A stretch of 64,000 nucleotides of DNA from Paucihalobacter ruber (GTDB lineage Bacteria; Bacteroidota; Bacteroidia; Flavobacteriales; Flavobacteriaceae), in contig NZ_VHIQ01000005.1 in assembly GCF_006494535.1 (NCBI RefSeq), positions 1-64,000 on the forward strand, written 5' to 3'. Positions 1 through 64,000 of this stretch are shown one piece after another; positions within the stretch are counted from its first letter, which is position 1; every line of letters begins with the position of its first letter. The notes below the pieces were generated by a model. The model saw nothing but the letters and a program-made list of their open reading frames with translations. It did no database searches and was not told the DNA's origin. Both the position numbers and the translations under genes were made by a program.

Positions 1-140
1 GCTGGAAGTAGCTTGTTGAACTGGAAACAAATCGACTAAAGGAGATTTGTTCTATTTCAACAATGACAGGAAACTTATGGCTAATTATTTTTGACAAAAG
101 ACTTGGTTTTTATCTCAGTTCTTTGTTAGCCTTCGTTAAT

Positions 141-1166
141 TTAATTAATTCTCTTATACTCATTTCTGACATGACCTAATGACCTAATGAAACCATTAAC
201 TTCATTATTTTCATTATAGATTAACTTTCCAAATCTACTATTGGAAAATGTAAAGTGAGTTTTGTTGTCAGGATATATTTTTATTTCACCAAATTTCGTT
301 GTATCATTTATGTTTTTCCAGGACCAAACTAAATTTTCGTTTTTAATTATTATTTCACTATAAATTACTTCATCTTCTGAAACATAAGTTCCAAGATAAT
401 GTTGATATTCTTTCAAATCTTTAACAATTGAAGTGTCTTTTTTGATATTTAAATAGTCTGATAATTCATTGTAAATTTTTATGGCATTGTTCCTAAAAAC
501 TAGTGTGTAACCGTTATGATTTCCCAAGTGTCGTATTTTGTATCCGGTAACTTCCCCTAAATAACTAGGATTTGTAAGATAGTATGTGATCTGTTCATCA
601 GAAGTTGTTTGATTTACATGATTATCATAAAGCCATCCATTTGTTTCTAATTTTTTAATCTTATTCATTACATTGTTTACAGTATACTCATCCAATAAAT
701 CGACTTCTCTTTTGTTGGTTCCGTATAGGTTTCTTAATTTCTCAACAATAGAATCTTGTTCTTGAATAAACATGTTTTGATTGTCGATTAATGTTTTAAA
801 TGCATCATCTACTAAATTGGCTTCTGTAGTACCTCGCATAAAATTTGTATATATACGGTTGGATTTATAATCATTGTAAGTCAATTTTCTATTAAGAACA
901 TAATAAATCAAGGAATCATTCCGTCTATAACGTTCGATTACACCATTTGCCTTTTTTAAATTAAAAGCTAACTCTTTATGAACTTGGGTTAATAAAAGGT
1001 TTGTTTTCTCTAAAGATTTTATCTCTTGATTCCAATTATTAATAGATAAGGCAATCAATATCCCAATAACGACAAGTACAATCTCTCCGATTGCATAAAT
1101 CAAATATTTACTGAATTTATTTTCAGTCAACAATCGTTGTCTAATTTTTCTGAAGAATTTTATCAT
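141..1166 (-). CDS. DUF6090 family single-pass membrane protein
   Basis: A 341-residue protein with a short basic N-terminus (MIKFFRKIR), one hydrophobic segment at about residues 24-42 that contains a buried Glu, and a long hydrophilic remainder probably outside the cytoplasmic membrane. The basic N-terminus plus the GEI-VVIGILIAL segment is the hallmark of the DUF6090 family, which is common in Flavobacteriia and has no known function. It lies 11 bp after a paralogue (1178-2242) and the two are probably co-transcribed. The central region looks alpha-helical. The start is an ATG shared in position with the paralogue. The family call is firm; the role is unknown. Confidence 0.8.
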   Translation of the reverse strand: MIKFFRKIRQRLLTENKFSKYLIYAIGEIVLVVIGILIALSINNWNQEIKSLEKTNLLLTQVHKELAFNLKKANGVIERYRRNDSLIYYVLNRKLTYNDYKSNRIYTNFMRGTTEANLVDDAFKTLIDNQNMFIQEQDSIVEKLRNLYGTNKREVDLLDEYTVNNVMNKIKKLETNGWLYDNHVNQTTSDEQITYYLTNPSYLGEVTGYKIRHLGNHNGYTLVFRNNAIKIYNELSDYLNIKKDTSIVKDLKEYQHYLGTYVSEDEVIYSEIIIKNENLVWSWKNINDTTKFGEIKIYPDNKTHFTFSNSRFGKLIYNENNEVNGFIRSLGHVRNEYKRIN

Positions 1167-1177
1167 GGGTTATTAGG

Positions 1178-2242
1178 TTATTTAGGCTTCATTTTAGTCC
1201 ACTCATTAATACCGTTAGTGGCGAAATACATTTTTATGGTATTTCTCTCTGGAATAAACCTCATCGTAAAATAACCATATACTTTTGAGAATATAGGCTT
1301 TTCAGCATGTAACTGTAACAATGGTCCCGTTTCATTGTTCGTAGTTTTAATGTAAAGGTCTTTATTTTTTAAATACACTTCAATGGTCTCGCTTTTTAAA
1401 ATATTTCTATGCCCATCACTAAATTGATATATACCAACAAAATCTTCAGCATCTTCTGGGTTGTCCACACTAGTTAACCTAATTTCTTTTGGTAGTGGTC
1501 TGGCATTCTCTCCCAAAAGCCTATTAATTTCTAGGTAAAGCTCAGTAATTTCGTATTTGTAATTGCTAAACTCCCAAACCATCGCTGATACAGAGCCAAG
1601 CATATCTGCCATTTGATTTTTGAATTTTGGATTGTTAAGAATAAATTCAATTTTGGCATCACTTCGCTTGCCATTAAATTCATCTACAGCATTCCAAGGT
1701 TGGTTATCGCTTAAATAATACTTGTATTGTCTCGCAATATCTCCAGAATTGCTGTTGTAAGTTTCAAATGTAGTTCGGTTATATGTGTAAATTTCGTCTA
1801 ATGTTTTTATAAGGTCATCATACTTTTTAGGTACAATGTCTATATTTTCTTTTAATAGGTTATAACCATTAGTCTGAATGTGATATTCCATCCACCAGGT
1901 GGTCACAAAACCTAGCCCATATGAGCCGCCAGGGATAGCTTTTATATCTTCAGGGCTCAAATCATCACTCATCATCCTAGTGTAAATAGAATCTTTTCTC
2001 ATGTAGTTTTCCAGCAACCAATCTGCATTGTCTATATCCTGTAGAATATCATTTTGTATTTTAATCAATATAGAATCTATCTTTTTCTGTTGTGCTTTTT
2101 CTTGGTTTAAGGTGTTAATCCAAAGTGCAATTAGGATTCCAATCACGACTAAAATTATTTCGCCAATAGCATATTTTAAATACTTTGCCGTTTTATTTTT
2201 TTCCATAAGTTCGTAGCGAATTTTTCTGAAGAATTTTATCAT
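1178..2242 (-). CDS. DUF6090 family single-pass membrane protein
   Basis: A 354-residue paralogue of the gene at 141-1166, with the same MIKFFRKIR start and the same Glu-containing hydrophobic segment near residues 24-42, followed by a mostly helical extracytoplasmic region. The two proteins diverge after the membrane segment, so they probably sense or bind different things. It is the upstream gene of the pair. Function is unknown for the family. Confidence 0.8.
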   Translation of the reverse strand: MIKFFRKIRYELMEKNKTAKYLKYAIGEIILVVIGILIALWINTLNQEKAQQKKIDSILIKIQNDILQDIDNADWLLENYMRKDSIYTRMMSDDLSPEDIKAIPGGSYGLGFVTTWWMEYHIQTNGYNLLKENIDIVPKKYDDLIKTLDEIYTYNRTTFETYNSNSGDIARQYKYYLSDNQPWNAVDEFNGKRSDAKIEFILNNPKFKNQMADMLGSVSAMVWEFSNYKYEITELYLEINRLLGENARPLPKEIRLTSVDNPEDAEDFVGIYQFSDGHRNILKSETIEVYLKNKDLYIKTTNNETGPLLQLHAEKPIFSKVYGYFTMRFIPERNTIKMYFATNGINEWTKMKPK

Positions 2243-2293
2243 TTATTTAGTGGTTGGTCATAATGAAGGCTAATTCCTTTTATCATCACCTTT

Positions 2294-2325
2294 AATAACC
2301 TTATCCTGCTTTTGGTGAGGTTATT
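2294..2325 (-). terminator. possible hairpin terminator
   Basis: An 8-bp perfect stem (AATAACCT with AGGTTATT) with a loop of about 16 nt lies between the unknown gene at 2530-3075 and the DUF6090 pair. It could end transcripts of the former, but there is no clear T-tract on either side, so it may only be a dyad. Confidence 0.3.
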
Positions 2326-2529
2326 GGTTCATGATTTCAAATATAACTAAATTTTGTTGTGAATCTAGAAAAAATAGATTGTAACTATTTGATAATCTCA
2401 TTATTTTGCAGTTTAACTCAGGTTTTGTTGGGGTTGGCACAACACCATCTAATTGTACGGTAGCGTTGAGGTTTGGCTAATTTTAAAATAACTTTTATTG
2501 ATATGGTTTATCGTAATTTTAAAGAGCTC

Positions 2530-3075
2530 TCAATAGGCCGTGCGTTCTTCAAAGTTTTCAATAAGTAGTTCTACCATTGGTGTTGGGTTGCCCATGGCCA
2601 GGTTAACGGCTTTTAATACTTCTTTTAGGGTGGCATAACAGCCTTGGTACAAGTCTGGGACGTCTGTTTTTTTGTTGTGCTTGTTGTCATACAAACAGGG
2701 TACCTTAAAATAATAGGTGTTTGGTAGGTCGAGTAACCAAACTTTTTCGAGGTCAATAGACACCAAATCAGGTATATTTACTTGTGGCAAGCTGTGCCGG
2801 CTTAGTGCAGCCAGATCTTTATAGGTTAAATAGTTTTGCTGCGGAGCGTCGTGACTATGGTCGAAATAGTGAAATTGTACCGGTATTAATTCAAGCGGGT
2901 CATACAAAGTAAAAAAGGTTTCAAAAGCTTGTGGGTGGTCGTACACACCTAAGGCATAATCAAAATCTTGAGATGGGTAAATTTCAGGTTGCAAGGCAAT
3001 GTCGAGAACCTCAAATATGCCATCATTGCGGGAACATTCAGTAGCGTCAAAACTAATAGACACCAATAAATCCAT
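2530..3075 (-). CDS. hypothetical protein, 181 aa
   Basis: An acidic, soluble-looking 181-residue protein with no signal peptide or membrane segment. It is rich in aromatic residues and Asp/His (a DHSHD stretch about residue 72). I do not recognise a family. Length, ATG start and ordinary codon use support a real gene. It stands alone, with 287 bp to the DUF6090 pair downstream and 440 bp to the divergently transcribed DUF6266 gene. The position beside DUF6266 and an excisionase-like gene suggests an accessory patch, but that is inference. Confidence 0.6.
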   Translation of the reverse strand: MDLLVSISFDATECSRNDGIFEVLDIALQPEIYPSQDFDYALGVYDHPQAFETFFTLYDPLELIPVQFHYFDHSHDAPQQNYLTYKDLAALSRHSLPQVNIPDLVSIDLEKVWLLDLPNTYYFKVPCLYDNKHNKKTDVPDLYQGCYATLKEVLKAVNLAMGNPTPMVELLIENFEERTAY

Positions 3076-3380
3076 AGTTTTATTAATTTTTACCTAAAGT
3101 GCGTTTTACTTATATGCAGCCACTAAATCATGCCTAAGTTCTTAAAACAACCTTATAAGATAACACAGCTTTTTCAAATATAATAAATCTTGCCATTATG
3201 ATTACTAATCCAAATAACAATTAAAATCCAAAAACATACACCAATCAAACTGCTTGTTTGGTAGTTGTGCAGTTTGGTTCGGGCTTTGTTCGGGCCAGGC
3301 CCCATTTTTTAAGCATTACCTAAAGCCTGAGTAAAACAATCCTCGAACAAGACTCGAACAAAACCCCTAAAAAATAGCAC

Positions 3381-3450
3381 TTGTGTGTCAAACTGTGTCA
3401 AATTGTGTCAAATTGTTTCAATTTGTGTCAATGTGTTTCAATTTGTGTCA
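3381..3450. repeat. seven tandem 10-bp repeats, consensus AATTGTGTCA
   Basis: Seven consecutive decamers, each ending in TCA (TTGTGTGTCA, AACTGTGTCA, AATTGTGTCA, AATTGTTTCA, ATTTGTGTCA, ATGTGTTTCA, ATTTGTGTCA), occupy exactly 70 bp. They end 65 bp before the ATG of the DUF6266 gene. A period of 10 bp places every copy on the same helix face, as expected of an operator or iteron-like protein-binding array. The rest of the 3076-3515 gap is AT-rich and holds no gene I can support. Confidence 0.8.
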
Positions 3451-3515
3451 CGGGTTTGGAAATTACAAAAATGCGTTGGTAATTAGCGGCTTAGTAACCC
3501 CAAATTTTTTTAATT

Positions 3516-4160
3516 ATGGCCTTTATTAATCAAGGTATCCTCGGAGGAGTCTCCGGAAAAGTAGGCAGCGTAGTGGGTGCACGCTGGAGAGGACGCAACA
3601 TTATTAGAAGTTTGCCGTCTAGACGTAATTACACGCCAACAGCAGCGCAAGAAGATCAGCGCGAGCGTTTTGGTACGGTAATTCAGTTTCTGTCGCCAAT
3701 TAGAGCGATTGTGAGTGCCTTTTATGGCAAAAAACAAGGTGATAAGTCGGCCTATAACCTGGCTACCGGCTACCACCTTAAAGAGGCCTTGTTGCCCAAT
3801 CTGCCCGATGGTTATGTAATTAACTACACCAAAGTGCTGATTTCTAAAGGCGACTTACTTGGCCTGGCTAATCCCACGGTTAGCCCCGATGTTAACCAGC
3901 AACTTACCATTAGCTGGTTAGACAACAGCGGTCAGGGTAACGCCGCCGCCACAGACGAGTTAATTGTGGTGGTGTACAACCCAACGCTGGAACTGTTTGA
4001 AACTGCCAATCCGGCGGGTACCAGAGACCTGACTACTGTGCAAATGCCATTGCCGGCTTACTGGGCAGGGCAAGAGGTGCAGGTGTGGGCCACCTTTGTT
4101 ACCCAAGACCGTAAACTGGCGGCTACCAGCAGCTATCTGGGTGCCGTAACGCTCACGTAG
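3516..4160 (+). CDS. DUF6266 family protein
   Basis: A 214-residue protein. The N-terminal pattern of hydrophobic and glycine residues followed by a basic RWRGRNIIRSLPSRR stretch (about residues 24-38) is typical of DUF6266, a Bacteroidota family of unknown function. The C-terminal half (about 110-214) looks like a beta-rich, fibronectin-like domain. It is the only convincing plus-strand gene in the window. Base composition is noticeably more GC-rich than the neighbours, which suggests recent transfer. It is preceded by the 10-bp repeat array and followed by a strong terminator, so it is a single-gene unit. Confidence 0.8.
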   Translation: MAFINQGILGGVSGKVGSVVGARWRGRNIIRSLPSRRNYTPTAAQEDQRERFGTVIQFLSPIRAIVSAFYGKKQGDKSAYNLATGYHLKEALLPNLPDGYVINYTKVLISKGDLLGLANPTVSPDVNQQLTISWLDNSGQGNAAATDELIVVVYNPTLELFETANPAGTRDLTTVQMPLPAYWAGQEVQVWATFVTQDRKLAATSSYLGAVTLT

Positions 4161-4203
4161 CGTTGCCCCTCATCTGGTTTGGCTTCGGCCAACTACCGGA
4201 ACT

Positions 4204-4234
4204 AACCGCTATGTATATCATGGCGGTTTTTTTA
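4204..4234 (+). terminator. rho-independent terminator of the DUF6266 gene
   Basis: A 10-bp stem (AACCGCTATG paired with CATGGCGGTT, one G-T wobble) with a 5-nt loop, followed directly by a T-tract on the plus strand, 43 bp after the stop codon. Confidence 0.85.
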
Positions 4235-4312
4235 TGCCTTGATATAACAAGGTGAACAGTTTACAGTAAGGGCTGTTGCTATATAGATAGGTTAGATACT
4301 TGTTAATAAGGC

Positions 4313-4558
4313 TTATTGGTCTTCTGTTTGGGAAGGTTCAGTATCTTGTAGCGGATAATTTTGCAAATTGTGTTGTAGCAATTTGTGTATCACTTCTACC
4401 GGAAATAACCTTACCTTTCCCAGTTGGGTGTAGGGTATTTGTCCGTTGTTACACATACGGTGTAGGGTAGAGCGGCTAATTTTTAAAAAGAGCATTACAT
4501 CGCTGGCATGCATATAATCTTTAGAAAATTGATAGTAAAGCAGATGATTCTTTCCCAT
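4313..4558 (-). CDS. excisionase-type helix-turn-helix DNA-binding protein
   Basis: An 81-residue protein. Residues about 15-60 (from SDVMLFLKISRSTLHRM to KVRLFPVEVIHKLL) match the MerR-like HTH_17/excisionase fold: a helix-turn-helix, then a short wing with a conserved R-F pattern. Such proteins bind DNA as excisionases or as regulators of small mobile elements. No integrase is nearby. The gene sits between the GC-richer DUF6266 gene and a patch of gene debris, in keeping with an accessory element remnant. The ATG start gives a normal family length. Confidence 0.75.
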   Translation of the reverse strand: MGKNHLLYYQFSKDYMHASDVMLFLKISRSTLHRMCNNGQIPYTQLGKVRLFPVEVIHKLLQHNLQNYPLQDTEPSQTEDQ

Positions 4559-4638
4559 AATTTAAGTCAGTTTGGCCGTAGCGGCATCAACAATGCATTA
4601 CTGCATAAACAGTTAAAATACAGACTAATATAATAAAA

Positions 4639-4666
4639 AGGTGTGGATATTTCCAAATATTCACCT
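4639..4666 (-). terminator. probable minus-strand rho-independent terminator
   Basis: An interrupted dyad (AGGTG...CACCT with inner ATATTT/AAATAT). Read on the minus strand it is followed by TTTTTATTA. It would end transcripts arriving from the cupin/lipoprotein side before the HTH gene. A second dyad (TCGCGTA/TACGCGA) is at 4709-4733. The remainder of 4559-5046 shows no gene I would defend. Confidence 0.5.
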
Positions 4667-5046
4667 AAAAAAAATAGCTTTAAGCACCTCATATATAAGG
4701 GCTTAAACTCGCGTAAGTACAGTAAATACGCGATATTCAGGCGATTAGGTTTTTTTAAAAAAAAGAGGTCTATGGTGTTTTAAGTGGTGCCCATAAGGGT
4801 ATAAAACCTTAACGTTTTGGTGTTGAGGGAGGTGTGTGCTCGCAGATAGTCCCTAGCGGGACGTGGTTGGTCTTGGTGTGTTTGTACCGATCAATCGTTA
4901 GGGCGTGGTGTGAGGGTTTTTTAAGGGATTCCGTAAAATGGAATGTTTTATCACAAATCATGGCCTTATCCACCTGCTTGCCTGCCTGTGGCATGGTTTG
5001 CCTTAGGCAGAACGGTTACCGGTGTTGGCTGCCGGAATTTTGCGTT

Positions 5047-5229
5047 TTAATGAAGACTGATAACTCTTGTAACGGTCCAATGCGCTTCCGTTTTTTTCCA
5101 AATCACTATAAATCTGCTTGCTTTAGATTTAATTTCCGGAGTTTTTTTATCATTGAAAGTATGATACCCTATTTGGACAGCTCCGTAATCTTTGATGGGG
5201 TAGACTTTATACCATTTAGTTGTTACCTA
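5047..5229 (-). pseudogene. 3' remnant of a DUF4440/NTF2-like gene
   Basis: The open frame encodes about 60 residues ending in a typical C-terminus of the SnoaL-like/DUF4440 (NTF2-like) family: VYPI, YGAVQIGYHTF, then RFIVIWKK, W and RVISLH at the stop. The 5' half is missing: a TAG codon precedes the homology at about 5230 and the next gene's stop is at 5248. I read it as a truncated leftover. The overlapping plus-strand frame is its shadow. Confidence 0.55.
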
Positions 5230-5247
5230 AACTAAATAATTAACTCA

Positions 5248-5760
5248 TTAATTGCAATTCACGTTAGGGTTCCAGTCATAGAACATGCCGTTAGGATTTT
5301 CCTTTTCGGTCCAAACGTGTAAGGCCCAAATTTCTAATTCGTGATTCTTTTTGTATTCCTCATCAAAAAGCATAGGAGCAGGTTCAGATTCAGGTAGTAT
5401 GCCAAAGGGAATGATATATTCAACACCCAAAAACTCCAAGTCTCCATTGTTATTAGGGGCGTAAAGTAAAACTTGTGGTTCTAAATGGTTTATTCGACCA
5501 TCAAAAAATTCCATTCTACCAAAATGAATACCCATACCGCCTTCGGTTGGGTGCTGTACGCAAGGCGACATTTGGTTATTCCATCCGGCATTTTGTGCAG
5601 CACTGTGATTTGAAAATGTTGTTGTGAGTTCACGCACTTCATCAATCATTTGCGCAATTTCATCAACAGGTTGATCATCGTCTTGCGTGCATGAAGTTGA
5701 TGAAAATATTAATAAAATTAGGGTAATGATTAGGTTTACAGTTGTAATTTTTGTGTTCAT
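5248..5760 (-). CDS. lipoprotein of unknown function
   Basis: The protein has 170 residues from the ATG at 5760; the longer frame starts with a TTG and would overlap the cupin gene. The N-terminus is a lipoprotein signal (hydrophobic run, then FSSTSC at about residue 24). The mature part has AGW, SPCV and GGMGIH blocks, then a segment of LEPQVLLY, VEYIIPFG and WALHVW with NPNGMF near the end. I recognise this pattern as a widespread, unnamed exported family. It follows the cupin gene by 11 bp, so the two are co-transcribed, probably under the adjacent AraC regulator. Confidence 0.7.
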   Translation of the reverse strand: MNTKITTVNLIITLILLIFSSTSCTQDDDQPVDEIAQMIDEVRELTTTFSNHSAAQNAGWNNQMSPCVQHPTEGGMGIHFGRMEFFDGRINHLEPQVLLYAPNNNGDLEFLGVEYIIPFGILPESEPAPMLFDEEYKKNHELEIWALHVWTEKENPNGMFYDWNPNVNCN

Positions 5761-5771
5761 AATTGTATAAT

Positions 5772-6320
5772 TTAAAGAAATGAAATGCCGTGTTTTCCGC
5801 AAATGGTTGTAACTTTTTCAAAATCGGGTGGACTAGGTGGCAGTTTGGCTAATTCATGAAACATTTTTTCTATTCCCGCAGGAAAAGCACTGGTAATCAT
5901 TTTGGCATGTTCAGTGCCAATGACCTTCCAGGTATGCGGAATATTTTTAGGAGCAAAGGCAGTATCACCGGGATTTAAAACGGTAGTTTCGCCACCAACC
6001 ATAATTTCTACTTGACCCTTAACAACTCTAAATATTTCGTCTTCTTTGGTATGTATGTGGGGTGGAATACGAACGCCTGGCGCTACGTTGTCAACCCACT
6101 CAACAATTTGATTATCTGTATCGCTCCCCAAGAGCTTATGCGTTTGAATATCGCCAATAACATTTAGGACTTCTCCTTCTTGGTCACGAATTATTTTAGG
6201 CTTAAGATTTGTTAGTGGTTTGTTATTGTTAGAAGCACTTTGTTGTTGTCCAACCAATCCGGGGATGATGGCTAAACTTAGTCCAATTCCGGTGTTTTTG
6301 AGAAATGTTTTTCTATCCAT
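5772..6320 (-). CDS. exported cupin-domain protein
   Basis: The protein has 182 residues. An N-terminal signal (MDRKTFLKNTGIGLSLAIIP, Tat-like but without a twin Arg) is followed by one cupin_2 domain at about residues 75-160. The metal-binding motif 1 is visible as PPHIHTKEDEIFRV (two His and a Glu), and motif 2 as PGDTAFAPKNIPHTW. The substrate cannot be told from the sequence. It lies between the AraC regulator (85 bp upstream) and a lipoprotein gene 11 bp downstream. Confidence 0.8.
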   Translation of the reverse strand: MDRKTFLKNTGIGLSLAIIPGLVGQQQSASNNNKPLTNLKPKIIRDQEGEVLNVIGDIQTHKLLGSDTDNQIVEWVDNVAPGVRIPPHIHTKEDEIFRVVKGQVEIMVGGETTVLNPGDTAFAPKNIPHTWKVIGTEHAKMITSAFPAGIEKMFHELAKLPPSPPDFEKVTTICGKHGISFL

Positions 6321-6405
6321 GGTTATATCTTTTGGATACGAAGATAGAATGATTATTTTAGGTATAGATTGTGATTTTTACGGTAAAACAATAGCTTTTC
6401 GGAAC

Positions 6406-7209
6406 TTATAGTCTTCTAAATTCTGAAGGTGCCAAACCCATATGTTTTTTGCAGAAAGAACTAAAATAGTCGGGAGAAGAAAATCCAAGGTCATAGGCAA
6501 TCTCTTTAACTGTTCTATCGGTAAACTTTAAGGCATGACGCGATTGCATAACAAGCTGTTCATCGATAAGGCTTTTGGCGTTCACCCCTAAAACATCGTT
6601 GACACATTCGTTTAAATATTTATTGGATATATGGAGCAGGTTAGCGTATTCACTTACCTTATGAAATTCAGAAATGTGTTGATCCACCATTTTTTTGAAT
6701 TTATAAACTAGTGCAGACCGAGCGTTGTTATCTGTGATGACCGATTTAATGTTACACTTGCCATCACAATAAATAAAGAGTGTTTTTAATAATGCCAGAA
6801 TAGCGTCTTCTTTGTTTTTTAAATTGGTACTTACCAATTCATCAAGCATTTCAATAATAGCTTGAATTCTTTTTTCAATGCCGGGCGCTAAATTAATTTT
6901 GGGTATCTCGCCATTGGAAAAAAAACGAACTTCGTTGATATGTAAATTTTTGAATATTGGATTGTTTAAAATAGATTTTGGTAAATAAATGATATAGCCA
7001 TTTGATGTGAAATGATCATTATTTAAGATTTGCCACTGGAGCTCCGGTCCCAAGAAAAAAATGGAGTTGGCTATGTTACGATATTGTTGCTGGTTGATGA
7101 TTAAAGCCTCAACTTCATTTTTAACCCAACATAACACACAACAGTCCTCTTTTTGTTTTGAGGTGATTTTCTTAGTGATTCTTGATATTTTAATGGTATC
7201 AGAATTCAT
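6406..7209 (-). CDS. AraC family transcriptional regulator
   Basis: The protein has 267 residues from the ATG at 7209; the longer frame begins with TTG. The C-terminal 100 residues form the double helix-turn-helix of AraC/XylS regulators, with the second HTH motif (IAYDLGFSSPDYFSSFCKKHMGLAPSEFR) near the end. The N-terminal part resembles the cupin-like effector domain of this family. It is the first gene of a likely unit with the exported cupin and lipoprotein genes, which are its probable targets. Confidence 0.85.
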   Translation of the reverse strand: MNSDTIKISRITKKITSKQKEDCCVLCWVKNEVEALIINQQQYRNIANSIFFLGPELQWQILNNDHFTSNGYIIYLPKSILNNPIFKNLHINEVRFFSNGEIPKINLAPGIEKRIQAIIEMLDELVSTNLKNKEDAILALLKTLFIYCDGKCNIKSVITDNNARSALVYKFKKMVDQHISEFHKVSEYANLLHISNKYLNECVNDVLGVNAKSLIDEQLVMQSRHALKFTDRTVKEIAYDLGFSSPDYFSSFCKKHMGLAPSEFRRL

Positions 7210-7304
7210 TTTTTTATTAGCCGATTCTATCAATTGTAAATAAATAAATTGACAAATTTTACTTCAAGAGGATTATACGATCTCTAAATATAAAAAAAAT
7301 ATAA

Positions 7305-7877
7305 TCAAACCGCCGAAATAACAAAATAGTAAATAGAAGCTATCAATAAAACTACTAAGCTGGCCGCTAAAAATCTTAAAGACAAGTGCACGTACCTAAA
7401 TTTAACGTTGGCAATTTTTGAAACAATGTAAATTTGGTGTCCTAGTTGATGAAATAAGCGGTCTTCGTCTTTACTAATTTCAAAAAAGGTTTTTGAAAAC
7501 TCGTCTACGTCTCCAAACTTGGTAATGACATCTCTAAAAAAAAATATGTTTTTGTCGAACTTAGCCTCAAAGCGCGGTATAAAACAGCGAATACTGAAAT
7601 AAATTGAAACAACTATAAAACCAAACCACAACACTAACAGTATGTAAATTAAAACGTTATTTGGAAACTGTTCGAGCAATAAGGTAATGCCTTGGTAAAT
7701 AAAATTGAGTAAAATACCGTAAAAGGACAAGATAAGTCCGGCCTTAATTTCTGAGGCTTTGATTAGGCTGGCAACATAATTGATACTTCCCCAATAATGG
7801 TCAACCAGATCATCGGTGTGTTTGTTTTTGATGTGAACATCTTCAATAACCTTTACTTTTTTTTTCTTTTCTTCCAT
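7305..7877 (-). CDS. PycTM-like (DUF5706) membrane protein, putative cyclic-nucleotide effector
   Basis: The protein has 190 residues from the ATG at 7877; the longer frame starts with TTG. A basic N-terminus is followed by an amphipathic stretch with the SEIKAGLIL motif (the D/E-x-KA signature of the family), two membrane helices at about residues 50-72 and 80-102, a cytoplasmic middle with an FFFRDV motif, and a third hydrophobic helix at the C-terminus. This is the layout of DUF5706/Pycsar effector proteins, which in phage defence respond to cyclic pyrimidine nucleotides and damage the membrane. Here it is the last gene of a four-gene operon, 30 bp after a receiver-adenylate cyclase, so it may respond to that enzyme's product. 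The family call is mine by eye; the ligand is inferred. Confidence 0.65.
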   Translation of the reverse strand: MEEKKKKVKVIEDVHIKNKHTDDLVDHYWGSINYVASLIKASEIKAGLILSFYGILLNFIYQGITLLLEQFPNNVLIYILLVLWFGFIVVSIYFSIRCFIPRFEAKFDKNIFFFRDVITKFGDVDEFSKTFFEISKDEDRLFHQLGHQIYIVSKIANVKFRYVHLSLRFLAASLVVLLIASIYYFVISAV

Positions 7878-7907
7878 AAAAAACAAAATGTCTTATTTTA
7901 ACGCAAG

Positions 7908-8951
7908 TTATTCAATTACCTCGTAAATGGTAACTGGATTTGATTTATTTTTCATGGTAATACTACCCACTTCTTTACACTGAAAGGCTTCTTTTACTTT
8001 TTCGTAACAGGTTTCGCATATCACAATTTGATCGGCTTTGGCAGCGTCCTGTAGTCTGGCAGCCGTATTTACGGTATCACCAATAACGGTGTAATCCAAT
8101 CTTCTTAAACTGGCAGAACCAATATTGCCCGAAATCATCTCGCCACTTTTAATACCTATGGAAACTTTGGGCTTAAAATCTTTTAAATCCTCCGGTTGTG
8201 GGAGTTGGTTTATTTTTTGTCTCACTGCTAAGGCAGCATCAATAGCACGGTCTAAATGATAATCGCCTTTAAATACCGCCATGATGGCATCGCCTATAAA
8301 TTTATCGATAAAACCTTGGTGATCGATAATTTCTTTGACCATCACGTCAAAGTAGTTATTAATTAAAGTCACTACAGTATCTGCTGTTGCATTTTCACTT
8401 ATTTTGGTAAAACCACAAACGTCGATAAACACAACAGTGCCTTCAATGGTTTCGTTTACCATTACGGTAGATTCGTAATCCCTGCTGCCCATAAAGTTGA
8501 GCACGTTTTCATCGACATACATTTTTAAAATGTTGTTTTCTTTAATGGCTTGCAGGGTTTTTTTTAAGATGGCAACGTGGGCAATGGTTTTTTCTATGGT
8601 AAGCTCTAAATCTTTAAAGTCGATGGGTTTGGTAATAAAATCGAACGCACCGCGATTCATGGCCGTGCGAATGTTCTCCATATCGCCATAGGCCGAAACA
8701 ATAACCGATTTTAACAGGTGGTTTTGCTCGTTGAGTTTACTCAGCAAGGTAAGCCCATCCATTTCGGGCATGTTAATGTCGCTTAACACCAAATCTACAT
8801 CGGGATGCGTTTCTAATTGTTCCAGCGCAAAACGGCCGTTTTCGGCAAAGATAAAATCGTATTCTTCTTCGCGAATTTTTTTTCTAAAGCGCTGTTTAAT
8901 TAAAACTTTTAAATCTTCTTCGTCATCTACTACCAGTATTTTGGTTTTCAT
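7908..8951 (-). CDS. response regulator-adenylate cyclase fusion
   Basis: A 347-residue cytosolic protein. The receiver domain is at about 1-125, with acidic pocket DDEED, phospho-acceptor Asp in LVLSDINMPEMDG, and the Lys of FITKPID. The class III cyclase domain is at about 165-345: metal Asp residues in VVFIDVCGFT and FIGDAIMAVF, transition-state Asn/Arg in NTAARLQ, and purine-selecting Lys (DKFIGD) and Asp (LDYTVIGD). That Lys/Asp pair indicates ATP rather than GTP. No membrane segment. It should make cAMP when the receiver is phosphorylated. Neighbours are a stand-alone receiver 20 bp upstream and the PycTM-like gene downstream. Confidence 0.88.
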   Translation of the reverse strand: MKTKILVVDDEEDLKVLIKQRFRKKIREEEYDFIFAENGRFALEQLETHPDVDLVLSDINMPEMDGLTLLSKLNEQNHLLKSVIVSAYGDMENIRTAMNRGAFDFITKPIDFKDLELTIEKTIAHVAILKKTLQAIKENNILKMYVDENVLNFMGSRDYESTVMVNETIEGTVVFIDVCGFTKISENATADTVVTLINNYFDVMVKEIIDHQGFIDKFIGDAIMAVFKGDYHLDRAIDAALAVRQKINQLPQPEDLKDFKPKVSIGIKSGEMISGNIGSASLRRLDYTVIGDTVNTAARLQDAAKADQIVICETCYEKVKEAFQCKEVGSITMKNKSNPVTIYEVIE

Positions 8952-8971
8952 TGGTTGGTTGTTTTAAATAA

Positions 8972-9346
8972 TTAGTTTAATAAACTGCTAATTTCTTCTT
9001 TTAAGGAGTTGAAATCGATGGGTTTGGTAAAAAACTCTTTAGCACCCGAATTAATGGCTTTATTGTAATTTTCGGTATCGCCGTAAGCCGAAATCATGCT
9101 GATTTTAATTTGCGGGAAACGTTCCTTTACCTTGTCTAATAATTCCAGACCGGTCATGCCAGGCATATTGATGTCAGAAAAAATGTACATCACTTCGGGC
9201 GGATTCGATTTTTCCAATAACTCCAAAGCTTCCTGACCCGAAAAGGCAAATACCAGCTCCAGGTTTTGAGTTTTAATTTCTTTTCTAAATTTTTGACGGA
9301 ATAATATTTCTACATCTTTCTCGTCGTCTACTACTAATATTTTCAT
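8972..9346 (-). CDS. CheY-like single-domain response regulator
   Basis: A 124-residue receiver domain with no output domain: acidic DDEKD near the N-terminus, phospho-acceptor Asp in IFSDINMPGMTG (about residue 56), Ser-Ala-Tyr-Gly switch region and Lys of FFTKPID. Lacking an output, it probably relays or buffers phosphate between the adjacent kinase and the receiver-cyclase. It resembles the receiver of the cyclase fusion next door, so the two may be duplicates. Gaps of 17 and 20 bp place it in the four-gene operon. Confidence 0.88.
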   Translation of the reverse strand: MKILVVDDEKDVEILFRQKFRKEIKTQNLELVFAFSGQEALELLEKSNPPEVMYIFSDINMPGMTGLELLDKVKERFPQIKISMISAYGDTENYNKAINSGAKEFFTKPIDFNSLKEEISSLLN

Positions 9347-9363
9347 AAGTCAATCTTTATGGT

Positions 9364-10692
9364 TTATTTCTGGTGTTGTGGTAAATAAATATGAAAGCAG
9401 GTAAAGTGGTTTTCTTTTGAAGTTACTTTTATGCTCCCGTTGTGTTTTGTAATAATATCATGCGTAATACTCAGTCCTAAGCCGGTGCCTTCGGTACCTT
9501 TTTTGGTGGTAAAAAACGGCTGAAAGAGTTTTTCTTTAATGCCATCCGGTACACCGGGGCCGTTGTCTTCAATATCCACATGCACAACCTCATTGTTGTC
9601 TTTGTAACTACTAATGTTAAGAGTTGGCTGGTAGGTATTGTCTGCTAAAAGACTTTTGCTGCGCATGGCATCAAAGGCATTTTTGCATAGATTTAAAATA
9701 ACCCTGCTAAAATCTTCTGTGTTAAGTGGTACAGCTCCAATACTGTCATCTAGATCTAAATTAATACTTACATTAATAGGAGATTTACCTGCGCGCATGC
9801 CATGAAAGGCCAGGTTAACATATTCTTTAATAAGTGCATTCAAATCGGTGGGTTCCATGGTGCCGTTGCCACCACGAGAATGCATCAACATAGAGGTTAC
9901 AATGCCATCGGCTCTGGTACCGTGGTGATGTACTTTTTTAAGGTTTTCGGTAACATCTTCTAATAACTCTTCTATTTCTGTGGTATAGCTGTTTCGATCA
10001 AGTTTTGTGAGCACCTCTTTAATTTCTTCTACATATTCTAAACTTAAATCAGAGAAATTATTAATAAAGTTCATTGGGTTTTTAATCTCATGCGCAATGC
10101 CCGCAGCCAATTGCCCTAAAGACGCTAATTTTTCTGATTGAATTAATTGGGCTTGGGTAGCTTTTAACTCTTCTAAGGCGTTTTGAAGTTCCTCATTTTT
10201 TTGTTCCAGCTGCGCCGTTCTGCGTTTAATGGCTTCTTTAAGCTGAATGTTTTCGTTAGCAACAGCATCAAAGCCAATAGTTTCACCTTCATCTGCTTTT
10301 GAGTCGGGCATTGAAAAGTGTTGGTAAATAAATCTGTAGCCGTCGGTTGTTTTGGTAACTACAGTAGTAAACCGAAACCTGCCGTAATAGTCCCATTCGC
10401 CATTATTTAAAAAATAAGCCTCAAGAAAATGAGTAATAAAATACAACCCACCGAACTGCGAAATGGTCCACTCAACTTTTCGCGAATCGACTTTACCGGA
10501 AAATTGGTGTGCCGTGGCTTCAAAAAATGAAATGGTGTCTTTTTTGTTTAAATACTCCTCGTTGCTGGTAGAACCAATAAAACGATAGGTATCATCCAAA
10601 TAAAAACTATAGGTGTCTACATCGCCATTAACGTAGGCGTGAAACCAGGTATCGTAAATTTGTTTTATCTCTATTTTGGCTGTTTGATCCAT
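9364..10692 (-). CDS. soluble histidine kinase with N-terminal NTF2-like sensor domain
   Basis: A 442-residue protein. Residues about 1-135 form a SnoaL/NTF2-like fold (EIKQIYDTWFHAYVNGDVD, later WDYYGRFRFTTVV), probably a ligand pocket. A coiled coil at about 150-190 leads to the dimerisation/phospho-acceptor helix with GIAHEIKNPMNFINNF, then the ATPase domain with N box NLCKNAFDA, DNGPGVP and GTEGTGLGLSI. There is no membrane segment, so it senses a cytosolic cue. It is the first gene of the operon leading through a receiver and a receiver-cyclase to a PycTM-like protein. Confidence 0.87.
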   Translation of the reverse strand: MDQTAKIEIKQIYDTWFHAYVNGDVDTYSFYLDDTYRFIGSTSNEEYLNKKDTISFFEATAHQFSGKVDSRKVEWTISQFGGLYFITHFLEAYFLNNGEWDYYGRFRFTTVVTKTTDGYRFIYQHFSMPDSKADEGETIGFDAVANENIQLKEAIKRRTAQLEQKNEELQNALEELKATQAQLIQSEKLASLGQLAAGIAHEIKNPMNFINNFSDLSLEYVEEIKEVLTKLDRNSYTTEIEELLEDVTENLKKVHHHGTRADGIVTSMLMHSRGGNGTMEPTDLNALIKEYVNLAFHGMRAGKSPINVSINLDLDDSIGAVPLNTEDFSRVILNLCKNAFDAMRSKSLLADNTYQPTLNISSYKDNNEVVHVDIEDNGPGVPDGIKEKLFQPFFTTKKGTEGTGLGLSITHDIITKHNGSIKVTSKENHFTCFHIYLPQHQK

Positions 10693-10893
10693 ACAAAAAC
10701 TTTTACGCTTCTAATATAATCATAAATTTGGTACCAAAAACTAAAGTTAATATTGCCTATAATTTGCCACTATGTGCTTTTTAAAAAACATAACTAAAAC
10801 TTAGCCTTAACCCCGTTTCTTGTCTGGCGGGCTTCGCGGTAAAAAATCCTATAGAATTTAAGGTAGTTAATATGCTGTATAATTATAACATGC

Positions 10894-10927
10894 AAGCACC
10901 TTTTCAGGGATACCTGAAAAGGTGCTT
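10894..10927. terminator. long perfect hairpin downstream of the beta-propeller gene
   Basis: A 15-bp perfect stem (AAGCACCTTTTCAGG and its complement) with a GATA loop, 55 bp beyond the stop of the gene at 10982-12703. A T-tract follows on the plus side only, so it is best read as a bidirectional or imperfect terminator. The same stem recurs at 13061-13094 with the loop reversed. Confidence 0.65.
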
Positions 10928-10981
10928 ATTTTTTAAGCAATGAATTGAAATTCTTATGCTTTATAGGGGTCTTCTAAAAAC

Positions 10982-12703
10982 TTAATTTTCCGTGATGCGA
11001 TAAATAACATTCTTTCCTCCACCCGAAACATAAATATCGCCGGATTGGCCAATGGCTACGCCATCAAATAGGTATGTAGGGGGTAAGAAGCCATCTTGAC
11101 CAACAGCAGGCCCACTCAGGCTAAGACCATCTGCAACTATACTCACCGCTCCGGTTGTCAGGTCTATGCGCGATAACTGTGAAGCACCGGTTTCAACAAC
11201 CAGCAGGCTACCATTGTTATCCCAGGCCAATCCTTCCGGATTCATTAGTCCCGAAGCTATAGGTATGGCCGGCATTGGAGTGTTGCCATCAAACCCTATC
11301 TGCCAAACAATGCCTGTACCCCAGTCTGCTACCCATAAGGTTTCCCCGTCAGTTGCCAGACCACTTGGGTTGTCTATTGGAAAAATCATCGATTGGTCAC
11401 TTGCCCGTACCACGCCGCCAAGTCCAAGATCAGACACTGCAATGTCATTCTTAAACCTGATGGCATCTATAGGAACCACCACGGGAAAAGTTTGCTCAAC
11501 CTGATCAGATTGTGGATTCCAGATTTGAACCACTCCAGCAAACCAAGAAGAAACAATCAGATTCTCCCCGTCTGCAGAAAGCGTAAAAGGAGTGGTCAGA
11601 TTACCCGGACGACCAAGTAAGTCACCTTTATAAACATTTTCCTCTCTGCCGGAGAGGCCATTAAATTCGTATAAACGGAACAAGTCGGCTACATACAATG
11701 CGTCTTGATTATTTGCCCCCGGTAAAACTGCCATACCCATAGGTGCAATCATTCCTGCACGACTGATGGTGCGAGGCTGACCACTAGGTAATATTTGTAC
11801 TACCGAGCCGAAGTCGGCATTAGAGATATATAAGGTGTCATCTGAGTCAAAGGCCAGGTTGTCAAGACCGGGTTGAATTGTGGCAAAGAGTGTTTTTTCT
11901 CCGTTCGAAGTGTTTACTGTAAATACTTCACCTGATTGATCCAATACATGCAGGACTCCTTCGGAATTGAACTTTGCAGCAACGGGAACTGTGAAGCCTC
12001 CGGCCAAGAATTCTGCGGTACCATCAACAAAAGGATTTGTGGAAGGCGGGGTTCCTGGTCCTCCGACATTTACCCTGATCACTGCGCCTCCTGCAAATAG
12101 AGGTCCGTATAATTTACCATCAGGACCGAAGTCAAATGCATTTAAAAATCCGAGGGGGAATGGGTTTTCCGGGGTGGAGATGATGATCGGTCTGGGTGGA
12201 TCGATAAGGTTTGGATCAAGTTCATAGAGCCCATCACCTTGGAAGCATAGTCCAACAAAAAGCCGGCCATCGTCAGAGAAGGTAATCGGGTTGGTACCCA
12301 GTTCCACAAATTGCTTGGTCACCACGCCATCAGGGGTCATTCGGGCTACAAATCCTATTAAAGTATCTGTCCAGTAAAGCGACCCGTCCGGGCCAAATGC
12401 CAAATCATCTGGAGAGTTCACTCCATCCGCCGGGCCAAGTCTCTTTAGGATCTTACCGTTTTGCTTGTTCATTACGATTACTTCCTGACTAGCAAAACAG
12501 GCAATATAAAGATTGCCATCCGGCCCGAAGTTTATACCATTGGTACCTTTGATAAGAGCTCCATTGGCAATTTCCTTTACAAGTACTTTTGATTTTCTTT
12601 CATAACTGGCATCTTCAAGTACTAGCTCATCGATTTCTTGGCATGCCGGTATCGCTAGCATCAATGCCAGGGATATCAAAATAAAATTTAGTTTGCGCTT
12701 CAT
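10982..12703 (-). CDS. NHL/SMP-30-like beta-propeller lipoprotein
   Basis: The protein has 573 residues. It has a lipoprotein signal with Cys in AIPAC at about residue 21, then repeated propeller strands through the whole length (FGPDGNLYIACF, FGPDGSLYWTD, FDSDDTLYISNADFGSV, WDNNGSLLVVETGASQLSRID, GQSGDIYVSGGGKNVIYRI). It is probably an exported, surface-anchored propeller that binds or hydrolyses a ligand; no specific catalytic set is evident. It is the intact gene of a tandem duplication: a 3' copy lies at 13148-14130, and its 330-bp upstream region recurs before the gene at 14279-14848. Confidence 0.8.
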   Translation of the reverse strand: MKRKLNFILISLALMLAIPACQEIDELVLEDASYERKSKVLVKEIANGALIKGTNGINFGPDGNLYIACFASQEVIVMNKQNGKILKRLGPADGVNSPDDLAFGPDGSLYWTDTLIGFVARMTPDGVVTKQFVELGTNPITFSDDGRLFVGLCFQGDGLYELDPNLIDPPRPIIISTPENPFPLGFLNAFDFGPDGKLYGPLFAGGAVIRVNVGGPGTPPSTNPFVDGTAEFLAGGFTVPVAAKFNSEGVLHVLDQSGEVFTVNTSNGEKTLFATIQPGLDNLAFDSDDTLYISNADFGSVVQILPSGQPRTISRAGMIAPMGMAVLPGANNQDALYVADLFRLYEFNGLSGREENVYKGDLLGRPGNLTTPFTLSADGENLIVSSWFAGVVQIWNPQSDQVEQTFPVVVPIDAIRFKNDIAVSDLGLGGVVRASDQSMIFPIDNPSGLATDGETLWVADWGTGIVWQIGFDGNTPMPAIPIASGLMNPEGLAWDNNGSLLVVETGASQLSRIDLTTGAVSIVADGLSLSGPAVGQDGFLPPTYLFDGVAIGQSGDIYVSGGGKNVIYRITEN

Positions 12704-13034
12704 AATTATATGGTTTTAATGGTTAAAATTTCGAAAAATACTTTTTATAGTTATTTTGATGTTTTGGTTGTAAAAGAGATTATCTTACTCCTTACTGTTG
12801 CTAAATATTTCTTAACGCCGGGCAAAATTTTCATCTGGTAAAAGGTGAAAATTCAGAACAAAATGAAATAGCAAAAATCATGATAGCAAGGTACTATGGT
12901 ATTCAAAATCAGACTGTAGTTATTGTTCCAAATACTTTATATTTTGTTCCAAATCCATAAAAATGAAGATTTTACCTATTTATTTGGCAGGGAAGAAAAA
13001 ATGTCTGAAAAAGTTGAATCCTCAAACTAGTGTT
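12704..13034 (-). promoter_or_regulatory. duplicated upstream region, copy 1
   Basis: The 5' region of the beta-propeller gene. From about 12830 to 13034 it is nearly identical to 15080-15292, and the stretch closer to the gene (12710-12830) is a diverged match to 14975-15080. Shared landmarks include ATCTGGTAAA, two TGTTCCAAAT blocks and CTCAAACTAGTGTT at the far end. The conservation suggests both downstream genes share a promoter and possibly an operator; I cannot assign exact promoter boxes. Confidence 0.6.
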
Positions 13035-13060
13035 TAATATTCTGTATAATTATAACATAC

Positions 13061-13094
13061 AAGCACCTTTTCAGGTATCCCTGAAAAGGTGCTT
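13061..13094. terminator. long perfect hairpin, second copy with inverted loop
   Basis: The same 15-bp stem as at 10894-10927 but with loop TATC instead of GATA, the exact reverse complement. It lies 54 bp downstream of the truncated propeller copy and is flanked by the same TGTATAATTATAACAT sequence as copy 1. Confidence 0.65.
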
Positions 13095-13147
13095 ATTTTT
13101 AAAGCAATAAATTGAAATTATTATGCTTTATAGGGTCTTCTAAAAAC

Positions 13148-14130
13148 TTAATTTTCCGAGATGCGGTAAATAACATTCTTTCCTCCACCCGAAACATAAA
13201 TATCGCCGGATTGGCCAACGGCTACGCCATCAAATAGGTATGTAGGGGGTAAGAAGCCATCTTGACCAACAGCAGGCCCACTCAGGCTAAGACCATCTGC
13301 AACTATACTCACCGCTCCGGTTGTCAGGTCTATGCGCGATAACTGTGAAGCACCGGTTTCAACAACCAGCAGGCTACCATTGTTATCCCAGGCCAATCCT
13401 TCCGGATTCATTAGTCCCGAAGCTATAGGTACGGCCGGCATTGGAGTATCGCCATCAAACCCTATCTGCCAAACAATGCCTGTACCCCAGTCTGCTACCC
13501 ATAAGGTTTCCCCGTTAGTTGCCAGACCACTTGGTGCAAATACATTGGCGTTGTCTATTGGCAAGATCATCGATTGGTCACTTGCCCGTACCACGCCGCC
13601 AAGTCCCAGATCAGACACTGCAATGTCATTCTTAAACCTGATGGCATCTATTGGAATCCCCATGGTATAGGTTTCTATGACCTGATCAGATTGTGGATTC
13701 CAAATCTGAACCACTGCCCCGAAATAGGAAGACACAATCAGATTCTCCCCGTCTGCAGAAAGCGTAAAAGGATTGGTCAGATTACCCGGACGGCCAAGTA
13801 AGTCACCTTTATAAACATTTTCCTCACTGCCGGAAAGGCCATTAAATTGGTACAATCTAAATAGGTCAGCAACAAACAAATCATCTTTATTATTTGCCCC
13901 CGGTAAAACTGCCATGCCCATAGGTGCAATCATTCCTCCACGACTGATAGTGCGAGGCTGACAACTAGGTAATATTTGTACTACTGAGCCAAAATCTGCA
14001 TTAGAGATATATAAGGTGTCATCTGAGTCAAAGGCCAGGTTGTCAAGTCCCTCTTGAATTTTTATAAAAAGTGTTTTTCTCCGATCAAGGTATTTACTTT
14101 GAAAACTGCACTTGATTGATCCAATAAATC
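13148..14130 (-). pseudogene. 5'-truncated, frameshifted copy of the beta-propeller lipoprotein gene
   Basis: The frame open from an internal ATG at 13933 encodes 261 residues nearly identical to the C-terminal half of the gene at 10982-12703, with a small insertion (NVFAP) in one loop. Homology runs on upstream without stops to about 14080, where a T run has five instead of six bases and shifts the frame; it fades at about 14130. The signal peptide and first half are absent. It is therefore a broken duplicate unless the internal ATG is used. Confidence 0.8.
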
Positions 14131-14228
14131 ACTCATGTAAGATGGGATTTGTATCGGTAATTAAATGTAAAACAATTAATTATATGATTCCTTGGATCAA
14201 AATATATTAGAGCTTTTACCGCATAAAA

Positions 14229-14252
14229 AACCCGGTCTTTTATGACCGGGTT
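14229..14252 (-). terminator. rho-independent terminator
   Basis: A 9-bp perfect stem (AACCCGGTC/GACCGGGTT) with a 6-nt loop, followed on the minus strand by a TTTTTT run, 27 bp after the stop of the gene at 14279-14848. Confidence 0.85.
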
Positions 14253-14278
14253 CGTTATTACTGCAATGCCAAAATGTA

Positions 14279-14848
14279 TTAATACGTTATTTCTCCATTG
14301 CCTACATGAGAAATTGCGGTTATTGGTGTTACACCATCTGTTTTTAAACCAACGATTTCTATAGCACCATTTTCAATCTCCATAAAACCGGAAGCGCCTT
14401 CAAATCGGCCAGTGCCTCCTATGAAAGTAATTAATCCGGTGTAGACGCCGGTGGTCTCTGAGGTAAGAGTAATGGTTAATTCATTGGTAGACCAAACCTC
14501 GTCCCCGTTCGCGGCATAGATAATATCTTTTGTTCCTTCTAAACTCCTTACTTTTAATACGTTACCTATGATTTCATAAGTTTCGCTTATAGAATTTACG
14601 CTGGTTATTTTTCCCAGATGCGTCATTATTCCAGTGCCGGTGCTTCCTGGACCGTCTGCATCGTCGATACCTTTATAAGTAATGCGAACCGGTCGGGTAA
14701 CATCATTCCCCGGTCTGGCCTGAATATCGATTAATTCATTACTGTCGTAGGCCTCACTCTCTTGGCTGCAAGAGAATGTAACAAAAAATGCCGCGATAAA
14801 AGCAGCAAATAATACTGATTTTCCAATAATTTGTTTCATAGTTTTCAT
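14279..14848 (-). CDS. small lipoprotein with allene-oxide-cyclase-like barrel
   Basis: The protein has 189 residues from the first ATG; an ATG three codons later is equally possible. The lipoprotein signal ends at FSCS (Cys about 27). The mature part is beta-rich and carries the FIGGTGRFEGASGFMEI block typical of the allene-oxide-cyclase-like/dirigent-type barrel found in many exported bacterial proteins of unknown role. It occupies the place of the missing 5' half of the propeller gene in the second unit of the local duplication and uses the duplicated upstream region. Confidence 0.65.
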   Translation of the reverse strand: MKTMKQIIGKSVLFAAFIAAFFVTFSCSQESEAYDSNELIDIQARPGNDVTRPVRITYKGIDDADGPGSTGTGIMTHLGKITSVNSISETYEIIGNVLKVRSLEGTKDIIYAANGDEVWSTNELTITLTSETTGVYTGLITFIGGTGRFEGASGFMEIENGAIEIVGLKTDGVTPITAISHVGNGEITY

Positions 14849-15300
14849 AATATGATAGTTTAATTGATTACTGATTTATTAAAGGTATGTGGCACACAAA
14901 ACACGATGCTTCCAGGGGTAGAAGTGGACTTCTGGGAATGGAAATCATTTTAAGTGTCATTTTTTTTTGGTTAAATGGTTAGAATTTTGAAAATCGTTTT
15001 TCATTTTTACTTGATATTTCGGTAATAAAAAAGATCATCTGACTCATCCTTTTGGTAATTATTTTTTGACCCTATCCAAAATTCGCATCTGGTAAATGGT
15101 GAAAATTCAGCACAAAATGAAATAGCCAAAATCATGAAGGCAAGGTACTGTGGTATTCAAAATCAGACTGTAGTTATTGTTCCAAATACTTTATATTTTG
15201 TTCCAAATCCATAAAAATGAAGATTTTACCTATTTATTTGGCTGGGAAGAAAAAATGTCTGAAAAAGTTGAATCCTCAAACTAGTGTTGAAAAAGGAGGT
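14849..15300 (-). promoter_or_regulatory. duplicated upstream region, copy 2
   Basis: About 15080-15292 is nearly identical to 12830-13034, and the part nearer the gene is a diverged match to the region before the propeller gene. No gene is visible here. The region ends beside the HTCS kinase gene (stop at 15321), which carries an AraC-type DNA-binding domain and is a candidate regulator of both copies. That link is inference. Confidence 0.55.
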
Positions 15301-15320
15301 TATTAGGCTTTGAAGAAGAA

Positions 15321-18300
15321 TTACCCTTTTCTAAAAAAGCTAGGTGCTTCCCCAAACTCTTTTGTAAACTCTTGTGTAAAATAGCTGGGGTTGCCATAAC
15401 CCACTGCGTAACCAATCTCCGAGATATTTAAATCAGAATTAAGCAAAAGTTTCTTTGCTTTCTGCATTCTAATCATCCGGATGACTTGAGAAGTGGATTT
15501 GTTGGTCAAAGCTTTAAGTTTTCGATGAAGCTGGGTTCGGCTCACTGCAAGCTCTTCGCATAACTCCCCAATGCCAAAGGCTTCACTTTCCAAATTTGCA
15601 TCTACAATAAAGTGGAGCTTCTTAAGGAAAGCATCTTCCTGTATTTCTATTAGAGTTTCGGGTTTACCTTCGGGAATAAGCGCTGCATACCGCGCCGTCA
15701 TCTTTTGTCTTAGTTCAATCAATTTCCGGAGTCGAACCTCTAGTTCTTTCTTTTCAAAAGGTTTGGAAAGGTAGGCATCGGCTCCACTTTCCAAACCTTC
15801 CAGGCGTGATTCCATATCTGTTTTTGCAGTGAGCAGGATGATGGGAATATGGCTGGTACGTTCATCTTTTTTGAGTCTTTCTACTACTTCATAGCCGTCT
15901 TTTTCAGGCATCATCACATCACTAACTATGATGTCCGGAATCATTTCTATGGCTAGTTGGATTCCTTGGAGGCCATTTCTTGCTTTTTGTATTCGATAGT
16001 TGCCGTGGAGACAAAGTTCCAGATAGCTTAATACATCTTCATTGTCTTCTACCAGCAAGGCCAGCGGGAGACTTTCATCATAATCTTCGGCTGTCCCAAA
16101 GCCCGACACCGCCACCAAATCTTTTACATTTGGATGCGATTCCATAGTAAATTCACCGGCATTCCCTTTTGGGGCCTCATTTTTTATGGGAAGTCTAAGT
16201 GTAAATTCAGAACCTTTTCCCGGTTGGCTAGTAACTGCAATAGTTCCTGACATTAGTTGCACCAGTTCTTTGGTAAGTGCCAAGCCAATTCCTGTTCCTT
16301 CAGCTGATCTGGTTGACAAATTATCCACCTGGTAAAAACGGTCAAAAATATAAGGCAAATGTTCAGAAGAAATTCCTTTGCCTGTATCCTTCACTTTCAT
16401 TTCCAAGAAATCTCCCATTTCCAAAGAGGTAATTTTTTCAAGTTTAATATAAATATTGCCTCCCGGTGGGGTAAATTTTACTGCGTTTCCGACAAGGTTG
16501 GAAAAAATTGCTTGGATTTTTTCCGGATCAAAATCCATGTACAACGCCTCGAAACCTGATAATATATGCAGACGGATATCTTTAGAATCGGCAAAAGAAT
16601 CAAACGACTCTGTCAGGTATTTTAGATAACCCAGGATATCGTCATGAATCATCTTTGCCAACAATCTACCCGAATCAAGTTTGGATAGGTCCAGCATTTG
16701 ATTGATTAACCTTAGCAATTGCGCGCTATTTCGTTTGAGCATTGGCAAACCATTTTCCAGATTCTCCAAAGAGGGTTGGGTCAATATATGATCTGCAATA
16801 CCTGAAATCACCGTCAAGGGTGTCCGGAATTCATGGGTTAAATTGGTATAAAGGCGCGTTTTGAACTTATCCAATTCCTGCAACCGATTAACTTCTGCAT
16901 GTTCTAGTTTTCTACGAAGCAAAAAACCATAGATCCAATATAGCATTAATAAGAGTAGAACGGCATAGAAACACCAAGCCCACCAGGTAAGCCACCAAGG
17001 TGGGTTAATAGTAAACGTGTATTCAAAAGGTTCACTCCACTCACCACTCTCTCCAATGGCTTTAATTTGGAAAGTGTAAGTGCTGTAGGGCAAGTTACGG
17101 TAATCTGTTTTGGCTTCTTTTGAAGGTATGCTCCAATTATCATTGAGTCCCAGCATACGGTGACTGTAGTGTATTTTATGCGGAGCTTTCCAATCTATGG
17201 CGACAAAATGAAAGGTAAGATTGTTTTTATGGTAGGGTAGTTTTAAATTGAGTGGGTAGTTCTCAAATTTTTGGACACCGTTAAATGTTATATCATTGCC
17301 TACTTGATTCCGATCTCGATCCCGATTGATATCGGGACTATCGGGACTATGGGGAGTATCGGGTTCATAAGAGATATTGCGGTAATCTATAAACTGCTCA
17401 TTGATATCCAATTGTTTTAATAATGGTTGTGGTATTTGAGGAGATGAATTTAATTTGTTTAAATCCAACATAGTTAAACCCTTACCGCTTCCCCACCAGG
17501 CACGGTTTTTACTATCGATTAACGCAGAATTTTGATAAAAATCTAAGCCTTTAAGGCCATCTTGTGTGCCAAAAACTTGTATTGCAAACACGTCTCCTTC
17601 TTCGGAAGAAGTAGGACTCGGGCTAATTTGCGTAATCCCTTTTACTGTAGCTAGGTATAAATTCCCGTTCCGATAGCTATCGGAGTTATCTTCTAAAATA
17701 GACCTGACACTATTATTACTCAACCCGGCTGCCTCGGTAAAATGAACAAACGATTCACCGTCATATTTCGATAGGCCTCCGCCTTCAGTGCCAAACCAAA
17801 GATTTCCGCTTTTATCTTCTAAAATAGACCAGACAGTATTATTACCTAAGCCGGCCGCCTCGGTAAAATGAACGAACGATTCACCATCATATTTCGATGC
17901 GCCTCCGCCTTCGGTGCCAAACCAAAGGTTTCCGCTTTTATCTTCTAAAATAGACGCGACCAAATTATGACTCAAGCCGGCTGCCTCGGTAAAATTAACG
18001 AACGATTCACCATCATATTTCGATACGCCTCCAAATTCAGTGCCGAACCAAAGGTTTCCGCTTTTGTCTTCTAAAATAGAAATGACAACATTATTAGTCA
18101 AGCCGTTTGCCTCGGTAAAATGAACGAACGATTCACCATCATATTTCGATACACCTGCGCCACCAGTTCCAAACCAAAGGTTTCCGCTTGTATCTTCTAA
18201 AATATACAAGACTCTATTACTACTCAATCCGGCTGCCCTGGTAAAGTGAACGAACGATTCACCATCATATTTCGATACGCCACCGTCTTCAGTGCCGAAC

Positions 18301-19835
18301 CAAAGGTTTCCGCTTGTATCTTCTAAAATAGACCTGACTCTATCATTACTCAAGCCGGCTGCCTCGGTAAAATTAACGAACGATTCACCATCATATTTAG
18401 TTACGCCTCCGCCCCAAGTGCCAAACCAAAGGTTTCCGCTTGTATCTTCTAAAATAGAAATGACTCTATTTTGACTCAATCCGGTTGCTTCGGTCAAATG
18501 AACGAACGATTCACCATCATATTTCGATACACCTCCGCCAACAGTTCCGAACCAAAGGTTTCCACTTGTGTCTTCTAAAATAGGAATAACAATATTATTA
18601 CTCAGGCCGGCTGCCTTGGTAAAATGAACGAACGATTCACCATCATATTTCGATACGCCTCCGCCGGAAGTGCCAAACCAAAGGGTTCCATTTTTATCTT
18701 CTAAAATAGACCAGACAAAATTATTACTCAAGCCGGTAGCCACGGTAAAATGAACGAACGATTCACCATCATATTTCGACACGCCTCCGCCTTCAGTGCC
18801 AAACCAAAGGTTTCCGCTTTTATCTTCTAAAATAGACCTGACACTATTATTACTCAAGCCGGTTGCCTCGGTAAAATGAACGAACGATTCACCATCATAT
18901 TTCGATACGCCTCCGCCTTCAGTGCCAAACCAAAGGTTTCCGCTTGTATCTTCTAAAATAGACCAGACAAAATTATGACTTAAGCCGGCTGCCTCATTAA
19001 AATGAACGAACGATTCACCATCATATTTCGTTACGCCTCCGCCACCGGTTCCGAACCAAAGGTTCCCACTTCTATCTTCTAAAATAGACCTTATTCTATT
19101 ATTACTAAGGCCGGCTGCCTCGGTAAAATGAACGAACGATTCACCATCATATTTTGATACGCCTTTGTCGGCAGTGCCAAACCAAAGGTTCCCCCTTGTA
19201 TCTTCTAAAAGAGATATCACATAAGAGGAACTCATACCTTGGTCCACATCTAAATATTGTAAATTGGTAAGGGCAGCATCTTTAAAAGCTAGGGGCAGGG
19301 CTTTGGTGGGTGGTGGTAGTATGGCTTTTACTGTTTTACCTTTGGCAGGTATAGGTATGCCGGTGGGTATGGTGTCACCGCTGGAATTAATTAAAACAAA
19401 ATCTTTATTGCCTTCGCCAAATTTCACCGTTTTAAGTTGGCTGTGGTCCACCTTGATAGTGGGGATGTTTTCGGGTATTTTATGTCGGTTGGGGTTGGCA
19501 TCGTGCTTTTCAAGACTTTCCGGAGATTTAGCTTTCACCACTCTGGGTTTTGCCATACTGTCTGTGTGAATGAGTGTTCCCCTTGCGGGTATGGGTACAC
19601 CGGTGATGAGTGTGTCGCCACTGCTCAAAATGATGGGTTTGATGCGGTCGCCTGTTACCGGGTTTATGGCATAACCACCTTTGGGGTTAGCTGCATTGGT
19701 TTGGGGTTGAGGCAAAAGCGATGCAGGGCTGGTTCCATCATCTTTTGGGCTGTGGTTGCAGGCGGCAAATAGCAGAAGAAGGAGAAAGAAATGTATCTTC
19801 CCGAGAAATTGTGAAGCTGCTGTTTTTATGCTCAT
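15321..19835 (-). CDS. hybrid two-component system protein (HTCS): Reg_prop sensor, kinase, receiver, AraC output
   Basis: The protein has 1504 residues from the ATG at 19835; the longer frame starts with TTG. Order: lipoprotein-like signal with FAAC; 12 nearly identical 42-residue Reg_prop repeats plus flanking degenerate blades (about 170-770); Y_Y_Y domain; one membrane helix (WWLTWWAWCFYAVLLLLML); phospho-acceptor His in THEFRTPL; ATPase domain; receiver with Asp in IIVSDVMMPEKDG and Lys in YLSKPFE; C-terminal AraC HTH. This is a complete one-protein two-component system sensing outside and acting on DNA. Two palindromic insertions lie in frame (17305-17362 and 17669-17684). Confidence 0.92.
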   Translation of the reverse strand: MSIKTAASQFLGKIHFFLLLLLFAACNHSPKDDGTSPASLLPQPQTNAANPKGGYAINPVTGDRIKPIILSSGDTLITGVPIPARGTLIHTDSMAKPRVVKAKSPESLEKHDANPNRHKIPENIPTIKVDHSQLKTVKFGEGNKDFVLINSSGDTIPTGIPIPAKGKTVKAILPPPTKALPLAFKDAALTNLQYLDVDQGMSSSYVISLLEDTRGNLWFGTADKGVSKYDGESFVHFTEAAGLSNNRIRSILEDRSGNLWFGTGGGGVTKYDGESFVHFNEAAGLSHNFVWSILEDTSGNLWFGTEGGGVSKYDGESFVHFTEATGLSNNSVRSILEDKSGNLWFGTEGGGVSKYDGESFVHFTVATGLSNNFVWSILEDKNGTLWFGTSGGGVSKYDGESFVHFTKAAGLSNNIVIPILEDTSGNLWFGTVGGGVSKYDGESFVHLTEATGLSQNRVISILEDTSGNLWFGTWGGGVTKYDGESFVNFTEAAGLSNDRVRSILEDTSGNLWFGTEDGGVSKYDGESFVHFTRAAGLSSNRVLYILEDTSGNLWFGTGGAGVSKYDGESFVHFTEANGLTNNVVISILEDKSGNLWFGTEFGGVSKYDGESFVNFTEAAGLSHNLVASILEDKSGNLWFGTEGGGASKYDGESFVHFTEAAGLGNNTVWSILEDKSGNLWFGTEGGGLSKYDGESFVHFTEAAGLSNNSVRSILEDNSDSYRNGNLYLATVKGITQISPSPTSSEEGDVFAIQVFGTQDGLKGLDFYQNSALIDSKNRAWWGSGKGLTMLDLNKLNSSPQIPQPLLKQLDINEQFIDYRNISYEPDTPHSPDSPDINRDRDRNQVGNDITFNGVQKFENYPLNLKLPYHKNNLTFHFVAIDWKAPHKIHYSHRMLGLNDNWSIPSKEAKTDYRNLPYSTYTFQIKAIGESGEWSEPFEYTFTINPPWWLTWWAWCFYAVLLLLMLYWIYGFLLRRKLEHAEVNRLQELDKFKTRLYTNLTHEFRTPLTVISGIADHILTQPSLENLENGLPMLKRNSAQLLRLINQMLDLSKLDSGRLLAKMIHDDILGYLKYLTESFDSFADSKDIRLHILSGFEALYMDFDPEKIQAIFSNLVGNAVKFTPPGGNIYIKLEKITSLEMGDFLEMKVKDTGKGISSEHLPYIFDRFYQVDNLSTRSAEGTGIGLALTKELVQLMSGTIAVTSQPGKGSEFTLRLPIKNEAPKGNAGEFTMESHPNVKDLVAVSGFGTAEDYDESLPLALLVEDNEDVLSYLELCLHGNYRIQKARNGLQGIQLAIEMIPDIIVSDVMMPEKDGYEVVERLKKDERTSHIPIILLTAKTDMESRLEGLESGADAYLSKPFEKKELEVRLRKLIELRQKMTARYAALIPEGKPETLIEIQEDAFLKKLHFIVDANLESEAFGIGELCEELAVSRTQLHRKLKALTNKSTSQVIRMIRMQKAKKLLLNSDLNISEIGYAVGYGNPSYFTQEFTKEFGEAPSFFRKG
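17697..19208 (-). repeat. 12 x 126-bp tandem repeats inside the HTCS gene
   Basis: Twelve contiguous 126-bp units encode the Reg_prop blades of the HTCS kinase. Units differ mainly at the residue after FGT and at the residues around NN-x-V-x-SI. The same type of 12-unit array is at 28733-30244, with high DNA identity between the arrays. Confidence 0.9.
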
Positions 19836-19932
19836 CTTAAATAGGTGATTCAATGTTTAATTCTGTGCCTACCTGTTACTACCCGTTCCTGTCCGTCCTC
19901 CGGCAGCCGGTGTTAGCCGGGCCGCGAACAGA

Positions 19933-19992
19933 CCTTCATTTTCTTTTAATTGTATTTTTATTAATCCACCGTGTGTCTCTGCTATATCATAA
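19933..19992 (-). pseudogene. tiny 3' remnant of a histidine kinase gene
   Basis: The minus-strand reading YDIAETHGGLIKIQ then KENEG matches the last ATPase-domain segment of the neighbouring kinases (YDIVKAHGGSIKIE, NENEG), and the DNA aligns with 30894-30953 over about 60 bp. The rest of the kinase is gone and stops flank it. The same gap (19854-20046) has a short GC-rich palindromic patch around CCGGCAGCCGG. Confidence 0.45.
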
Positions 19993-20046
19993 ATCTTTTT
20001 AATAAATGATTTATAAGTATTTTAAGGATTGCACGAATTTCTTTTT

Positions 20047-23000
20047 TTATACTAGTGGTAGTATAATGGTAAATTGTGTTCCTTTCTCTTTATTGCTGTT
20101 TAAAATCAACTCACCCCCGTGCGCTTTCACAATATCGTAGCTAAGCGATAAGCCAAGACCTGTACCTTGCCCGGTTGGTTTTGTCGTAAAGAACGGCTGA
20201 AATATTTTGTCTTTGATAGCCTCAGGGATGCCGGGGCCGTTATCTGAAACGGTAATTTCAATACCGTTTTCCGCATGTTTGGTTGAAACTACAACTTTTG
20301 GATTTTCTATACCATTTACCGCTTGAAAAGCGTTATTAATCAGATTTAGCAATACCCGGCCGATATCCTGGGGCACTACCTTAACTTTAGGAAGGGTAGG
20401 GTCTAAGTTGGTTGAAAAATCGGCATTAAAACTTTTGTCTCTAGCCCTTAAGCCATGGTAAGACAGCCTTAAGTATTCATCTGCCAAGGCGTTGATATCG
20501 GTAGGTACTTTTTCACCCGAACCGGAACGGCTATGGGCGAGCATTCCTTTTACAATGCCATCGGCGCGTTTGCCATGGTGGGTTATTTTTTCGAGGTTTT
20601 GTTTGATGTCTGTTGCAATGGCCTTGGCTTCTTCTATAGCGCCTTTGTCTAATTCGTCATTCATTTCGTCAATCAATTCATTACTCACTTCGCTAAAGTT
20701 GTTGACGAAATTGAGCGGATTTTGAATTTCATGGGCAATCCCGGCGGTGAGTTCACCAAGACTAGCCATTTTTTCGGACTGTATCAATTGCTGTTGCGTG
20801 GCTTTTAAATCGTTGTACGCCTTTTCTATTTCTTTGGCCTGTTCTAATTCGCGTTCTTTAGCTTTTTCCCGTTCCTTTTTTATGGTTCTTTGTTTCTGAT
20901 AGGTGTGGACTTGCTTAAAAAGTAACAAAAGCAATACTCCATAAATACCATATGCCCACCAGGTGCGGTACCAGGGTGGTAGAACTGTAAATGCATAATC
21001 GGTTTCGCTCCAGATCCCGTAGGGGTTTAAGGCTTTAATTTTAAGCGTGTAATCCCCTTCATAAAGGTTACCATAATTAGCAATATTAGTTTGACCTAAC
21101 GGACTCCAGGCTTTATCAAAGCCTTCTAAAAAATACTGGAATTGCGTGCTTTTAGCCAGAAAGGGATCGACGGCTGAAAATTCAAAACTTAAGGAGTTGG
21201 CAGAGTAGGGCAGCTTTAGACCTAAAGGAATAAAATCATAAGGGACAAGACTATCATAACGCACAGAGGTAAAGGTTTTTTTTAATCGATCAAGTTCTTC
21301 TTCTGTTTTTTGTAGCCCAAATCTGGAATTCATTTCAGTTGAAGACACCAGCGTGTCATTGGCATATCTATCATTAAGGTGAGACCAGACGATGGACTCT
21401 CCATTAATACGAATATTAGTAACGGAAACTGGAAAAGCCCTGCTGTTCTCTTTTAGCGCAGGATAATCAAAACGGGCAAGACCGCCGTCTGTTGTGGTTA
21501 TCCATCCTACACCTTGTTGATCGACGACTAACCCTCTTCCTGACGGGATTGGAAACCCCTCTGCAGAAGAGAAATTTTCTACGACAAGACGATTGTTTAA
21601 AGAATCTAAACTAACTACACTAAGTCTATCACTCGATCCGCTTCGCAACCAAAACTTATTATTATGGTCATCTTTTAGGATTGTACCAATACTGCTTTCC
21701 TTTAAGCCATCGGCTTTTCCGTAATTGGTAAACACATTGTTAGACAAAATACTTAGCCCACCATCTGTCCCAATCCAGAGGTTATTATTGTCATCTTCGT
21801 TTATACTATTTACAACGTTATTTGGCATGCCATCTTTTACAGAGTAATTGGTAATCGTTTCATTATTATAATTATATAGCCCACCTTCACTACCTATCCA
21901 TATATTGCCTAAGTGGTCTTCAAAAACAGAACTAAAGTAAAAACCTCCTAAATTATTTGAAGATGTTATTTTCACTAAGGATTTACCATCAAAAGTTAAG
22001 AGGTTATAATTATTGTTCTGCTCTGAGCTTGTTAGCCATACTTTTCCTTTAGAATCAATAAGTTCTATAAAAACAAAACGTTCTTGTCCCATGTTATACG
22101 ATTGAAAATGGGTACCATCATATTTAGTAAGGAAAACTTCGTCTCGATTACCGTGGGTAAACCAAATATTTCCATGATTATCTTCTACTAGATTACCAAT
22201 GTTATTAATTGTCCCATAATCTTGCGTGGGTTGTTTTAAAAAGTTAAAATTGGTCAATGTGTTTCCATCAAAATGAAAAAGGCCATTAAAAAAAGAACCA
22301 TAAAAAAAATCGCCATTTACAGCCTGTATCAAACTTCTTAAAGAGCGATTCTGGTTTTTAGAATTATCCTCTATGAGATTGTCATAGGTTTTAATCGAGT
22401 TTTCAAATCTTCCCATAAAACTCTGACCAGTAACCCAAATATTACCTTTTTCGTCTTTATGAAGATCAAGCCGTTCTAATTTTTTAAGCTCAGGATTGTC
22501 ATAAAAATCAATACTTGTAAGAGCATTGGTTTTAACTATCCCATTTTCTGAGTAACTCCAAAGGGTATTGTGCTCATCTAATACGCCACGGAATAAGCTT
22601 TCATCATTTATTTGTGTGGACTTACCATCCTCAATAAGAAAAGTACCTTTAGGTGTTGATACATAAAAGCTGGTAGAATTTATAACTAGAACATCGTTAA
22701 TTTTATCCTCAGGAATGAGGTTTTTAAAGCTCACTTCTTCAAAAGTTCCATGATAAAGTTTGATCAATTTATCACTTCTACCATCAAAAAAGAAGGTACC
22801 GTCGTCACCAAAATCACTCACATTTGTTAATAACTCTAATGCTAAGCCTTCAATATTATAAGATGCCAATAATTCTTCACCCTGGTACTTTAATAATGTA
22901 TTATCAATAGTATTTAAATACCAAGTGGAATTTTTATAGCCTTTTGATATAAATTGAGTTAAACTACCGTCGTTTTCACTTTCTATAAAATTTAATTCTG

Positions 23001-23511
23001 AAATTTCATTAAAATTTAAACCATCAAAAAGTAATGTTCGCCACTCAAAGCCTTGTGAACTAGGATTAAAGCGGTTTAACCATAATTGGTCGTTGAAAGT
23101 AATCTCCATTTGAAAGTTATACCAACCAGAATCTAAAATACCGTAGTCTTTAAACGTTTGGCCGTTATACTTTAAAATTTGAGAGCCGAAATTGCTGAGC
23201 CAAATATTTCCTTTACTGTCCGTATTAAATGTATTGAAACGAGCGGGCGGCATTCCATCCTTAGGTGTAATCGAAGAGACGACCTCCTTTCCATATAGCG
23301 GATCTAATGAGAATGGTCGAGCACTGGAAATATAATTTTCCTTAGGAATTTTTGGTCCGGTTTTAAAAGGAACGACTTCCATTTTAATTACACTGTCGTT
23401 TAAAACAGTACCTACTGCTTGTTTACCAATTTTTTGTTCTTTGCTTTTAGTTACATCGGTACAGCTAAAGCAAAGTAAAAATGCACACAGGATGAGTAAA
23501 AAGTTTTTCAT
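20047..23511 (-). CDS. Reg_prop/Y_Y_Y sensor histidine kinase
   Basis: A 1154-residue protein with a lipoprotein-type signal (CFSC at about residue 17), degenerate Reg_prop propeller blades through about 60-700, a Y_Y_Y domain at about 800-860, one membrane helix (WWAYGIYGVLLLLLF), a coiled coil, phospho-acceptor His in [16 protein letters not shown], and an ATPase domain with [16 protein letters not shown] and [10 protein letters not shown]. There is no receiver or DNA-binding output. It is the third gene of a tight three-kinase unit, 5 bp after the kinase at 23517-27152. Its propeller is diverged, unlike the repetitive ones in its neighbours. Confidence 0.9.
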   Translation of the reverse strand: MKNFLLILCAFLLCFSCTDVTKSKEQKIGKQAVGTVLNDSVIKMEVVPFKTGPKIPKENYISSARPFSLDPLYGKEVVSSITPKDGMPPARFNTFNTDSKGNIWLSNFGSQILKYNGQTFKDYGILDSGWYNFQMEITFNDQLWLNRFNPSSQGFEWRTLLFDGLNFNEISELNFIESENDGSLTQFISKGYKNSTWYLNTIDNTLLKYQGEELLASYNIEGLALELLTNVSDFGDDGTFFFDGRSDKLIKLYHGTFEEVSFKNLIPEDKINDVLVINSTSFYVSTPKGTFLIEDGKSTQINDESLFRGVLDEHNTLWSYSENGIVKTNALTSIDFYDNPELKKLERLDLHKDEKGNIWVTGQSFMGRFENSIKTYDNLIEDNSKNQNRSLRSLIQAVNGDFFYGSFFNGLFHFDGNTLTNFNFLKQPTQDYGTINNIGNLVEDNHGNIWFTHGNRDEVFLTKYDGTHFQSYNMGQERFVFIELIDSKGKVWLTSSEQNNNYNLLTFDGKSLVKITSSNNLGGFYFSSVFEDHLGNIWIGSEGGLYNYNNETITNYSVKDGMPNNVVNSINEDDNNNLWIGTDGGLSILSNNVFTNYGKADGLKESSIGTILKDDHNNKFWLRSGSSDRLSVVSLDSLNNRLVVENFSSAEGFPIPSGRGLVVDQQGVGWITTTDGGLARFDYPALKENSRAFPVSVTNIRINGESIVWSHLNDRYANDTLVSSTEMNSRFGLQKTEEELDRLKKTFTSVRYDSLVPYDFIPLGLKLPYSANSLSFEFSAVDPFLAKSTQFQYFLEGFDKAWSPLGQTNIANYGNLYEGDYTLKIKALNPYGIWSETDYAFTVLPPWYRTWWAYGIYGVLLLLLFKQVHTYQKQRTIKKEREKAKERELEQAKEIEKAYNDLKATQQQLIQSEKMASLGELTAGIAHEIQNPLNFVNNFSEVSNELIDEMNDELDKGAIEEAKAIATDIKQNLEKITHHGKRADGIVKGMLAHSRSGSGEKVPTDINALADEYLRLSYHGLRARDKSFNADFSTNLDPTLPKVKVVPQDIGRVLLNLINNAFQAVNGIENPKVVVSTKHAENGIEITVSDNGPGIPEAIKDKIFQPFFTTKPTGQGTGLGLSLSYDIVKAHGGELILNSNKEKGTQFTIILPLV

Positions 23512-23516
23512 TTCTC

Positions 23517-26500
23517 TTAATTAGTCGGTATTAAAATACAAAAAGTTGTGCCAACTCCTTCTTTTGAGTCTACGTTTAATTCCCCACCATGCCCTTTGGT
23601 GATGATGTCATAACTCATACTTAAGCCTAATCCTGTGCCTTGTCCCGTAGGTTTGGTCGTAAAGAACGGCTGAAATATTTTGTCTTTGATAGCCTCAGGA
23701 ATCCCTGGGCCATTATCTGAAACGGTAATTTGAACAGTATTATCTATATGTTTAGTGGCAACTACAACTTTTGGATTTTCAACTTCTTTAACTGCCTGAA
23801 AAGCGTTATTAATCAAATTTAATAACACACGCCCAATGTCTTGTGGCACCACATTTACTTTTGGTAAATCAGGATCAAAGTCGGTTGAAAAATCTGCGTT
23901 GAAGCTCTTATCTCTAGCTCTTAAGCCATGATAAGACAATCTTAGGTATTCATCGGCGAGGGCGTTGATATCCGTCGGTACTTTTTCTCCCGAGTTGCTT
24001 CGGCTGTGGGCGAGCATTCCCTTTACGATGGCATCGGCGCGTTTGCCGTGGTGGTTGATCTTTTCGAGGTTTTGTTTGATATCTGCTGAAATAGCCTTGG
24101 CTTCTTCTATAGCGCCTTTGTCTAATTCGTCATTCATTTCGTCAATCAATTCATTGCTCACTTCACTAAAGTTGTTGACAAAGTTGAGCGGGTTTTGAAT
24201 CTCATGGGCAATGCCGGCAGTCAATTCTCCTAAGCTTGCCATTTTTTCGGATTGGATGAGTTGGCTTTGGGTGGATTTAAGGTTGCTAATGGTCTCCCGA
24301 AGTTCATTGGTTCTTTGAGTTACTTTTTCTTCGAGCAAGCGGTTTTCCTTTTTTAATTGCCTCGAGCGGTATTGAACGATAGCCCGGATGCCGCCAATGG
24401 TTATGATGGCATATGCCAGGTAAGCCCACCAGGTCTGCCACCAGGGCGGAAATATTCGAAAACTGAATTCAGCAGGGTCACCCCATTGGCCTTTGATTCC
24501 TCTGGTTGCAACGCTAAAGGTGTAGGCACCGGGTGAAAGATTATAGTAATTTTTGCTTTGAGGCTCCCGGCCGGCATAGATCCAGGCATCGTCTTCGCCT
24601 TCCAGCATATATCTGAATGAGATGTTGTCCCTGTTCAAGACACGCAGATCGGTAAAACTGAACCGCATGTAATTTTGATCATAAGGTAGTTTTAGCCCGA
24701 TGGGCAATTTATAAGGGCTTGACAGGCTGTCCCATCGCATTTGGTGTTCAAATACATATCCAGAGTCTTGCGGCAGCGTATTTTCTGTGAAGAGTTGATT
24801 GCCATCGCTGGACCACAAGGGATCTCCCGTTTCAAGATAGGGCCGGAAATCTGACATACGTTCGAAAGAGCGTTTCTCATCCATGATCGTCAGGCCGGTG
24901 ATGGAAACCGGATATGGCAAGGTGTCAATCACAGGATCTTGTGTAAGAATGTTCAATTTCCAAGTAGGCCCACTAACAAACCAAAGTTGCCCGTTAGGCA
25001 GAAGTAAGCTCGCTCTTCGGTTATAGTCATTTGAGAGGAAACCTTGAGCTGCGCTATAGGTGAAAAAATTCCAGGGCGTGTTTGGATCAGCGGGAGGATT
25101 TACCAGCGTGAGACCATCTACACTCCCTATGTATAGGGTGCTATCTTTTTGCTGTAAGCTGTACGCGACCTCCGGTACGAGTCCTTCTGCTTCCCCCAGA
25201 TTGGTGATGGTTTGACCGACAGGATCAATTATTGAAATGCCACCGTCTGTTGCCACCCACAATGTACCATCCTCCCTCTGTATGATCTCATGGACAGCGT
25301 TATGGGACAATCCTTCCTCTTCTCGTAAATATTGGATCGTATTTTTATCCGGGTCTATGATAACCAATCCATTGGTCGTGCCCAGCCAGTAACGACCTGA
25401 TCCATCATCGAGAATACAGCTTACCCAATCAGCATCTAATTGAGGAGACTCCTCCGGGATGGTCTTTAATCCATTTGATTCCGGATGATAAACTGCGAGT
25501 CCATTATCGGTGGCTAACCAATAGCTGCCCTTTTCGTCTTTGAGGGCGCCGAAAGTCCGTTGTGTAATGTTTTGATTTTTAAAATAGTGGGTTAGTAACT
25601 TTTCTGCACGATTGATGATGAGAAAACCCGGAGTTCCATCAACGAAAAAGTTATCTTTTTCTAATTCCTTGATGAAGAAAATATTATTTGAATTTGGGAT
25701 TTGTAAAATTGCCTCATCGATCGCTTTGAGGGTTTTGGTGGAAGGGCTATAAATATTAATGCCTTTAGGTGTGCCGAGCCAGATATCCCCGCGATGGTCT
25801 TCCTCTAAACTCCTGATTTGACCATCCATCAGTCCATCAGACTGTCCCAGCACCTCGGGTAAAGGTCCATCCGGATCCACCAGGAGGATTCCTTTCGTAG
25901 TAGTACCAATCCAGATGACGCCCCTTTTATCTTTTATCGTATTTCCAAATCTTATAGGACTGTTGGTCGCAATTGATTTCATTTTAGTGTAATCTCTGTT
26001 GATTATATGGATGCTATCACTATTGATCATCCATAATCTTCCTTGATTGTCTTCCTCATAAAATTGCGCATCGTCATAAAATTGCGCTTCTTCATTAAAT
26101 CCATCCCTCTCATTAAGGGTACGGACAGTTTTATCGTCTAATGAAATGCCATGGGCGCCACTTACAGAAGTCATCCACATCCTGTTATCACGATCCAGAA
26201 AATGATAGCCACCACTAGGCAGGATGTTTGTATAGTACTGTCTGTCTTCACCGATGATACTGGTTACGGTTTGATCCCCGTTTTGACTTAATAGCCAGAT
26301 ATTGTGATTCCTGTCCTCCATTAATGGATAATTGGGACGAATTCCTGTAAATCCGGTATTGGTGATTCGACGTAAATGCTCCATGTCACTATCCATGACA
26401 TAGGTGGCCTTTTGCCAATGGGTCATCCACATCCGATTTTGATGATCAGGAAGAAGTGAAAGGATTACCTCCGTCGACAGGAAATGGGTTTGGGTTTTTT

Positions 26501-27152
26501 TCTTGAAGTCAAGAACGTAGATCCCAGTTGTAGTGGCCAACCATAATTTGCCATCCCGGTCTATTTCGAGATCCCAGATTCGCAAATAATCATAAGTATA
26601 TAACTCATTCCCGTTGTAGAGACATAGTCCTCCGTCGAAGGTGGCAATCCAATAAGTGCCGTCTTCGTTCTCGATAATTTTTCGGATGTCGTTGGAAGGC
26701 AGCCCCTGATTTCTTGAAAGCTGTAACAGGACGGTAGTGGTACCTTCGAGCTTCTGTGGTCTGTCCATCCGGGTGACAACAGGCGTTGGAATGATAGAAA
26801 TTTTCTTTTTAATCGGAATGGTGTCAAACTCCAGCTTCATCCGATCATTGGGATCCCAATCCAGCGGAGATTCCTTTATTGGAGACTTTAGAGGTTTAAA
26901 CTCACTGATGCTGAATGGCTGAGAGGGCATTTTGTCAATGTCTAACGGGTAGGTTTGAGGAAGGTCAATACTATCCGGGTCAACAACTTGCCATTCGATG
27001 GGTTTGGCTTCGGTGAACTCAAATGCTTTGGTGACAGGCGCCCTGAAAGCGGTCGGGTCAAGAGCGCCTTTTTGAGTATTATCATCACAGGATGCCATTA
27101 TAACCGCTGCAAGCAAAGAAAGGAATAGTATGGTTTTCGTTTTTGACATCAT
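23517..27152 (-). CDS. Reg_prop/Y_Y_Y sensor histidine kinase
   Basis: A 1211-residue protein. Lipoprotein-type signal (MASC at about residue 21), two propellers' worth of degenerate Reg_prop blades (about 125-740), Y_Y_Y domain, membrane helix near residue 930, coiled coil, phospho-acceptor His in [16 protein letters not shown], and ATPase domain. The catalytic part is nearly identical to that of the kinases at 20047 and 27149, while the sensor is different. The start overlaps the upstream kinase's stop by 4 nt (ATGA), which indicates translational coupling. It has no output domain. Confidence 0.9.
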   Translation of the reverse strand: MMSKTKTILFLSLLAAVIMASCDDNTQKGALDPTAFRAPVTKAFEFTEAKPIEWQVVDPDSIDLPQTYPLDIDKMPSQPFSISEFKPLKSPIKESPLDWDPNDRMKLEFDTIPIKKKISIIPTPVVTRMDRPQKLEGTTTVLLQLSRNQGLPSNDIRKIIENEDGTYWIATFDGGLCLYNGNELYTYDYLRIWDLEIDRDGKLWLATTTGIYVLDFKKKTQTHFLSTEVILSLLPDHQNRMWMTHWQKATYVMDSDMEHLRRITNTGFTGIRPNYPLMEDRNHNIWLLSQNGDQTVTSIIGEDRQYYTNILPSGGYHFLDRDNRMWMTSVSGAHGISLDDKTVRTLNERDGFNEEAQFYDDAQFYEEDNQGRLWMINSDSIHIINRDYTKMKSIATNSPIRFGNTIKDKRGVIWIGTTTKGILLVDPDGPLPEVLGQSDGLMDGQIRSLEEDHRGDIWLGTPKGINIYSPSTKTLKAIDEAILQIPNSNNIFFIKELEKDNFFVDGTPGFLIINRAEKLLTHYFKNQNITQRTFGALKDEKGSYWLATDNGLAVYHPESNGLKTIPEESPQLDADWVSCILDDGSGRYWLGTTNGLVIIDPDKNTIQYLREEEGLSHNAVHEIIQREDGTLWVATDGGISIIDPVGQTITNLGEAEGLVPEVAYSLQQKDSTLYIGSVDGLTLVNPPADPNTPWNFFTYSAAQGFLSNDYNRRASLLLPNGQLWFVSGPTWKLNILTQDPVIDTLPYPVSITGLTIMDEKRSFERMSDFRPYLETGDPLWSSDGNQLFTENTLPQDSGYVFEHQMRWDSLSSPYKLPIGLKLPYDQNYMRFSFTDLRVLNRDNISFRYMLEGEDDAWIYAGREPQSKNYYNLSPGAYTFSVATRGIKGQWGDPAEFSFRIFPPWWQTWWAYLAYAIITIGGIRAIVQYRSRQLKKENRLLEEKVTQRTNELRETISNLKSTQSQLIQSEKMASLGELTAGIAHEIQNPLNFVNNFSEVSNELIDEMNDELDKGAIEEAKAISADIKQNLEKINHHGKRADAIVKGMLAHSRSNSGEKVPTDINALADEYLRLSYHGLRARDKSFNADFSTDFDPDLPKVNVVPQDIGRVLLNLINNAFQAVKEVENPKVVVATKHIDNTVQITVSDNGPGIPEAIKDKIFQPFFTTKPTGQGTGLGLSMSYDIITKGHGGELNVDSKEGVGTTFCILIPTN

Positions 27153-30100
27153 GATAATTGATTGATTTTAACAGGCAAGTTAACAATAAATGTTGTACCA
27201 ACGCCCTCTTCAGATTCCATAATGAACTTCCCTGAATGCGCTTTCACAATATCGTAGCTAAGCGATAAACCAAGACCTGTACCTTGCCCGGTGGGTTTGG
27301 TAGTGAAAAATGGTTGGAAGATTTTATCTTTTATAGCCTCAGGAATCCCTGGGCCATTATCTGAAACGGTAATTTGAACAGTGTTATCTATATGTTTAGT
27401 TGCAATTACTACTTTTGGATTTTCAACTTCTTTAACTGCCTGAAAAGCATTATTAATCAAATTTAATAACACACGCCCAAAGTCTTGGGGCACTAAATTT
27501 ACTTTAGGCAGGGTAGGGTCTAGGTTGGTTGAAAAATCGGCATTAAAACTTTTGTCTCTTGCCCTTAAGCCATGGTAAGACAATCTCAGGTATTCATCGG
27601 CCAGGGCATTGATATCAGTTAAAACTTTTTCTCCCGAGTTGCTTCGGCTGTGGGCGAGCATTCCCTTTACGATGGCATCGGCGCGTTTGCCGTGGTGGTT
27701 TATTTTTTCAAGATTTTGTTTGATATCTGCTGAAATAGCCTTGGCTTCGTCAATATCGCCTTTGTCTAATTCATCGTTCATTTCATCAATCAATTCATTA
27801 CTCACTTCGCTAAAGTTATTGACGAAGTTTAAGGGATTCTGAATCTCGTGTGCGATGCCTGCAGTGAGCTCTCCAAGACTTGCCATTTTCTCGGATTGGA
27901 TGAGTTGAGATTGGGTAGATTTTAAATCTTCGAGAGAATGTACAAGCTCTTCAGATTTTTTCTTTAATGCGCTAGTTCGCTCTTCCACTGTTTGTTCCAG
28001 CTTTTTCTTTTCTGCTATCAGCTTCCTTTCCCTCCACTTACTAAAAATTCTCAGCACCAATAAAAACAACAGAACGTATATCAAATACGCCAACCACGAT
28101 TGCCACCATGGTGGATTTATAGTAAACGTATATTTAAATGGCTCACTCCATACTTCACTCTCTCCAATGGCTCTGATTTGAAAGGTGTAAGTGCCGTAGG
28201 GCAGGTTACGGTAGTCTGCTTTGGCTTCCCTTGTAGGATTGCTCCAATTATCATTGAGTCCCAGCATAAGGTAACTGTAGTGTATTTTATGCGGAGCATT
28301 CCAATCTATGGCCGCAAAATGAAAGGTGAGGTGGTTTTTATGGTAGGGCAACTCTAAATTGAGCGGGTAGTTCTCAAATTTTTGCACGCTTTTAAATGCT
28401 ATTTCATTACCCAGGCTATCTGAAATATTGCGGTAGTCTAGAAACTGCTCATTGATATCCAATTGTTTTAATAATGGTTGTGGTATTTGAGCAGATGGAT
28501 TAAACTTGTTTAAATCCAACATAGTTAAACCCTTACCGCTTCCCCACCAGGCACGGTTTTTACTATCGATTAATGCAGAATTATGATAAAAATCTAATCC
28601 TTTAAGGCCATCTTGTGTGCCAAAAACTTGTATTGCAAACACTTCTCCTCCTTCGATGGAAGCAGGGAGCGGGCTAATTTGCGTAAGCCCTTTTACTGTA
28701 GTTATGTATAAATTCCTGTTGTTATCTTCTAAAATAGACCTGACTCTATTATTACTCAAGCCGGCCGCCTCGGTAAAATGAACGAATGATTCACCATTAT
28801 ATTTAGATACGCCTCCGCCTTGAGTGCCAAACCAAAGGTTTCCGCTTTTATCTTCTAAAATAGACCAAACGCTATTATTATTTAAGCCTTCTTTCTCGGT
28901 AAAATGAACGAACGATTCACCATCATATCTCGATACGCCCCCGCCATCAGTGCCGAACCAAAGGTTTCCGCTTTTATCTTCTAAAATAGACCTGACACTA
29001 TTATTACTCAAGCCGGCTGCCTCGGTAAAATGAACGAATGATTCACCATTATATTTAAATACGCCTCCGCCTTGAGTGCCGAACCAAAGGTTTCCGCTTT
29101 TATCTTCTAAAATAGACCAGACTCTATTATTACTCAAGCCGGCTGCCTCGGTAAAATGAACGAATGATTCACCATTATATTTAGATACGCCTCCGCCTTG
29201 AGTGCCAAACCAAAGGTTTCCGCTTTTATCTTCTAAAATAGACCAGACAATATTACCACTCAAGCCGGCTGCCTCGGTAAAATGAACGAATGATTCACCA
29301 TCATATTTCGATACACCTCCGCCCCAAGTGCCGAACCAAAGGTTTCCGATTTTATCTTCTAAAATAGACGTGACGCTATTATCACTCAAGCCGGCTGCCT
29401 CGGTAAAATGAACGAACGATTCACCATCATATTTCGATACACCTCCGCCCCAAGTACCAAACCAAAGGTTTCCGCTTTTATCTTCTAAAATAGAGCTGAC
29501 TTCATTATTACTCAAGCCGGCTGCCTCGGTAAAATGAACGAACGATTCACCATCATATTTCGATACACCTCCGCCATAAGTGCCGAACCAAAGGTTTCCG
29601 CTTTTATCTTCTAAAATAGAAAGGACAATATTATTAGTCAAGCCGGTTGCCTTGGTAAAATGAACGAACGATTCACCATCATATTTCGATACGCCTCCAC
29701 CCCAAGTGCCGAACCAAAGGTTTCCGCTTTTATCTTCTAAAATAGACCAGACATTATTATCACTCAAGCCGGCTGCCTCGGTAAAATGAACGAACGATTC
29801 ACCATCATATTTCGATACGCCTCCGCCTTCAGTGCCGAACCAAAGGTTTCCGCTTTTATCTTCTAAAATAGACCTGACTCTATTATTACTCAAGCCCGCT
29901 GCCTCGGTAAAATGAACGAACGATTCACCATCATATTTCGATACACCTCCGCCATCAGTGCCGAACCAAAGGTTTCCGCTTTTATCTTCTAAAATAGACC
30001 TGACATCATTATTACTCAAGCCGGCTGCCTCGGTAAAATGAACAAACGATTCACCATCATATTTCGATACGCCTCCGCCTTGAGTGCCAAACCAAAGGTT

Positions 30101-30862
30101 TCCGCTTTTATCTTCTAAAATAGACCTGACTCTATTATTACTCAAGCCGGCTGCCTCGGTAAAATGAACAAACGATTCACCATCATATTTGGATACACCT
30201 CTGTCTAAAGTACCGAACCAAATGTTTCCGCTTTTATCTTCTAAAATAGAGCTGAGATAAGAGGACCCCATACCTTGGTCCACATCAAAATATTGTAAAT
30301 TGGTAAGGGCATCTTTAAAAGCCGGGGGCAGGGCTTTGGTGGGTAAGGGTTGTATGGCTTTTACTGTTTTGCCCCGGGCAGGTATAGGTATGCCGGTGGG
30401 TATGGTGTCACCGCTGGAATTAATTAAAACAAAATCTTTGTTGCCTTCGCCAAATTTCACAGTTTTAAGTTGGCTGTGGTCCACTTTGATAGTGGGGATG
30501 TTTTCGGGTATTTTGTGTCGGTTGGGGTGGGCATTTACTTTGACAAGCTCAGTAACCGCCTTGACCACTCTGGGACTGGCAACACTGTCCGGGTGAATGA
30601 GTTTTCCCCTTGCGGGTATGGGTACACCGGTGATGAGCGTGTCGCCACTGCTCAAAATGATGGGTTCGATGCTATTGCCTGTTACCGGGTTTATGGCATA
30701 ACCACCTTCGGGATTGGCTGCAATGGTTTGGGGTTGCGGAAAGAGAGGTGCGAGGGTGGTTCCGTCATCTTTTGGGCTGCGGTTGCAGGCGGCAAATAGC
30801 AAAAGCAGAAGGATGAAATGTATTTTCCTGAAAAATTGTGATGTTGTTGTTCTCATAGTCAT
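27149..30862 (-). CDS. Reg_prop/Y_Y_Y sensor histidine kinase with 12 near-identical blades
   Basis: The protein has 1237 residues from the ATG at 30862, chosen because it gives a normal lipoprotein signal (LFAAC) and begins one base after the preceding frame; an ATG at 30907 would add 15 residues. The N-terminal 150 residues and the 12 x 42-residue propeller repeats closely match the HTCS at 15321, but the C-terminus is a plain kinase: membrane helix, coiled coil, [16 protein letters not shown] and ATPase domain. So one sensor type is joined to two output types in the same cluster. First intact gene of the three-kinase unit. Confidence 0.9.
28733..30244 (-). repeat. 12 x 126-bp tandem repeats inside a sensor kinase gene
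   Basis: Twelve units of exactly 126 bp encode Reg_prop blades. They are more uniform than those at 17697-19208: most changes fall at the residue after FGT (E, W, Q, D, Y) and at NN-x-V-x-SI. Confidence 0.9.
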
Positions 30863-30863
30863 T

Positions 30864-31347
30864 TTATATGGGTAATTCAATGGTAAATGTAGCGCCTTCA
30901 TTTTCATTTGATTCTATTTTTATTGATCCTCCGTGCGCTTTCACAATATCGTAAGATAAGGATAATCCCAATCCGGTTCCTTGTCCGGTGGGTTTTGTGG
31001 TGAAAAAGGGTTGGAATATTTTGTCTTTGATAGCCTCAGGAATCCCCGGTCCGTTATCTGAAACGGTAATTTGAACAGTATTATCTATATGTTTAGTGGC
31101 AACTACAACTTTTGGATTTTCAACTTCTTTAACTGCCTGAAAAGTATTATTAATCAAATTTAATAGCACACGCCCAATGTCTTGTGGCACCACATTTACT
31201 TTTGGTAAATCGGGATCAAAGTCGGTTGAAAAATCTGCGTTAAAATTTTTGTCTCTTGCCCTTAAGCCATGATAAGACAGTCGCAGGTATTCATCGGCCA
31301 GGGCATTGATATCAGTCAAAACTTTCTCTCCAGTGCTGTTTCGGCAT
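30864..31347 (-). pseudogene. histidine kinase fragment (ATPase domain only)
   Basis: The frame encodes about 157 residues matching the neighbours' kinases from NSGEKV onwards, through NLINNTFQA, DNGPGIP and [10 protein letters not shown] to the normal C-terminus. The sensor, membrane helix and phospho-acceptor His are missing. Homology begins at the stop codon of the transposase gene (31348-31350), so the element's insertion, or a deletion at its edge, removed the 5' part. A 174-residue product could start at 31379 inside the transposase gene, but it could not autophosphorylate. Confidence 0.75.
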
Positions 31348-31809
31348 CTACTCAAGTTCATTGAAAATATATTGTTCATCGTAATCAATTTGAAATTCTT
31401 TTAAACATTTAAGATACTCTTCTTTGAAAGATTCCTTTCTGTGATGGGCTTCTTGATTTTGAATGTATTTAAAAATCATATCCACATCGCGTTGCCTGTA
31501 AGAAAATACACCGTAGCCGGTTTGCCATTCAAAACGTTGCGGAGTTAGTGCATGATCATTGATGTATTTTGATGATTTGGCCTTTACAGATTTCATAAGA
31601 TCAGAAATGGCAACAACGGGTCTTAAACCAAAAAAGCAATGCACATGATCTTCAACCCCATTTACAATGATGGTTTTACAATTGCTTTCGTTAATCAAAT
31701 TGCCAATAACTGCAAGTAGTTGAGGGCGCCATTCCTTTTTAAGAACAGCTCTGCGGTACTTTACTGCGAATACCGCTTGGATGTAAAGTTGGTGATACGT
31801 GTTTGCCAT
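31348..31809 (-). CDS. IS200/IS605-like Y1 transposase (RAYT type)
   Basis: A 153-residue protein with the HUH motif in EDHVHCFFGL and the likely nucleophilic Tyr in FKYIQNQEAHH near residue 115. These are the active-site elements of single-strand Y1 transposases (TnpA_IS200 and REP-associated transposases). It is complete in length. Beside it is a REP-like array of 10 units of paired palindromes, the substrate type expected for RAYTs, which favours a domesticated REP-processing enzyme over a free insertion sequence. It separates the giant kinase gene from a kinase fragment. Confidence 0.85.
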   Translation of the reverse strand: MANTYHQLYIQAVFAVKYRRAVLKKEWRPQLLAVIGNLINESNCKTIIVNGVEDHVHCFFGLRPVVAISDLMKSVKAKSSKYINDHALTPQRFEWQTGYGVFSYRQRDVDMIFKYIQNQEAHHRKESFKEEYLKCLKEFQIDYDEQYIFNELE

Positions 31810-31853
31810 AGTATGTCTTTTTTTTGTTGGACCGAGGTCCGGGTTTTATGCAC

Positions 31854-32529
31854 CAGACTGAAGTCTGACGTCATAAGATGTGCCGAGCCTACGGCTCTGC
31901 TGGTTACTTACTTTGTCTCTCACACCAGACTGAAGTCTGACGTCATAAGATGTGTCGAGCCTACGGCTCTGGTGGTTACTTACTTTGTCTCTCACACCAG
32001 ACTGAAGTCTGACGTTATAAGATGTGTCGAGCCTATGGCTCTTTTCTTTTCTTTCTTTTGCGTCGGACTGAAGTCTGACGTCATAAGATGTGCCGAGCCT
32101 ACGGCTCTGCTGGTTACTTACTTTGTCTCTCACACCAGACTGAAGTCTGACGTTTCAAGATGTGTCGAGCCTACGGCTCTGGTGGTTACTTACTTTGTCT
32201 CTCACATCAGACTGAAGTCTGACGTCATAAGATGTGCCGAGCCTACGGCTCTTTTCTTTTCTTTCTTTTGCGTCGGACTGAAGTCTGGCGTCATAAGATG
32301 TGTCGAGCCTACGGCTCTGGTGGTTACTTACTTTGTCTCTCACACCAGACTGAAGTCTGACGTCATAAGATGCGCCGAGCCTACGGCTCTGGTGTTTACT
32401 TACTTTGTCTCTCACATCAGACTGAAGTCTGACGTTATAAGATTTGTTGAGCCTACGGCTCTTGTCTTTTCTTTCTTGTGCGTCGGACTGAAGTCTGACG
32501 TTTTAAGATGTGTTGAGCCTCTGGCTCTC
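31854..32529. repeat. REP-like array, 10 units, spacing 72-72-66 bp
   Basis: Each unit has a CAGACTGAAGTCTG-type palindrome, a spacer near CGTCATAAGATGTG, and a GAGCCTACGGCTC palindrome. Units start (GACTG) at 31856, 31928, 32000, 32066, 32138, 32210, 32276, 32348, 32420 and 32486. Two linkers alternate: a TGGTTACTTACTTTGTCTCT type (72 bp) and a CTTTTCTTTTCTTT type (66 bp), giving a 210-bp higher-order repeat. Because 72, 66 and 210 are multiples of three, long false reading frames run through it. Confidence 0.92.
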
Positions 32530-32546
32530 ATTTTGTTTCTATCTCA

Positions 32547-32634
32547 GAGCCGTAGGCTCGAAACGTTTTTGTATAGTTGGACTTCAGTCCAACGCGACTC
32601 CCCCCTCCTGCGTGCAACTTAGTGCCGTAGGCAC
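32547..32634. repeat. inverted end of the REP-like array
   Basis: The array ends with the two palindromes in the opposite orientation: GAGCCGTAGGCTC at 32547-32559 and a GTTGGACTTCAGTCCAAC form at 32576-32593, then a related GTGCCGTAGGCAC at 32622-32634, only 12 bp before the giant kinase's stop codon. On the transposase side a GGACCGAGGTCC palindrome is at about 31828-31840. The array is thus bracketed by inverted, diverged copies. Confidence 0.75.
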
Positions 32635-32645
32635 GATTCATACAA

Positions 32646-35600
32646 TCATCGGGGTAAATGAATAACAAACACAGTCCCTGCATCTTCTTTCGTTAGTATT
32701 TTTAATTCGCCTCGATGTGCCTTAATAATGTCGTTTGTAATGCTCAATCCCAAACCGGTACCCTCAGTTCCTTTCTTGGTAGTGAAAAATGGCTGAAGGA
32801 TTTTATCTTTGATGGCATCAGGAATGCCGGGACCATTGTCTTCTACTTCAATAACAATGGCATTGGTTTGTTGTTTGGTACGCACCGTTAGTTTTGCCGG
32901 TCGATGATCTACGGTTTCCCGCATGGCATCGAAGGCGTTGTTGGTGAGATTGAGGATCACCCGGCTAAAATCTTCACCGATTAGAGACACGGTTTCGATG
33001 TTAGGATCGAGTTGTAAATCGATAGCAACATTGATGGGGTTTTTCTTGGCGCGCATGCCGTGAAACGACAAATTGGTATATTCTTTAATAAGCGCATTCA
33101 AATTTGTAGCTTCCATTTTACCACTGCCACCGCGACTGTGTTGCAACATAGATTTTACAATACTATCGGCGCGGGTGCCGTGTTCATGTACTTTGCTGAG
33201 GTTGCCTTTTACATCGTCTAAAATGGCTTTAATGTCTTCCTTAACATCAGAGTCCTCTAATTTTTCTAACTCCTCAAATACTTCATCGATTAGCTCATTA
33301 CTGACTTCGCTAAAGTTGTTGACGAAGTTGAGCGGATTTTTAATTTCATGCGCAATGCCTGCGGTAAGCTGCCCTAAACTGGCCAGTTTTTCTTGCTGTA
33401 CCAGTTGCGTTTGGGTCGCTTGCAGCTCCTTAAGTGCCTCTTCTGCTTTTTGCCGGGCTTGTTTAATGGCAATTAAATCTTTTTCGGCTTGTAAGGCTTG
33501 TTTTTCTGCGATTTTTAAATCGTTAAAACGCGTATAGGTTAAATTAAATACCGCTGCAAACCGCTCTAATAGGTCTATGGTTTGTTGTGGTTGTTCTTCG
33601 GGTGCCGCCATACCAATTAAACCTCCCGAAAAATAGGCTATGGTCTGAACGCGTCTTTTTTGCTGCAAACCATGAATAAATGGTATCTGCATGACCGTGT
33701 TTAAATAGTGAAAATAGTCTTGCAGCTCCTTACCGCTCATGTCAATAATGGCAGATTTTTTTTCTTGCTTCCAGGCGTCAACCATTTTTTGAATGGATTT
33801 GTTTTCTGCAGGATGGAGTTGAAAGTGTTTTTCAATTTTACTGCCGTCTTCATTGGTTGCCCAGGCTTCAATAGCTTTACCCTTGTCTTTAATGATTCCA
33901 ATAAATAAACGATTAGGGGCAATGCCTAAATTTAAAAGTTCTTTAAAAACGATGACAGAGGTATCTGCCAATTCTGAACTGTGTGCCATGGTCATGGTTC
34001 TGGATCTTACCTTTTCAAGTGCCATTTCAATTTGGGCTTCACGGGCACGCATTTCAGCTTTTTGCAAATCGCGAAAACGGGTGTAGGCAAATGAAAATAC
34101 GGCCGTAGCTCTCTTTAACAGGTCCCAACTTTCTTCTGAAATGTCCCCGGGAGCGGCAGCGCCTATAAAGCCATCCGAAAATTTGTTGAGGTGATAAGTA
34201 CGGGTAGGGATGGTATTACCATAAAATTTGCTGGTTGAAAAATGTGTTGATTGTTCTTCGCAATATTGTATCCATTCTATGCGATGCTTTCCTGTCATCA
34301 CAATAGAAGTACTAGGTGATGAAGATTTGTAAAACGATTGCATTTTTCTACCTACCCATGTGGCCTTTAAATCAATAGTCATTTGATCGGAAACAGATTT
34401 ACCATCTTTCTCGTTTTTGATGGTAAACCAACACTGGGTGGAGTCGTTCTCCTTATCGTGAATATAAATAGAACTGGTTTCTAGCGCTTCAACACCCAGA
34501 GCACCCATTTCTTCCCGAAGCAATTGTGCTACTTCAATAATTTCAGCAGGACTTTGCATGGCTAAGGATCTGGATCGCACTTTCTCAAGGGCATTTTCTA
34601 TTTGTGCTTCTCTTGCCTGTGCTTCGGCTTTTTGTAAATCTAAAAAGCGTATATAAGCCTGTTCAAATACCTGAGCAAATCGCGGTAAAATATCCATGTT
34701 CTCAATGGGTTTGAGTGAGGACACCAAGATATAGCCATGTTTAAACGAGGCACCGTAATCTATCTCCCACGGTGGTGGTGCGGGCATGGGTGCGTTACGG
34801 GATTCTAAGTCCTTTATGGTGATTTGAGCAGAGGGTAACTTAAAAATATCTTCAAAATGCTGTTCAATAAAATCACTTGGAATTTCAATTGAAAATAGGG
34901 GATTGCCTGCTTTCCATTGGTCATAACGGTATTGATGGATATAATCCAAATCAATCGGCACAATCATAGGGCTTAGCATACCGGCACCCGGAATACTGTG
35001 CCATTGCTCTACATGGCCTTCAAGCTTATCGCAAAACACAATGCCTGTGGCAAATAGATCTTCACCAAAGTTTCGCAATTGGTTAAACATTTCGGTGGTG
35101 ACATTGGCAAAATCTAAGGTGCTTTGCATGCCCATGGAATGCGAACGTACGCGCTCTAATGCCGTTTGTATTTGAGCCTCTCGTGCGCGCGCTTCGGCTT
35201 TTTGAAGATCGAGGAAACGGGTATAGGTTTGATCAAATACTTTGGTAAAGCGTTTAAAGATGTCGTGCGCATCAGGAACCTTTTCATAGGTAATAAACAG
35301 CAGAAAACCGTGACTAAATTTACACAGATGATTGATCTGGTAGGTGGGTAGCGACAGTCCGAGCCTGTCTATTTCATCAAAAGTTGGTTTTAGATCCGGG
35401 AAGGATTTCATATGGGCATAGTGCGACACTAAGGCTTTTCCGCCGAGCTCTTGCACCAACATGTCCTTACCATTGTTCATAAATTCTCCCATCTCGTCGA
35501 AGGATGCTTCACCCCAAAGGCGAAGCTGAAATGGTGTTTGCAAGGTTCCTTCGCTACTCATAGCGCAGGTTGCAGTTGTGAGATCTTCGTTTAAAATATT

Positions 35601-38600
35601 GTACCCACAACTCCAGGCGTTAATGCCAAGTGCCTGCACTTCCAGAAACAACATATTGGCTACTTCAGGCAGCTCATCACTAGACTGCATACCCATGGTG
35701 CGGGAGCGCACTTTTTCGAGGGCAACCTCGATTTGTGCTTCGCGCGCTTGTTCTTCGGCTTTTTTTAGGTCGAGGAAGCGGGTATATGTTTGATCAAATA
35801 CTTTGGCGAAGCGTTTAACTATGTCGTTCTCGGCCTCTGAATATGGTATACCTTGGTAATTAAGGACAAACAATGAAATGTTATTCATGAACACCTGTGA
35901 GCGAGCGACACCAGGACTATTCAAAATATATTGTTGTCTTTCTTCTGGAACCCATGGCGCATGTTTGAAAAAGTGTTTCCACATGATATTTTTTTCATCA
36001 AATGGGAACGTATCTGCTAAAAACTCAATTTGTTTTTCTCTTGCCTTTTTATGACTGTTAAACATTGGGTGATCTAAATAAGGAATTTCAAACAACCGGG
36101 GGTAGAGGTTGCCGGGTGTGCCAGTCCAAAGTTTCCAATCATCTCTTAATTTGTAATCCAATTGAAAGTTGGCAGAGTCAATGTTTAAATTGAGATGGTT
36201 CAATTGCTCAAACACTACTTGAATCACTTCCTTGAGTTCATCACTTTTATGCATAGCCATACTTCGGCTGCGAACTCTCTCCAATGCCGCTTCAATCTTT
36301 GCTTCCCTCGCCTGCGCTTCTGCTTTTTGAAGGTCCAGAAAACGTGTATAGGCTTGTTCGAAGACTCTACCAAAACGTTCTAGGATTTCCAGTTCGTCTT
36401 CAGATATAGGATTAACACTCACCGTTTGTAGTCCGCTATACTTGAAGAATGTAAAGCCGGCTACATAGCGTTCAAGGGCTTTGTTGGCTTCCTGAATGTG
36501 CTTTGGAAAACGTCTAAATTCAGTATCATTATAAAGATATTCATCATATATTTTTTTCTCTTCTCCTTCTAAGGTATAGACAAATCGCTTTTTTTGATCT
36601 TTCCAGGCATCCCACATAGCGTGATGAAATGGATAATCTTCAAATTTCATGTAATAAGACTCAGGGTCTTTACCGGTTTCGGGATTAGCGGCCCACACCG
36701 TGTTGCTCATGTCTTTTTCATCAATCAAATTGATGATACAGAAAGTGAGCGTGAATTCGAGATTGGTAAATTCCTGCAAAAGTGTATCAACCACAGCAGA
36801 TAATTCTGATGAATGATGCATGGCCAAACTGCGGGATCTGACTCTTTCCAAAGCCGCTTCAATTTTTGCCTCTTTTGCTTGTGCTTCGGCTTTTTCTAGA
36901 TCCAAGAAGCGGCGATAAGCCAAATCAAATGCCGCCCCCATTTTTGGTAAAATAAACTCCATTTCAGCAGGCGGTGGAACAGTAAAATCCAGATTAAGTT
37001 TTCCTTTTTCCAATTGAACAGTTGGATGCCAGGTGTGTTCTATTTTTGCGGCTCTAATAAATTCCCTGTAATTATCTGCTGCGGTTTCATCAAACTCCCT
37101 GATCCATTTTTCACATTTGATAAAGTCATCGCCACTCATTTCTATCACACTGTATTTTTTACTTGCATTCCAAATTCTTCTCACCCATAAGCCCGGGTCA
37201 GTATCTTCTAACCTGAATGTGAAATCAGAGCTTAGCTGCGGTTCTTGTTCCGATTCTTTTAATTCTGTAATATCCCATACTCTAATTTTGTTGTCATCGT
37301 GCTCAAGGTAAATGGTTGCCGCGGTTATGCCGCTTAAATTCAAACCTTCCATTTGTTCTTTAAGCGTCATTGCCACCTGTAGTATCTCTGCTGATTTATG
37401 CATGGCGAGTGCTTTTGCCCTAACTCTTTCAACAGCCACCTCAATCTGTGCTTCACGAGCCTGAACTTCGGCTTTTTGAAGGTCGAGGAAACGGATAAAG
37501 GATTGTTCAAAAACTTTGGCAAAACGTTTTAAAATGACTACTTCATCTGTTGAAGGAACTACCCCGGTGTGCGAGGGAATGAGTATGGCGGAATTCTTCT
37601 GCCAGGCGAACGAAAGGATGTGTTGGTCGTTTTGAAATATCCACTTCTTAAAGTCTTCCGGGAAATGCTTGTAATCAGAATATTCAAAAGCATACTCAAA
37701 AAAACTGTTTTTATCTTCAATTGAATAAGCTTTTGAAAAATACAACGCGCCGCTTTCTCTGGATTGCCATGCGTCATTAAAAATAGGATGGTCAAAATAG
37801 GGTAGCAGATAGCTACCGGCAAAACTAAAATCAGGAGCCGCAATCCAATGTAATACATCTTTTGAATCAGTAAAATAGGTACACAGCACGACGCCATTGG
37901 CGTCTAATACGACATCTAGTTCTTTCAATTTCTCTACAATTATGCTAACCACTTCTCCCAGTTCATTTGGGGTATGCATGGCCAATGACCGGGACCTTAC
38001 TTTTTCGAGGGCGGCTTCTATTTTTGATTCTTTTGCCTGTTCCTCTGCTTTTTTGATATCAAGATAGCGGGTATAAGTTTGCTTAAATTCTTTTGAAAAG
38101 CGTTCAAAAATTGAAAGTTCCTCTTCTGTGAAGGGTTCCAGATCCGAGCGAACTATGGAAACGGTTACGTTTTCCAAAAATGCATCGACAATGGTCGAAC
38201 CAGGGTTTGCATATACCAATTCCCTGACCTTTTCTGGAACAGCAGGTGCATATTTCCAATAGTGATCAAGAAATTCGTCTTTCTCCTCTTTTGTAAAAAA
38301 TTTCGTTTGGATAGGGTTGCCGGTCTTTATATACTCCTCTACAGCGATTGCTGTTTTGGTGAAGTATGGCGTATCAACGTAAGGAATGTGAATTTTGCGT
38401 GTGAGGTTGTCGGCACCAGGAATATGACTCCATAATTCCCAATCTCTATCTTTTGTAATGGCTCCTTCAATAAAGGTAACGTCGGTGAACCTCACATTCA
38501 GATCAATAAGTTGTTGGCCGAATAATTCTACAATGCCAAGTAGGTCTGACTGGGTTTTCATCGCCATAGTTTTGGCCCTGACTCTTTCCAGTGCTAGTTG

Positions 38601-40259
38601 TATTTGTGCTTCCCGTGCCTGCGCTTCTGCCTTTTGCAGATCTAAGAAGCGCGTATAAGCTTGTTGAAACACCTTGCCAAAGCGCATTAAAATAGCATTC
38701 TCTTCGTCTGAAAACGGAGTGCCGCTATAATTTTCTATATACAATCCGACGTTATCTAAAAGCACCGTTGAGATGGCCAAACCTTCAAAATCAAAATAGA
38801 TATTTTTTGTTACTTCAGGCAAATCTGGAATAAACTGAAACAGGTCTTTATAGAATTTATTTTTTTCTTGAAACCCTAATTGGTTGCTAAAGAAATTTTG
38901 TCCTGTTTTCTTGGCTTCAATAAAGTTATTCCAATGCGCGCAATCAAAATAGGGCAATACAATCTTTGGAAATACGGCATTATGGTCGGCTAACCAAATA
39001 TGCATATCCTCATTTTCTTTGTAATCTAATATAAAACCGGCATGTTCCACTTTGACCTGCAATTGCACGAGTTGGTCATAGACGACTTGGATAACTTCCT
39101 TGAGCTCATCACTTTTGTGCATGGCCATGCTTCGGCTACGTATTTTTTCAAGCGCTAATTCTATTTGGGTTTCGCGAGCTTGATTTTCTGCTTTTTGTAG
39201 GTCGAAAAAACGTTGATGCGCCAAGTCAAAGGCACTTGCAAACTTTACTAAAATATCGATGTCTTCTTTTGGCGGGTTTTCAACTACCCCCGGTAAACTA
39301 TAGCCTATTTCTCCGTGAGTGGTTCTTGCCATAATAAAGGTCAAGCCGCCGATATGTCTAATATCGTCATGAGAAGGCGCTTGAGGGTCTATATTTTTGA
39401 AATCACCAAGTGATACCATTTTATCAACATAATCAATAGCTTCATCAACCGTCATGGTGTAGACAACAGTTGGTTTTTTGCTTTTTTCCCATTTGGCCAA
39501 TTGTGGAATATTACCATGGATATGTCTTGGTAGTTGCATGACAAAACCAATTTTAGTTCCATCGCCAGAGGTCATGGCTTTTTCGTAGGTTTCGGGTAGC
39601 CACATCATATGCCAGAAATAATGCGCTTCGTGGCCTAGTTTAATAAATTCCTTGCGCATGGTGACCACAATATCAAGCAAGTCTGAAGACTCCCTCATGG
39701 CGACGGCTTGCGCACGAATACGTTCTAATGCTGCTTCAATTTCCAGTTCTCTATTTTTTACAACAAGGTCTGCTGTTCTTTCGGCTACCAGATTTTCCAG
39801 TTCTTCTGCTTTTTCTTTCCAGCTTTGCACGCCCCATGTATCTTTTTCACTTTCTACATGCTCCGGCTTTGAGCCATGCCAATGCACTACCATCCATTTA
39901 TCGTCTGCATATTCCATCACTATTGAAAATCGCAAATATATTTCTATAGGGTTATCGTCTACTATCAGGTAAAGTGTTATTTCATTGGTAAAAATGGCTG
40001 TATTTTCATCGGATGAGATATAAAGATCGAGCGTGTTGATTTTCCAACTTAACGCCATACCTGCACTTTGTTCCTTTTGCCTCAACAACAAGTCACGCAA
40101 CTCTTTCACCCCGAATAATTTTTCATCCACAGTAGTGCCAAATCCCACCACGTCCTTAGACACAATATCTTCAAGTATTTCTAAATTTTCTCCGCTTAGT
40201 CCTACCTCTATAAATGAATTAAAGGTGTTATTTAACAGTTCTCTTTTTTGTTTTTTCAT
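32646..40259 (-). CDS. giant soluble histidine kinase with NTF2-like domain and 11 GAF-like repeats
   Basis: The protein has about 2537 residues from the ATG at 40259; the longer frame starts with GTG. Residues about 1-145 form an NTF2/SnoaL-like domain, then a coiled coil, then 11 repeats of roughly 190-200 residues. Each repeat opens with a linker helix of the form ALERVRSRSMAMHKSDEL and closes with YTRFLDLQKAEAQAREAQ; the domains between look like GAF folds and have diverged strongly. The C-terminus has a phospho-acceptor His in [16 protein letters not shown] and an ATPase domain (NLTNNAFDA, DNGPGIP, GTEGTGLGLSI). No signal or membrane helix. It probably integrates many ligands or forms a long rod. 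It follows a sensorless kinase and four FIST genes in one apparent operon. Confidence 0.88.
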   Translation of the reverse strand: MKKQKRELLNNTFNSFIEVGLSGENLEILEDIVSKDVVGFGTTVDEKLFGVKELRDLLLRQKEQSAGMALSWKINTLDLYISSDENTAIFTNEITLYLIVDDNPIEIYLRFSIVMEYADDKWMVVHWHGSKPEHVESEKDTWGVQSWKEKAEELENLVAERTADLVVKNRELEIEAALERIRAQAVAMRESSDLLDIVVTMRKEFIKLGHEAHYFWHMMWLPETYEKAMTSGDGTKIGFVMQLPRHIHGNIPQLAKWEKSKKPTVVYTMTVDEAIDYVDKMVSLGDFKNIDPQAPSHDDIRHIGGLTFIMARTTHGEIGYSLPGVVENPPKEDIDILVKFASAFDLAHQRFFDLQKAENQARETQIELALEKIRSRSMAMHKSDELKEVIQVVYDQLVQLQVKVEHAGFILDYKENEDMHIWLADHNAVFPKIVLPYFDCAHWNNFIEAKKTGQNFFSNQLGFQEKNKFYKDLFQFIPDLPEVTKNIYFDFEGLAISTVLLDNVGLYIENYSGTPFSDEENAILMRFGKVFQQAYTRFLDLQKAEAQAREAQIQLALERVRAKTMAMKTQSDLLGIVELFGQQLIDLNVRFTDVTFIEGAITKDRDWELWSHIPGADNLTRKIHIPYVDTPYFTKTAIAVEEYIKTGNPIQTKFFTKEEKDEFLDHYWKYAPAVPEKVRELVYANPGSTIVDAFLENVTVSIVRSDLEPFTEEELSIFERFSKEFKQTYTRYLDIKKAEEQAKESKIEAALEKVRSRSLAMHTPNELGEVVSIIVEKLKELDVVLDANGVVLCTYFTDSKDVLHWIAAPDFSFAGSYLLPYFDHPIFNDAWQSRESGALYFSKAYSIEDKNSFFEYAFEYSDYKHFPEDFKKWIFQNDQHILSFAWQKNSAILIPSHTGVVPSTDEVVILKRFAKVFEQSFIRFLDLQKAEVQAREAQIEVAVERVRAKALAMHKSAEILQVAMTLKEQMEGLNLSGITAATIYLEHDDNKIRVWDITELKESEQEPQLSSDFTFRLEDTDPGLWVRRIWNASKKYSVIEMSGDDFIKCEKWIREFDETAADNYREFIRAAKIEHTWHPTVQLEKGKLNLDFTVPPPAEMEFILPKMGAAFDLAYRRFLDLEKAEAQAKEAKIEAALERVRSRSLAMHHSSELSAVVDTLLQEFTNLEFTLTFCIINLIDEKDMSNTVWAANPETGKDPESYYMKFEDYPFHHAMWDAWKDQKKRFVYTLEGEEKKIYDEYLYNDTEFRRFPKHIQEANKALERYVAGFTFFKYSGLQTVSVNPISEDELEILERFGRVFEQAYTRFLDLQKAEAQAREAKIEAALERVRSRSMAMHKSDELKEVIQVVFEQLNHLNLNIDSANFQLDYKLRDDWKLWTGTPGNLYPRLFEIPYLDHPMFNSHKKAREKQIEFLADTFPFDEKNIMWKHFFKHAPWVPEERQQYILNSPGVARSQVFMNNISLFVLNYQGIPYSEAENDIVKRFAKVFDQTYTRFLDLKKAEEQAREAQIEVALEKVRSRTMGMQSSDELPEVANMLFLEVQALGINAWSCGYNILNEDLTTATCAMSSEGTLQTPFQLRLWGEASFDEMGEFMNNGKDMLVQELGGKALVSHYAHMKSFPDLKPTFDEIDRLGLSLPTYQINHLCKFSHGFLLFITYEKVPDAHDIFKRFTKVFDQTYTRFLDLQKAEARAREAQIQTALERVRSHSMGMQSTLDFANVTTEMFNQLRNFGEDLFATGIVFCDKLEGHVEQWHSIPGAGMLSPMIVPIDLDYIHQYRYDQWKAGNPLFSIEIPSDFIEQHFEDIFKLPSAQITIKDLESRNAPMPAPPPWEIDYGASFKHGYILVSSLKPIENMDILPRFAQVFEQAYIRFLDLQKAEAQAREAQIENALEKVRSRSLAMQSPAEIIEVAQLLREEMGALGVEALETSSIYIHDKENDSTQCWFTIKNEKDGKSVSDQMTIDLKATWVGRKMQSFYKSSSPSTSIVMTGKHRIEWIQYCEEQSTHFSTSKFYGNTIPTRTYHLNKFSDGFIGAAAPGDISEESWDLLKRATAVFSFAYTRFRDLQKAEMRAREAQIEMALEKVRSRTMTMAHSSELADTSVIVFKELLNLGIAPNRLFIGIIKDKGKAIEAWATNEDGSKIEKHFQLHPAENKSIQKMVDAWKQEKKSAIIDMSGKELQDYFHYLNTVMQIPFIHGLQQKRRVQTIAYFSGGLIGMAAPEEQPQQTIDLLERFAAVFNLTYTRFNDLKIAEKQALQAEKDLIAIKQARQKAEEALKELQATQTQLVQQEKLASLGQLTAGIAHEIKNPLNFVNNFSEVSNELIDEVFEELEKLEDSDVKEDIKAILDDVKGNLSKVHEHGTRADSIVKSMLQHSRGGSGKMEATNLNALIKEYTNLSFHGMRAKKNPINVAIDLQLDPNIETVSLIGEDFSRVILNLTNNAFDAMRETVDHRPAKLTVRTKQQTNAIVIEVEDNGPGIPDAIKDKILQPFFTTKKGTEGTGLGLSITNDIIKAHRGELKILTKEDAGTVFVIHLPR

Positions 40260-40342
40260 CTGTTTATCTTTATTGTTTTTTAAGGTCAGATGTAACACTT
40301 ATATTCATTCTGCTTTTTGTATAATAATTATTCATGAGTGTT

Positions 40343-41443
40343 TCATTTTAATGGTAATTGTATAATAAACTTAGTACCAGTTGTAACCTCTGTTTGTTCT
40401 TGGAGATTTTCTATTGATTTAGTTTCCACTTTTAAGGCACCACCATGTGCCTTCACAATATCATAACTCAAGCTCAATCCCAAACCCGTGCCTTGTCCGG
40501 TAGGTTTTGTGGTGAAAAAGGGTTGAAATATTTTATCGACGATGGCTTGGGGAATTCCGTTGCCATTGTCTTCCACTGATATCAATACGTTGTTGTTTGA
40601 TTTTTTGGTGCTTACTGTAACTGTGGGTTCATAATTTTCCGGTTGTTGCTTCTTTTTTTCCGTCACAGCATAAAACGCGTTAGTGATGAGGTTTAAAACT
40701 ACGCGACCAATATCTTGTGGCACAATGTTGATGTTTTCTATAGAATCGTCTAAATGTGTCTCTAATGCAGCATTAAACGATTTGTCTTTGGCCCGTAAGC
40801 CATGATAAGCCAGGCGTAAATATTCGTCTACCAGAACATTGATATTGGTGTCTTCTTTGGTACCTGAGCTGCTGCGGCTGTGTTGTAGCATGCCTTTTAC
40901 AATACCATCGGCCCGTTTGCCGTGGTGGTTGATTTTTTCTAGATTGGATTCTATATCGTCTAGGATGGTTGATATGTCATCTAACGCATCTTCGGGAATG
41001 GGCCTATCGCGATAGGCCCTTACGGTGTCTAGTACTTCGCGTACTTCTTGCATCAGTTCCACAGATACTTCTGAGAAGTTGTTCACGAAGTTGAGCGGGT
41101 TTTGGATTTCATGGGCAATGCCTGCAGTGAGTTCACCTAAGCTTGCCATTTTTTCAGATTGAATTAATTGCGATTGGGTGGCTTTTAAGTCCTGTAAAGA
41201 TTTTTGCAATGCTTGGTTAGAATCTTCAATGGCTTTTCGTTTTTGTTCCAGCTCTTCTATGGTTTCTTCTAACAAAATAGCGGTGGTACGTTTTACCTTT
41301 TCGGTACGCTCGAGTTTGAATTCTGAGATTGTCAAATCTTTATCGGCATTTTTCAGGGATTTGATAAGTGTTGCTTTGTCGTCATCAGATATTTGATTAC
41401 TGCTTTCAATAAAATCTAATATGTGTTTGAGATTTTGGTTCAT
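40343..41443 (-). CDS. soluble histidine kinase without a sensor domain
   Basis: A 366-residue protein. Residues about 1-100 are charged and coiled-coil-like with no recognisable sensor; then phospho-acceptor His in [16 protein letters not shown] and an ATPase domain ([26 protein letters not shown]). It lies 35 bp downstream of four FIST genes and just upstream of the giant kinase. The obvious reading is that stand-alone FIST proteins supply its input. A 20-bp palindrome sits in frame at 41000-41019, encoding part of an extra segment (RAYRDRP) absent from the related kinases. Confidence 0.88.
   Translation of the reverse strand: MNQNLKHILDFIESSNQISDDDKATLIKSLKNADKDLTISEFKLERTEKVKRTTAILLEETIEELEQKRKAIEDSNQALQKSLQDLKATQSQLIQSEKMASLGELTAGIAHEIQNPLNFVNNFSEVSVELMQEVREVLDTVRAYRDRPIPEDALDDISTILDDIESNLEKINHHGKRADGIVKGMLQHSRSSSGTKEDTNINVLVDEYLRLAYHGLRAKDKSFNAALETHLDDSIENINIVPQDIGRVVLNLITNAFYAVTEKKKQQPENYEPTVTVSTKKSNNNVLISVEDNGNGIPQAIVDKIFQPFFTTKPTGQGTGLGLSLSYDIVKAHGGALKVETKSIENLQEQTEVTTGTKFIIQLPLK
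41000..41019. repeat. perfect 20-bp palindrome inside a kinase gene
   Basis: A perfect palindrome centred on CGCG (arms GGGCCTATCG and CGATAGGCCC) inside the coding region of the sensorless kinase, at a place where paralogues in this window lack the encoded residues. Confidence 0.85.
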
Positions 41444-41478
41444 GTTAATATTTGGAAATAAGGAGATGTTTTAATTAG

Positions 41479-42621
41479 TTATTTTTCTTTCAATGCCACC
41501 CAGCAGCAGGTCATGTTATGAAATTCATTATTTCCACCCGTGGCACGTCCGTATTCACCATAAGTAAAAAAGCCTGCCATGGGTACATTGTACACACTTT
41601 GTATGCCTTCCAATTCTTCGGAAGTCATGGGTCCAAAAGCGTCTATTCGGCCTATGCATGAAAACATGACGAGCGCGTCGGCTTCGGGCATTTCTGTTTG
41701 CTGAAACTGCTTTGCATTTTCACTAACTTCGGTTAATACATCAAATTCGGGCATTAATGTGAACCTGAATTTATCACCGGGTTTTATTTTGCCTGTTACA
41801 GCAATTCCCTTGGTGTCCATGTTAAAGCCCATAGTAGCGCGAATTATGCTGCTTTTATTTTCTCTTATCAGGCTTAAAAAAATGTGCTTTAGGTTGAAAT
41901 CCTTAAAATCTTCCGGAGAAAGATTTTCGCCCATATATTTCATAACGAGATCGGTAGCCGGCTGGTTATCAATTTCAAGAATCCAGCTTCCTTCGGACTT
42001 CGTAATTACCTTTTCAGTACCAATAGGCGTCATGCCTGACGCGGCCCTTCCATTGACCACTATTTTGTCTTCATTCAACACCAGCATCAAAATACCTTTG
42101 TTGGAAATGTTGGTGTTATTGAATACAAAAGTTTCTTTAAACATCAGGTCGTCGCCTGAGCTACCGCCCCAGATGGTTACATCATTTCCAGCGGTATGGC
42201 TAATGGATTGTACTATTTTTTCGCCCAGTCCCATATCCTGCGGTTTTTCGACGCTGTTGCTGAGCAAAAAAGCCGGCCTTGCAAAAATTGTCAATGCTTT
42301 CTGGGTCATTGCCTTAGCTACTTCCACGACCTCACTACCCGCATAATCATTAAACAATATTCGGAAGTTGGCCGGTTCCATATCCATTAAAAGAATGGAA
42401 ATCGCTTCGTGGCTGATATCGCTACCTGAAATCTCACCACTCGATGTGGCTCCAAAAATTTGAATATTTTGTCCGTCAAGTAGGCTGATAATGGCAGTTA
42501 TATCCTGCTTTACGGAAATAAAAACAAGGGCGAGTGTGGGTTTGAAGCCATCGGCCGTACTTTTTTCTAAAGCTGACTTAATTTCATCGGTTGACTTTCC
42601 TTTGATTGATTTTGCTTTCAT
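41479..42621 (-). CDS. FIST-domain sensory protein
   Basis: The protein has 380 residues from the ATG at 42621, chosen because MKAKSIKGKS aligns with the starts of the three paralogues; an ATG at 42633 would add four residues. FIST_N covers about 1-210 (TLALVFISVKQD, IFGATSSGEISG) and FIST_C about 215-370 (ending GFFTYGEYGR, then the HNMTCCWVALKEK tail). FIST is a ligand-sensing module usually fused to transducers and proposed to bind small molecules such as amino acids; here it stands alone. Last of four tandem FIST genes, next to the sensorless kinase. Confidence 0.87.
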   Translation of the reverse strand: MKAKSIKGKSTDEIKSALEKSTADGFKPTLALVFISVKQDITAIISLLDGQNIQIFGATSSGEISGSDISHEAISILLMDMEPANFRILFNDYAGSEVVEVAKAMTQKALTIFARPAFLLSNSVEKPQDMGLGEKIVQSISHTAGNDVTIWGGSSGDDLMFKETFVFNNTNISNKGILMLVLNEDKIVVNGRAASGMTPIGTEKVITKSEGSWILEIDNQPATDLVMKYMGENLSPEDFKDFNLKHIFLSLIRENKSSIIRATMGFNMDTKGIAVTGKIKPGDKFRFTLMPEFDVLTEVSENAKQFQQTEMPEADALVMFSCIGRIDAFGPMTSEELEGIQSVYNVPMAGFFTYGEYGRATGGNNEFHNMTCCWVALKEK

Positions 42622-42691
42622 ATTATTGCCCATGACAGTGGGAATCTTTTTAATGATTATACGTTTTTACTAAATTATTGATTTAATAACA

Positions 42692-43861
42692 TCATTGCGG
42701 TTTCTCTGTTAAAGCTACCATACAGCAGGCATTGTTATGAAATTCATTGTTGCCTATTTTAGAACGGCCATATTCACCATAAGTGAAAAAGCCAACCAAT
42801 GGTGCCTTCCAAAGGTTTTGTACTTGTTCTATTTCCTCTTTAATTAAAGCTCCAAAAGATAAATGGCGGCTCACACATGAAAACATAATGAGTGCATCTG
42901 CTTTTTGTTGGGTGTTATCCTTAATGCTTTCACATTCTGCAACAACTGTTTCAATGGCATCAAATTCGGGTGGAAATGCAAACTTGATTTTTGAACCTTG
43001 AGGGACACTTCCTGTACAAATCAATGAACGGTTTTCGCTGTTGGCAAATCTCGTTGCCCGGATTACAATATCTCCATTGTCTCGTTCCAGTTGTAACGGA
43101 TAGTACCATGAATTCAGAAATGCTACAATCCCATTGTTAGCCTCTTGCTCGACATTTACTCCAAGGTATTTCATCAGCATATCTAAAGCCGGTTTGTCGT
43201 CTATGGTATATACAATATTCCCTTCACTTTTTGTGACTGTTTTGGTAGTTCCGATGGCTTTCCAGCCACAACTGGCAATGCCTCTAACATCTATGTAATC
43301 TTTATCAATAATGAGCGCCATAATGGCATTATCTGTACTCTTCCCGTTGGTGAAGACAAGTGGTTTTTCAGCAATTAAATCATCTCCCGCCATGCCTCCA
43401 AATACAGTGAGTTCGCTATCTTGAGATGAGGTAGATTTTCCAAATCCGTCAATAATGCCTTCCATAATTTGATCACCATCAATAAAAATTCCGCCGGTTG
43501 CTATAATTAATGCAGGATTGTTAAAAGTGTTTTTTGCAATAACTCCGAGTTTTTTTGCATCATCAACGGTGGTTTGTTCATTGGTTTCAATAAATTCCAC
43601 TTTGAAATAAGCAGGATTCATGTCGATTAACATCATAACGATGCTGCCTTCTTCAATATCACCATCTATAAACTCGCCGGCAGTAGTAGCGCCAAATATC
43701 TGAATACCCTTTTCGTTGAGTAATTTGGAAATAGCTTCTCGGTCTTGTTTAACGGAGATGAACACGATGGCTAAGGTTGGCTTAAAACCATCAGATGTTG
43801 CCTGATCAATTTCTTTGATGATGGTTTCAGTTGAATTTCCTTTGATTGTTTTTGAAATCAT
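42692..43861 (-). CDS. FIST-domain sensory protein
   Basis: A 389-residue FIST_N-FIST_C protein, very similar in its N-terminus to the gene at 43869-45008 (the first 20 residues are nearly identical) but with a distinct middle and an insertion near residue 140. It ends with GFFTYGEYGR and a HNNACCMVAL tail containing paired Cys. No signal, membrane or transducer domain is present. The pair with 43869-45008 looks like the most recent duplication of the set. Confidence 0.87.
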   Translation of the reverse strand: MISKTIKGNSTETIIKEIDQATSDGFKPTLAIVFISVKQDREAISKLLNEKGIQIFGATTAGEFIDGDIEEGSIVMMLIDMNPAYFKVEFIETNEQTTVDDAKKLGVIAKNTFNNPALIIATGGIFIDGDQIMEGIIDGFGKSTSSQDSELTVFGGMAGDDLIAEKPLVFTNGKSTDNAIMALIIDKDYIDVRGIASCGWKAIGTTKTVTKSEGNIVYTIDDKPALDMLMKYLGVNVEQEANNGIVAFLNSWYYPLQLERDNGDIVIRATRFANSENRSLICTGSVPQGSKIKFAFPPEFDAIETVVAECESIKDNTQQKADALIMFSCVSRHLSFGALIKEEIEQVQNLWKAPLVGFFTYGEYGRSKIGNNEFHNNACCMVALTEKPQ

Positions 43862-43868
43862 TTGTTTA

Positions 43869-45008
43869 TTATTTTTCTTTTAAAGCTACAATACAGCAGG
43901 TGTTATTATGAAACTCATGTTTTCCGGTTTTTGATTTCCCAAATTCACCATAGGTAAAAAAGCCAACCATAGGTGCATTCCAAACTTTTTGCACTTGACT
44001 AATTTCTTCGCTCATCAAAATACCAAAAGATAAATGTCTACTAATGCATGAAAACATAATGAGTGCATCGGCCTCTTGTTGATACTCGTCTTTTAATTGT
44101 TTACATTCCTCAATAACAGTTTCAATGGCATCGAAATCTGGTGGTAGTGAAAACTTAATTTTTGAACCTTGAGGTACGTTTCCGGCGCAAATAAGTGAGC
44201 GATCTTCGCGATTTGCCAGCATGGCAGTTCGCATGACCGGCGCAACATTTTCACGTTCCATTTGTAAAGGGTAATAGGCACCAATTTGTGTTACAATTTC
44301 TTTACCTGTATCAAAATCATACTCCACACCAAGGTATTTCATAATCATATCTAATGCAGGCTTATCATCTATGGTGTACACAACGTTTCCCTCACTTTTG
44401 GTAATTGTTTTTGTGGTACCTACAGGTTTCCAACCACAGGTTGCTATACCATTGATTTCAATTTTATCTTCGTCGATGATAAGTCCTATAAGGCCTTTGG
44501 CGCTACTTTTTCCATGGGTAAAAGCAATTGGGCCTGTCAAAAACATATCGTCTCCTGCCATGCCACCAAAGATAGTAACCTCACCACCAGAACCTTCTGT
44601 TATACCTTCAACGATATTTTCACCATCTTTAGATAGCCAACCGGAAACAATAATAAATGCGGGATTTTTAAAGGTATTTTTTCCTTCGCTGCCTAATTGC
44701 TTAGCATTTTCGAAAGTGGATTGCTCACCTGTTTCCAGAAACAACAGTTTAAAATACTCATGGTTGATATCAAGTAACATAATAACAATACTACCTTCTT
44801 CAATATCACCATCAATAAATTCTCCGGCAGTAGTAGCGCCAAATATCTGAATGCCTTTATCGTCAAGTACTTTTGAAACCGCTTCTCTGTCTTGTTTTAT
44901 AGATAGAAAAACGATTGCTAAGGTTGGCTTAAAACCATCAGATGTTGCCTCATCAATTTCTTTGATGATTGTTTCAGTTGAATTTCCTTTGATTGTTTTT
45001 GAAATCAT
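43869..45008 (-). CDS. FIST-domain sensory protein
   Basis: A 379-residue FIST_N-FIST_C protein separated by only 7 bp from the FIST genes on either side, which strongly supports co-transcription. It shares the IFGATTAGEFIDGDIEEGS block with the next gene and the paired-Cys tail (HNNTCCIVALKEK). It is a stand-alone sensor module and its ligand is unknown. Confidence 0.87.
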   Translation of the reverse strand: MISKTIKGNSTETIIKEIDEATSDGFKPTLAIVFLSIKQDREAVSKVLDDKGIQIFGATTAGEFIDGDIEEGSIVIMLLDINHEYFKLLFLETGEQSTFENAKQLGSEGKNTFKNPAFIIVSGWLSKDGENIVEGITEGSGGEVTIFGGMAGDDMFLTGPIAFTHGKSSAKGLIGLIIDEDKIEINGIATCGWKPVGTTKTITKSEGNVVYTIDDKPALDMIMKYLGVEYDFDTGKEIVTQIGAYYPLQMERENVAPVMRTAMLANREDRSLICAGNVPQGSKIKFSLPPDFDAIETVIEECKQLKDEYQQEADALIMFSCISRHLSFGILMSEEISQVQKVWNAPMVGFFTYGEFGKSKTGKHEFHNNTCCIVALKEK

Positions 45009-45015
45009 TTGTTTA

Positions 45016-46155
45016 TTATTTTTCCTTAATAGCTACGCAACAAGTCGTTAGGTTGTGCATCTCTAAATTACCACCGGCCATTCTGCCCAATTCAGCATTG
45101 GAGAACATACCGGCCATGGGTACGTTCCAAACGTTTTTGATGCCTTCTATTTCGGCAGTCATCATTGGACCAAAAGACAATATGCGGCCAGCACAACTAA
45201 AAACTAAAACGGCATCTGCTTCGGGCATTTCGGTTGCCTTTAAGTGTTGAACACCTTTAACCACTTTATCCATCACATCCCAGTCTGGTGGTAAGGAAAA
45301 ACGGATTTTCGAACCCTGAGGTACGGCACCACTGGTATAAAAAGAATGATCTGACCAATCAACAACCAAACCCGGTCGCATTACAGGGTCTCCTTTTTCT
45401 CGTTGTAATTGTAGCGGGAAATTGGCAGCCAGATCCATTAGCAGGTCTTTATTATTGGGTTTAATATTTTCAAGGCCTCCGTATTTTGTAGTAATGTCTA
45501 ACGCAGGTTCGTTATCTATGGTGTAGACATGATTACCATCGCTTTTGGTGACCGTTTTTTCTGTGCCAACAGCTTTCCAACCACAGGTAGCAATACCTTT
45601 CACGATGATGTTTTCTTGATTAATGACCAAACATACCATGGCATTGTTATTTTTAATGCCGTTGGTAAAAACAAATGTTTCTGAAAAAGCATAATCGTCG
45701 CCTGCAGCACCACCAAAAGCATTGACATCTTTTCCGATGACCTCTTCAAAACCACGTAAAATTTCCTCTCCGTCTGTTGCCGGATGACTCGTACCGATAA
45801 TAAAGGCCGGATTTTGAAAGTTTGATTTTGATTTGGTAGCAATACTATAAGCTACTTCTTTGTAGTTGTTGTTAGGGTATTCTTCAAGATAAATTTTAAA
45901 ATCATCTTTTTTAATATCCAGTAACAATATGGAAATAGAACCTGTTTGGGTGTTTTCGTCTATGAATTCGCCGTTGGTGGTAATCCCGAAAATTTCTAAA
46001 TCTAAATCATCTAGAACTTTCATTAGTGCATCAATATCTTGCTTTACAGAAGTAAATACAATGGCCAAGGTTGGTTTAAAAGTTTCTGTAATACTGTTTT
46101 GAAGGGCGTTTTTAATAGCTATTACAGAGTCTCCATCAATAGATTTTGCAATCAT
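45016..46155 (-). CDS. FIST-domain sensory protein, first of four
   Basis: A 379-residue FIST_N-FIST_C protein and the most diverged of the four (IFGITTNGEFIDENTQ; FSNAELGRMAGGN in place of the FTYGEYGR block). It is the first gene of the unit that continues through three more FIST genes, the sensorless kinase and the giant kinase. The promoter is probably in the AT-rich 308 bp upstream (46156-46463), where I see no gene and no promoter box I would commit to. Confidence 0.87.
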   Translation of the reverse strand: MIAKSIDGDSVIAIKNALQNSITETFKPTLAIVFTSVKQDIDALMKVLDDLDLEIFGITTNGEFIDENTQTGSISILLLDIKKDDFKIYLEEYPNNNYKEVAYSIATKSKSNFQNPAFIIGTSHPATDGEEILRGFEEVIGKDVNAFGGAAGDDYAFSETFVFTNGIKNNNAMVCLVINQENIIVKGIATCGWKAVGTEKTVTKSDGNHVYTIDNEPALDITTKYGGLENIKPNNKDLLMDLAANFPLQLQREKGDPVMRPGLVVDWSDHSFYTSGAVPQGSKIRFSLPPDWDVMDKVVKGVQHLKATEMPEADAVLVFSCAGRILSFGPMMTAEIEGIKNVWNVPMAGMFSNAELGRMAGGNLEMHNLTTCCVAIKEK

Positions 46156-46463
46156 AAAAGTTTACATTAATGGTTAGGGCTTGTGGTTATCACAAGACAT
46201 TATTGCAATCGATTTGTGGAGAGTTTAAATATAAATAAAAATTATTTGTTTTGGAATGTTTAATAATTTTCGTTTGGAGTTTTTATTCGATAGAATGAAA
46301 GATGAAAATGTGATATGTTAATTACATGTGTGCAGTAACATGAATTGAAATATCATATAAATTGTAGATTTTTAAGAGATGATAACTTTATGATTTTAAG
46401 AGATAATTTGTTTATATAAAATTATTTTTGGATGGAATATTCGAATGATATTTTCAAAAAGAT

Positions 46464-46850
46464 TTATAGTACACCATAAATTAAACTACCACCAAATAGC
46501 ATTGAAAATGGCGCTACCATTCTAACATAATTAGGTTTTAAAATATTGGCACAATAAAGTGAGTATTTGTGATGCATGCTTCTAGGAACCAGATACAATA
46601 GGAGTGAAGTAGCAATCATAAACCAGCCAAGCAGTTTAAAAGACTCGGGATATTTTGAAAAGTTTGCATAGATTATCAATGCGGCTGCAGGAATCATTCG
46701 GATGGTTATTTCGGTATAATTGATAAAGTTGGTACTGCCTGCGCTGCGTAAAATTGCGCGTGCTTTTTCCGGATTGAATAGCATTAAAAAACCAACGCTA
46801 ATGAGAAATACCCCAAAAAGCACTACAAGATATTTAGCCGCGAGAATCAT
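46464..46850 (-). CDS. small four-helix membrane protein
   Basis: A 128-residue hydrophobic protein with about four membrane helices (residues 5-24, 47-63, 70-87 and 107-127). I recognise no family. The helix pattern, ATG start and independent position support a real gene. It is separated from the FIST unit by 308 bp and from the genes upstream by a hairpin at 46971-47004. Confidence 0.6.
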   Translation of the reverse strand: MILAAKYLVVLFGVFLISVGFLMLFNPEKARAILRSAGSTNFINYTEITIRMIPAAALIIYANFSKYPESFKLLGWFMIATSLLLYLVPRSMHHKYSLYCANILKPNYVRMVAPFSMLFGGSLIYGVL

Positions 46851-46970
46851 TGATACTGTAATTGTGCTTGATTTTAATTACCTCGTCCCAAAGATAAGGA
46901 AAATGCCTTTGTGGTATATAGTAACAGCTATGTCAACAAACTTTTTAAAGCGATAGATACTTTTATTAAT

Positions 46971-47004
46971 AATAACGGCTTGAGCAAGTGCCCGAGCCGT
47001 TATT
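46971..47004. terminator. hairpin, possible terminator
   Basis: A 10-bp perfect stem (AATAACGGCT with AGCCGTTATT) and a 14-nt loop in the gap before the small membrane protein gene. The flanks are AT-rich but have no clean T-run. It could end transcripts coming from the region to the right. Confidence 0.45.
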
Positions 47005-47182
47005 TAATTTGACTTTTGACTATTTGTATTGAGTTATTTTTTTAGAATTTTATGCTTATTAAAATCAACCGGTAGTAATATTATTCTTAAATATTCTGAA
47101 TTGTAATTTGCCGCTTTTCCTTTAATTTTTTAAAATGTAGCAGTGTTAATTCTGTTGTTTTTTTGAACTGTGTAGATAGGTG

Positions 47183-47361
47183 TTAGGAGCAACTATCATT
47201 CAATTTGATATTTAACTGCTTTTTATCTTCGTCCAATACCTCGTTTTTGTTTCTATTTCGCCTAATTCAATTTTCACAAGGGCTATGTCGAGTTCTTCTA
47301 AGGCATCTAATACAAAGAGTTTACAGCTTTCAAAGGCCATGTTTTTTATATATATTTTCAT
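47183..47361 (-). pseudogene. frameshifted remnant of an AraC-type N-terminal metal-binding-like module
   Basis: From the ATG at 47361 the frame reads MKIYIKNMAFESCKLFVLDALEEL, later VKIELGEIE, which matches the HMA-like N-terminal module common in Bacteroidota AraC regulators (MKIYIKNMVCxRC...VKVELGEVE). The frame then stops at 47212, but a one-base shift within an A-run at about 47245-47255 restores NEVLDEDKKQLNIKLND, the expected continuation, to 47183. One of the usual two Cys is lost and no HTH follows, so it is decayed. A short, single-frame, 49-residue product remains possible. The rest of the 46851-47552 gap shows no gene. Confidence 0.5.
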
Positions 47362-47552
47362 GATTTATTTTAGGGTTGTATTTTAATATTTTCAAAAACA
47401 GATTACAACAGAGTTGCGTATAATTCTAAGTATAGTTTTCCAACTATCAAATCGAATATTTATCACACTTCTTTAGTTGAATAAGCTTCATGCTTTTTAT
47501 CAATCAGTTTATTTTCTATCGATTAAAATTGCGCGTTGTTTTGTAAAATTGT

Positions 47553-48161
47553 TTAATTATGGGTGGCACCATTTTCCATAAAATAATGAATAGCTTCAAT
47601 GGTATGCGTATAATCGACGTAAGCGGTTACAAATGCTCTTCCTTGAACTACCGAATTATCTTTAACTTTATAAAGTTCGGCCACTTTTCTGTATTTCTCA
47701 CGAATCACTTTATTGAGATGGTCGTCCATTTTTACTATAAAATTTTCGATGTCATCATCTTGAAGTGCCGTATCGGTCATTTGAATGATTTGTTTAGTGC
47801 TTCCTAAAGGTTTTAATCCCGTATATGGCGCATTTTGGGATTCGTGGTGTAAACGTACCAAGGTTTCAATAAAATGTTTTTCAACAATTTCATAAACGTC
47901 TTTATCTTGACTTTTTAAAGCATGGGTTTTATTGAATAAAGTGATGATTTCTATCTCTTGTTCAGGGCTTATCCATTTTAGCACTAAATCAACTTTATTG
48001 TCGTCGAGGGCTTTAACCGCGTCTTTAATAACCGGGCCTTCAAAAGAATCGCATTGTGCTGTAGCGTCATGAAAAGCAAATAGTAATAACAGGGACAGTA
48101 GCACCGTTGCAATACTTGTTTTCAATATTTTGACTTGTTTCTTATTTTTATGAGTGTTCAT
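47553..48161 (-). CDS. DUF6448 family exported protein
   Basis: The protein has 202 residues from the ATG at 48161; the longer frame starts with TTG and adds a non-signal leader. An N-terminal hydrophobic signal ends near HDATAQ. The mature helical domain opens with CDSFEGPVIKDAVKALDDNKVDLVLKWI, the signature of DUF6448, a periplasmic family of unknown function. His residues (RLHHES, VDYTHTIEAIHYF) might bind metal. It stands alone; 377 bp upstream (48162-48538) have no gene I can support. Confidence 0.8.
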   Translation of the reverse strand: MNTHKNKKQVKILKTSIATVLLSLLLLFAFHDATAQCDSFEGPVIKDAVKALDDNKVDLVLKWISPEQEIEIITLFNKTHALKSQDKDVYEIVEKHFIETLVRLHHESQNAPYTGLKPLGSTKQIIQMTDTALQDDDIENFIVKMDDHLNKVIREKYRKVAELYKVKDNSVVQGRAFVTAYVDYTHTIEAIHYFMENGATHN

Positions 48162-48538
48162 GTTACATAGTGTTAAATTGTGAAAGCTTTTTCGCAATTC
48201 TTGAAGGTAAGCAGCTTTATTGCCTTTTATATTACACAATTGTATAAATATGCTACAACTTTCACAGGTTTTTCTCAGTACGATGGATAGTTCAACAAGT
48301 CAAGACACTTATGGTGGCGCAACCTACATCACAAGTTTCTAAAAAAATTAATACATAAATAGAATCATGTATAATGAATATTCAAAAAGAAGTTTTGTGT
48401 TTTAACTAAACTTTTAAGCGTGTTTGATAGGGATGTAATCGGGCTGATGTTTTTAAGATTTTTCAGAAGAAGAAATAGATGTCACTTGTGCGAAAGCGTT
48501 AAAATACCTAAAAAATGATTTGACGGTGAATAAAGTAG

Positions 48539-49237
48539 TTAAGGTCTATTTTTTTTCTTTAATTTATCTACCAGGCTGTTGAGTTTTTGAATTTCTTTAA
48601 ACAATTTGGCATTGGCAATTTCTAATTTGTTTTTTCTGGCCACATCATCAACTGTGTTACAAATAGCATCAATACGCAAGGCGCGTAAGGCTTTAACGTG
48701 GGTTGCGAGTTTGTTGACTAACCCAATTAGCTCATCCTCTTTTTGTTTTAAATCAGAAATATCTGTAGCAATAAGGATGAAATTATCACCCTGAAGATAT
48801 GGTGGTAAGAGGTGAATTGACATTCGTAAATGAACCGCATTGTTTAAAGTTACATTGATTACATCGTGCTTTTCGTAACTTATATTTTTAAGAAACGCAT
48901 CTAACTTTAAAACATCATTTGGAGTGATATAATCTTTAATATACGATCCAACAACTTTATTGTGACGTTTTGATACAATTTCGGCAAATCTTTGATTGCA
49001 ATACAGAATGGTGCCATCTTTTGCAAGTGTAACGGCACCTTCGCTCATTTCCTCTATAAACGTGCGATAAGGCGCTTCGGCAGAACTTAATGAATATACC
49101 TGTTCTCCATTTTTGCCGGAAACTATAATGGCATCTACTTCTCCGTTACGGATAGCTTCAAGTGTCTCTTCCATTTCATTTAGACGAGAACGCAAGGTTT
49201 CATTTTCAAAAATGAGTTGTTCGTTTGTTTTAATCAT
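48539..49237 (-). CDS. PAS-domain protein without a kinase
   Basis: A 232-residue protein. The N-terminal coiled coil has ENETLRSRLNEMEETLEAIRNGEVDAIIVSG, followed by VYSLSSAEAPYRTFIEEMSEGAVTL, the leader typical of PAS kinases that sit beside kaiC genes. A PAS domain occupies about residues 62-165, then a coiled coil to the end where a kinase would be expected; none is present. The DNA around the stop shows no kinase remnant. It is the last gene of the kaiC-kaiB-kaiB unit (54-bp gap) and probably acts as an adaptor or redox/ligand sensor for it. Confidence 0.82.
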   Translation of the reverse strand: MIKTNEQLIFENETLRSRLNEMEETLEAIRNGEVDAIIVSGKNGEQVYSLSSAEAPYRTFIEEMSEGAVTLAKDGTILYCNQRFAEIVSKRHNKVVGSYIKDYITPNDVLKLDAFLKNISYEKHDVINVTLNNAVHLRMSIHLLPPYLQGDNFILIATDISDLKQKEDELIGLVNKLATHVKALRALRIDAICNTVDDVARKNKLEIANAKLFKEIQKLNSLVDKLKKKNRP

Positions 49238-49291
49238 TTTAATTATAGATAAAATGTGTAAAGGTTACTACAAACCTTTATTATTTTTAAG

Positions 49292-49630
49292 CTATTTCAA
49301 ATTTAATCCCGATAGCACTTTTTCTGTGTTCGACATATCACCGATAATGCGCCTAAGCGGAAGTGGTGATTCTTTTATTAAAGTAGGCGCGGCAATTATT
49401 TGTTCGACTTGGGCCAAATCAGGAAATTGAAAAAGATCAATAATCTCTAATTCGTAATTATTTTTTAAATATTCTTTACAAATCTTCTTGAGGTTTGATA
49501 TTGCTAAAATTGATCGGCCTGATTTTCCGGCAATATATAATCGCAAGACATGTTTTTCTTCTCGAGGTTTGGTCAAGCTTTGTTCAAAGGTATTTGTTGC
49601 GCCTATTAAAGGGCTTTTTCTATTTTTCAT
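49292..49630 (-). CDS. KaiB-like protein
   Basis: A 112-residue protein of the KaiB family, a thioredoxin-like fold that binds KaiC in the cyanobacterial clock. Family landmarks: LRLYIAGKSGRSILAISNL, the YELEIIDLF strand, AAPTLIKESPLPLRRIIGDMSN and a final VLSGLNL. The N-terminal 24 residues are a basic extension. Second of two KaiB-like genes, 30 bp after the first; it is more diverged (IDLFQFPDLAQ rather than [11 protein letters not shown]). Confidence 0.87.
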   Translation of the reverse strand: MKNRKSPLIGATNTFEQSLTKPREEKHVLRLYIAGKSGRSILAISNLKKICKEYLKNNYELEIIDLFQFPDLAQVEQIIAAPTLIKESPLPLRRIIGDMSNTEKVLSGLNLK

Positions 49631-49660
49631 CTTTATTTTTTTTTCATAGCAAACCTTTAG

Positions 49661-49999
49661 CTATTCGGCAGGTCTTAAATCTAAACCTATAAGAACACGT
49701 TCTGTATTAGATAGGTCACCAATTATTTTTCGAACAGGTACGGGTAATTTTCTCACTAAGGTTGGCAGCGCAAAAATTTGATCTGCTGCTCCCAGTTGTG
49801 GGTTTTTCATAAGGTCAATAACTTCAATAGCGTATTTACCTTTTAATTGGTCTTCACAAATTTTAGTGAGGTTGTCAAATGCGGTTACAGCTTTTGGTGT
49901 TTGGCCTGCAACGTATAACCTTAAAATCCATTTGTCCTTGTCACTTTTTTTCTGTTTTTCTTTGGGCTTTTTCTCTGAATTCAGATCTTGTTGTTTCAT
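49661..49999 (-). CDS. KaiB-like protein
   Basis: A 112-residue KaiB family protein with a charged, lysine-rich N-terminal extension of about 25 residues, then [56 protein letters not shown] and VLIGLDL. This is the closer of the two to classical KaiB. It lies 94 bp downstream of kaiC. No KaiA gene is nearby, as expected outside cyanobacteria. Confidence 0.88.
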
Positions 50000-50093
50000 C
50001 TGTTTATTGATTGTTTGTCATTGGTTGTTTGTAATTTATAGCTAAATCGACTACTTGATTATGGTTAAATTTGGCTTGATCTAAAAAAATCGT

Positions 50094-51797
50094 TTAAAAT
50101 TCGGCTTTTCTGCTGGTAGCCATTACTTTTTTATCTTGTTCGAGTTGTTTCATCATTTGTTGTTCTTCTTCAATAATTTTATTGGCTTCAGTTTCTTCAG
50201 ATTTAAAGTCAGTGCGCATTGCTTCGACTTGTGCTTCCAGCTCTTTTCTTTTTCGCTCTATTTCCCTTATTTTAAATTCTATTTCATACTTACGCGCAAG
50301 CATTTCTGAATTTTCATGGGCTTCCTGTGCGATCCTTGCAGATCCCGTTAAAACGCCATTTGCACCAATATAAACATCTCGCAACTTTACGCCTTTGTCT
50401 GTTAAATCAAATTCGCGAATTTGGTTTGAGTTAGCGATTCCTCTCGATTTTAATATATAAATACCCCTATTTCGTTCTCCATTTAGTTCTATATCACGCA
50501 GTAGCAGCCACGTATCTATGAGTGATGAAATGCCCGCATCAGAACCTTCTAATCCACAATCGGATCGTGTAAGACTGGTAAATAGGGCAGTAATTTGCTT
50601 TACCTTCAAAAAATCAATAATACGCATTAATAAAGTTCTTAGCTCAAACTCTTTATCATTGGTAACGAACGTATTTATGGGGTCTAAAACAACTACGTTG
50701 GGTTTAAACTCATTAACAAATTTATGCGTTACGGCAAGGTGCATTTCCAATCCATACAAGGTTGGTCGGGATGCTTGAAACTGTAGCAGACCTTTTTTAA
50801 CCCATGGTTCTAAATTAATACCGATGGAAAGCATATTGCGAATTAACTGCTTGGGAGATTCTTCAAAACAGAAATACAGTACACGTTCGCCTCTTTTACA
50901 TGCGGCGGCGGCAAAGTGAGCTGCGATGCTGGTTTTGCCTATTCCGGCAGTGCCTGACACAAGCACGGTACTTCCGCGGAAATAGCCTTTGCCTTCAAGC
51001 ATGTCGTCAAGGGCTGGTATGCCACTTGAAATTCTTTCATTAGATACTTTATGTTCTAATCCTAAAGAGGTAACAGGCAGTACTGAAAATCCACTTTCAT
51101 CAATTAGAAACGGATATTCGTTAGTGCCATGAACCGAGCCGCGATATTTTACAACCCTTAAACGACGTGTGGAGGTTTGCTCGGTCACACGATGGTCTAG
51201 CATGATAACGCAGTCGGAAACATATTCCTCCAAACCTTGTCTTGTTAGCGTTTCATCGCCACGTTCTCCAGTTATAATGGCTGTTACGCCCTTTTCTTTT
51301 AACCAGCGAAATAAACGTCGCAATTCGGCGCGCAAAATTAACTGGTTTGGCAATCCCGCAAAAAGTGATTCTATGGTATCCAAAACAACGCGTTTCGCTC
51401 CTATAGAATCTATGGCATATTCAAGTCTTATAAACAGGGCTTCTAAATCGTATTCACCGGTTTCTTCTATTTCACTCCGTTCTATATGTACATGGTCGAG
51501 AGCAATTTTTTTTTGCTTTATTAATTTATTCAAGTCAAATCCAAGCGAAGCGACGTTAATTGTTAACTCTTCTATGGTTTCTTCAAATGACATGAATACA
51601 CCCGGCTCGTTAAACTGGGTTGCACCGCGTACCAAGAATTCTATTCCAAAGAGTGTTTTCCCACAACCGGCGCCACCACAAACCAGTGTGGGGCGTCCTG
51701 TAGGTAAGCCACCTAAGGTAATTTCGTCAAAACCTGTTATACCCGTAGGCGACTTAGGTAGTTTAATAGTCGTATTTGCATTTGCTATCTTGCTCAT
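50094..51797 (-). CDS. KaiC-like double-domain ATPase/kinase
   Basis: A 567-residue protein with two RecA-like KaiC domains. Walker A motifs are GGAGCGKT (residues 41-48) and GTAGIGKT (about 283-290), each followed by the catalytic Glu pair (FEETIEEL; FEESPKQL). In the second domain the autophosphorylation region reads GISSLIDTWLLL, so the Ser-Thr pair of cyanobacterial KaiC is Ser-Ser. The C-terminus (about 485-567) is a long charged coiled coil instead of the KaiA-binding tail. First gene of the kaiC-kaiB-kaiB-PAS unit. A timing or stress-signalling ATPase is likely; a true oscillator is not shown. Confidence 0.9.
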   Translation of the reverse strand: MSKIANANTTIKLPKSPTGITGFDEITLGGLPTGRPTLVCGGAGCGKTLFGIEFLVRGATQFNEPGVFMSFEETIEELTINVASLGFDLNKLIKQKKIALDHVHIERSEIEETGEYDLEALFIRLEYAIDSIGAKRVVLDTIESLFAGLPNQLILRAELRRLFRWLKEKGVTAIITGERGDETLTRQGLEEYVSDCVIMLDHRVTEQTSTRRLRVVKYRGSVHGTNEYPFLIDESGFSVLPVTSLGLEHKVSNERISSGIPALDDMLEGKGYFRGSTVLVSGTAGIGKTSIAAHFAAAACKRGERVLYFCFEESPKQLIRNMLSIGINLEPWVKKGLLQFQASRPTLYGLEMHLAVTHKFVNEFKPNVVVLDPINTFVTNDKEFELRTLLMRIIDFLKVKQITALFTSLTRSDCGLEGSDAGISSLIDTWLLLRDIELNGERNRGIYILKSRGIANSNQIREFDLTDKGVKLRDVYIGANGVLTGSARIAQEAHENSEMLARKYEIEFKIREIERKRKELEAQVEAMRTDFKSEETEANKIIEEEQQMMKQLEQDKKVMATSRKAEF

Positions 51798-52088
51798 TTA
51801 AATTGTATTATAAACTTTATGTGATTGGTTATGTTTGAACAAACACTTGGGTCTAAAATTTCTGTAAAATTTAAATTTATTAACTAATTAGGTGTTGCAT
51901 AATCATTTAATAATATTGCAAAATTCACAGTTTTTTTATGGAACATTGAAGAAGTCGATCGTATTTGCAGCCATGGAAGAACTTTTAGACGCTCGCAGTT
52001 TGATTGTAAGGTGATAAATGATTTTTGAAAATTAAAGTTATTTGAATTTTCAAAAATTGCCTAAAGTTAATAGGCGATATAAAAAGAC

Positions 52089-52208
52089 TTAATTGTTAGA
52101 TTCGTTTTCATCGTCTTTTTTCATTTTTATATAGCGAGTTACCAACCTAACACCTAATCGTGCAAACAGGATTATGGCAATCAGCATGATAATGTTAAAA
52201 CCATCCAT
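52089..52208 (-). CDS. 39-residue single-helix membrane peptide
   Basis: An ATG-started frame: hydrophobic residues 4-17 (FNIIMLIAIILFAR), then a basic stretch (RYIKMKKD) and an acidic tail (DENESN). This is the composition of a small membrane protein with a cytoplasmic charged tail. It lies alone between the DUF2306-type gene and kaiC, 52 bp downstream of the former's 5' neighbour region. Too short for homology by eye. The gap 51798-52088 shows nothing else. Confidence 0.45.
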   Translation of the reverse strand: MDGFNIIMLIAIILFARLGVRLVTRYIKMKKDDENESNN

Positions 52209-52260
52209 AATTACAAGGTAAGTATTTTTGTTGTCATAACAAAAAAGAAGATGTTGAAGT

Positions 52261-52902
52261 CTAGTTTTTATTTTGAATTGCTCTAGCTGCTGAATTCTTT
52301 TCTTTTAAATTTTGAAATAACCAATTTATCCAGATGATTGTAAGTGGCACAAGCCATACAGCAAGATCGGAAATAAAATAAGCCTGAGATTCATTTTTAG
52401 TTAGGTAATTAAAGAATCCCATAGAAGTGAGCGATATAATTCTGACCGTAACAAAATAAGCTGCGCAAATAAATGCACTTATCATGAGTCTTTTATGGAG
52501 TGTAATTCGCTTATTGATAATTGAAATATAGGCTGCCATAATAAAAATTAGCCACAGCGTTGTGACCATATATTGGGAAATTTTACAACTTTCGCATAGG
52601 CCTTTAGGTACAATGCTAATGAATAAAGTAAGAATACACACAAGCGACAGAACTATGTAAAATTTTCCAACTCTGCGATGGTTTGCATAATTTCTATTTC
52701 TATAAGCTGCTGAAAATTGAAATGGCGCTAATGCAAATACTAAAAGGCCAGAAATGATATGAGCGACAAACCAAAACCGACTCAAAAAAGAAGTGCGATT
52801 GAGATATTCCGGAATGCCGCTTTGAAAATAGCCGAGCGTTGGTATGAGAAATATTAAAACCAATAGGAAGAAAATCAACCAGATGCTATGATATAATTTC
52901 AT
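52261..52902 (-). CDS. DUF2306 family membrane protein
   Basis: The protein has 213 residues from the ATG at 52902; the longer frame begins with TTG and would overlap the upstream gene. About six membrane helices. The pattern of a first helix, then RFWFVAHIISGLLVFALAPFQF and NHRRVGKFY, with a later HKRLMISAF block, is that of DUF2306, whose conserved His residues suggest haem or metal ligation. Co-transcribed with the membrane protein gene 28 bp upstream. Confidence 0.75.
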   Translation of the reverse strand: MKLYHSIWLIFFLLVLIFLIPTLGYFQSGIPEYLNRTSFLSRFWFVAHIISGLLVFALAPFQFSAAYRNRNYANHRRVGKFYIVLSLVCILTLFISIVPKGLCESCKISQYMVTTLWLIFIMAAYISIINKRITLHKRLMISAFICAAYFVTVRIISLTSMGFFNYLTKNESQAYFISDLAVWLVPLTIIWINWLFQNLKEKNSAARAIQNKN

Positions 52903-52930
52903 ATAAATTGAAGGTGTTAAAAATTTATTT

Positions 52931-53668
52931 TTAAATATCAACAATCCCTGCGCCCCAATTTGTATTTGAAATGACCATACTTAGTACAGACGCCACCCAA
53001 TACAATCCAAAACACCACCAAGATACAGGAAGTATTCTACCTTGGGTTTTACGGTCATGAAAAAGCAAGCTTCCTGTAAGCACTAAAAGGATTAACAATC
53101 CCAGGGGCATGCTTAATGGTAAGTCGGTTAAATGACTAATAATTCCTGCAAATCTGTTGGTAGCGGCAAAAATAAATACCAATCCGGTGTAAAGCATCAA
53201 GCGTTTATGAATTGCAGGTTGATTTCGTTTTAAAATGGCCATACTTAAAAAAGCTATAAATAACAGGCACATAAAAACATCCAACCACAGTATAAAAGCC
53301 AATCCCGGTTCTACTTCTTCAACCGTTGATTGAAGTTGATTCGCCAGTTTAATCATTCGGTTGGGAAATAAAAATATGACCCATACTGTAGAAGCAACTA
53401 CTAACAAAGCCCAAGAAGCCCCAAACCAGCCAAGTTTTTGGTGTATTTGAATGCGATTAGATTGGATAAAACCAGTTTGTAATACCAACAACACATACCA
53501 AACGGTTAAAATGATGCCGTGAATAATATGAGGCCAAGGTAAACCATCAGGATAAAAGGGATAGTCACCAATTAAAGGTTTTAAGTAGAAACTAGGAGCA
53601 AAGCCCAAGAATACAAACACGAGCATGATTCTGGACATGTTTTGGAAATACTTGCTTTTGCTATACAT
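52931..53668 (-). CDS. multi-pass membrane protein, DUF2306-like relative
   Basis: A 245-residue protein with about seven hydrophobic helices. It shares with its downstream neighbour a layout of conserved His in helices (WPHIIHGIILTVWYVLLVLQ, IHQKLGWFG, IHKRLMLYTGLVF), so the two may form a haem- or metal-binding pair. I cannot name a family with confidence. An alternative ATG lies at 53638. The 166 bp upstream are AT-rich without a gene. Confidence 0.65.
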   Translation of the reverse strand: MYSKSKYFQNMSRIMLVFVFLGFAPSFYLKPLIGDYPFYPDGLPWPHIIHGIILTVWYVLLVLQTGFIQSNRIQIHQKLGWFGASWALLVVASTVWVIFLFPNRMIKLANQLQSTVEEVEPGLAFILWLDVFMCLLFIAFLSMAILKRNQPAIHKRLMLYTGLVFIFAATNRFAGIISHLTDLPLSMPLGLLILLVLTGSLLFHDRKTQGRILPVSWWCFGLYWVASVLSMVISNTNWGAGIVDI

Positions 53669-53834
53669 GTTAGATAGTTGTAAATAGCGTAGGTCAAGCT
53701 TTCATTTCCCGATTAGAGAATTTAAATTACTAAAATGATTTAAAGGGTTTTAACCAAGGTAATTTAATATGCCAATAAAACTAATTTTATAAAAATGACA
53801 CTATTTTTGATATGACATTTATATTGATCTACAA

Positions 53835-54164
53835 CTAATAAAGTAAATTATCTAATAGACTTTCTATGTATTTTTCTTTACGATTAAAGACTTTATCGGC
53901 TAAAAAAACTTTGTGGATTTCGTTTCTTAATTCCATTAATTCGGTAATATCAAATTCCAGATTGCTTATAGCATGTTCAATTTTACTGACTCTTGTTTCA
54001 TGCGTGTCATTAATAAATTCTTGATGAATTTCCTCAAAATAGGTCTGCTTGGTATGCGAGTTGATTATTTTAATTTCTTCAGGAGAAGCTTCGTCATCTG
54101 CATACGTGCAAAGCAGTAAAATATAGATTTTTAGTTTTTCTTTAGACCAGTTAGTTGCATTCAT
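53835..54164 (-). CDS. small helical protein, TerB-like
   Basis: A 109-residue acidic, all-helical protein. The pattern ILLLCTYADDEASPEEIKIINSH, then later KVFLADKVFNRKEKYIESLLDNL, resembles TerB/TerB-like helical domains, in which acidic helix starts bind metal. The match is weak and could be convergence. It has no signal or membrane helix and stands alone. Confidence 0.55.
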   Translation of the reverse strand: MNATNWSKEKLKIYILLLCTYADDEASPEEIKIINSHTKQTYFEEIHQEFINDTHETRVSKIEHAISNLEFDITELMELRNEIHKVFLADKVFNRKEKYIESLLDNLLY

Positions 54165-54247
54165 TGTTTGATGCGATTAGATGATGTTATAAATATAAAC
54201 AAATTTTAGGTGATGACATTTTTTTATTTTTAAAGGGGTATATCTGG

Positions 54248-55519
54248 CTATATCTCTTTTGATAAAATTACCTTGCTATCTTTTTTTAAGTTAGGTCCAT
54301 ATACCAGTTTCCGCCACAGCCATTCCATTGGTCCGTGTTTAAAATATTGAAACCAAATTTTACTAAAATAAGCCTGCACAGCAAAAATTGAAAACGCCAT
54401 AATCATGATGATGGTGTAGCCATATTTCCCGGTAAGATTAAAACCAATGCCATAAAATATGATAATTGAAATCACCGAATGAAACAGATAACAACTCAAT
54501 GCCATTTTACCTACCGGTTTAAAAACATTTAGAACGCCTGCACCTTTATGGCAAATTAGGGCAATACCGGCAGCGTAACTTAAGGCTAATGGTACGGTGC
54601 CTAAGGCATAGTTTAAAACATGAAGAAACTGTGTGGTGGTGGTACGTTCAACATAAAATTCTAAGTATCCTCTGGCAATGTTAATGGGTAAACCTATCAG
54701 CAGGCCTATGATAAACACTTTCTTTAAAAAGGCAGTATTGTCTAGTAAGTTGCCATTTAGAATTTTTCTACCTGCCCAAATGCCAATTAAAAATATACCA
54801 AAGACTTTAAAAACACGCCCTTCTTCTAAAATCATTCCTATTCGTATAAACCCTTCACCCAAATTCATTTTAAAAAAATCTATAATGTTGTCGTTTAAAA
54901 GATAGGCTTGTATATCGGGCATGCTGAAACCATCCATTTCTACAACCGGCATACCAAAATACTGATAAACAGTGGTGCTTTGTTCAAAGGCCAAACCCGG
55001 ATAAAAAATACCGGTAAAGTGCATAAATGCCCAATTCACCAAAGGAAATAAAATTAGCAGCGCAGCCGTAATGAGTAAGGTTTTATCAGACGCCTTCATA
55101 AACCAAATAAGCACAAATCCTAAAACAGCATATAAGGTTAAAATATCACCTGCCCAGATAAGGAATAGGTGAATAAGTCCAAACACCAGCAACCAAAACA
55201 TGCGTTTTCTAAAAAAAGGTGCAAAGCTGCCATTTTTAGCAGTGATATTATTGTACTGAATGACGAAGCCAATACCAAACAGCAAAGAAAAGATGGTGTA
55301 AAACTTACCATCTACCAGCACATACATGATAAAGTTAACAATTTCGTCTGAAGCCCAGTTGATGTCACGAATGGGATGTGTGGGTTCAAAAAACCAAAGC
55401 CCGGAGAAAAACGGAATATTGGCTGTGAAAATAAACATAATGGACAGGCCTCGAAGAATGTCCAGAAAGTCGATTCGATCAATGGATTGTACAGGTGCAA
55501 CGCTCGTTCGGTTACTCAT
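54248..55519 (-). CDS. DUF418 family multi-pass membrane protein
   Basis: A 423-residue protein with about ten membrane helices. The N-terminus RIDFLDILRGLSIMFIFTANIPFF is the start of the DUF418/acyltransferase-3-like fold, and the C-terminus carries the DUF418 block (CYLFHSVISIIIFYGIG..., then FKHGPMEWLWRKLVYG). DUF418 proteins are thought to move acyl groups or lipids, but no reaction is proven. It lies 12 bp after an MBOAT gene, so a shared role in modifying an envelope polymer is plausible. Confidence 0.85.
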   Translation of the reverse strand: MSNRTSVAPVQSIDRIDFLDILRGLSIMFIFTANIPFFSGLWFFEPTHPIRDINWASDEIVNFIMYVLVDGKFYTIFSLLFGIGFVIQYNNITAKNGSFAPFFRKRMFWLLVFGLIHLFLIWAGDILTLYAVLGFVLIWFMKASDKTLLITAALLILFPLVNWAFMHFTGIFYPGLAFEQSTTVYQYFGMPVVEMDGFSMPDIQAYLLNDNIIDFFKMNLGEGFIRIGMILEEGRVFKVFGIFLIGIWAGRKILNGNLLDNTAFLKKVFIIGLLIGLPINIARGYLEFYVERTTTTQFLHVLNYALGTVPLALSYAAGIALICHKGAGVLNVFKPVGKMALSCYLFHSVISIIIFYGIGFNLTGKYGYTIIMIMAFSIFAVQAYFSKIWFQYFKHGPMEWLWRKLVYGPNLKKDSKVILSKEI

Positions 55520-55531
55520 TATTTGGTTTTT

Positions 55532-56947
55532 TTAAAATTGAAAGTAAATAAATTGTTCACCGCTGCCTTGTGCAATGGCGATTAAAAATAGCATGATGGC
55601 CCAAACCACTCCTAATATCAACGCCGGTGTTTTTGAGGACACTTCTTTTAAAGAGGTATTCCTCATAATCCAATGACATAAAAATAATATGGCAATCACA
55701 ACACTTACTTTAATAACAGTGAAGGTATCCAGAATTTTTTCACCTTCGGTTTGCATATAAAACATAGATTTGATCATATGCCAGGCTGTTTCAAATTTTC
55801 GGGCTCTAAAAAACACCCAGGTAATGTTGACGCAGCTAAAGGTTATAAAGGCTAAAAAAATACCATTCCATTTGGTTATTTCAAATGGTAGATACCGTCT
55901 TTGCAGGCGTTCCAAGATAAGATAGGTGCCGTGTAAACCACCCCATACCATAAAGGTCCAGGCCGCACCGTGCCACAATCCACCCAACAACATGGTAATC
56001 ATTAAAGCGGCGTACATTCTTGTAATGCCATGGCGATTGCCGCCTAAAGGAATGTATAAATAATCTCTTAACCACGACGACAACGATATATGCCAACGTT
56101 GCCATAGATCTGAAAAACCCAAAGAAGCATAAGGATACCTAAAGTTATCGGGTAAAATAATTCCTAACATTAAGGCAATACCAATGGCACAAGTTGAATA
56201 GCCTGCAAAATCAAAAAATATCTGACCCGAAAAAGCCAGGGTGCCTATCCAGGCATCTATGCCATGTAATAATTTACTCGAGCCAAAAACTTTATCTGCG
56301 GTGTCTGCCAGCAGCGTGTCTGCCATCACAACTTTTTGAAACAAACCAATAGTTAGCAAAAAGGTACCCCAGTAAAATTGTTTGGCACTGGCGCGCTTTT
56401 CTTCGTAAAATTGGGTGATTAAATCTTTGGCGCGTACAATGGGTCCGGCCACTAATTGAGGGAAAAAAGTAACGTACAATGCAAAATCAAGAAAGGTTTT
56501 GGCCGGTTCTATCTTGCGCTTGTACATATCAATGGTGTAAGACATGGTTTGAAAGGTATAAAACGATATACCCATGGGTAAAATAATATCCATGGGCTGT
56601 GTTTGATAACCATAACCATAGGTGTTGACTACGGTTGTAAAATTATCAAGCAGAAAATCGCGGTATTTAAAAAATGCCAGGAATCCCAGATTCACCACCA
56701 TACTCAGCATAAGCCAAAAATTGCGCTTTCTTTGGTTATTCTCGGTTGCTAATTTGTTACCGGCGGTCCAGTCGACCATTGTTGAAATCCAGAGTAGAAT
56801 TACCAATGGTGGATTCCATAAACCATAAAAAACGTAACTGGCCAGCAGTAACATTCTTTTTTTGTTGGTCCAATTGAAGAGTTTGGCGTAGTACAACACC
56901 AAAACAATCACTAAAAAAACAACGAAACTTAAAGAGTTAAATAACAT
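55532..56947 (-). CDS. MBOAT family O-acyltransferase (AlgI/DltB-like)
   Basis: A 471-residue protein with about eleven membrane helices. The central MBOAT block is clear: FPQLVAGPIVRAKDLI, then the DNFRYPYASLGFSDLWQRWHISLSSWLRDYLYIPLGG motif region, and the active-site His in GGLWHGAAWTF. These enzymes move acyl groups across the membrane onto surface polysaccharides or other acceptors, normally with an SGNH-type partner. That partner is probably the gene 2 bp upstream. Confidence 0.9.
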   Translation of the reverse strand: MLFNSLSFVVFLVIVLVLYYAKLFNWTNKKRMLLLASYVFYGLWNPPLVILLWISTMVDWTAGNKLATENNQRKRNFWLMLSMVVNLGFLAFFKYRDFLLDNFTTVVNTYGYGYQTQPMDIILPMGISFYTFQTMSYTIDMYKRKIEPAKTFLDFALYVTFFPQLVAGPIVRAKDLITQFYEEKRASAKQFYWGTFLLTIGLFQKVVMADTLLADTADKVFGSSKLLHGIDAWIGTLAFSGQIFFDFAGYSTCAIGIALMLGIILPDNFRYPYASLGFSDLWQRWHISLSSWLRDYLYIPLGGNRHGITRMYAALMITMLLGGLWHGAAWTFMVWGGLHGTYLILERLQRRYLPFEITKWNGIFLAFITFSCVNITWVFFRARKFETAWHMIKSMFYMQTEGEKILDTFTVIKVSVVIAILFLCHWIMRNTSLKEVSSKTPALILGVVWAIMLFLIAIAQGSGEQFIYFQF

Positions 56948-56949
56948 AA

Positions 56950-57996
56950 TTAGTTGGTTTTTAAATTAGTGATGATCTTATCTTTGAGTAAGATGTTTAC
57001 AAAATTTTCGGTAAACAGATCGGCGTCGGTGGCCGACAGATGCGACCATTCAATGGTTTGAAAGCCGTTTAGACCTTCGTAATCCTGATAGTGATACGCT
57101 GGTACGTTGGCTTTTTTTACCAGCTCTTCCCAGAAATCATTACGAGCAAACGCCATATTTTCTAAGTCGGCGAAAAAGCCATCCGACGGACTTCTCAATA
57201 GAATAATCTTACCACCACGGGCTTGGAATTTCTCGGCATCTTTAAGAAAAAAGGCGATGGTTCCTTCCTTGTCGGGTGGCGGTGGTTTAGGCTCTGAGGT
57301 GAGCATAGACTTCCAAACTGCCTTAATGGAATTGGCGAAAGCAGTATCGGTGACCATGCGCTCTTTCATACGCACATTGCGCCTATCGTCAATATCCTGA
57401 AATCTTCTAAATGGTGGATCTTGAGGTTTGCCGGTTCTGTTGGGAAGTTCAATAGTATTTAACAGTGCCTTTAAATTGAGGTCATCGTACCAAGCCTCGT
57501 CGTCATTAGAAATAAAGGCCAGACTTTTTTGAAGCGGTATAGACAATTGGTAATTTAAGCGTTGTGCATAGGTGCGATTTTCATAAAAATCAGAACGTGA
57601 GGATGCTCGGGTCCATGGTGGAGCCTGCTCAAAAGTAGTTGAAAAAAATAGCGGTGGTGTTACGCCAACAACCACAGTGCCATTAAAATCGGTATTTTCA
57701 ACAATATCATGAAAAACCGGTAATGGGGTAGAACCGGCATTGGCCAATTGTATGGGTGTAATGCCCGTAAGTTCATTCCATTTATCTAATTGAATGTTGA
57801 ATAGCACCCGGGAAGAGCCCACTAATACCACATCATTTTCTGTGGCTATGTCAACTTTTGCGCGGGTGGCAGCCCAAAGGTATTTATCGTCGTCCATGTC
57901 GGGAAAATAGCCTTGCGAGCGCCAATAGAGTTCCCAGGCCGCGATACTCACAATGCCGAGTATGGCAGCGATAATGATGGATTGTTTTAGATTCAT
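56950..57996 (-). CDS. SGNH-like protein paired with MBOAT
   Basis: A 348-residue protein with an N-terminal membrane anchor (about residues 5-22) and an extracytoplasmic domain. A block-I-like VVLVGSSRVLFNIQ (Ser in GSSR), NAGST as a block-II-like Gly, and a C-terminal EWSHLSATDADLFT with a His suggest an SGNH hydrolase/acyltransferase fold of the AlgX/DltD kind. It probably hands an acyl group delivered by the adjacent MBOAT protein to a polymer. It is the first gene of the three-gene unit with MBOAT and DUF418. Confidence 0.7.
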   Translation of the reverse strand: MNLKQSIIIAAILGIVSIAAWELYWRSQGYFPDMDDDKYLWAATRAKVDIATENDVVLVGSSRVLFNIQLDKWNELTGITPIQLANAGSTPLPVFHDIVENTDFNGTVVVGVTPPLFFSTTFEQAPPWTRASSRSDFYENRTYAQRLNYQLSIPLQKSLAFISNDDEAWYDDLNLKALLNTIELPNRTGKPQDPPFRRFQDIDDRRNVRMKERMVTDTAFANSIKAVWKSMLTSEPKPPPPDKEGTIAFFLKDAEKFQARGGKIILLRSPSDGFFADLENMAFARNDFWEELVKKANVPAYHYQDYEGLNGFQTIEWSHLSATDADLFTENFVNILLKDKIITNLKTN

Positions 57997-58204
57997 GTTG
58001 GTTGGTTTTGGTTGGTAATGTAAATGTTATAGTTGTAAAGAAATATCGGAGCCATAGTTAACATCTCCACAAAAACCAATAGCCCCGATTTTCTTCAACT
58101 AATATTTTTAAACAACATGCTATGATGTTTTTTTAGTCAATGATCAAATTATTACGACAAAGGGCTTTTCAAAGCGAGCAATTTAGGGTTTAGTTGAAGA
58201 TGAG

Positions 58205-58390
58205 TCAATCACATATTCATGTGGTTTGTTTCTTAACCACGGAGCTCACTAAGAAGGCACAAAGCACACGGAGTTTTTTCTTTGTATGCCTGTGACGCCG
58301 TGGTAAATCGAACCTCACTAACTCAAAAACTCACCAACTCATGAACTATTAATTGCTCGCAAAGTCGCAAAGCCGCAGAGGTATTTATTT
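58205..58390. repeat. dispersed intergenic repeat, copy 1
   Basis: TCAATCACATATTCATGTGG, then GTTTCTTAACCACG, GCTCACTAAGAAGGCACAAAGCAC, and a second part starting AACTATTAATTGCTCGCAAAG. The same sequences recur in the same order at 59195-59495, on the other side of the DinB gene. The gap 57997-58469 holds no gene. Confidence 0.8.
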
Positions 58391-58469
58391 GTGAACTCTG
58401 TGACTCTGTTGTAAATGGGTTTTGATATTAGATATTAAAAGTTAGAAGCATTGCTAGACATTTTAATTT

Positions 58470-59117
58470 TTAGGCCGGTAATCTTTGTGCAATAAACTTC
58501 ATTTGGCCTCGATGATTAGACTCATGCTCGCAGACATGAAACCATTTACAGTAATTATTGGTAGGACCCCATGGCCAATCTTGATCAATTTCCATAAGCC
58601 ATTTATCTCCTCTTTTAGCAAACTCTTTTTTCGTAACTTCTCTTACTTCTTCTAACTTATTCAAGTAAAATTCAACTTCATTTCCAACTATTTGCTCACG
58701 ACCCAGCTTTCCCATACCTGAAGGCACATCCCATTCTGCCTTGATATCCTCACTCCATGTACCCCATTCAAGACCATCAAAAGTATGCAGTTGATAATAT
58801 TTCTCTGTTGCAGCTAAATGCAATAACATTGCTCCAATAGAATTTGATTTTTCATCGATTTGAAAGTCAAGTTGTTCAACTGTTAAATCTTTTACACTGT
58901 CTATTACCCAAGCTCTCATCATGTTCATAGTAGAAAGTAGGGTTCCGACCTGTGGATCATAGCCGTCCCTTGGCCCGATAATATAGAGACCATCTTCAGT
59001 TTGACCAGGTAAATTATTGGCGATTCCAATTAATGGAATAGAAACTAACCCGCATGTTAATAGCGTAGAGGTTTTTAAGAAATTTCTTCGATTATTATTC
59101 TCGGAGTGATCCTTCAT
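58470..59117 (-). CDS. exported DinB-like protein
   Basis: A 215-residue protein. A Tat-type signal (NNRRNFLKTSTLLTCGLVSIP) is followed by a four-helix DinB/YfiT-like domain: MMRAWVIDSVKDLTVEQLDFQ, then GAMLLHLAATEKYYQLHTF (first metal His) and the C-terminal HVCEHESNHRGQMKFI (two more His). The metal triad is therefore complete. Such proteins are putative metal-dependent thiol transferases; the export signal is unusual but known in Bacteroidota. It stands alone between two copies of an intergenic repeat. Confidence 0.82.
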   Translation of the reverse strand: MKDHSENNNRRNFLKTSTLLTCGLVSIPLIGIANNLPGQTEDGLYIIGPRDGYDPQVGTLLSTMNMMRAWVIDSVKDLTVEQLDFQIDEKSNSIGAMLLHLAATEKYYQLHTFDGLEWGTWSEDIKAEWDVPSGMGKLGREQIVGNEVEFYLNKLEEVREVTKKEFAKRGDKWLMEIDQDWPWGPTNNYCKWFHVCEHESNHRGQMKFIAQRLPA

Positions 59118-59194
59118 ATTAGTATTTAATTTAGGTTATAGTGCTTGTATATAACAATTAACTACTTGCAATTTAGTTTTAAATCGAAGCTTGG

Positions 59195-59495
59195 TCAATC
59201 ACATATTCATGTGGTTTGTTTCTTAACCACGAAGCTCACTAAGAAGGCACAAAGCACACAGAGTTTTTCTTTGTGTGCTCTGTAAACTTGTGGTAAATGG
59301 TTTTGATATTAAATATTCAAAAACTTATCTCCCGTAGAATACGCAGAACGCCGCAGAAAACTGGTAAATTGATTGGTTACTTTGACCAGTAAAACTCAAA
59401 AACTCAAAAACTCACTCCACCAACTTGTTGGGGACAAGCAACTCGCCAACCCAACTATTAATTGCTCGCAAAGACGCAAAGACGCAGAGGTTTTC
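59195..59495. repeat. dispersed intergenic repeat, copy 2
   Basis: Matches copy 1 at 58205-58390 in two blocks (from 59195 and from about 59453), with extra sequence between the blocks. The ending CGCAAAGACGCAAAGACGCAGAG is a short 9-bp direct repeat. It fills most of the 59118-59525 gap, where no gene is visible. Confidence 0.8.
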
Positions 59496-59525
59496 TTTTT
59501 GGGTATAGGTGAATCAAATTTACAT

Positions 59526-60581
59526 TTAAAAAGTTCCCTCATCTACATCTTTGATGAATTTTATGAGTCCGTTAAAAAAGGTTTTTGGATCATCATATTG
59601 CACCAAATGGCTACCATTTGGACACAACAGAAAACGACCATTTTGCACTTCATTAGCCATCCATTCCATGTGTTTTGGGTCCATAGTATCGTAGGTTGCT
59701 CCAACAACAAGGGTCGGCGTTTTGATGGTTTTTAATCTATCAGACACATCCCAGGTTTTAAGGGTAGCATCACCTGCCATTCCAAATTCACTCGGACCTT
59801 GCATATACAGATAGATGTCATAATTTAAATGTTGAAACAGTAATTGCACCGACTTTGGCCATTCTTCCAAAGGCATGCGCAAGGTGTGTTCGGTATAATA
59901 ATGATTCATTAACAGTTCTTCGTAACGTGGGTTTTTATAGTCTTCATTGGCTTCCAGTTCTTTTAATTCTTTAAGAACATCTTCCGGCATTTGCGGACCT
60001 AACACTTCTTCGGCATATTTACTGTATTCGGGTGCGCTGGACATCATATTCATAATGATGAGACCTTTTAAGTTGTCTTGATATTTTAAGGCATATTCCA
60101 TAGCCAAAATGCCACCCCAAGATTGGCCTAACAAGTAAAAATTATCTTTATTGAGGTTTAAAGCCTTTCGAACTTGTTCTACTTCTTCCACAAAATGTTC
60201 TGTGGTCCATAGGCTTGGATCGTTTGGTTTGTCGCTGTAATAAGAATCGAGTTGGTCGTAATAGATATATTCAATTTCTTCGTTAGGAAGATAGCCATCA
60301 AAACTATCGAACTCTTCGTGCGTGCCGCCCGGTCCGCCATGCAGCAGTAATACGCGCATTTTTGGGTTGTTACCCACGCGCTTGGTGTACACATTAAAAG
60401 TACCATTTGCCGTTTCAATAGGAATCATCTTTATGCCACCTGTCAATTGGTCGTCGCTGTTAGAATAATCAAAGTAGCCCGATTTTGAAGGAACTTCAGA
60501 GGTTGTTGCAGTTTCCGGTTTTTCATTGCAGCCAAAAAGTAGGCTGATAAAAATGCTGAGTAAAATGATGTTTGTTTTCAT
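59526..60581 (-). CDS. secreted proline iminopeptidase-like alpha/beta hydrolase
   Basis: A 351-residue protein with a lipoprotein signal (LLFGC at about residue 18). Alpha/beta hydrolase core: oxyanion motif LLHGGPGGTHEEF, nucleophile Ser in LLGQSWGGILAMEY, Asp in GATYDTMDP and His in CPNGSHLVQYDDP. The HGGPGG and GQSWGG pair is characteristic of peptidase family S33 (proline iminopeptidase/tricorn factor). It probably removes N-terminal residues from peptides at the cell surface. It follows the amidohydrolase gene by 27 bp. Confidence 0.87.
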   Translation of the reverse strand: MKTNIILLSIFISLLFGCNEKPETATTSEVPSKSGYFDYSNSDDQLTGGIKMIPIETANGTFNVYTKRVGNNPKMRVLLLHGGPGGTHEEFDSFDGYLPNEEIEYIYYDQLDSYYSDKPNDPSLWTTEHFVEEVEQVRKALNLNKDNFYLLGQSWGGILAMEYALKYQDNLKGLIIMNMMSSAPEYSKYAEEVLGPQMPEDVLKELKELEANEDYKNPRYEELLMNHYYTEHTLRMPLEEWPKSVQLLFQHLNYDIYLYMQGPSEFGMAGDATLKTWDVSDRLKTIKTPTLVVGATYDTMDPKHMEWMANEVQNGRFLLCPNGSHLVQYDDPKTFFNGLIKFIKDVDEGTF

Positions 60582-60608
60582 AATGTTTATGATTTAAAAA
60601 TTTGATAC

Positions 60609-62339
60609 TTATTGAATGAAATACACTTTTTTAATCTTGCCATCTTCAATATGATAAACGGCAATGGCCTCTACAACTTGACTTCCAACTTGCACGCTTT
60701 CCTGATCTATAACCGTGTTGCCCTGAACAATTCGGTTAACCAATTCGCAGTGTAAATTAGGTGTGTTTGCAAACATGGGTGTGTACATGGCTCTCATGGC
60801 TTCTTTGCCTTTGGCACGCAGTTGATCGGGGAATATGTAAATTTCTACATCCTCTGCATAGGGTTCTAAAAAGGCATCGATATCTCTTAAATTGTAGGCG
60901 TTTAATTGGCGTTGGGCTAGGTCGGCAGGTGAGTCTTTCAGCAGTTCTTCAGGCTCAATCACCACACCGTTATTAATTACTCGGTCGATGTTAATGATGT
61001 TATCAATATTTTCTACCGGATTGGCATTTAACAAGACCAAATTTGCTTTTTTACCGGTGCTTACGGTTCCAAATTCGTGTTGTTTATCTAAAATCTTAGC
61101 ACCATTTAGGGTAGAAGCAGTGAGTATTTGCCAGGTGCTCATGCCGCTTTGTTGCATGGCTTGTAATTCGGCCAAATAAGACGACGCGTGTAGTGTTCCG
61201 ATATTTCCGGCATCGGTTCCGGTGGCCAATAAAACGCCGGCATCGGCTAGTATTTTGGTGTTGGCCATGGCTATGGAATCTGAAGTTTTATTTCTCGCGG
61301 ATTGGGCTATTGACCTGTTTTTATAATTGTTAACCAATGTGGTATCGGACAAATGTTTGAGGTCTAATAAAGAACCCAGCTGATATGGGTCGGCATGTTG
61401 AAGTTCGTGGGCACTAAAACTTAAGGTTTGTGCAAATGTGTTGTTATAACCAGAAGAGACAATCAAGGTTGGAATCATAATTGTTTTGTTTTTCTTCATG
61501 AGCTTAACAAAATCATCATTTAAAATTTCGTCATCTATATGATGAACCAAGAAATCGGCACCGTTTTCTACGGCTAGTTGTGCTGTGATACGTTGTGTGG
61601 CATGCACGGCGACTTTGAGATTGTTTTTATGAGCTTCGTCAATAATGGCTTTTACAATGGGTAGATTTTTTCTGGCACTCGCTTCAACGCTCAAACCATC
61701 GGCACCTGCGATGTACCAGATTTTAATGAAATCGGTTTTGTAAGGCAGTTGTTGTCGCACCCCATTAATACCGTCTTCGATGGTTGTTGTGAGGATAAAA
61801 GGCTTATCATTACCCAGGTTTTCATAAACTTTAGGTTGATAGGTGGTTAATAATGGGCCGGTCATAAATACAGATGGTAATCCATCTTCTTTGACAATAT
61901 AGTTGCGTTGTTCTAAGAAATTAAAATTGGCGCCAACATCTATAACGTTGGTAATACCTTGTTTTAAATATCTTAAAAGTTTTTGTTCCATATCTTTTTT
62001 GGCAAGCTCGATTTCAGTCTCATAACTACTGTAATCGCGTAAATCAATAACATCAGGACGTGTGTATAAGCCGCCATTTTGGAAAAAGTGAATGTGAGCG
62101 TCGGTTAGTCCGGGAATGAGGTATTTCCCGGTGCCATCAACAATAATGGCGTTTTCAGGAAGTTTTACTTTTTTATTCGATTGAATGTTGCTAATTAAAT
62201 CATCAGTAATGGTTACGGTTTGATTTGGAATTAGTTTCTGGTTTTCTACATCTACAATGGTGGTATTGGTGATGTAAGTTTGCGCCATTAACGATGTAAA
62301 CGACATTAAAGCGACTAAGGAAATATGGATGGATTTCAT
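60609..62339 (-). CDS. exported amidohydrolase fused to a SnoaL-like domain
   Basis: A 576-residue protein with a signal peptide (residues about 1-19). The amidohydrolase barrel at about 30-455 has the metal motif LTDAHIHF, the later His in AVHATQ and LVHHIDDE, and Asp in LATGTDAGNIG; this is the imidazolonepropionase/prolidase-like branch. Residues about 475-576 form a SnoaL/NTF2-like domain (LNAYNLRDIDAFLEPYAEDVEIYIFPD), an uncommon fusion. It sits in a unit with RidA and a peptidase, suggesting peptide or imine catabolism in the periplasm. Confidence 0.87.
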   Translation of the reverse strand: MKSIHISLVALMSFTSLMAQTYITNTTIVDVENQKLIPNQTVTITDDLISNIQSNKKVKLPENAIIVDGTGKYLIPGLTDAHIHFFQNGGLYTRPDVIDLRDYSSYETEIELAKKDMEQKLLRYLKQGITNVIDVGANFNFLEQRNYIVKEDGLPSVFMTGPLLTTYQPKVYENLGNDKPFILTTTIEDGINGVRQQLPYKTDFIKIWYIAGADGLSVEASARKNLPIVKAIIDEAHKNNLKVAVHATQRITAQLAVENGADFLVHHIDDEILNDDFVKLMKKNKTIMIPTLIVSSGYNNTFAQTLSFSAHELQHADPYQLGSLLDLKHLSDTTLVNNYKNRSIAQSARNKTSDSIAMANTKILADAGVLLATGTDAGNIGTLHASSYLAELQAMQQSGMSTWQILTASTLNGAKILDKQHEFGTVSTGKKANLVLLNANPVENIDNIINIDRVINNGVVIEPEELLKDSPADLAQRQLNAYNLRDIDAFLEPYAEDVEIYIFPDQLRAKGKEAMRAMYTPMFANTPNLHCELVNRIVQGNTVIDQESVQVGSQVVEAIAVYHIEDGKIKKVYFIQ

Positions 62340-62415
62340 GTGTATATATTTAGTTATAATGATTCATTAATTTGTAATAAATAATATTTAAAACTTTGGT
62401 TTTGAATGCTTATTA

Positions 62416-62883
62416 TTACTGTGGATTCCATGCCCAGCATTCCATCTCAACCCGGGCACCGAGTGCAAGACCGTTTACACCCATAGCAGATCTGGTAGGG
62501 TATTTGCCGGGTTCAAAATAAGTGGCATAGATAGCATTGAAAGTTTGCCATTCAGACATATCTGCGAGCATTACGGTACATTTAAAAACATCTTTTAGGG
62601 TTAAGCCGTGATGTGAAAGTGTTGCTGTTATTCGTTTGAACATTTGCCGGGTTTCAGGCTCTATTCCACCTGGAACCACTGTGTTTCCTGTTTCAGCAGC
62701 GCCGAGATCACCAGAAAGATACAATATGTCGCCTACCTGCACGGCAGTTGAAAAGGGATAAGGTAATTCTGATTGAGTAAACACCGGAGCGAGTTTTTCA
62801 GCAATAACTGCTTCGCCTGGTTTTTGGCAATAGGCAATGGCACAGTTTAAAGAAAAAACTAAGAGTATTAATTTTTTTTGCAT
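62416..62883 (-). CDS. periplasmic RidA family protein
   Basis: A 155-residue protein with a signal peptide of about 19 residues, then a complete RidA/YjgF domain. The family block near the C-terminus (YPTRSAMGVNGLALGARVEMECWAW) includes the Arg that binds the carboxylate of enamine/imine substrates. RidA hydrolyses reactive imines. An exported version next to a secreted amidohydrolase suggests clean-up of imines made outside the cytoplasm. It starts 3 bp after the hydroxylase gene's stop. Confidence 0.87.
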   Translation of the reverse strand: MQKKLILLVFSLNCAIAYCQKPGEAVIAEKLAPVFTQSELPYPFSTAVQVGDILYLSGDLGAAETGNTVVPGGIEPETRQMFKRITATLSHHGLTLKDVFKCTVMLADMSEWQTFNAIYATYFEPGKYPTRSAMGVNGLALGARVEMECWAWNPQ

Positions 62884-62886
62884 GAC

Positions 62887-63708
62887 TTATTTAGAGTTTA
62901 GGTTGGTATCTGAATGTCTCGGAATATTGATAAAGGGCGTTTTCATTAAGTACCAAAAGGATTGTTTTTGGTCGTCAAATTCTTTTAAGCCGAGTTTAAT
63001 GTCTTCGGGTTGTTTGTATTTAAAAGTACCGAAAATGCGGTCCCAAAGAATAAAAATATCGGCGTAGTTAGAATTGGTATAAAACTCATCTTGATCGTGG
63101 TGCACGCGATGAAAATTGGGCGTTGTAAATACCAATCCGAAGGTTTTATCTATCCAGGCAGGGTATTTTATATTGCAATGTTCAATAAAAACATAGGGAA
63201 TGATGATGATCACATACAAACCAAGTCCAAGGGTGCTTAATCCAAAAATTGCAGCCATAATAAAACTAGAAGAGCCAAAATAAAATACGAGTTCAATGGG
63301 ATGTACACGTATGTTTGAGGAGGCATCCATGCGGCTATCGCTGTGATGAACCCTGTGGAAACTCCAAAGAAAAGAGACGTTGTGTGCTAGGCGGTGAAAC
63401 CAATAATTGGCCATGTCATATAGCATAACGCTTAAAATAAGCGACAACCAAAGTGGTAGGTCGATATAATGAAACAGTCCTACTTGATTGTTGTGAAGCC
63501 AATCAACGCCGTTAACAATAACGGTAGCCCAAAACAAATTTAAAAGGGTAATGATGATTAAAAAACCGATGTTTTCTAATAAATGTTTACCCATTTTATC
63601 AAATTTGAATTGGGTGTTGAATACATTTTCGGCGGTAAAAAAGATCACGAGCAAAGCCACGGTAAGGTAATCCAGGTTGATGCTTATTAAGGTATTGAGT
63701 GTTTCCAT
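62887..63708 (-). CDS. sterol desaturase/fatty acid hydroxylase family membrane protein
   Basis: A 273-residue protein with about four to six membrane helices and the di-iron His clusters of the family: HRLAHN, HRVHH at about residues 114-123, then HCN, FHRVHHDQ at about 197-204. These proteins hydroxylate or desaturate lipids using oxygen. It is the first gene of the unit with RidA, amidohydrolase and the peptidase, although it may be metabolically separate. Confidence 0.88.
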   Translation of the reverse strand: METLNTLISINLDYLTVALLVIFFTAENVFNTQFKFDKMGKHLLENIGFLIIITLLNLFWATVIVNGVDWLHNNQVGLFHYIDLPLWLSLILSVMLYDMANYWFHRLAHNVSFLWSFHRVHHSDSRMDASSNIRVHPIELVFYFGSSSFIMAAIFGLSTLGLGLYVIIIIPYVFIEHCNIKYPAWIDKTFGLVFTTPNFHRVHHDQDEFYTNSNYADIFILWDRIFGTFKYKQPEDIKLGLKEFDDQKQSFWYLMKTPFINIPRHSDTNLNSK

Positions 63709-63758
63709 TGGTAATTGGTTGGTTTTTGGTCGTTCTAAAGTTATAAAATAAAGCGGTA

Positions 63759-64000
63759 TTATTTGACTGTGTTATTAGTTTCCTTTTTCAATTCATTTTC
63801 AATAGAAAGTATAAGATTTTTGGAAATTATTATATGTCTTTTTATAAGATTTATTCTCCCCGTATTACTCGCTAATTGAGTTAGTCGGGCCTTGTTATAA
63901 AGCGCCAAAAAAGTTGGTGAATTTTTATTTTGTATCCAGAGTGTATCAAGTGTGCGTATGTTTGGTCTTTCCGACTTTAATTGGTCTACGAGGTAATGGT
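63759..64000 (-). CDS. 3' end of a gene running off the window, possibly DUF6090 family
   Basis: A minus-strand frame is open from the window edge to a TAA at 63759-63761 and encodes the last 80 residues of a protein: SERPNIRTLDTLWIQNKNSP, then a helical region rich in Ile, Leu and Lys, ending SIENELKKETNNTVK. The pattern of a small-residue loop followed by a long terminal helix recalls the C-terminus of the DUF6090 proteins at the other end of the window, but the similarity is weak. Confidence 0.5.
   Translation of the reverse strand, partial: HYLVDQLKSERPNIRTLDTLWIQNKNSPTFLALYNKARLTQLASNTGRINLIKRHIIISKNLILSIENELKKETNNTVK

Follow-up and report, generated by a model that had tools for sequence, protein, structure and literature searches.

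A tandem array of paired-hairpin repeats beside an IS200-class Y1 transposase gene in Paucihalobacter ruber: candidate REPtron-like repeats of one transposase clade

What kind of repeat is the dense palindrome array that lies between a giant histidine kinase gene and a Y1 transposase gene of Paucihalobacter ruber, and does it belong to that transposase? The locus is part of a stretch of 64,000 nucleotides (positions 1 to 64,000 of contig NZ_VHIQ01000005.1, assembly GCF_006494535.1), here called the window, and an earlier note made from its letters alone had read the locus as a REP-like array next to its likely transposase. We consider it probable that the units are the cognate REP-like repeats of one clade of TnpAY1 subclass 1.2 transposases, forming a REPtron-like system whose array in the window was locally amplified and whose locus lost one flank.

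Architecture of the array and its neighbourhood

Ten palindrome pairs make up the array, spaced exactly 72, 72 and 66 nt three times over on the + strand of the window sequence (Table 1), and TRF reports a period of 210 bp (score 1185, 93% matches) with which a repeat finder agrees. Each pair forms one 47-nt unit that reads on the - strand as hairpin B, a 14-nt spacer and hairpin A. Hairpin B is GAGCC-GTA-GGCTC or a close form with a 5-bp stem, and hairpin A is CGTCAGAC-TTCA-GTCTGGTG or a close form with an 8-bp stem. The base directly before the unit is A in 10/10 array units, the foot tetranucleotide is ATGA, ATAA, GAAA or AAAA with no GTAG-type foot in the array, and hairpin A starts with CGTC, paired within the stem, in 9 of the 10 units.

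Linker lengths between units recur as 25, 25 and 19 nt, always in this sequence, and the 210-bp blocks are 97% (first and second), 93% (second and third) and 94% (first and third) identical, from which we conclude that duplication also involved the three-unit block as a whole. It is the linkers and the spacing that establish the block order, since the 47-nt units carry no phase signal (0.906 vs 0.900 in a phase comparison). Growth of the array would have taken two steps, duplication of the unit and then of the three-unit block, with unequal recombination or slippage as the simplest route.

Most of what the earlier note had claimed about the array itself is borne out. Palindrome positions and the TRF period agree with its ten units spaced 72-72-66 three times, linker order and block identity (93-97%) with its amplified three-unit block, and the Y1 transposase gene that it placed alongside is found there. 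Its statement that the array abuts the stop codon of the giant kinase is also correct, the last hairpin ending at 32634, 11 nt from the ORF end at 32646. The inverted, diverged palindromes that it saw at both ends are present at the right end, as a whole unit and a B-type hairpin; at the left end there is one palindrome of indeterminable orientation, and the claim holds clearly for the right end alone. Of the long false frames announced for both strands, the one on the + strand is real (300 aa, 31720-32622; one stop within the 825 nt tested), and the - strand has only frames of 95 and 86 aa.

Table 1. Features of the transposase locus, with coordinates in the window
Feature	Position	Strand	Evidence or remark
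3' fragment of histidine-kinase gene	30864-31345	-	HATPase_c; DNA paralogues
Y1/HUH transposase gene, 153 aa	31348-31809	-	Pfam Y1_Tnp PF01797, E 1.9e-28
Lone palindrome GGACCGAGGTCC, between array and transposase start	31829-31840		match at 31830 to palindrome A, at most 2 mismatches
Unit 1, nearest the gene	31851-31897	-	covariance model R1, 53.6 bits
Unit 2	31923-31969	-	R1, 54.7 bits
Unit 3	31995-32041	-	R1, 57 bits
Unit 4	32061-32107	-	R1, 55.4 bits
Unit 5	32133-32179	-	R1, 56.8 bits
Unit 6	32205-32251	-	R1, 56.4 bits
Unit 7	32271-32317	-	R1, 50.6 bits
Unit 8	32343-32389	-	R1, 52.3 bits
Unit 9	32415-32461	-	R1, 55.9 bits
Unit 10, most diverged of the ten	32481-32527	-	R1, 42.8 bits; 79-87% identity to other units
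Starts of palindrome A	31856, 31928, 32000, 32066, 32138, 32210, 32276, 32348, 32420, 32486	+	window sequence
Three 210-bp blocks (72+72+66), higher-order repeat	31856-32485		TRF, spacing, block alignment
Whole unit, inverted and diverged, far array end	32547-32593	+	R1, 49.7 bits
Diverged B-type hairpin GTGCCGTAGGCAC, beside giant kinase stop codon	32622-32634	+	R1, 20.9 bits for 32622-32646

The array is intergenic and follows directly after the stop codon of the giant histidine kinase (32646-40298, - strand), a protein of 2550 aa built for the most part from a row of many sensor segments that look alike and ending in a single kinase core. Kinase C-termini like that of the giant kinase lie at 9376-10218, 20056-20856, 23526-24347, 27173-28045, 30870-31370 and 40415-41260, one of them being the fragment listed in Table 1. 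TRF also finds 126-bp tandem repeats of about 12 copies each and nearly the same consensus at 17687-19214 and 28722-30255 of the window, and the latter encodes two-component-regulator propeller blades of a sensor kinase. A tRNA scan of the window found none.

Behind the transposase gene, the kinase fragment is 89% identical in its DNA to 23622-24004 and 87% to 27237-27648, and its homology to these paralogues ends at the transposase stop codon or a few nt from it. Many relatives have a downstream unit at the very place where the kinase homology stops in the window, which suggests that the window locus lost its downstream flank, probably in a rearrangement that left the kinase 3' fragment behind. 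Units flank the gene on the upstream side only in the window and on both sides in relatives. An empty-site comparison within the genus used the sole other genome (of two), which has no match to the kinase and so offers no empty site to set against the window locus.

Searches of the P. ruber genome found the units at this one site. A DNA pattern search with 0-1 mismatches matched the palindromes in the array and nowhere else, and the matches with two mismatches outside the array (7 for A and 20 for B) are near the level of the reversed-pattern control (6 and 14). Among the best-scored candidates of the covariance model described below, there are at least 11 matches in this genome, all at 31851-32593, and neither the pattern search nor this model search of best-scored candidates yielded dispersed copies of the unit. 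The REP trait of many dispersed copies was thus not seen in the window genome, where the array is the only site found.

Class of the transposase

The window protein scores 74 bits with the NCBIfam IS200/IS605 model, above the cut-off of 55, and 25 bits with REP_Tyr_transpos, below the cut-off of 80. It carries the motifs DHVH, WQ and YIQNQEAHH. The best structural matches of its AlphaFold model (mean pLDDT 88) are ISDra2, IS608 and other IS200-type transposases (Z 12.5-13.9), and the REP-associated 4er8 scores Z 10.6. Membership among the RAYTs or TnpAREP proteins (class 2) was rejected on the REP_Tyr_transpos score and on the tyrosine motif, which is without NP.

The available part of a published census (Quentin 2018, PMC6006769) describes TnpAY1 subclass 1.2 by DH[VI]H, WQ, Y---Q--HH and a conserved C-terminal tail, as low-copy, as IS200-like but devoid of IS traits and as found mostly in Cyanobacteria and Bacteroidetes, with typical IS200 end structures generally absent and the REP entry "no" in Table 1, absences that the paper observes and does not use to define the subclass; there, the REP/REPtron phenomenon is tied to class 2 and, with atypical structures, to class 3. 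The window protein shows a HuH motif of the form DH[IV]H, the W motif WQ, Y---Q--HH and low copy number, its gene having one match in the window genome and 1-6 matches of any kind in 21 relatives. Y...Q..HH is likewise present in the best aligned segment of 76 out of 80 related loci. The C-terminal tail of about 30 residues, in which F127, E130 and L135 are invariant and Y131, Y146 and F148 nearly so (30 aligned sequences), is a match in kind and not one by the paper's own HMM. Judged by these sequence features, the window transposase is of the TnpAY1 subclass 1.2 type and IS200-class. Our literature search, which covered few subscription journals, found no description of REPs or hairpins of this transposase group; in RepRanger (PMC12306157), the available text does not contain the word "transposase" and has three Bacteroidota genomes in a table.

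Paired hairpins at the same gene in relatives

We fetched 80 of 101 relatives' loci, of which those of one genus are not independent and neither are the pairs L030/L079 and L055/L090, each naming one isolate. The flanks of the first 28 loci revealed the same design in many cases, built from other stem sequences. Searched for geometry alone (5-bp stem, 3-nt loop, 8-24 nt, then a stem of at least 6), the sample gave 220 pairs in the 149 kb that lie less than 1 kb from the gene and 34 in the 332 kb more than 1.5 kb away, with 1.47 pairs per kb observed as compared to 0.039 per kb in block-shuffled flanks. By this measure, 60 out of 80 loci have paired hairpins within 1 kb.

Covariation counts on alignment A1 are partly circular because its rows were chosen for perfect stems, and pairing-blind and held-out tests were therefore made. 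CRTAG pentamers have all four outer bases paired at 181/563 sites near the gene and at 8/619 far from it (Fisher p 5e-55), and after ATnTTGTAR 7 or more of the 8 stem pairs are present at 73/131 near and 0/46 far sites (Fisher p 1e-13); these two tests involve no selection on pairing, and Fisher counts sites in them, not independent events. The covariance model R1, built from 47 units (3 from the window and 44 from 28 loci), gave 140 matches on the 52 held-out loci, of which 135 are less than 1 kb from the gene and 3 more than 1.5 kb away. Of the held-out loci, 28/52 have a unit within 1 kb, distributed by identity to the window transposase as 16/16 at 60% or more, 9/13 at 50-60% and 3/23 below 50% (2/18 at 40-50% and 1/5 below 40%).

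The same dependence on the clade appears at the level of genomes. In 21 relatives' genomes, a unit among the best 150 matches listed lies within 2.5 kb of 16/22 transposases of at least 55% identity and of 0/34 below, with six partial transposase matches of 62 left out of the count. One of these, a split gene of 67% identity in genome G705, has no unit within 2.5 kb among the matches listed and would change the first figure to 16/23 if counted; its locus (L101) has model matches at E 1e-10 and weaker that are outside the best 150 listed. In an evenly drawn set of 395 genomes from the class, at least 21 have model matches at E <= 1e-4 among the 15 candidates scored per genome, including 4/4 of the further genomes for which a transposase of 60% identity or higher is listed, as compared to 16/390 of the rest. 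All but one of the 21 (the exception being G127) have a transposase match at E <= 1e-10. An exact 14-mer search of 395 genomes of the class matched 8 and was too strict, since the stems vary.

These results decide what becomes of the central claim of the earlier note. The link between palindromes and transposase holds, as the unit flanks the same clade in many Bacteroidota by geometry and in the held-out loci, and the REP-like reading is supported with two refinements: the palindrome pair is one 47-nt unit of two halves, and by its sequence the transposase falls outside the RAYTs. Palindromes elsewhere in the genome, which the note proposed to look for, were not found, the pattern and model searches having yielded the array only. 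The note had named as grounds for giving up its reading that the palindromes be absent elsewhere and also be unrelated to the targets of the transposase in relatives. Absence elsewhere is true of this genome as far as searched; unrelatedness to the transposase flanks of relatives is false, because units of this type stand beside transposases of this clade in many Bacteroidota. Chance palindromes forming an ordinary satellite or VNTR, placed beside a transposase by accident, would agree with the lack of units elsewhere in the window genome, but the held-out loci and the near/far tests place the unit type at the same gene in many genera; this explanation is largely refuted by them and we regard it as very improbable.

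The units of relatives keep their pairing through extensive sequence change. Model matches near genes of at least 50% identity comprise 17 different B stems and 63 different A stems, with two or more A stems within the locus at 30/44 loci, and the A loop of the same group is TTTA or TTCA in 148 out of 151 matches. Stems so varied around a constant A loop suggest that shape, A loop and spacer may matter more than the sequence of the stem. The B loop is GTA or ATA in only 95/183 matches, though R1 was trained on units with these loops; the model favours the loop forms named here, A and B alike. Immediately before hairpin B, at a position outside the model, the base is A in 98% (264 units from 56 loci, weighted by locus), and GTAA/GTAG is the commonest foot only, at about 19 out of 44 loci of relatives (locus-weighted). 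Stems with a single mismatch have 9 G-T/T-G and 15 other mismatches, a ratio that does not decide between RNA and DNA. As aligned sequences suggest, the mobile unit would be about 48 nt of one strand, composed of an A, hairpin B (a 5-bp stem with a closing C-G pair and a loop of three bases that is often GTA or ATA), a spacer close to GAC..ATATTGTA(A/G) and hairpin A (an 8-bp stem with the loop TT(T/C)A).

The units nearest to the gene point inward from both sides in 37/41 held-out cases, being + upstream in 20/21 and - downstream in 17/20. The training loci, not used as evidence, gave + upstream in 21/23 and - downstream in 20/25 (150/176 matches aligned). Tandem arrays within 1 kb of the gene occur at 22 of the 80 loci. 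In three Dyadobacter records, orientation within the array alternates in the manner of BIMEs, strictly at L037 3150-3876 and L045 3131-3595 and mostly at L049 3383-3744.

There are exceptions within the clade and hints beyond it. L074 and L075 have neither model nor geometric units among the 57 loci of at least 50% identity, and two further loci at this level have no model matches. Subclass 1.2-type relatives more distant than the clade tested are mostly without model matches. Hairpin pairs with weak model scores or none stand near more distant transposases (36-45%) at L104 (Paludibacteraceae), L086, L089 (Schlesneria) and L097 (Pirellula), and the unit design may reach beyond the clade tested.

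Dispersed copies, movement and known systems

Relatives carry units far from any transposase gene. Model matches range from at least 3 to at least 57 per genome at E <= 0.01 (22 genomes, 150 candidates scored in each), and the best 150 matches in these genomes divide into 61 within 2.5 kb of a transposase match and 89 beyond, none of the latter in the window genome. The extragenic location typical of REPs was found in three relatives (G324, G694 and G692), where 19 of the 20 stretches fetched contained a match and 47/51 matches are outside called ORFs; 4/51 are inside, though ORFs make up 76% of the DNA.

Dispersed extragenic matches with an ORF on both sides (n = 41) lie between convergent genes in 12 cases, between co-directional genes in 15 and between divergent genes in 14. 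The first two figures would suit RNA-level elements, that is, transcription terminators or stem-loops that protect mRNA, sited behind the giant kinase gene and in other places, for which the place beside a transposase would be secondary, and so would an array directly after the giant kinase stop on the same strand as kinase and transposase, and stems that are kept despite change, as RNA would need too. Divergent neighbours do not fit this explanation; neither do units that follow one transposase clade and point inward from both sides, and the spacer, A loop and leading A (98%) are strand-specific, unlike the T-run of a terminator. No Rfam family was matched at gathering level in five sources. 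We judge an origin as RNA-level elements unlikely.

How much DNA the dispersed copies share bears on what moves. At one site in G324, 12/12 alignments with other copies extend over no more than 48-49 nt, and four sites in G694 share 47, 48, 51, 51, 52 and 59 nt pairwise; this sharing at near unit length implies that some copies are little more than the unit with its leading A, and the 48-nt unit thus seems to move alone. Four sites in G692 share 47 to 186 nt, and hence not every copy is a lone unit. Other copies in G324 share up to about 500 bp and look like deletion derivatives of a larger element.

Another explanation is a plain IS200-type insertion sequence, in which the hairpins would be left and right ends and the array a multiplied end. 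The protein is nearest to IS200/IS605 transposases, hairpins flank its gene, and two G324 copies (L162 and L167) hold a possible remnant of the last ~30 codons of the transposase, a weak signal at E 4.5e-4 and 2.5e-4. In IS608-type elements, however, both end hairpins are read on one strand, and here the units on the two sides of the gene are in inverted orientation; a single match to the gene exists in the window genome, and relatives have many units away from any transposase match. The typical IS200 element, which would occur as several nearly identical full copies with end hairpins on one strand, was rejected on the single gene match and the inverted flanking units of relatives, and the plain insertion sequence as a whole appears quite unlikely to us.

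For the REPtron-like reading that we prefer, movement could begin where a strand becomes single, for example in lagging-strand synthesis, and both hairpins would fold. The HUH/Tyr enzyme would then bind them by shape, loops and spacer foot and not by stem sequence, nick beside the hairpins and move the unit. In the window such a REPtron-like locus would now stand alone, its downstream flank lost and a kinase 3' fragment left. A further-reaching proposal, which we put forward tentatively and think rather doubtful, is that subclass 1.2 represents a line of REP-type transposases with its own origin among IS200 enzymes, independent of the RAYTs, and that the 48-nt double hairpin is a complete minimal transposon with B and A as its ends, excised and inserted as single-stranded DNA, whose arrays would grow by insertion of multi-unit circles.

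Among known systems, the REPtron-like repeats share with IS200/IS605 elements (IS608, ISDra2) the protein fold, the motifs and hairpins beside the gene, and differ from them in the single gene match, in hairpins that are inverted and not on the same strand, and in dispersed units free of a gene. As described in the available parts of the REPtron literature (RAYT/TnpAREP with REP, BIME and REPIN; Nunvar 2010, PMC2817692; Quentin 2018, PMC6006769; Corneloup 2021, PMC8266576), REPtrons resemble the present system in an HUH/Tyr gene flanked by inverted short palindromic units, in a low-copy gene with dispersed extragenic units, in GTAG/GTAA at one hairpin foot for many relatives and in arrays of alternating orientation for some. 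Against the same descriptions, the transposase here is IS200-class, with a tyrosine motif that lacks NP, and not class 2, the unit consists of two unlike hairpins in fixed order and seems to be moved as a single 48-nt unit and not as two inverted REPs, copy numbers reach up to tens (lower bounds), and the foot in the window is not GTAG.

Subclass 1.2, as outlined in the available text of PMC6006769, agrees in DH[VI]H, WQ, Y---Q--HH, the C-terminal tail, low copy number and occurrence in Bacteroidetes; as published there, with its REP entry "no", it differs from the one clade found here with consistent flanking paired hairpins that are not typical IS200 ends. CGTC-tagged REPs, which the available part of their description reports without a dedicated transposase (Di Nocera 2013, PMC3733652), are likewise short extragenic hairpins that occur in Bacteroidetes too, and CGTC starts hairpin A of the window; in contrast to them, the window CGTC is within the stem, and the commonest foot of relatives is GTAA/GTAG. 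What is new is the existence of REPtron-like repeats with a double-hairpin unit that are tied to an IS200-class group described as having none. An orphan transposase group thereby gains a likely DNA target, so that its function becomes directly testable, and an IS200-class branch is added to the REP/REPtron phenomenon. If the 48-nt unit does spread singly, as it appears to do, it would be a very small mobile DNA unit and a simple substrate on which to study REP movement.

Some units stand without a transposase of their own. In G127, which has three matches, no transposase match reaches E <= 1e-10, and no transposase was found near the units at the sites fetched from G127 (2), G546 (3), G302 (1) and G680 (1). 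Dispersed units are numerous in G324, yet the stretch fetched for its best transposase (46-47%; L170) contains none. Such orphan units would be explained by loss of the gene, but also by another mover. In G324, one 48-nt unit (L166 1211-1258) lies in frame within an ORF of 609 aa, of which it makes up 16 codons; the family of G324 was represented by this genome alone, and its low-identity paralogues are in places shorter at this point, no more than a hint.
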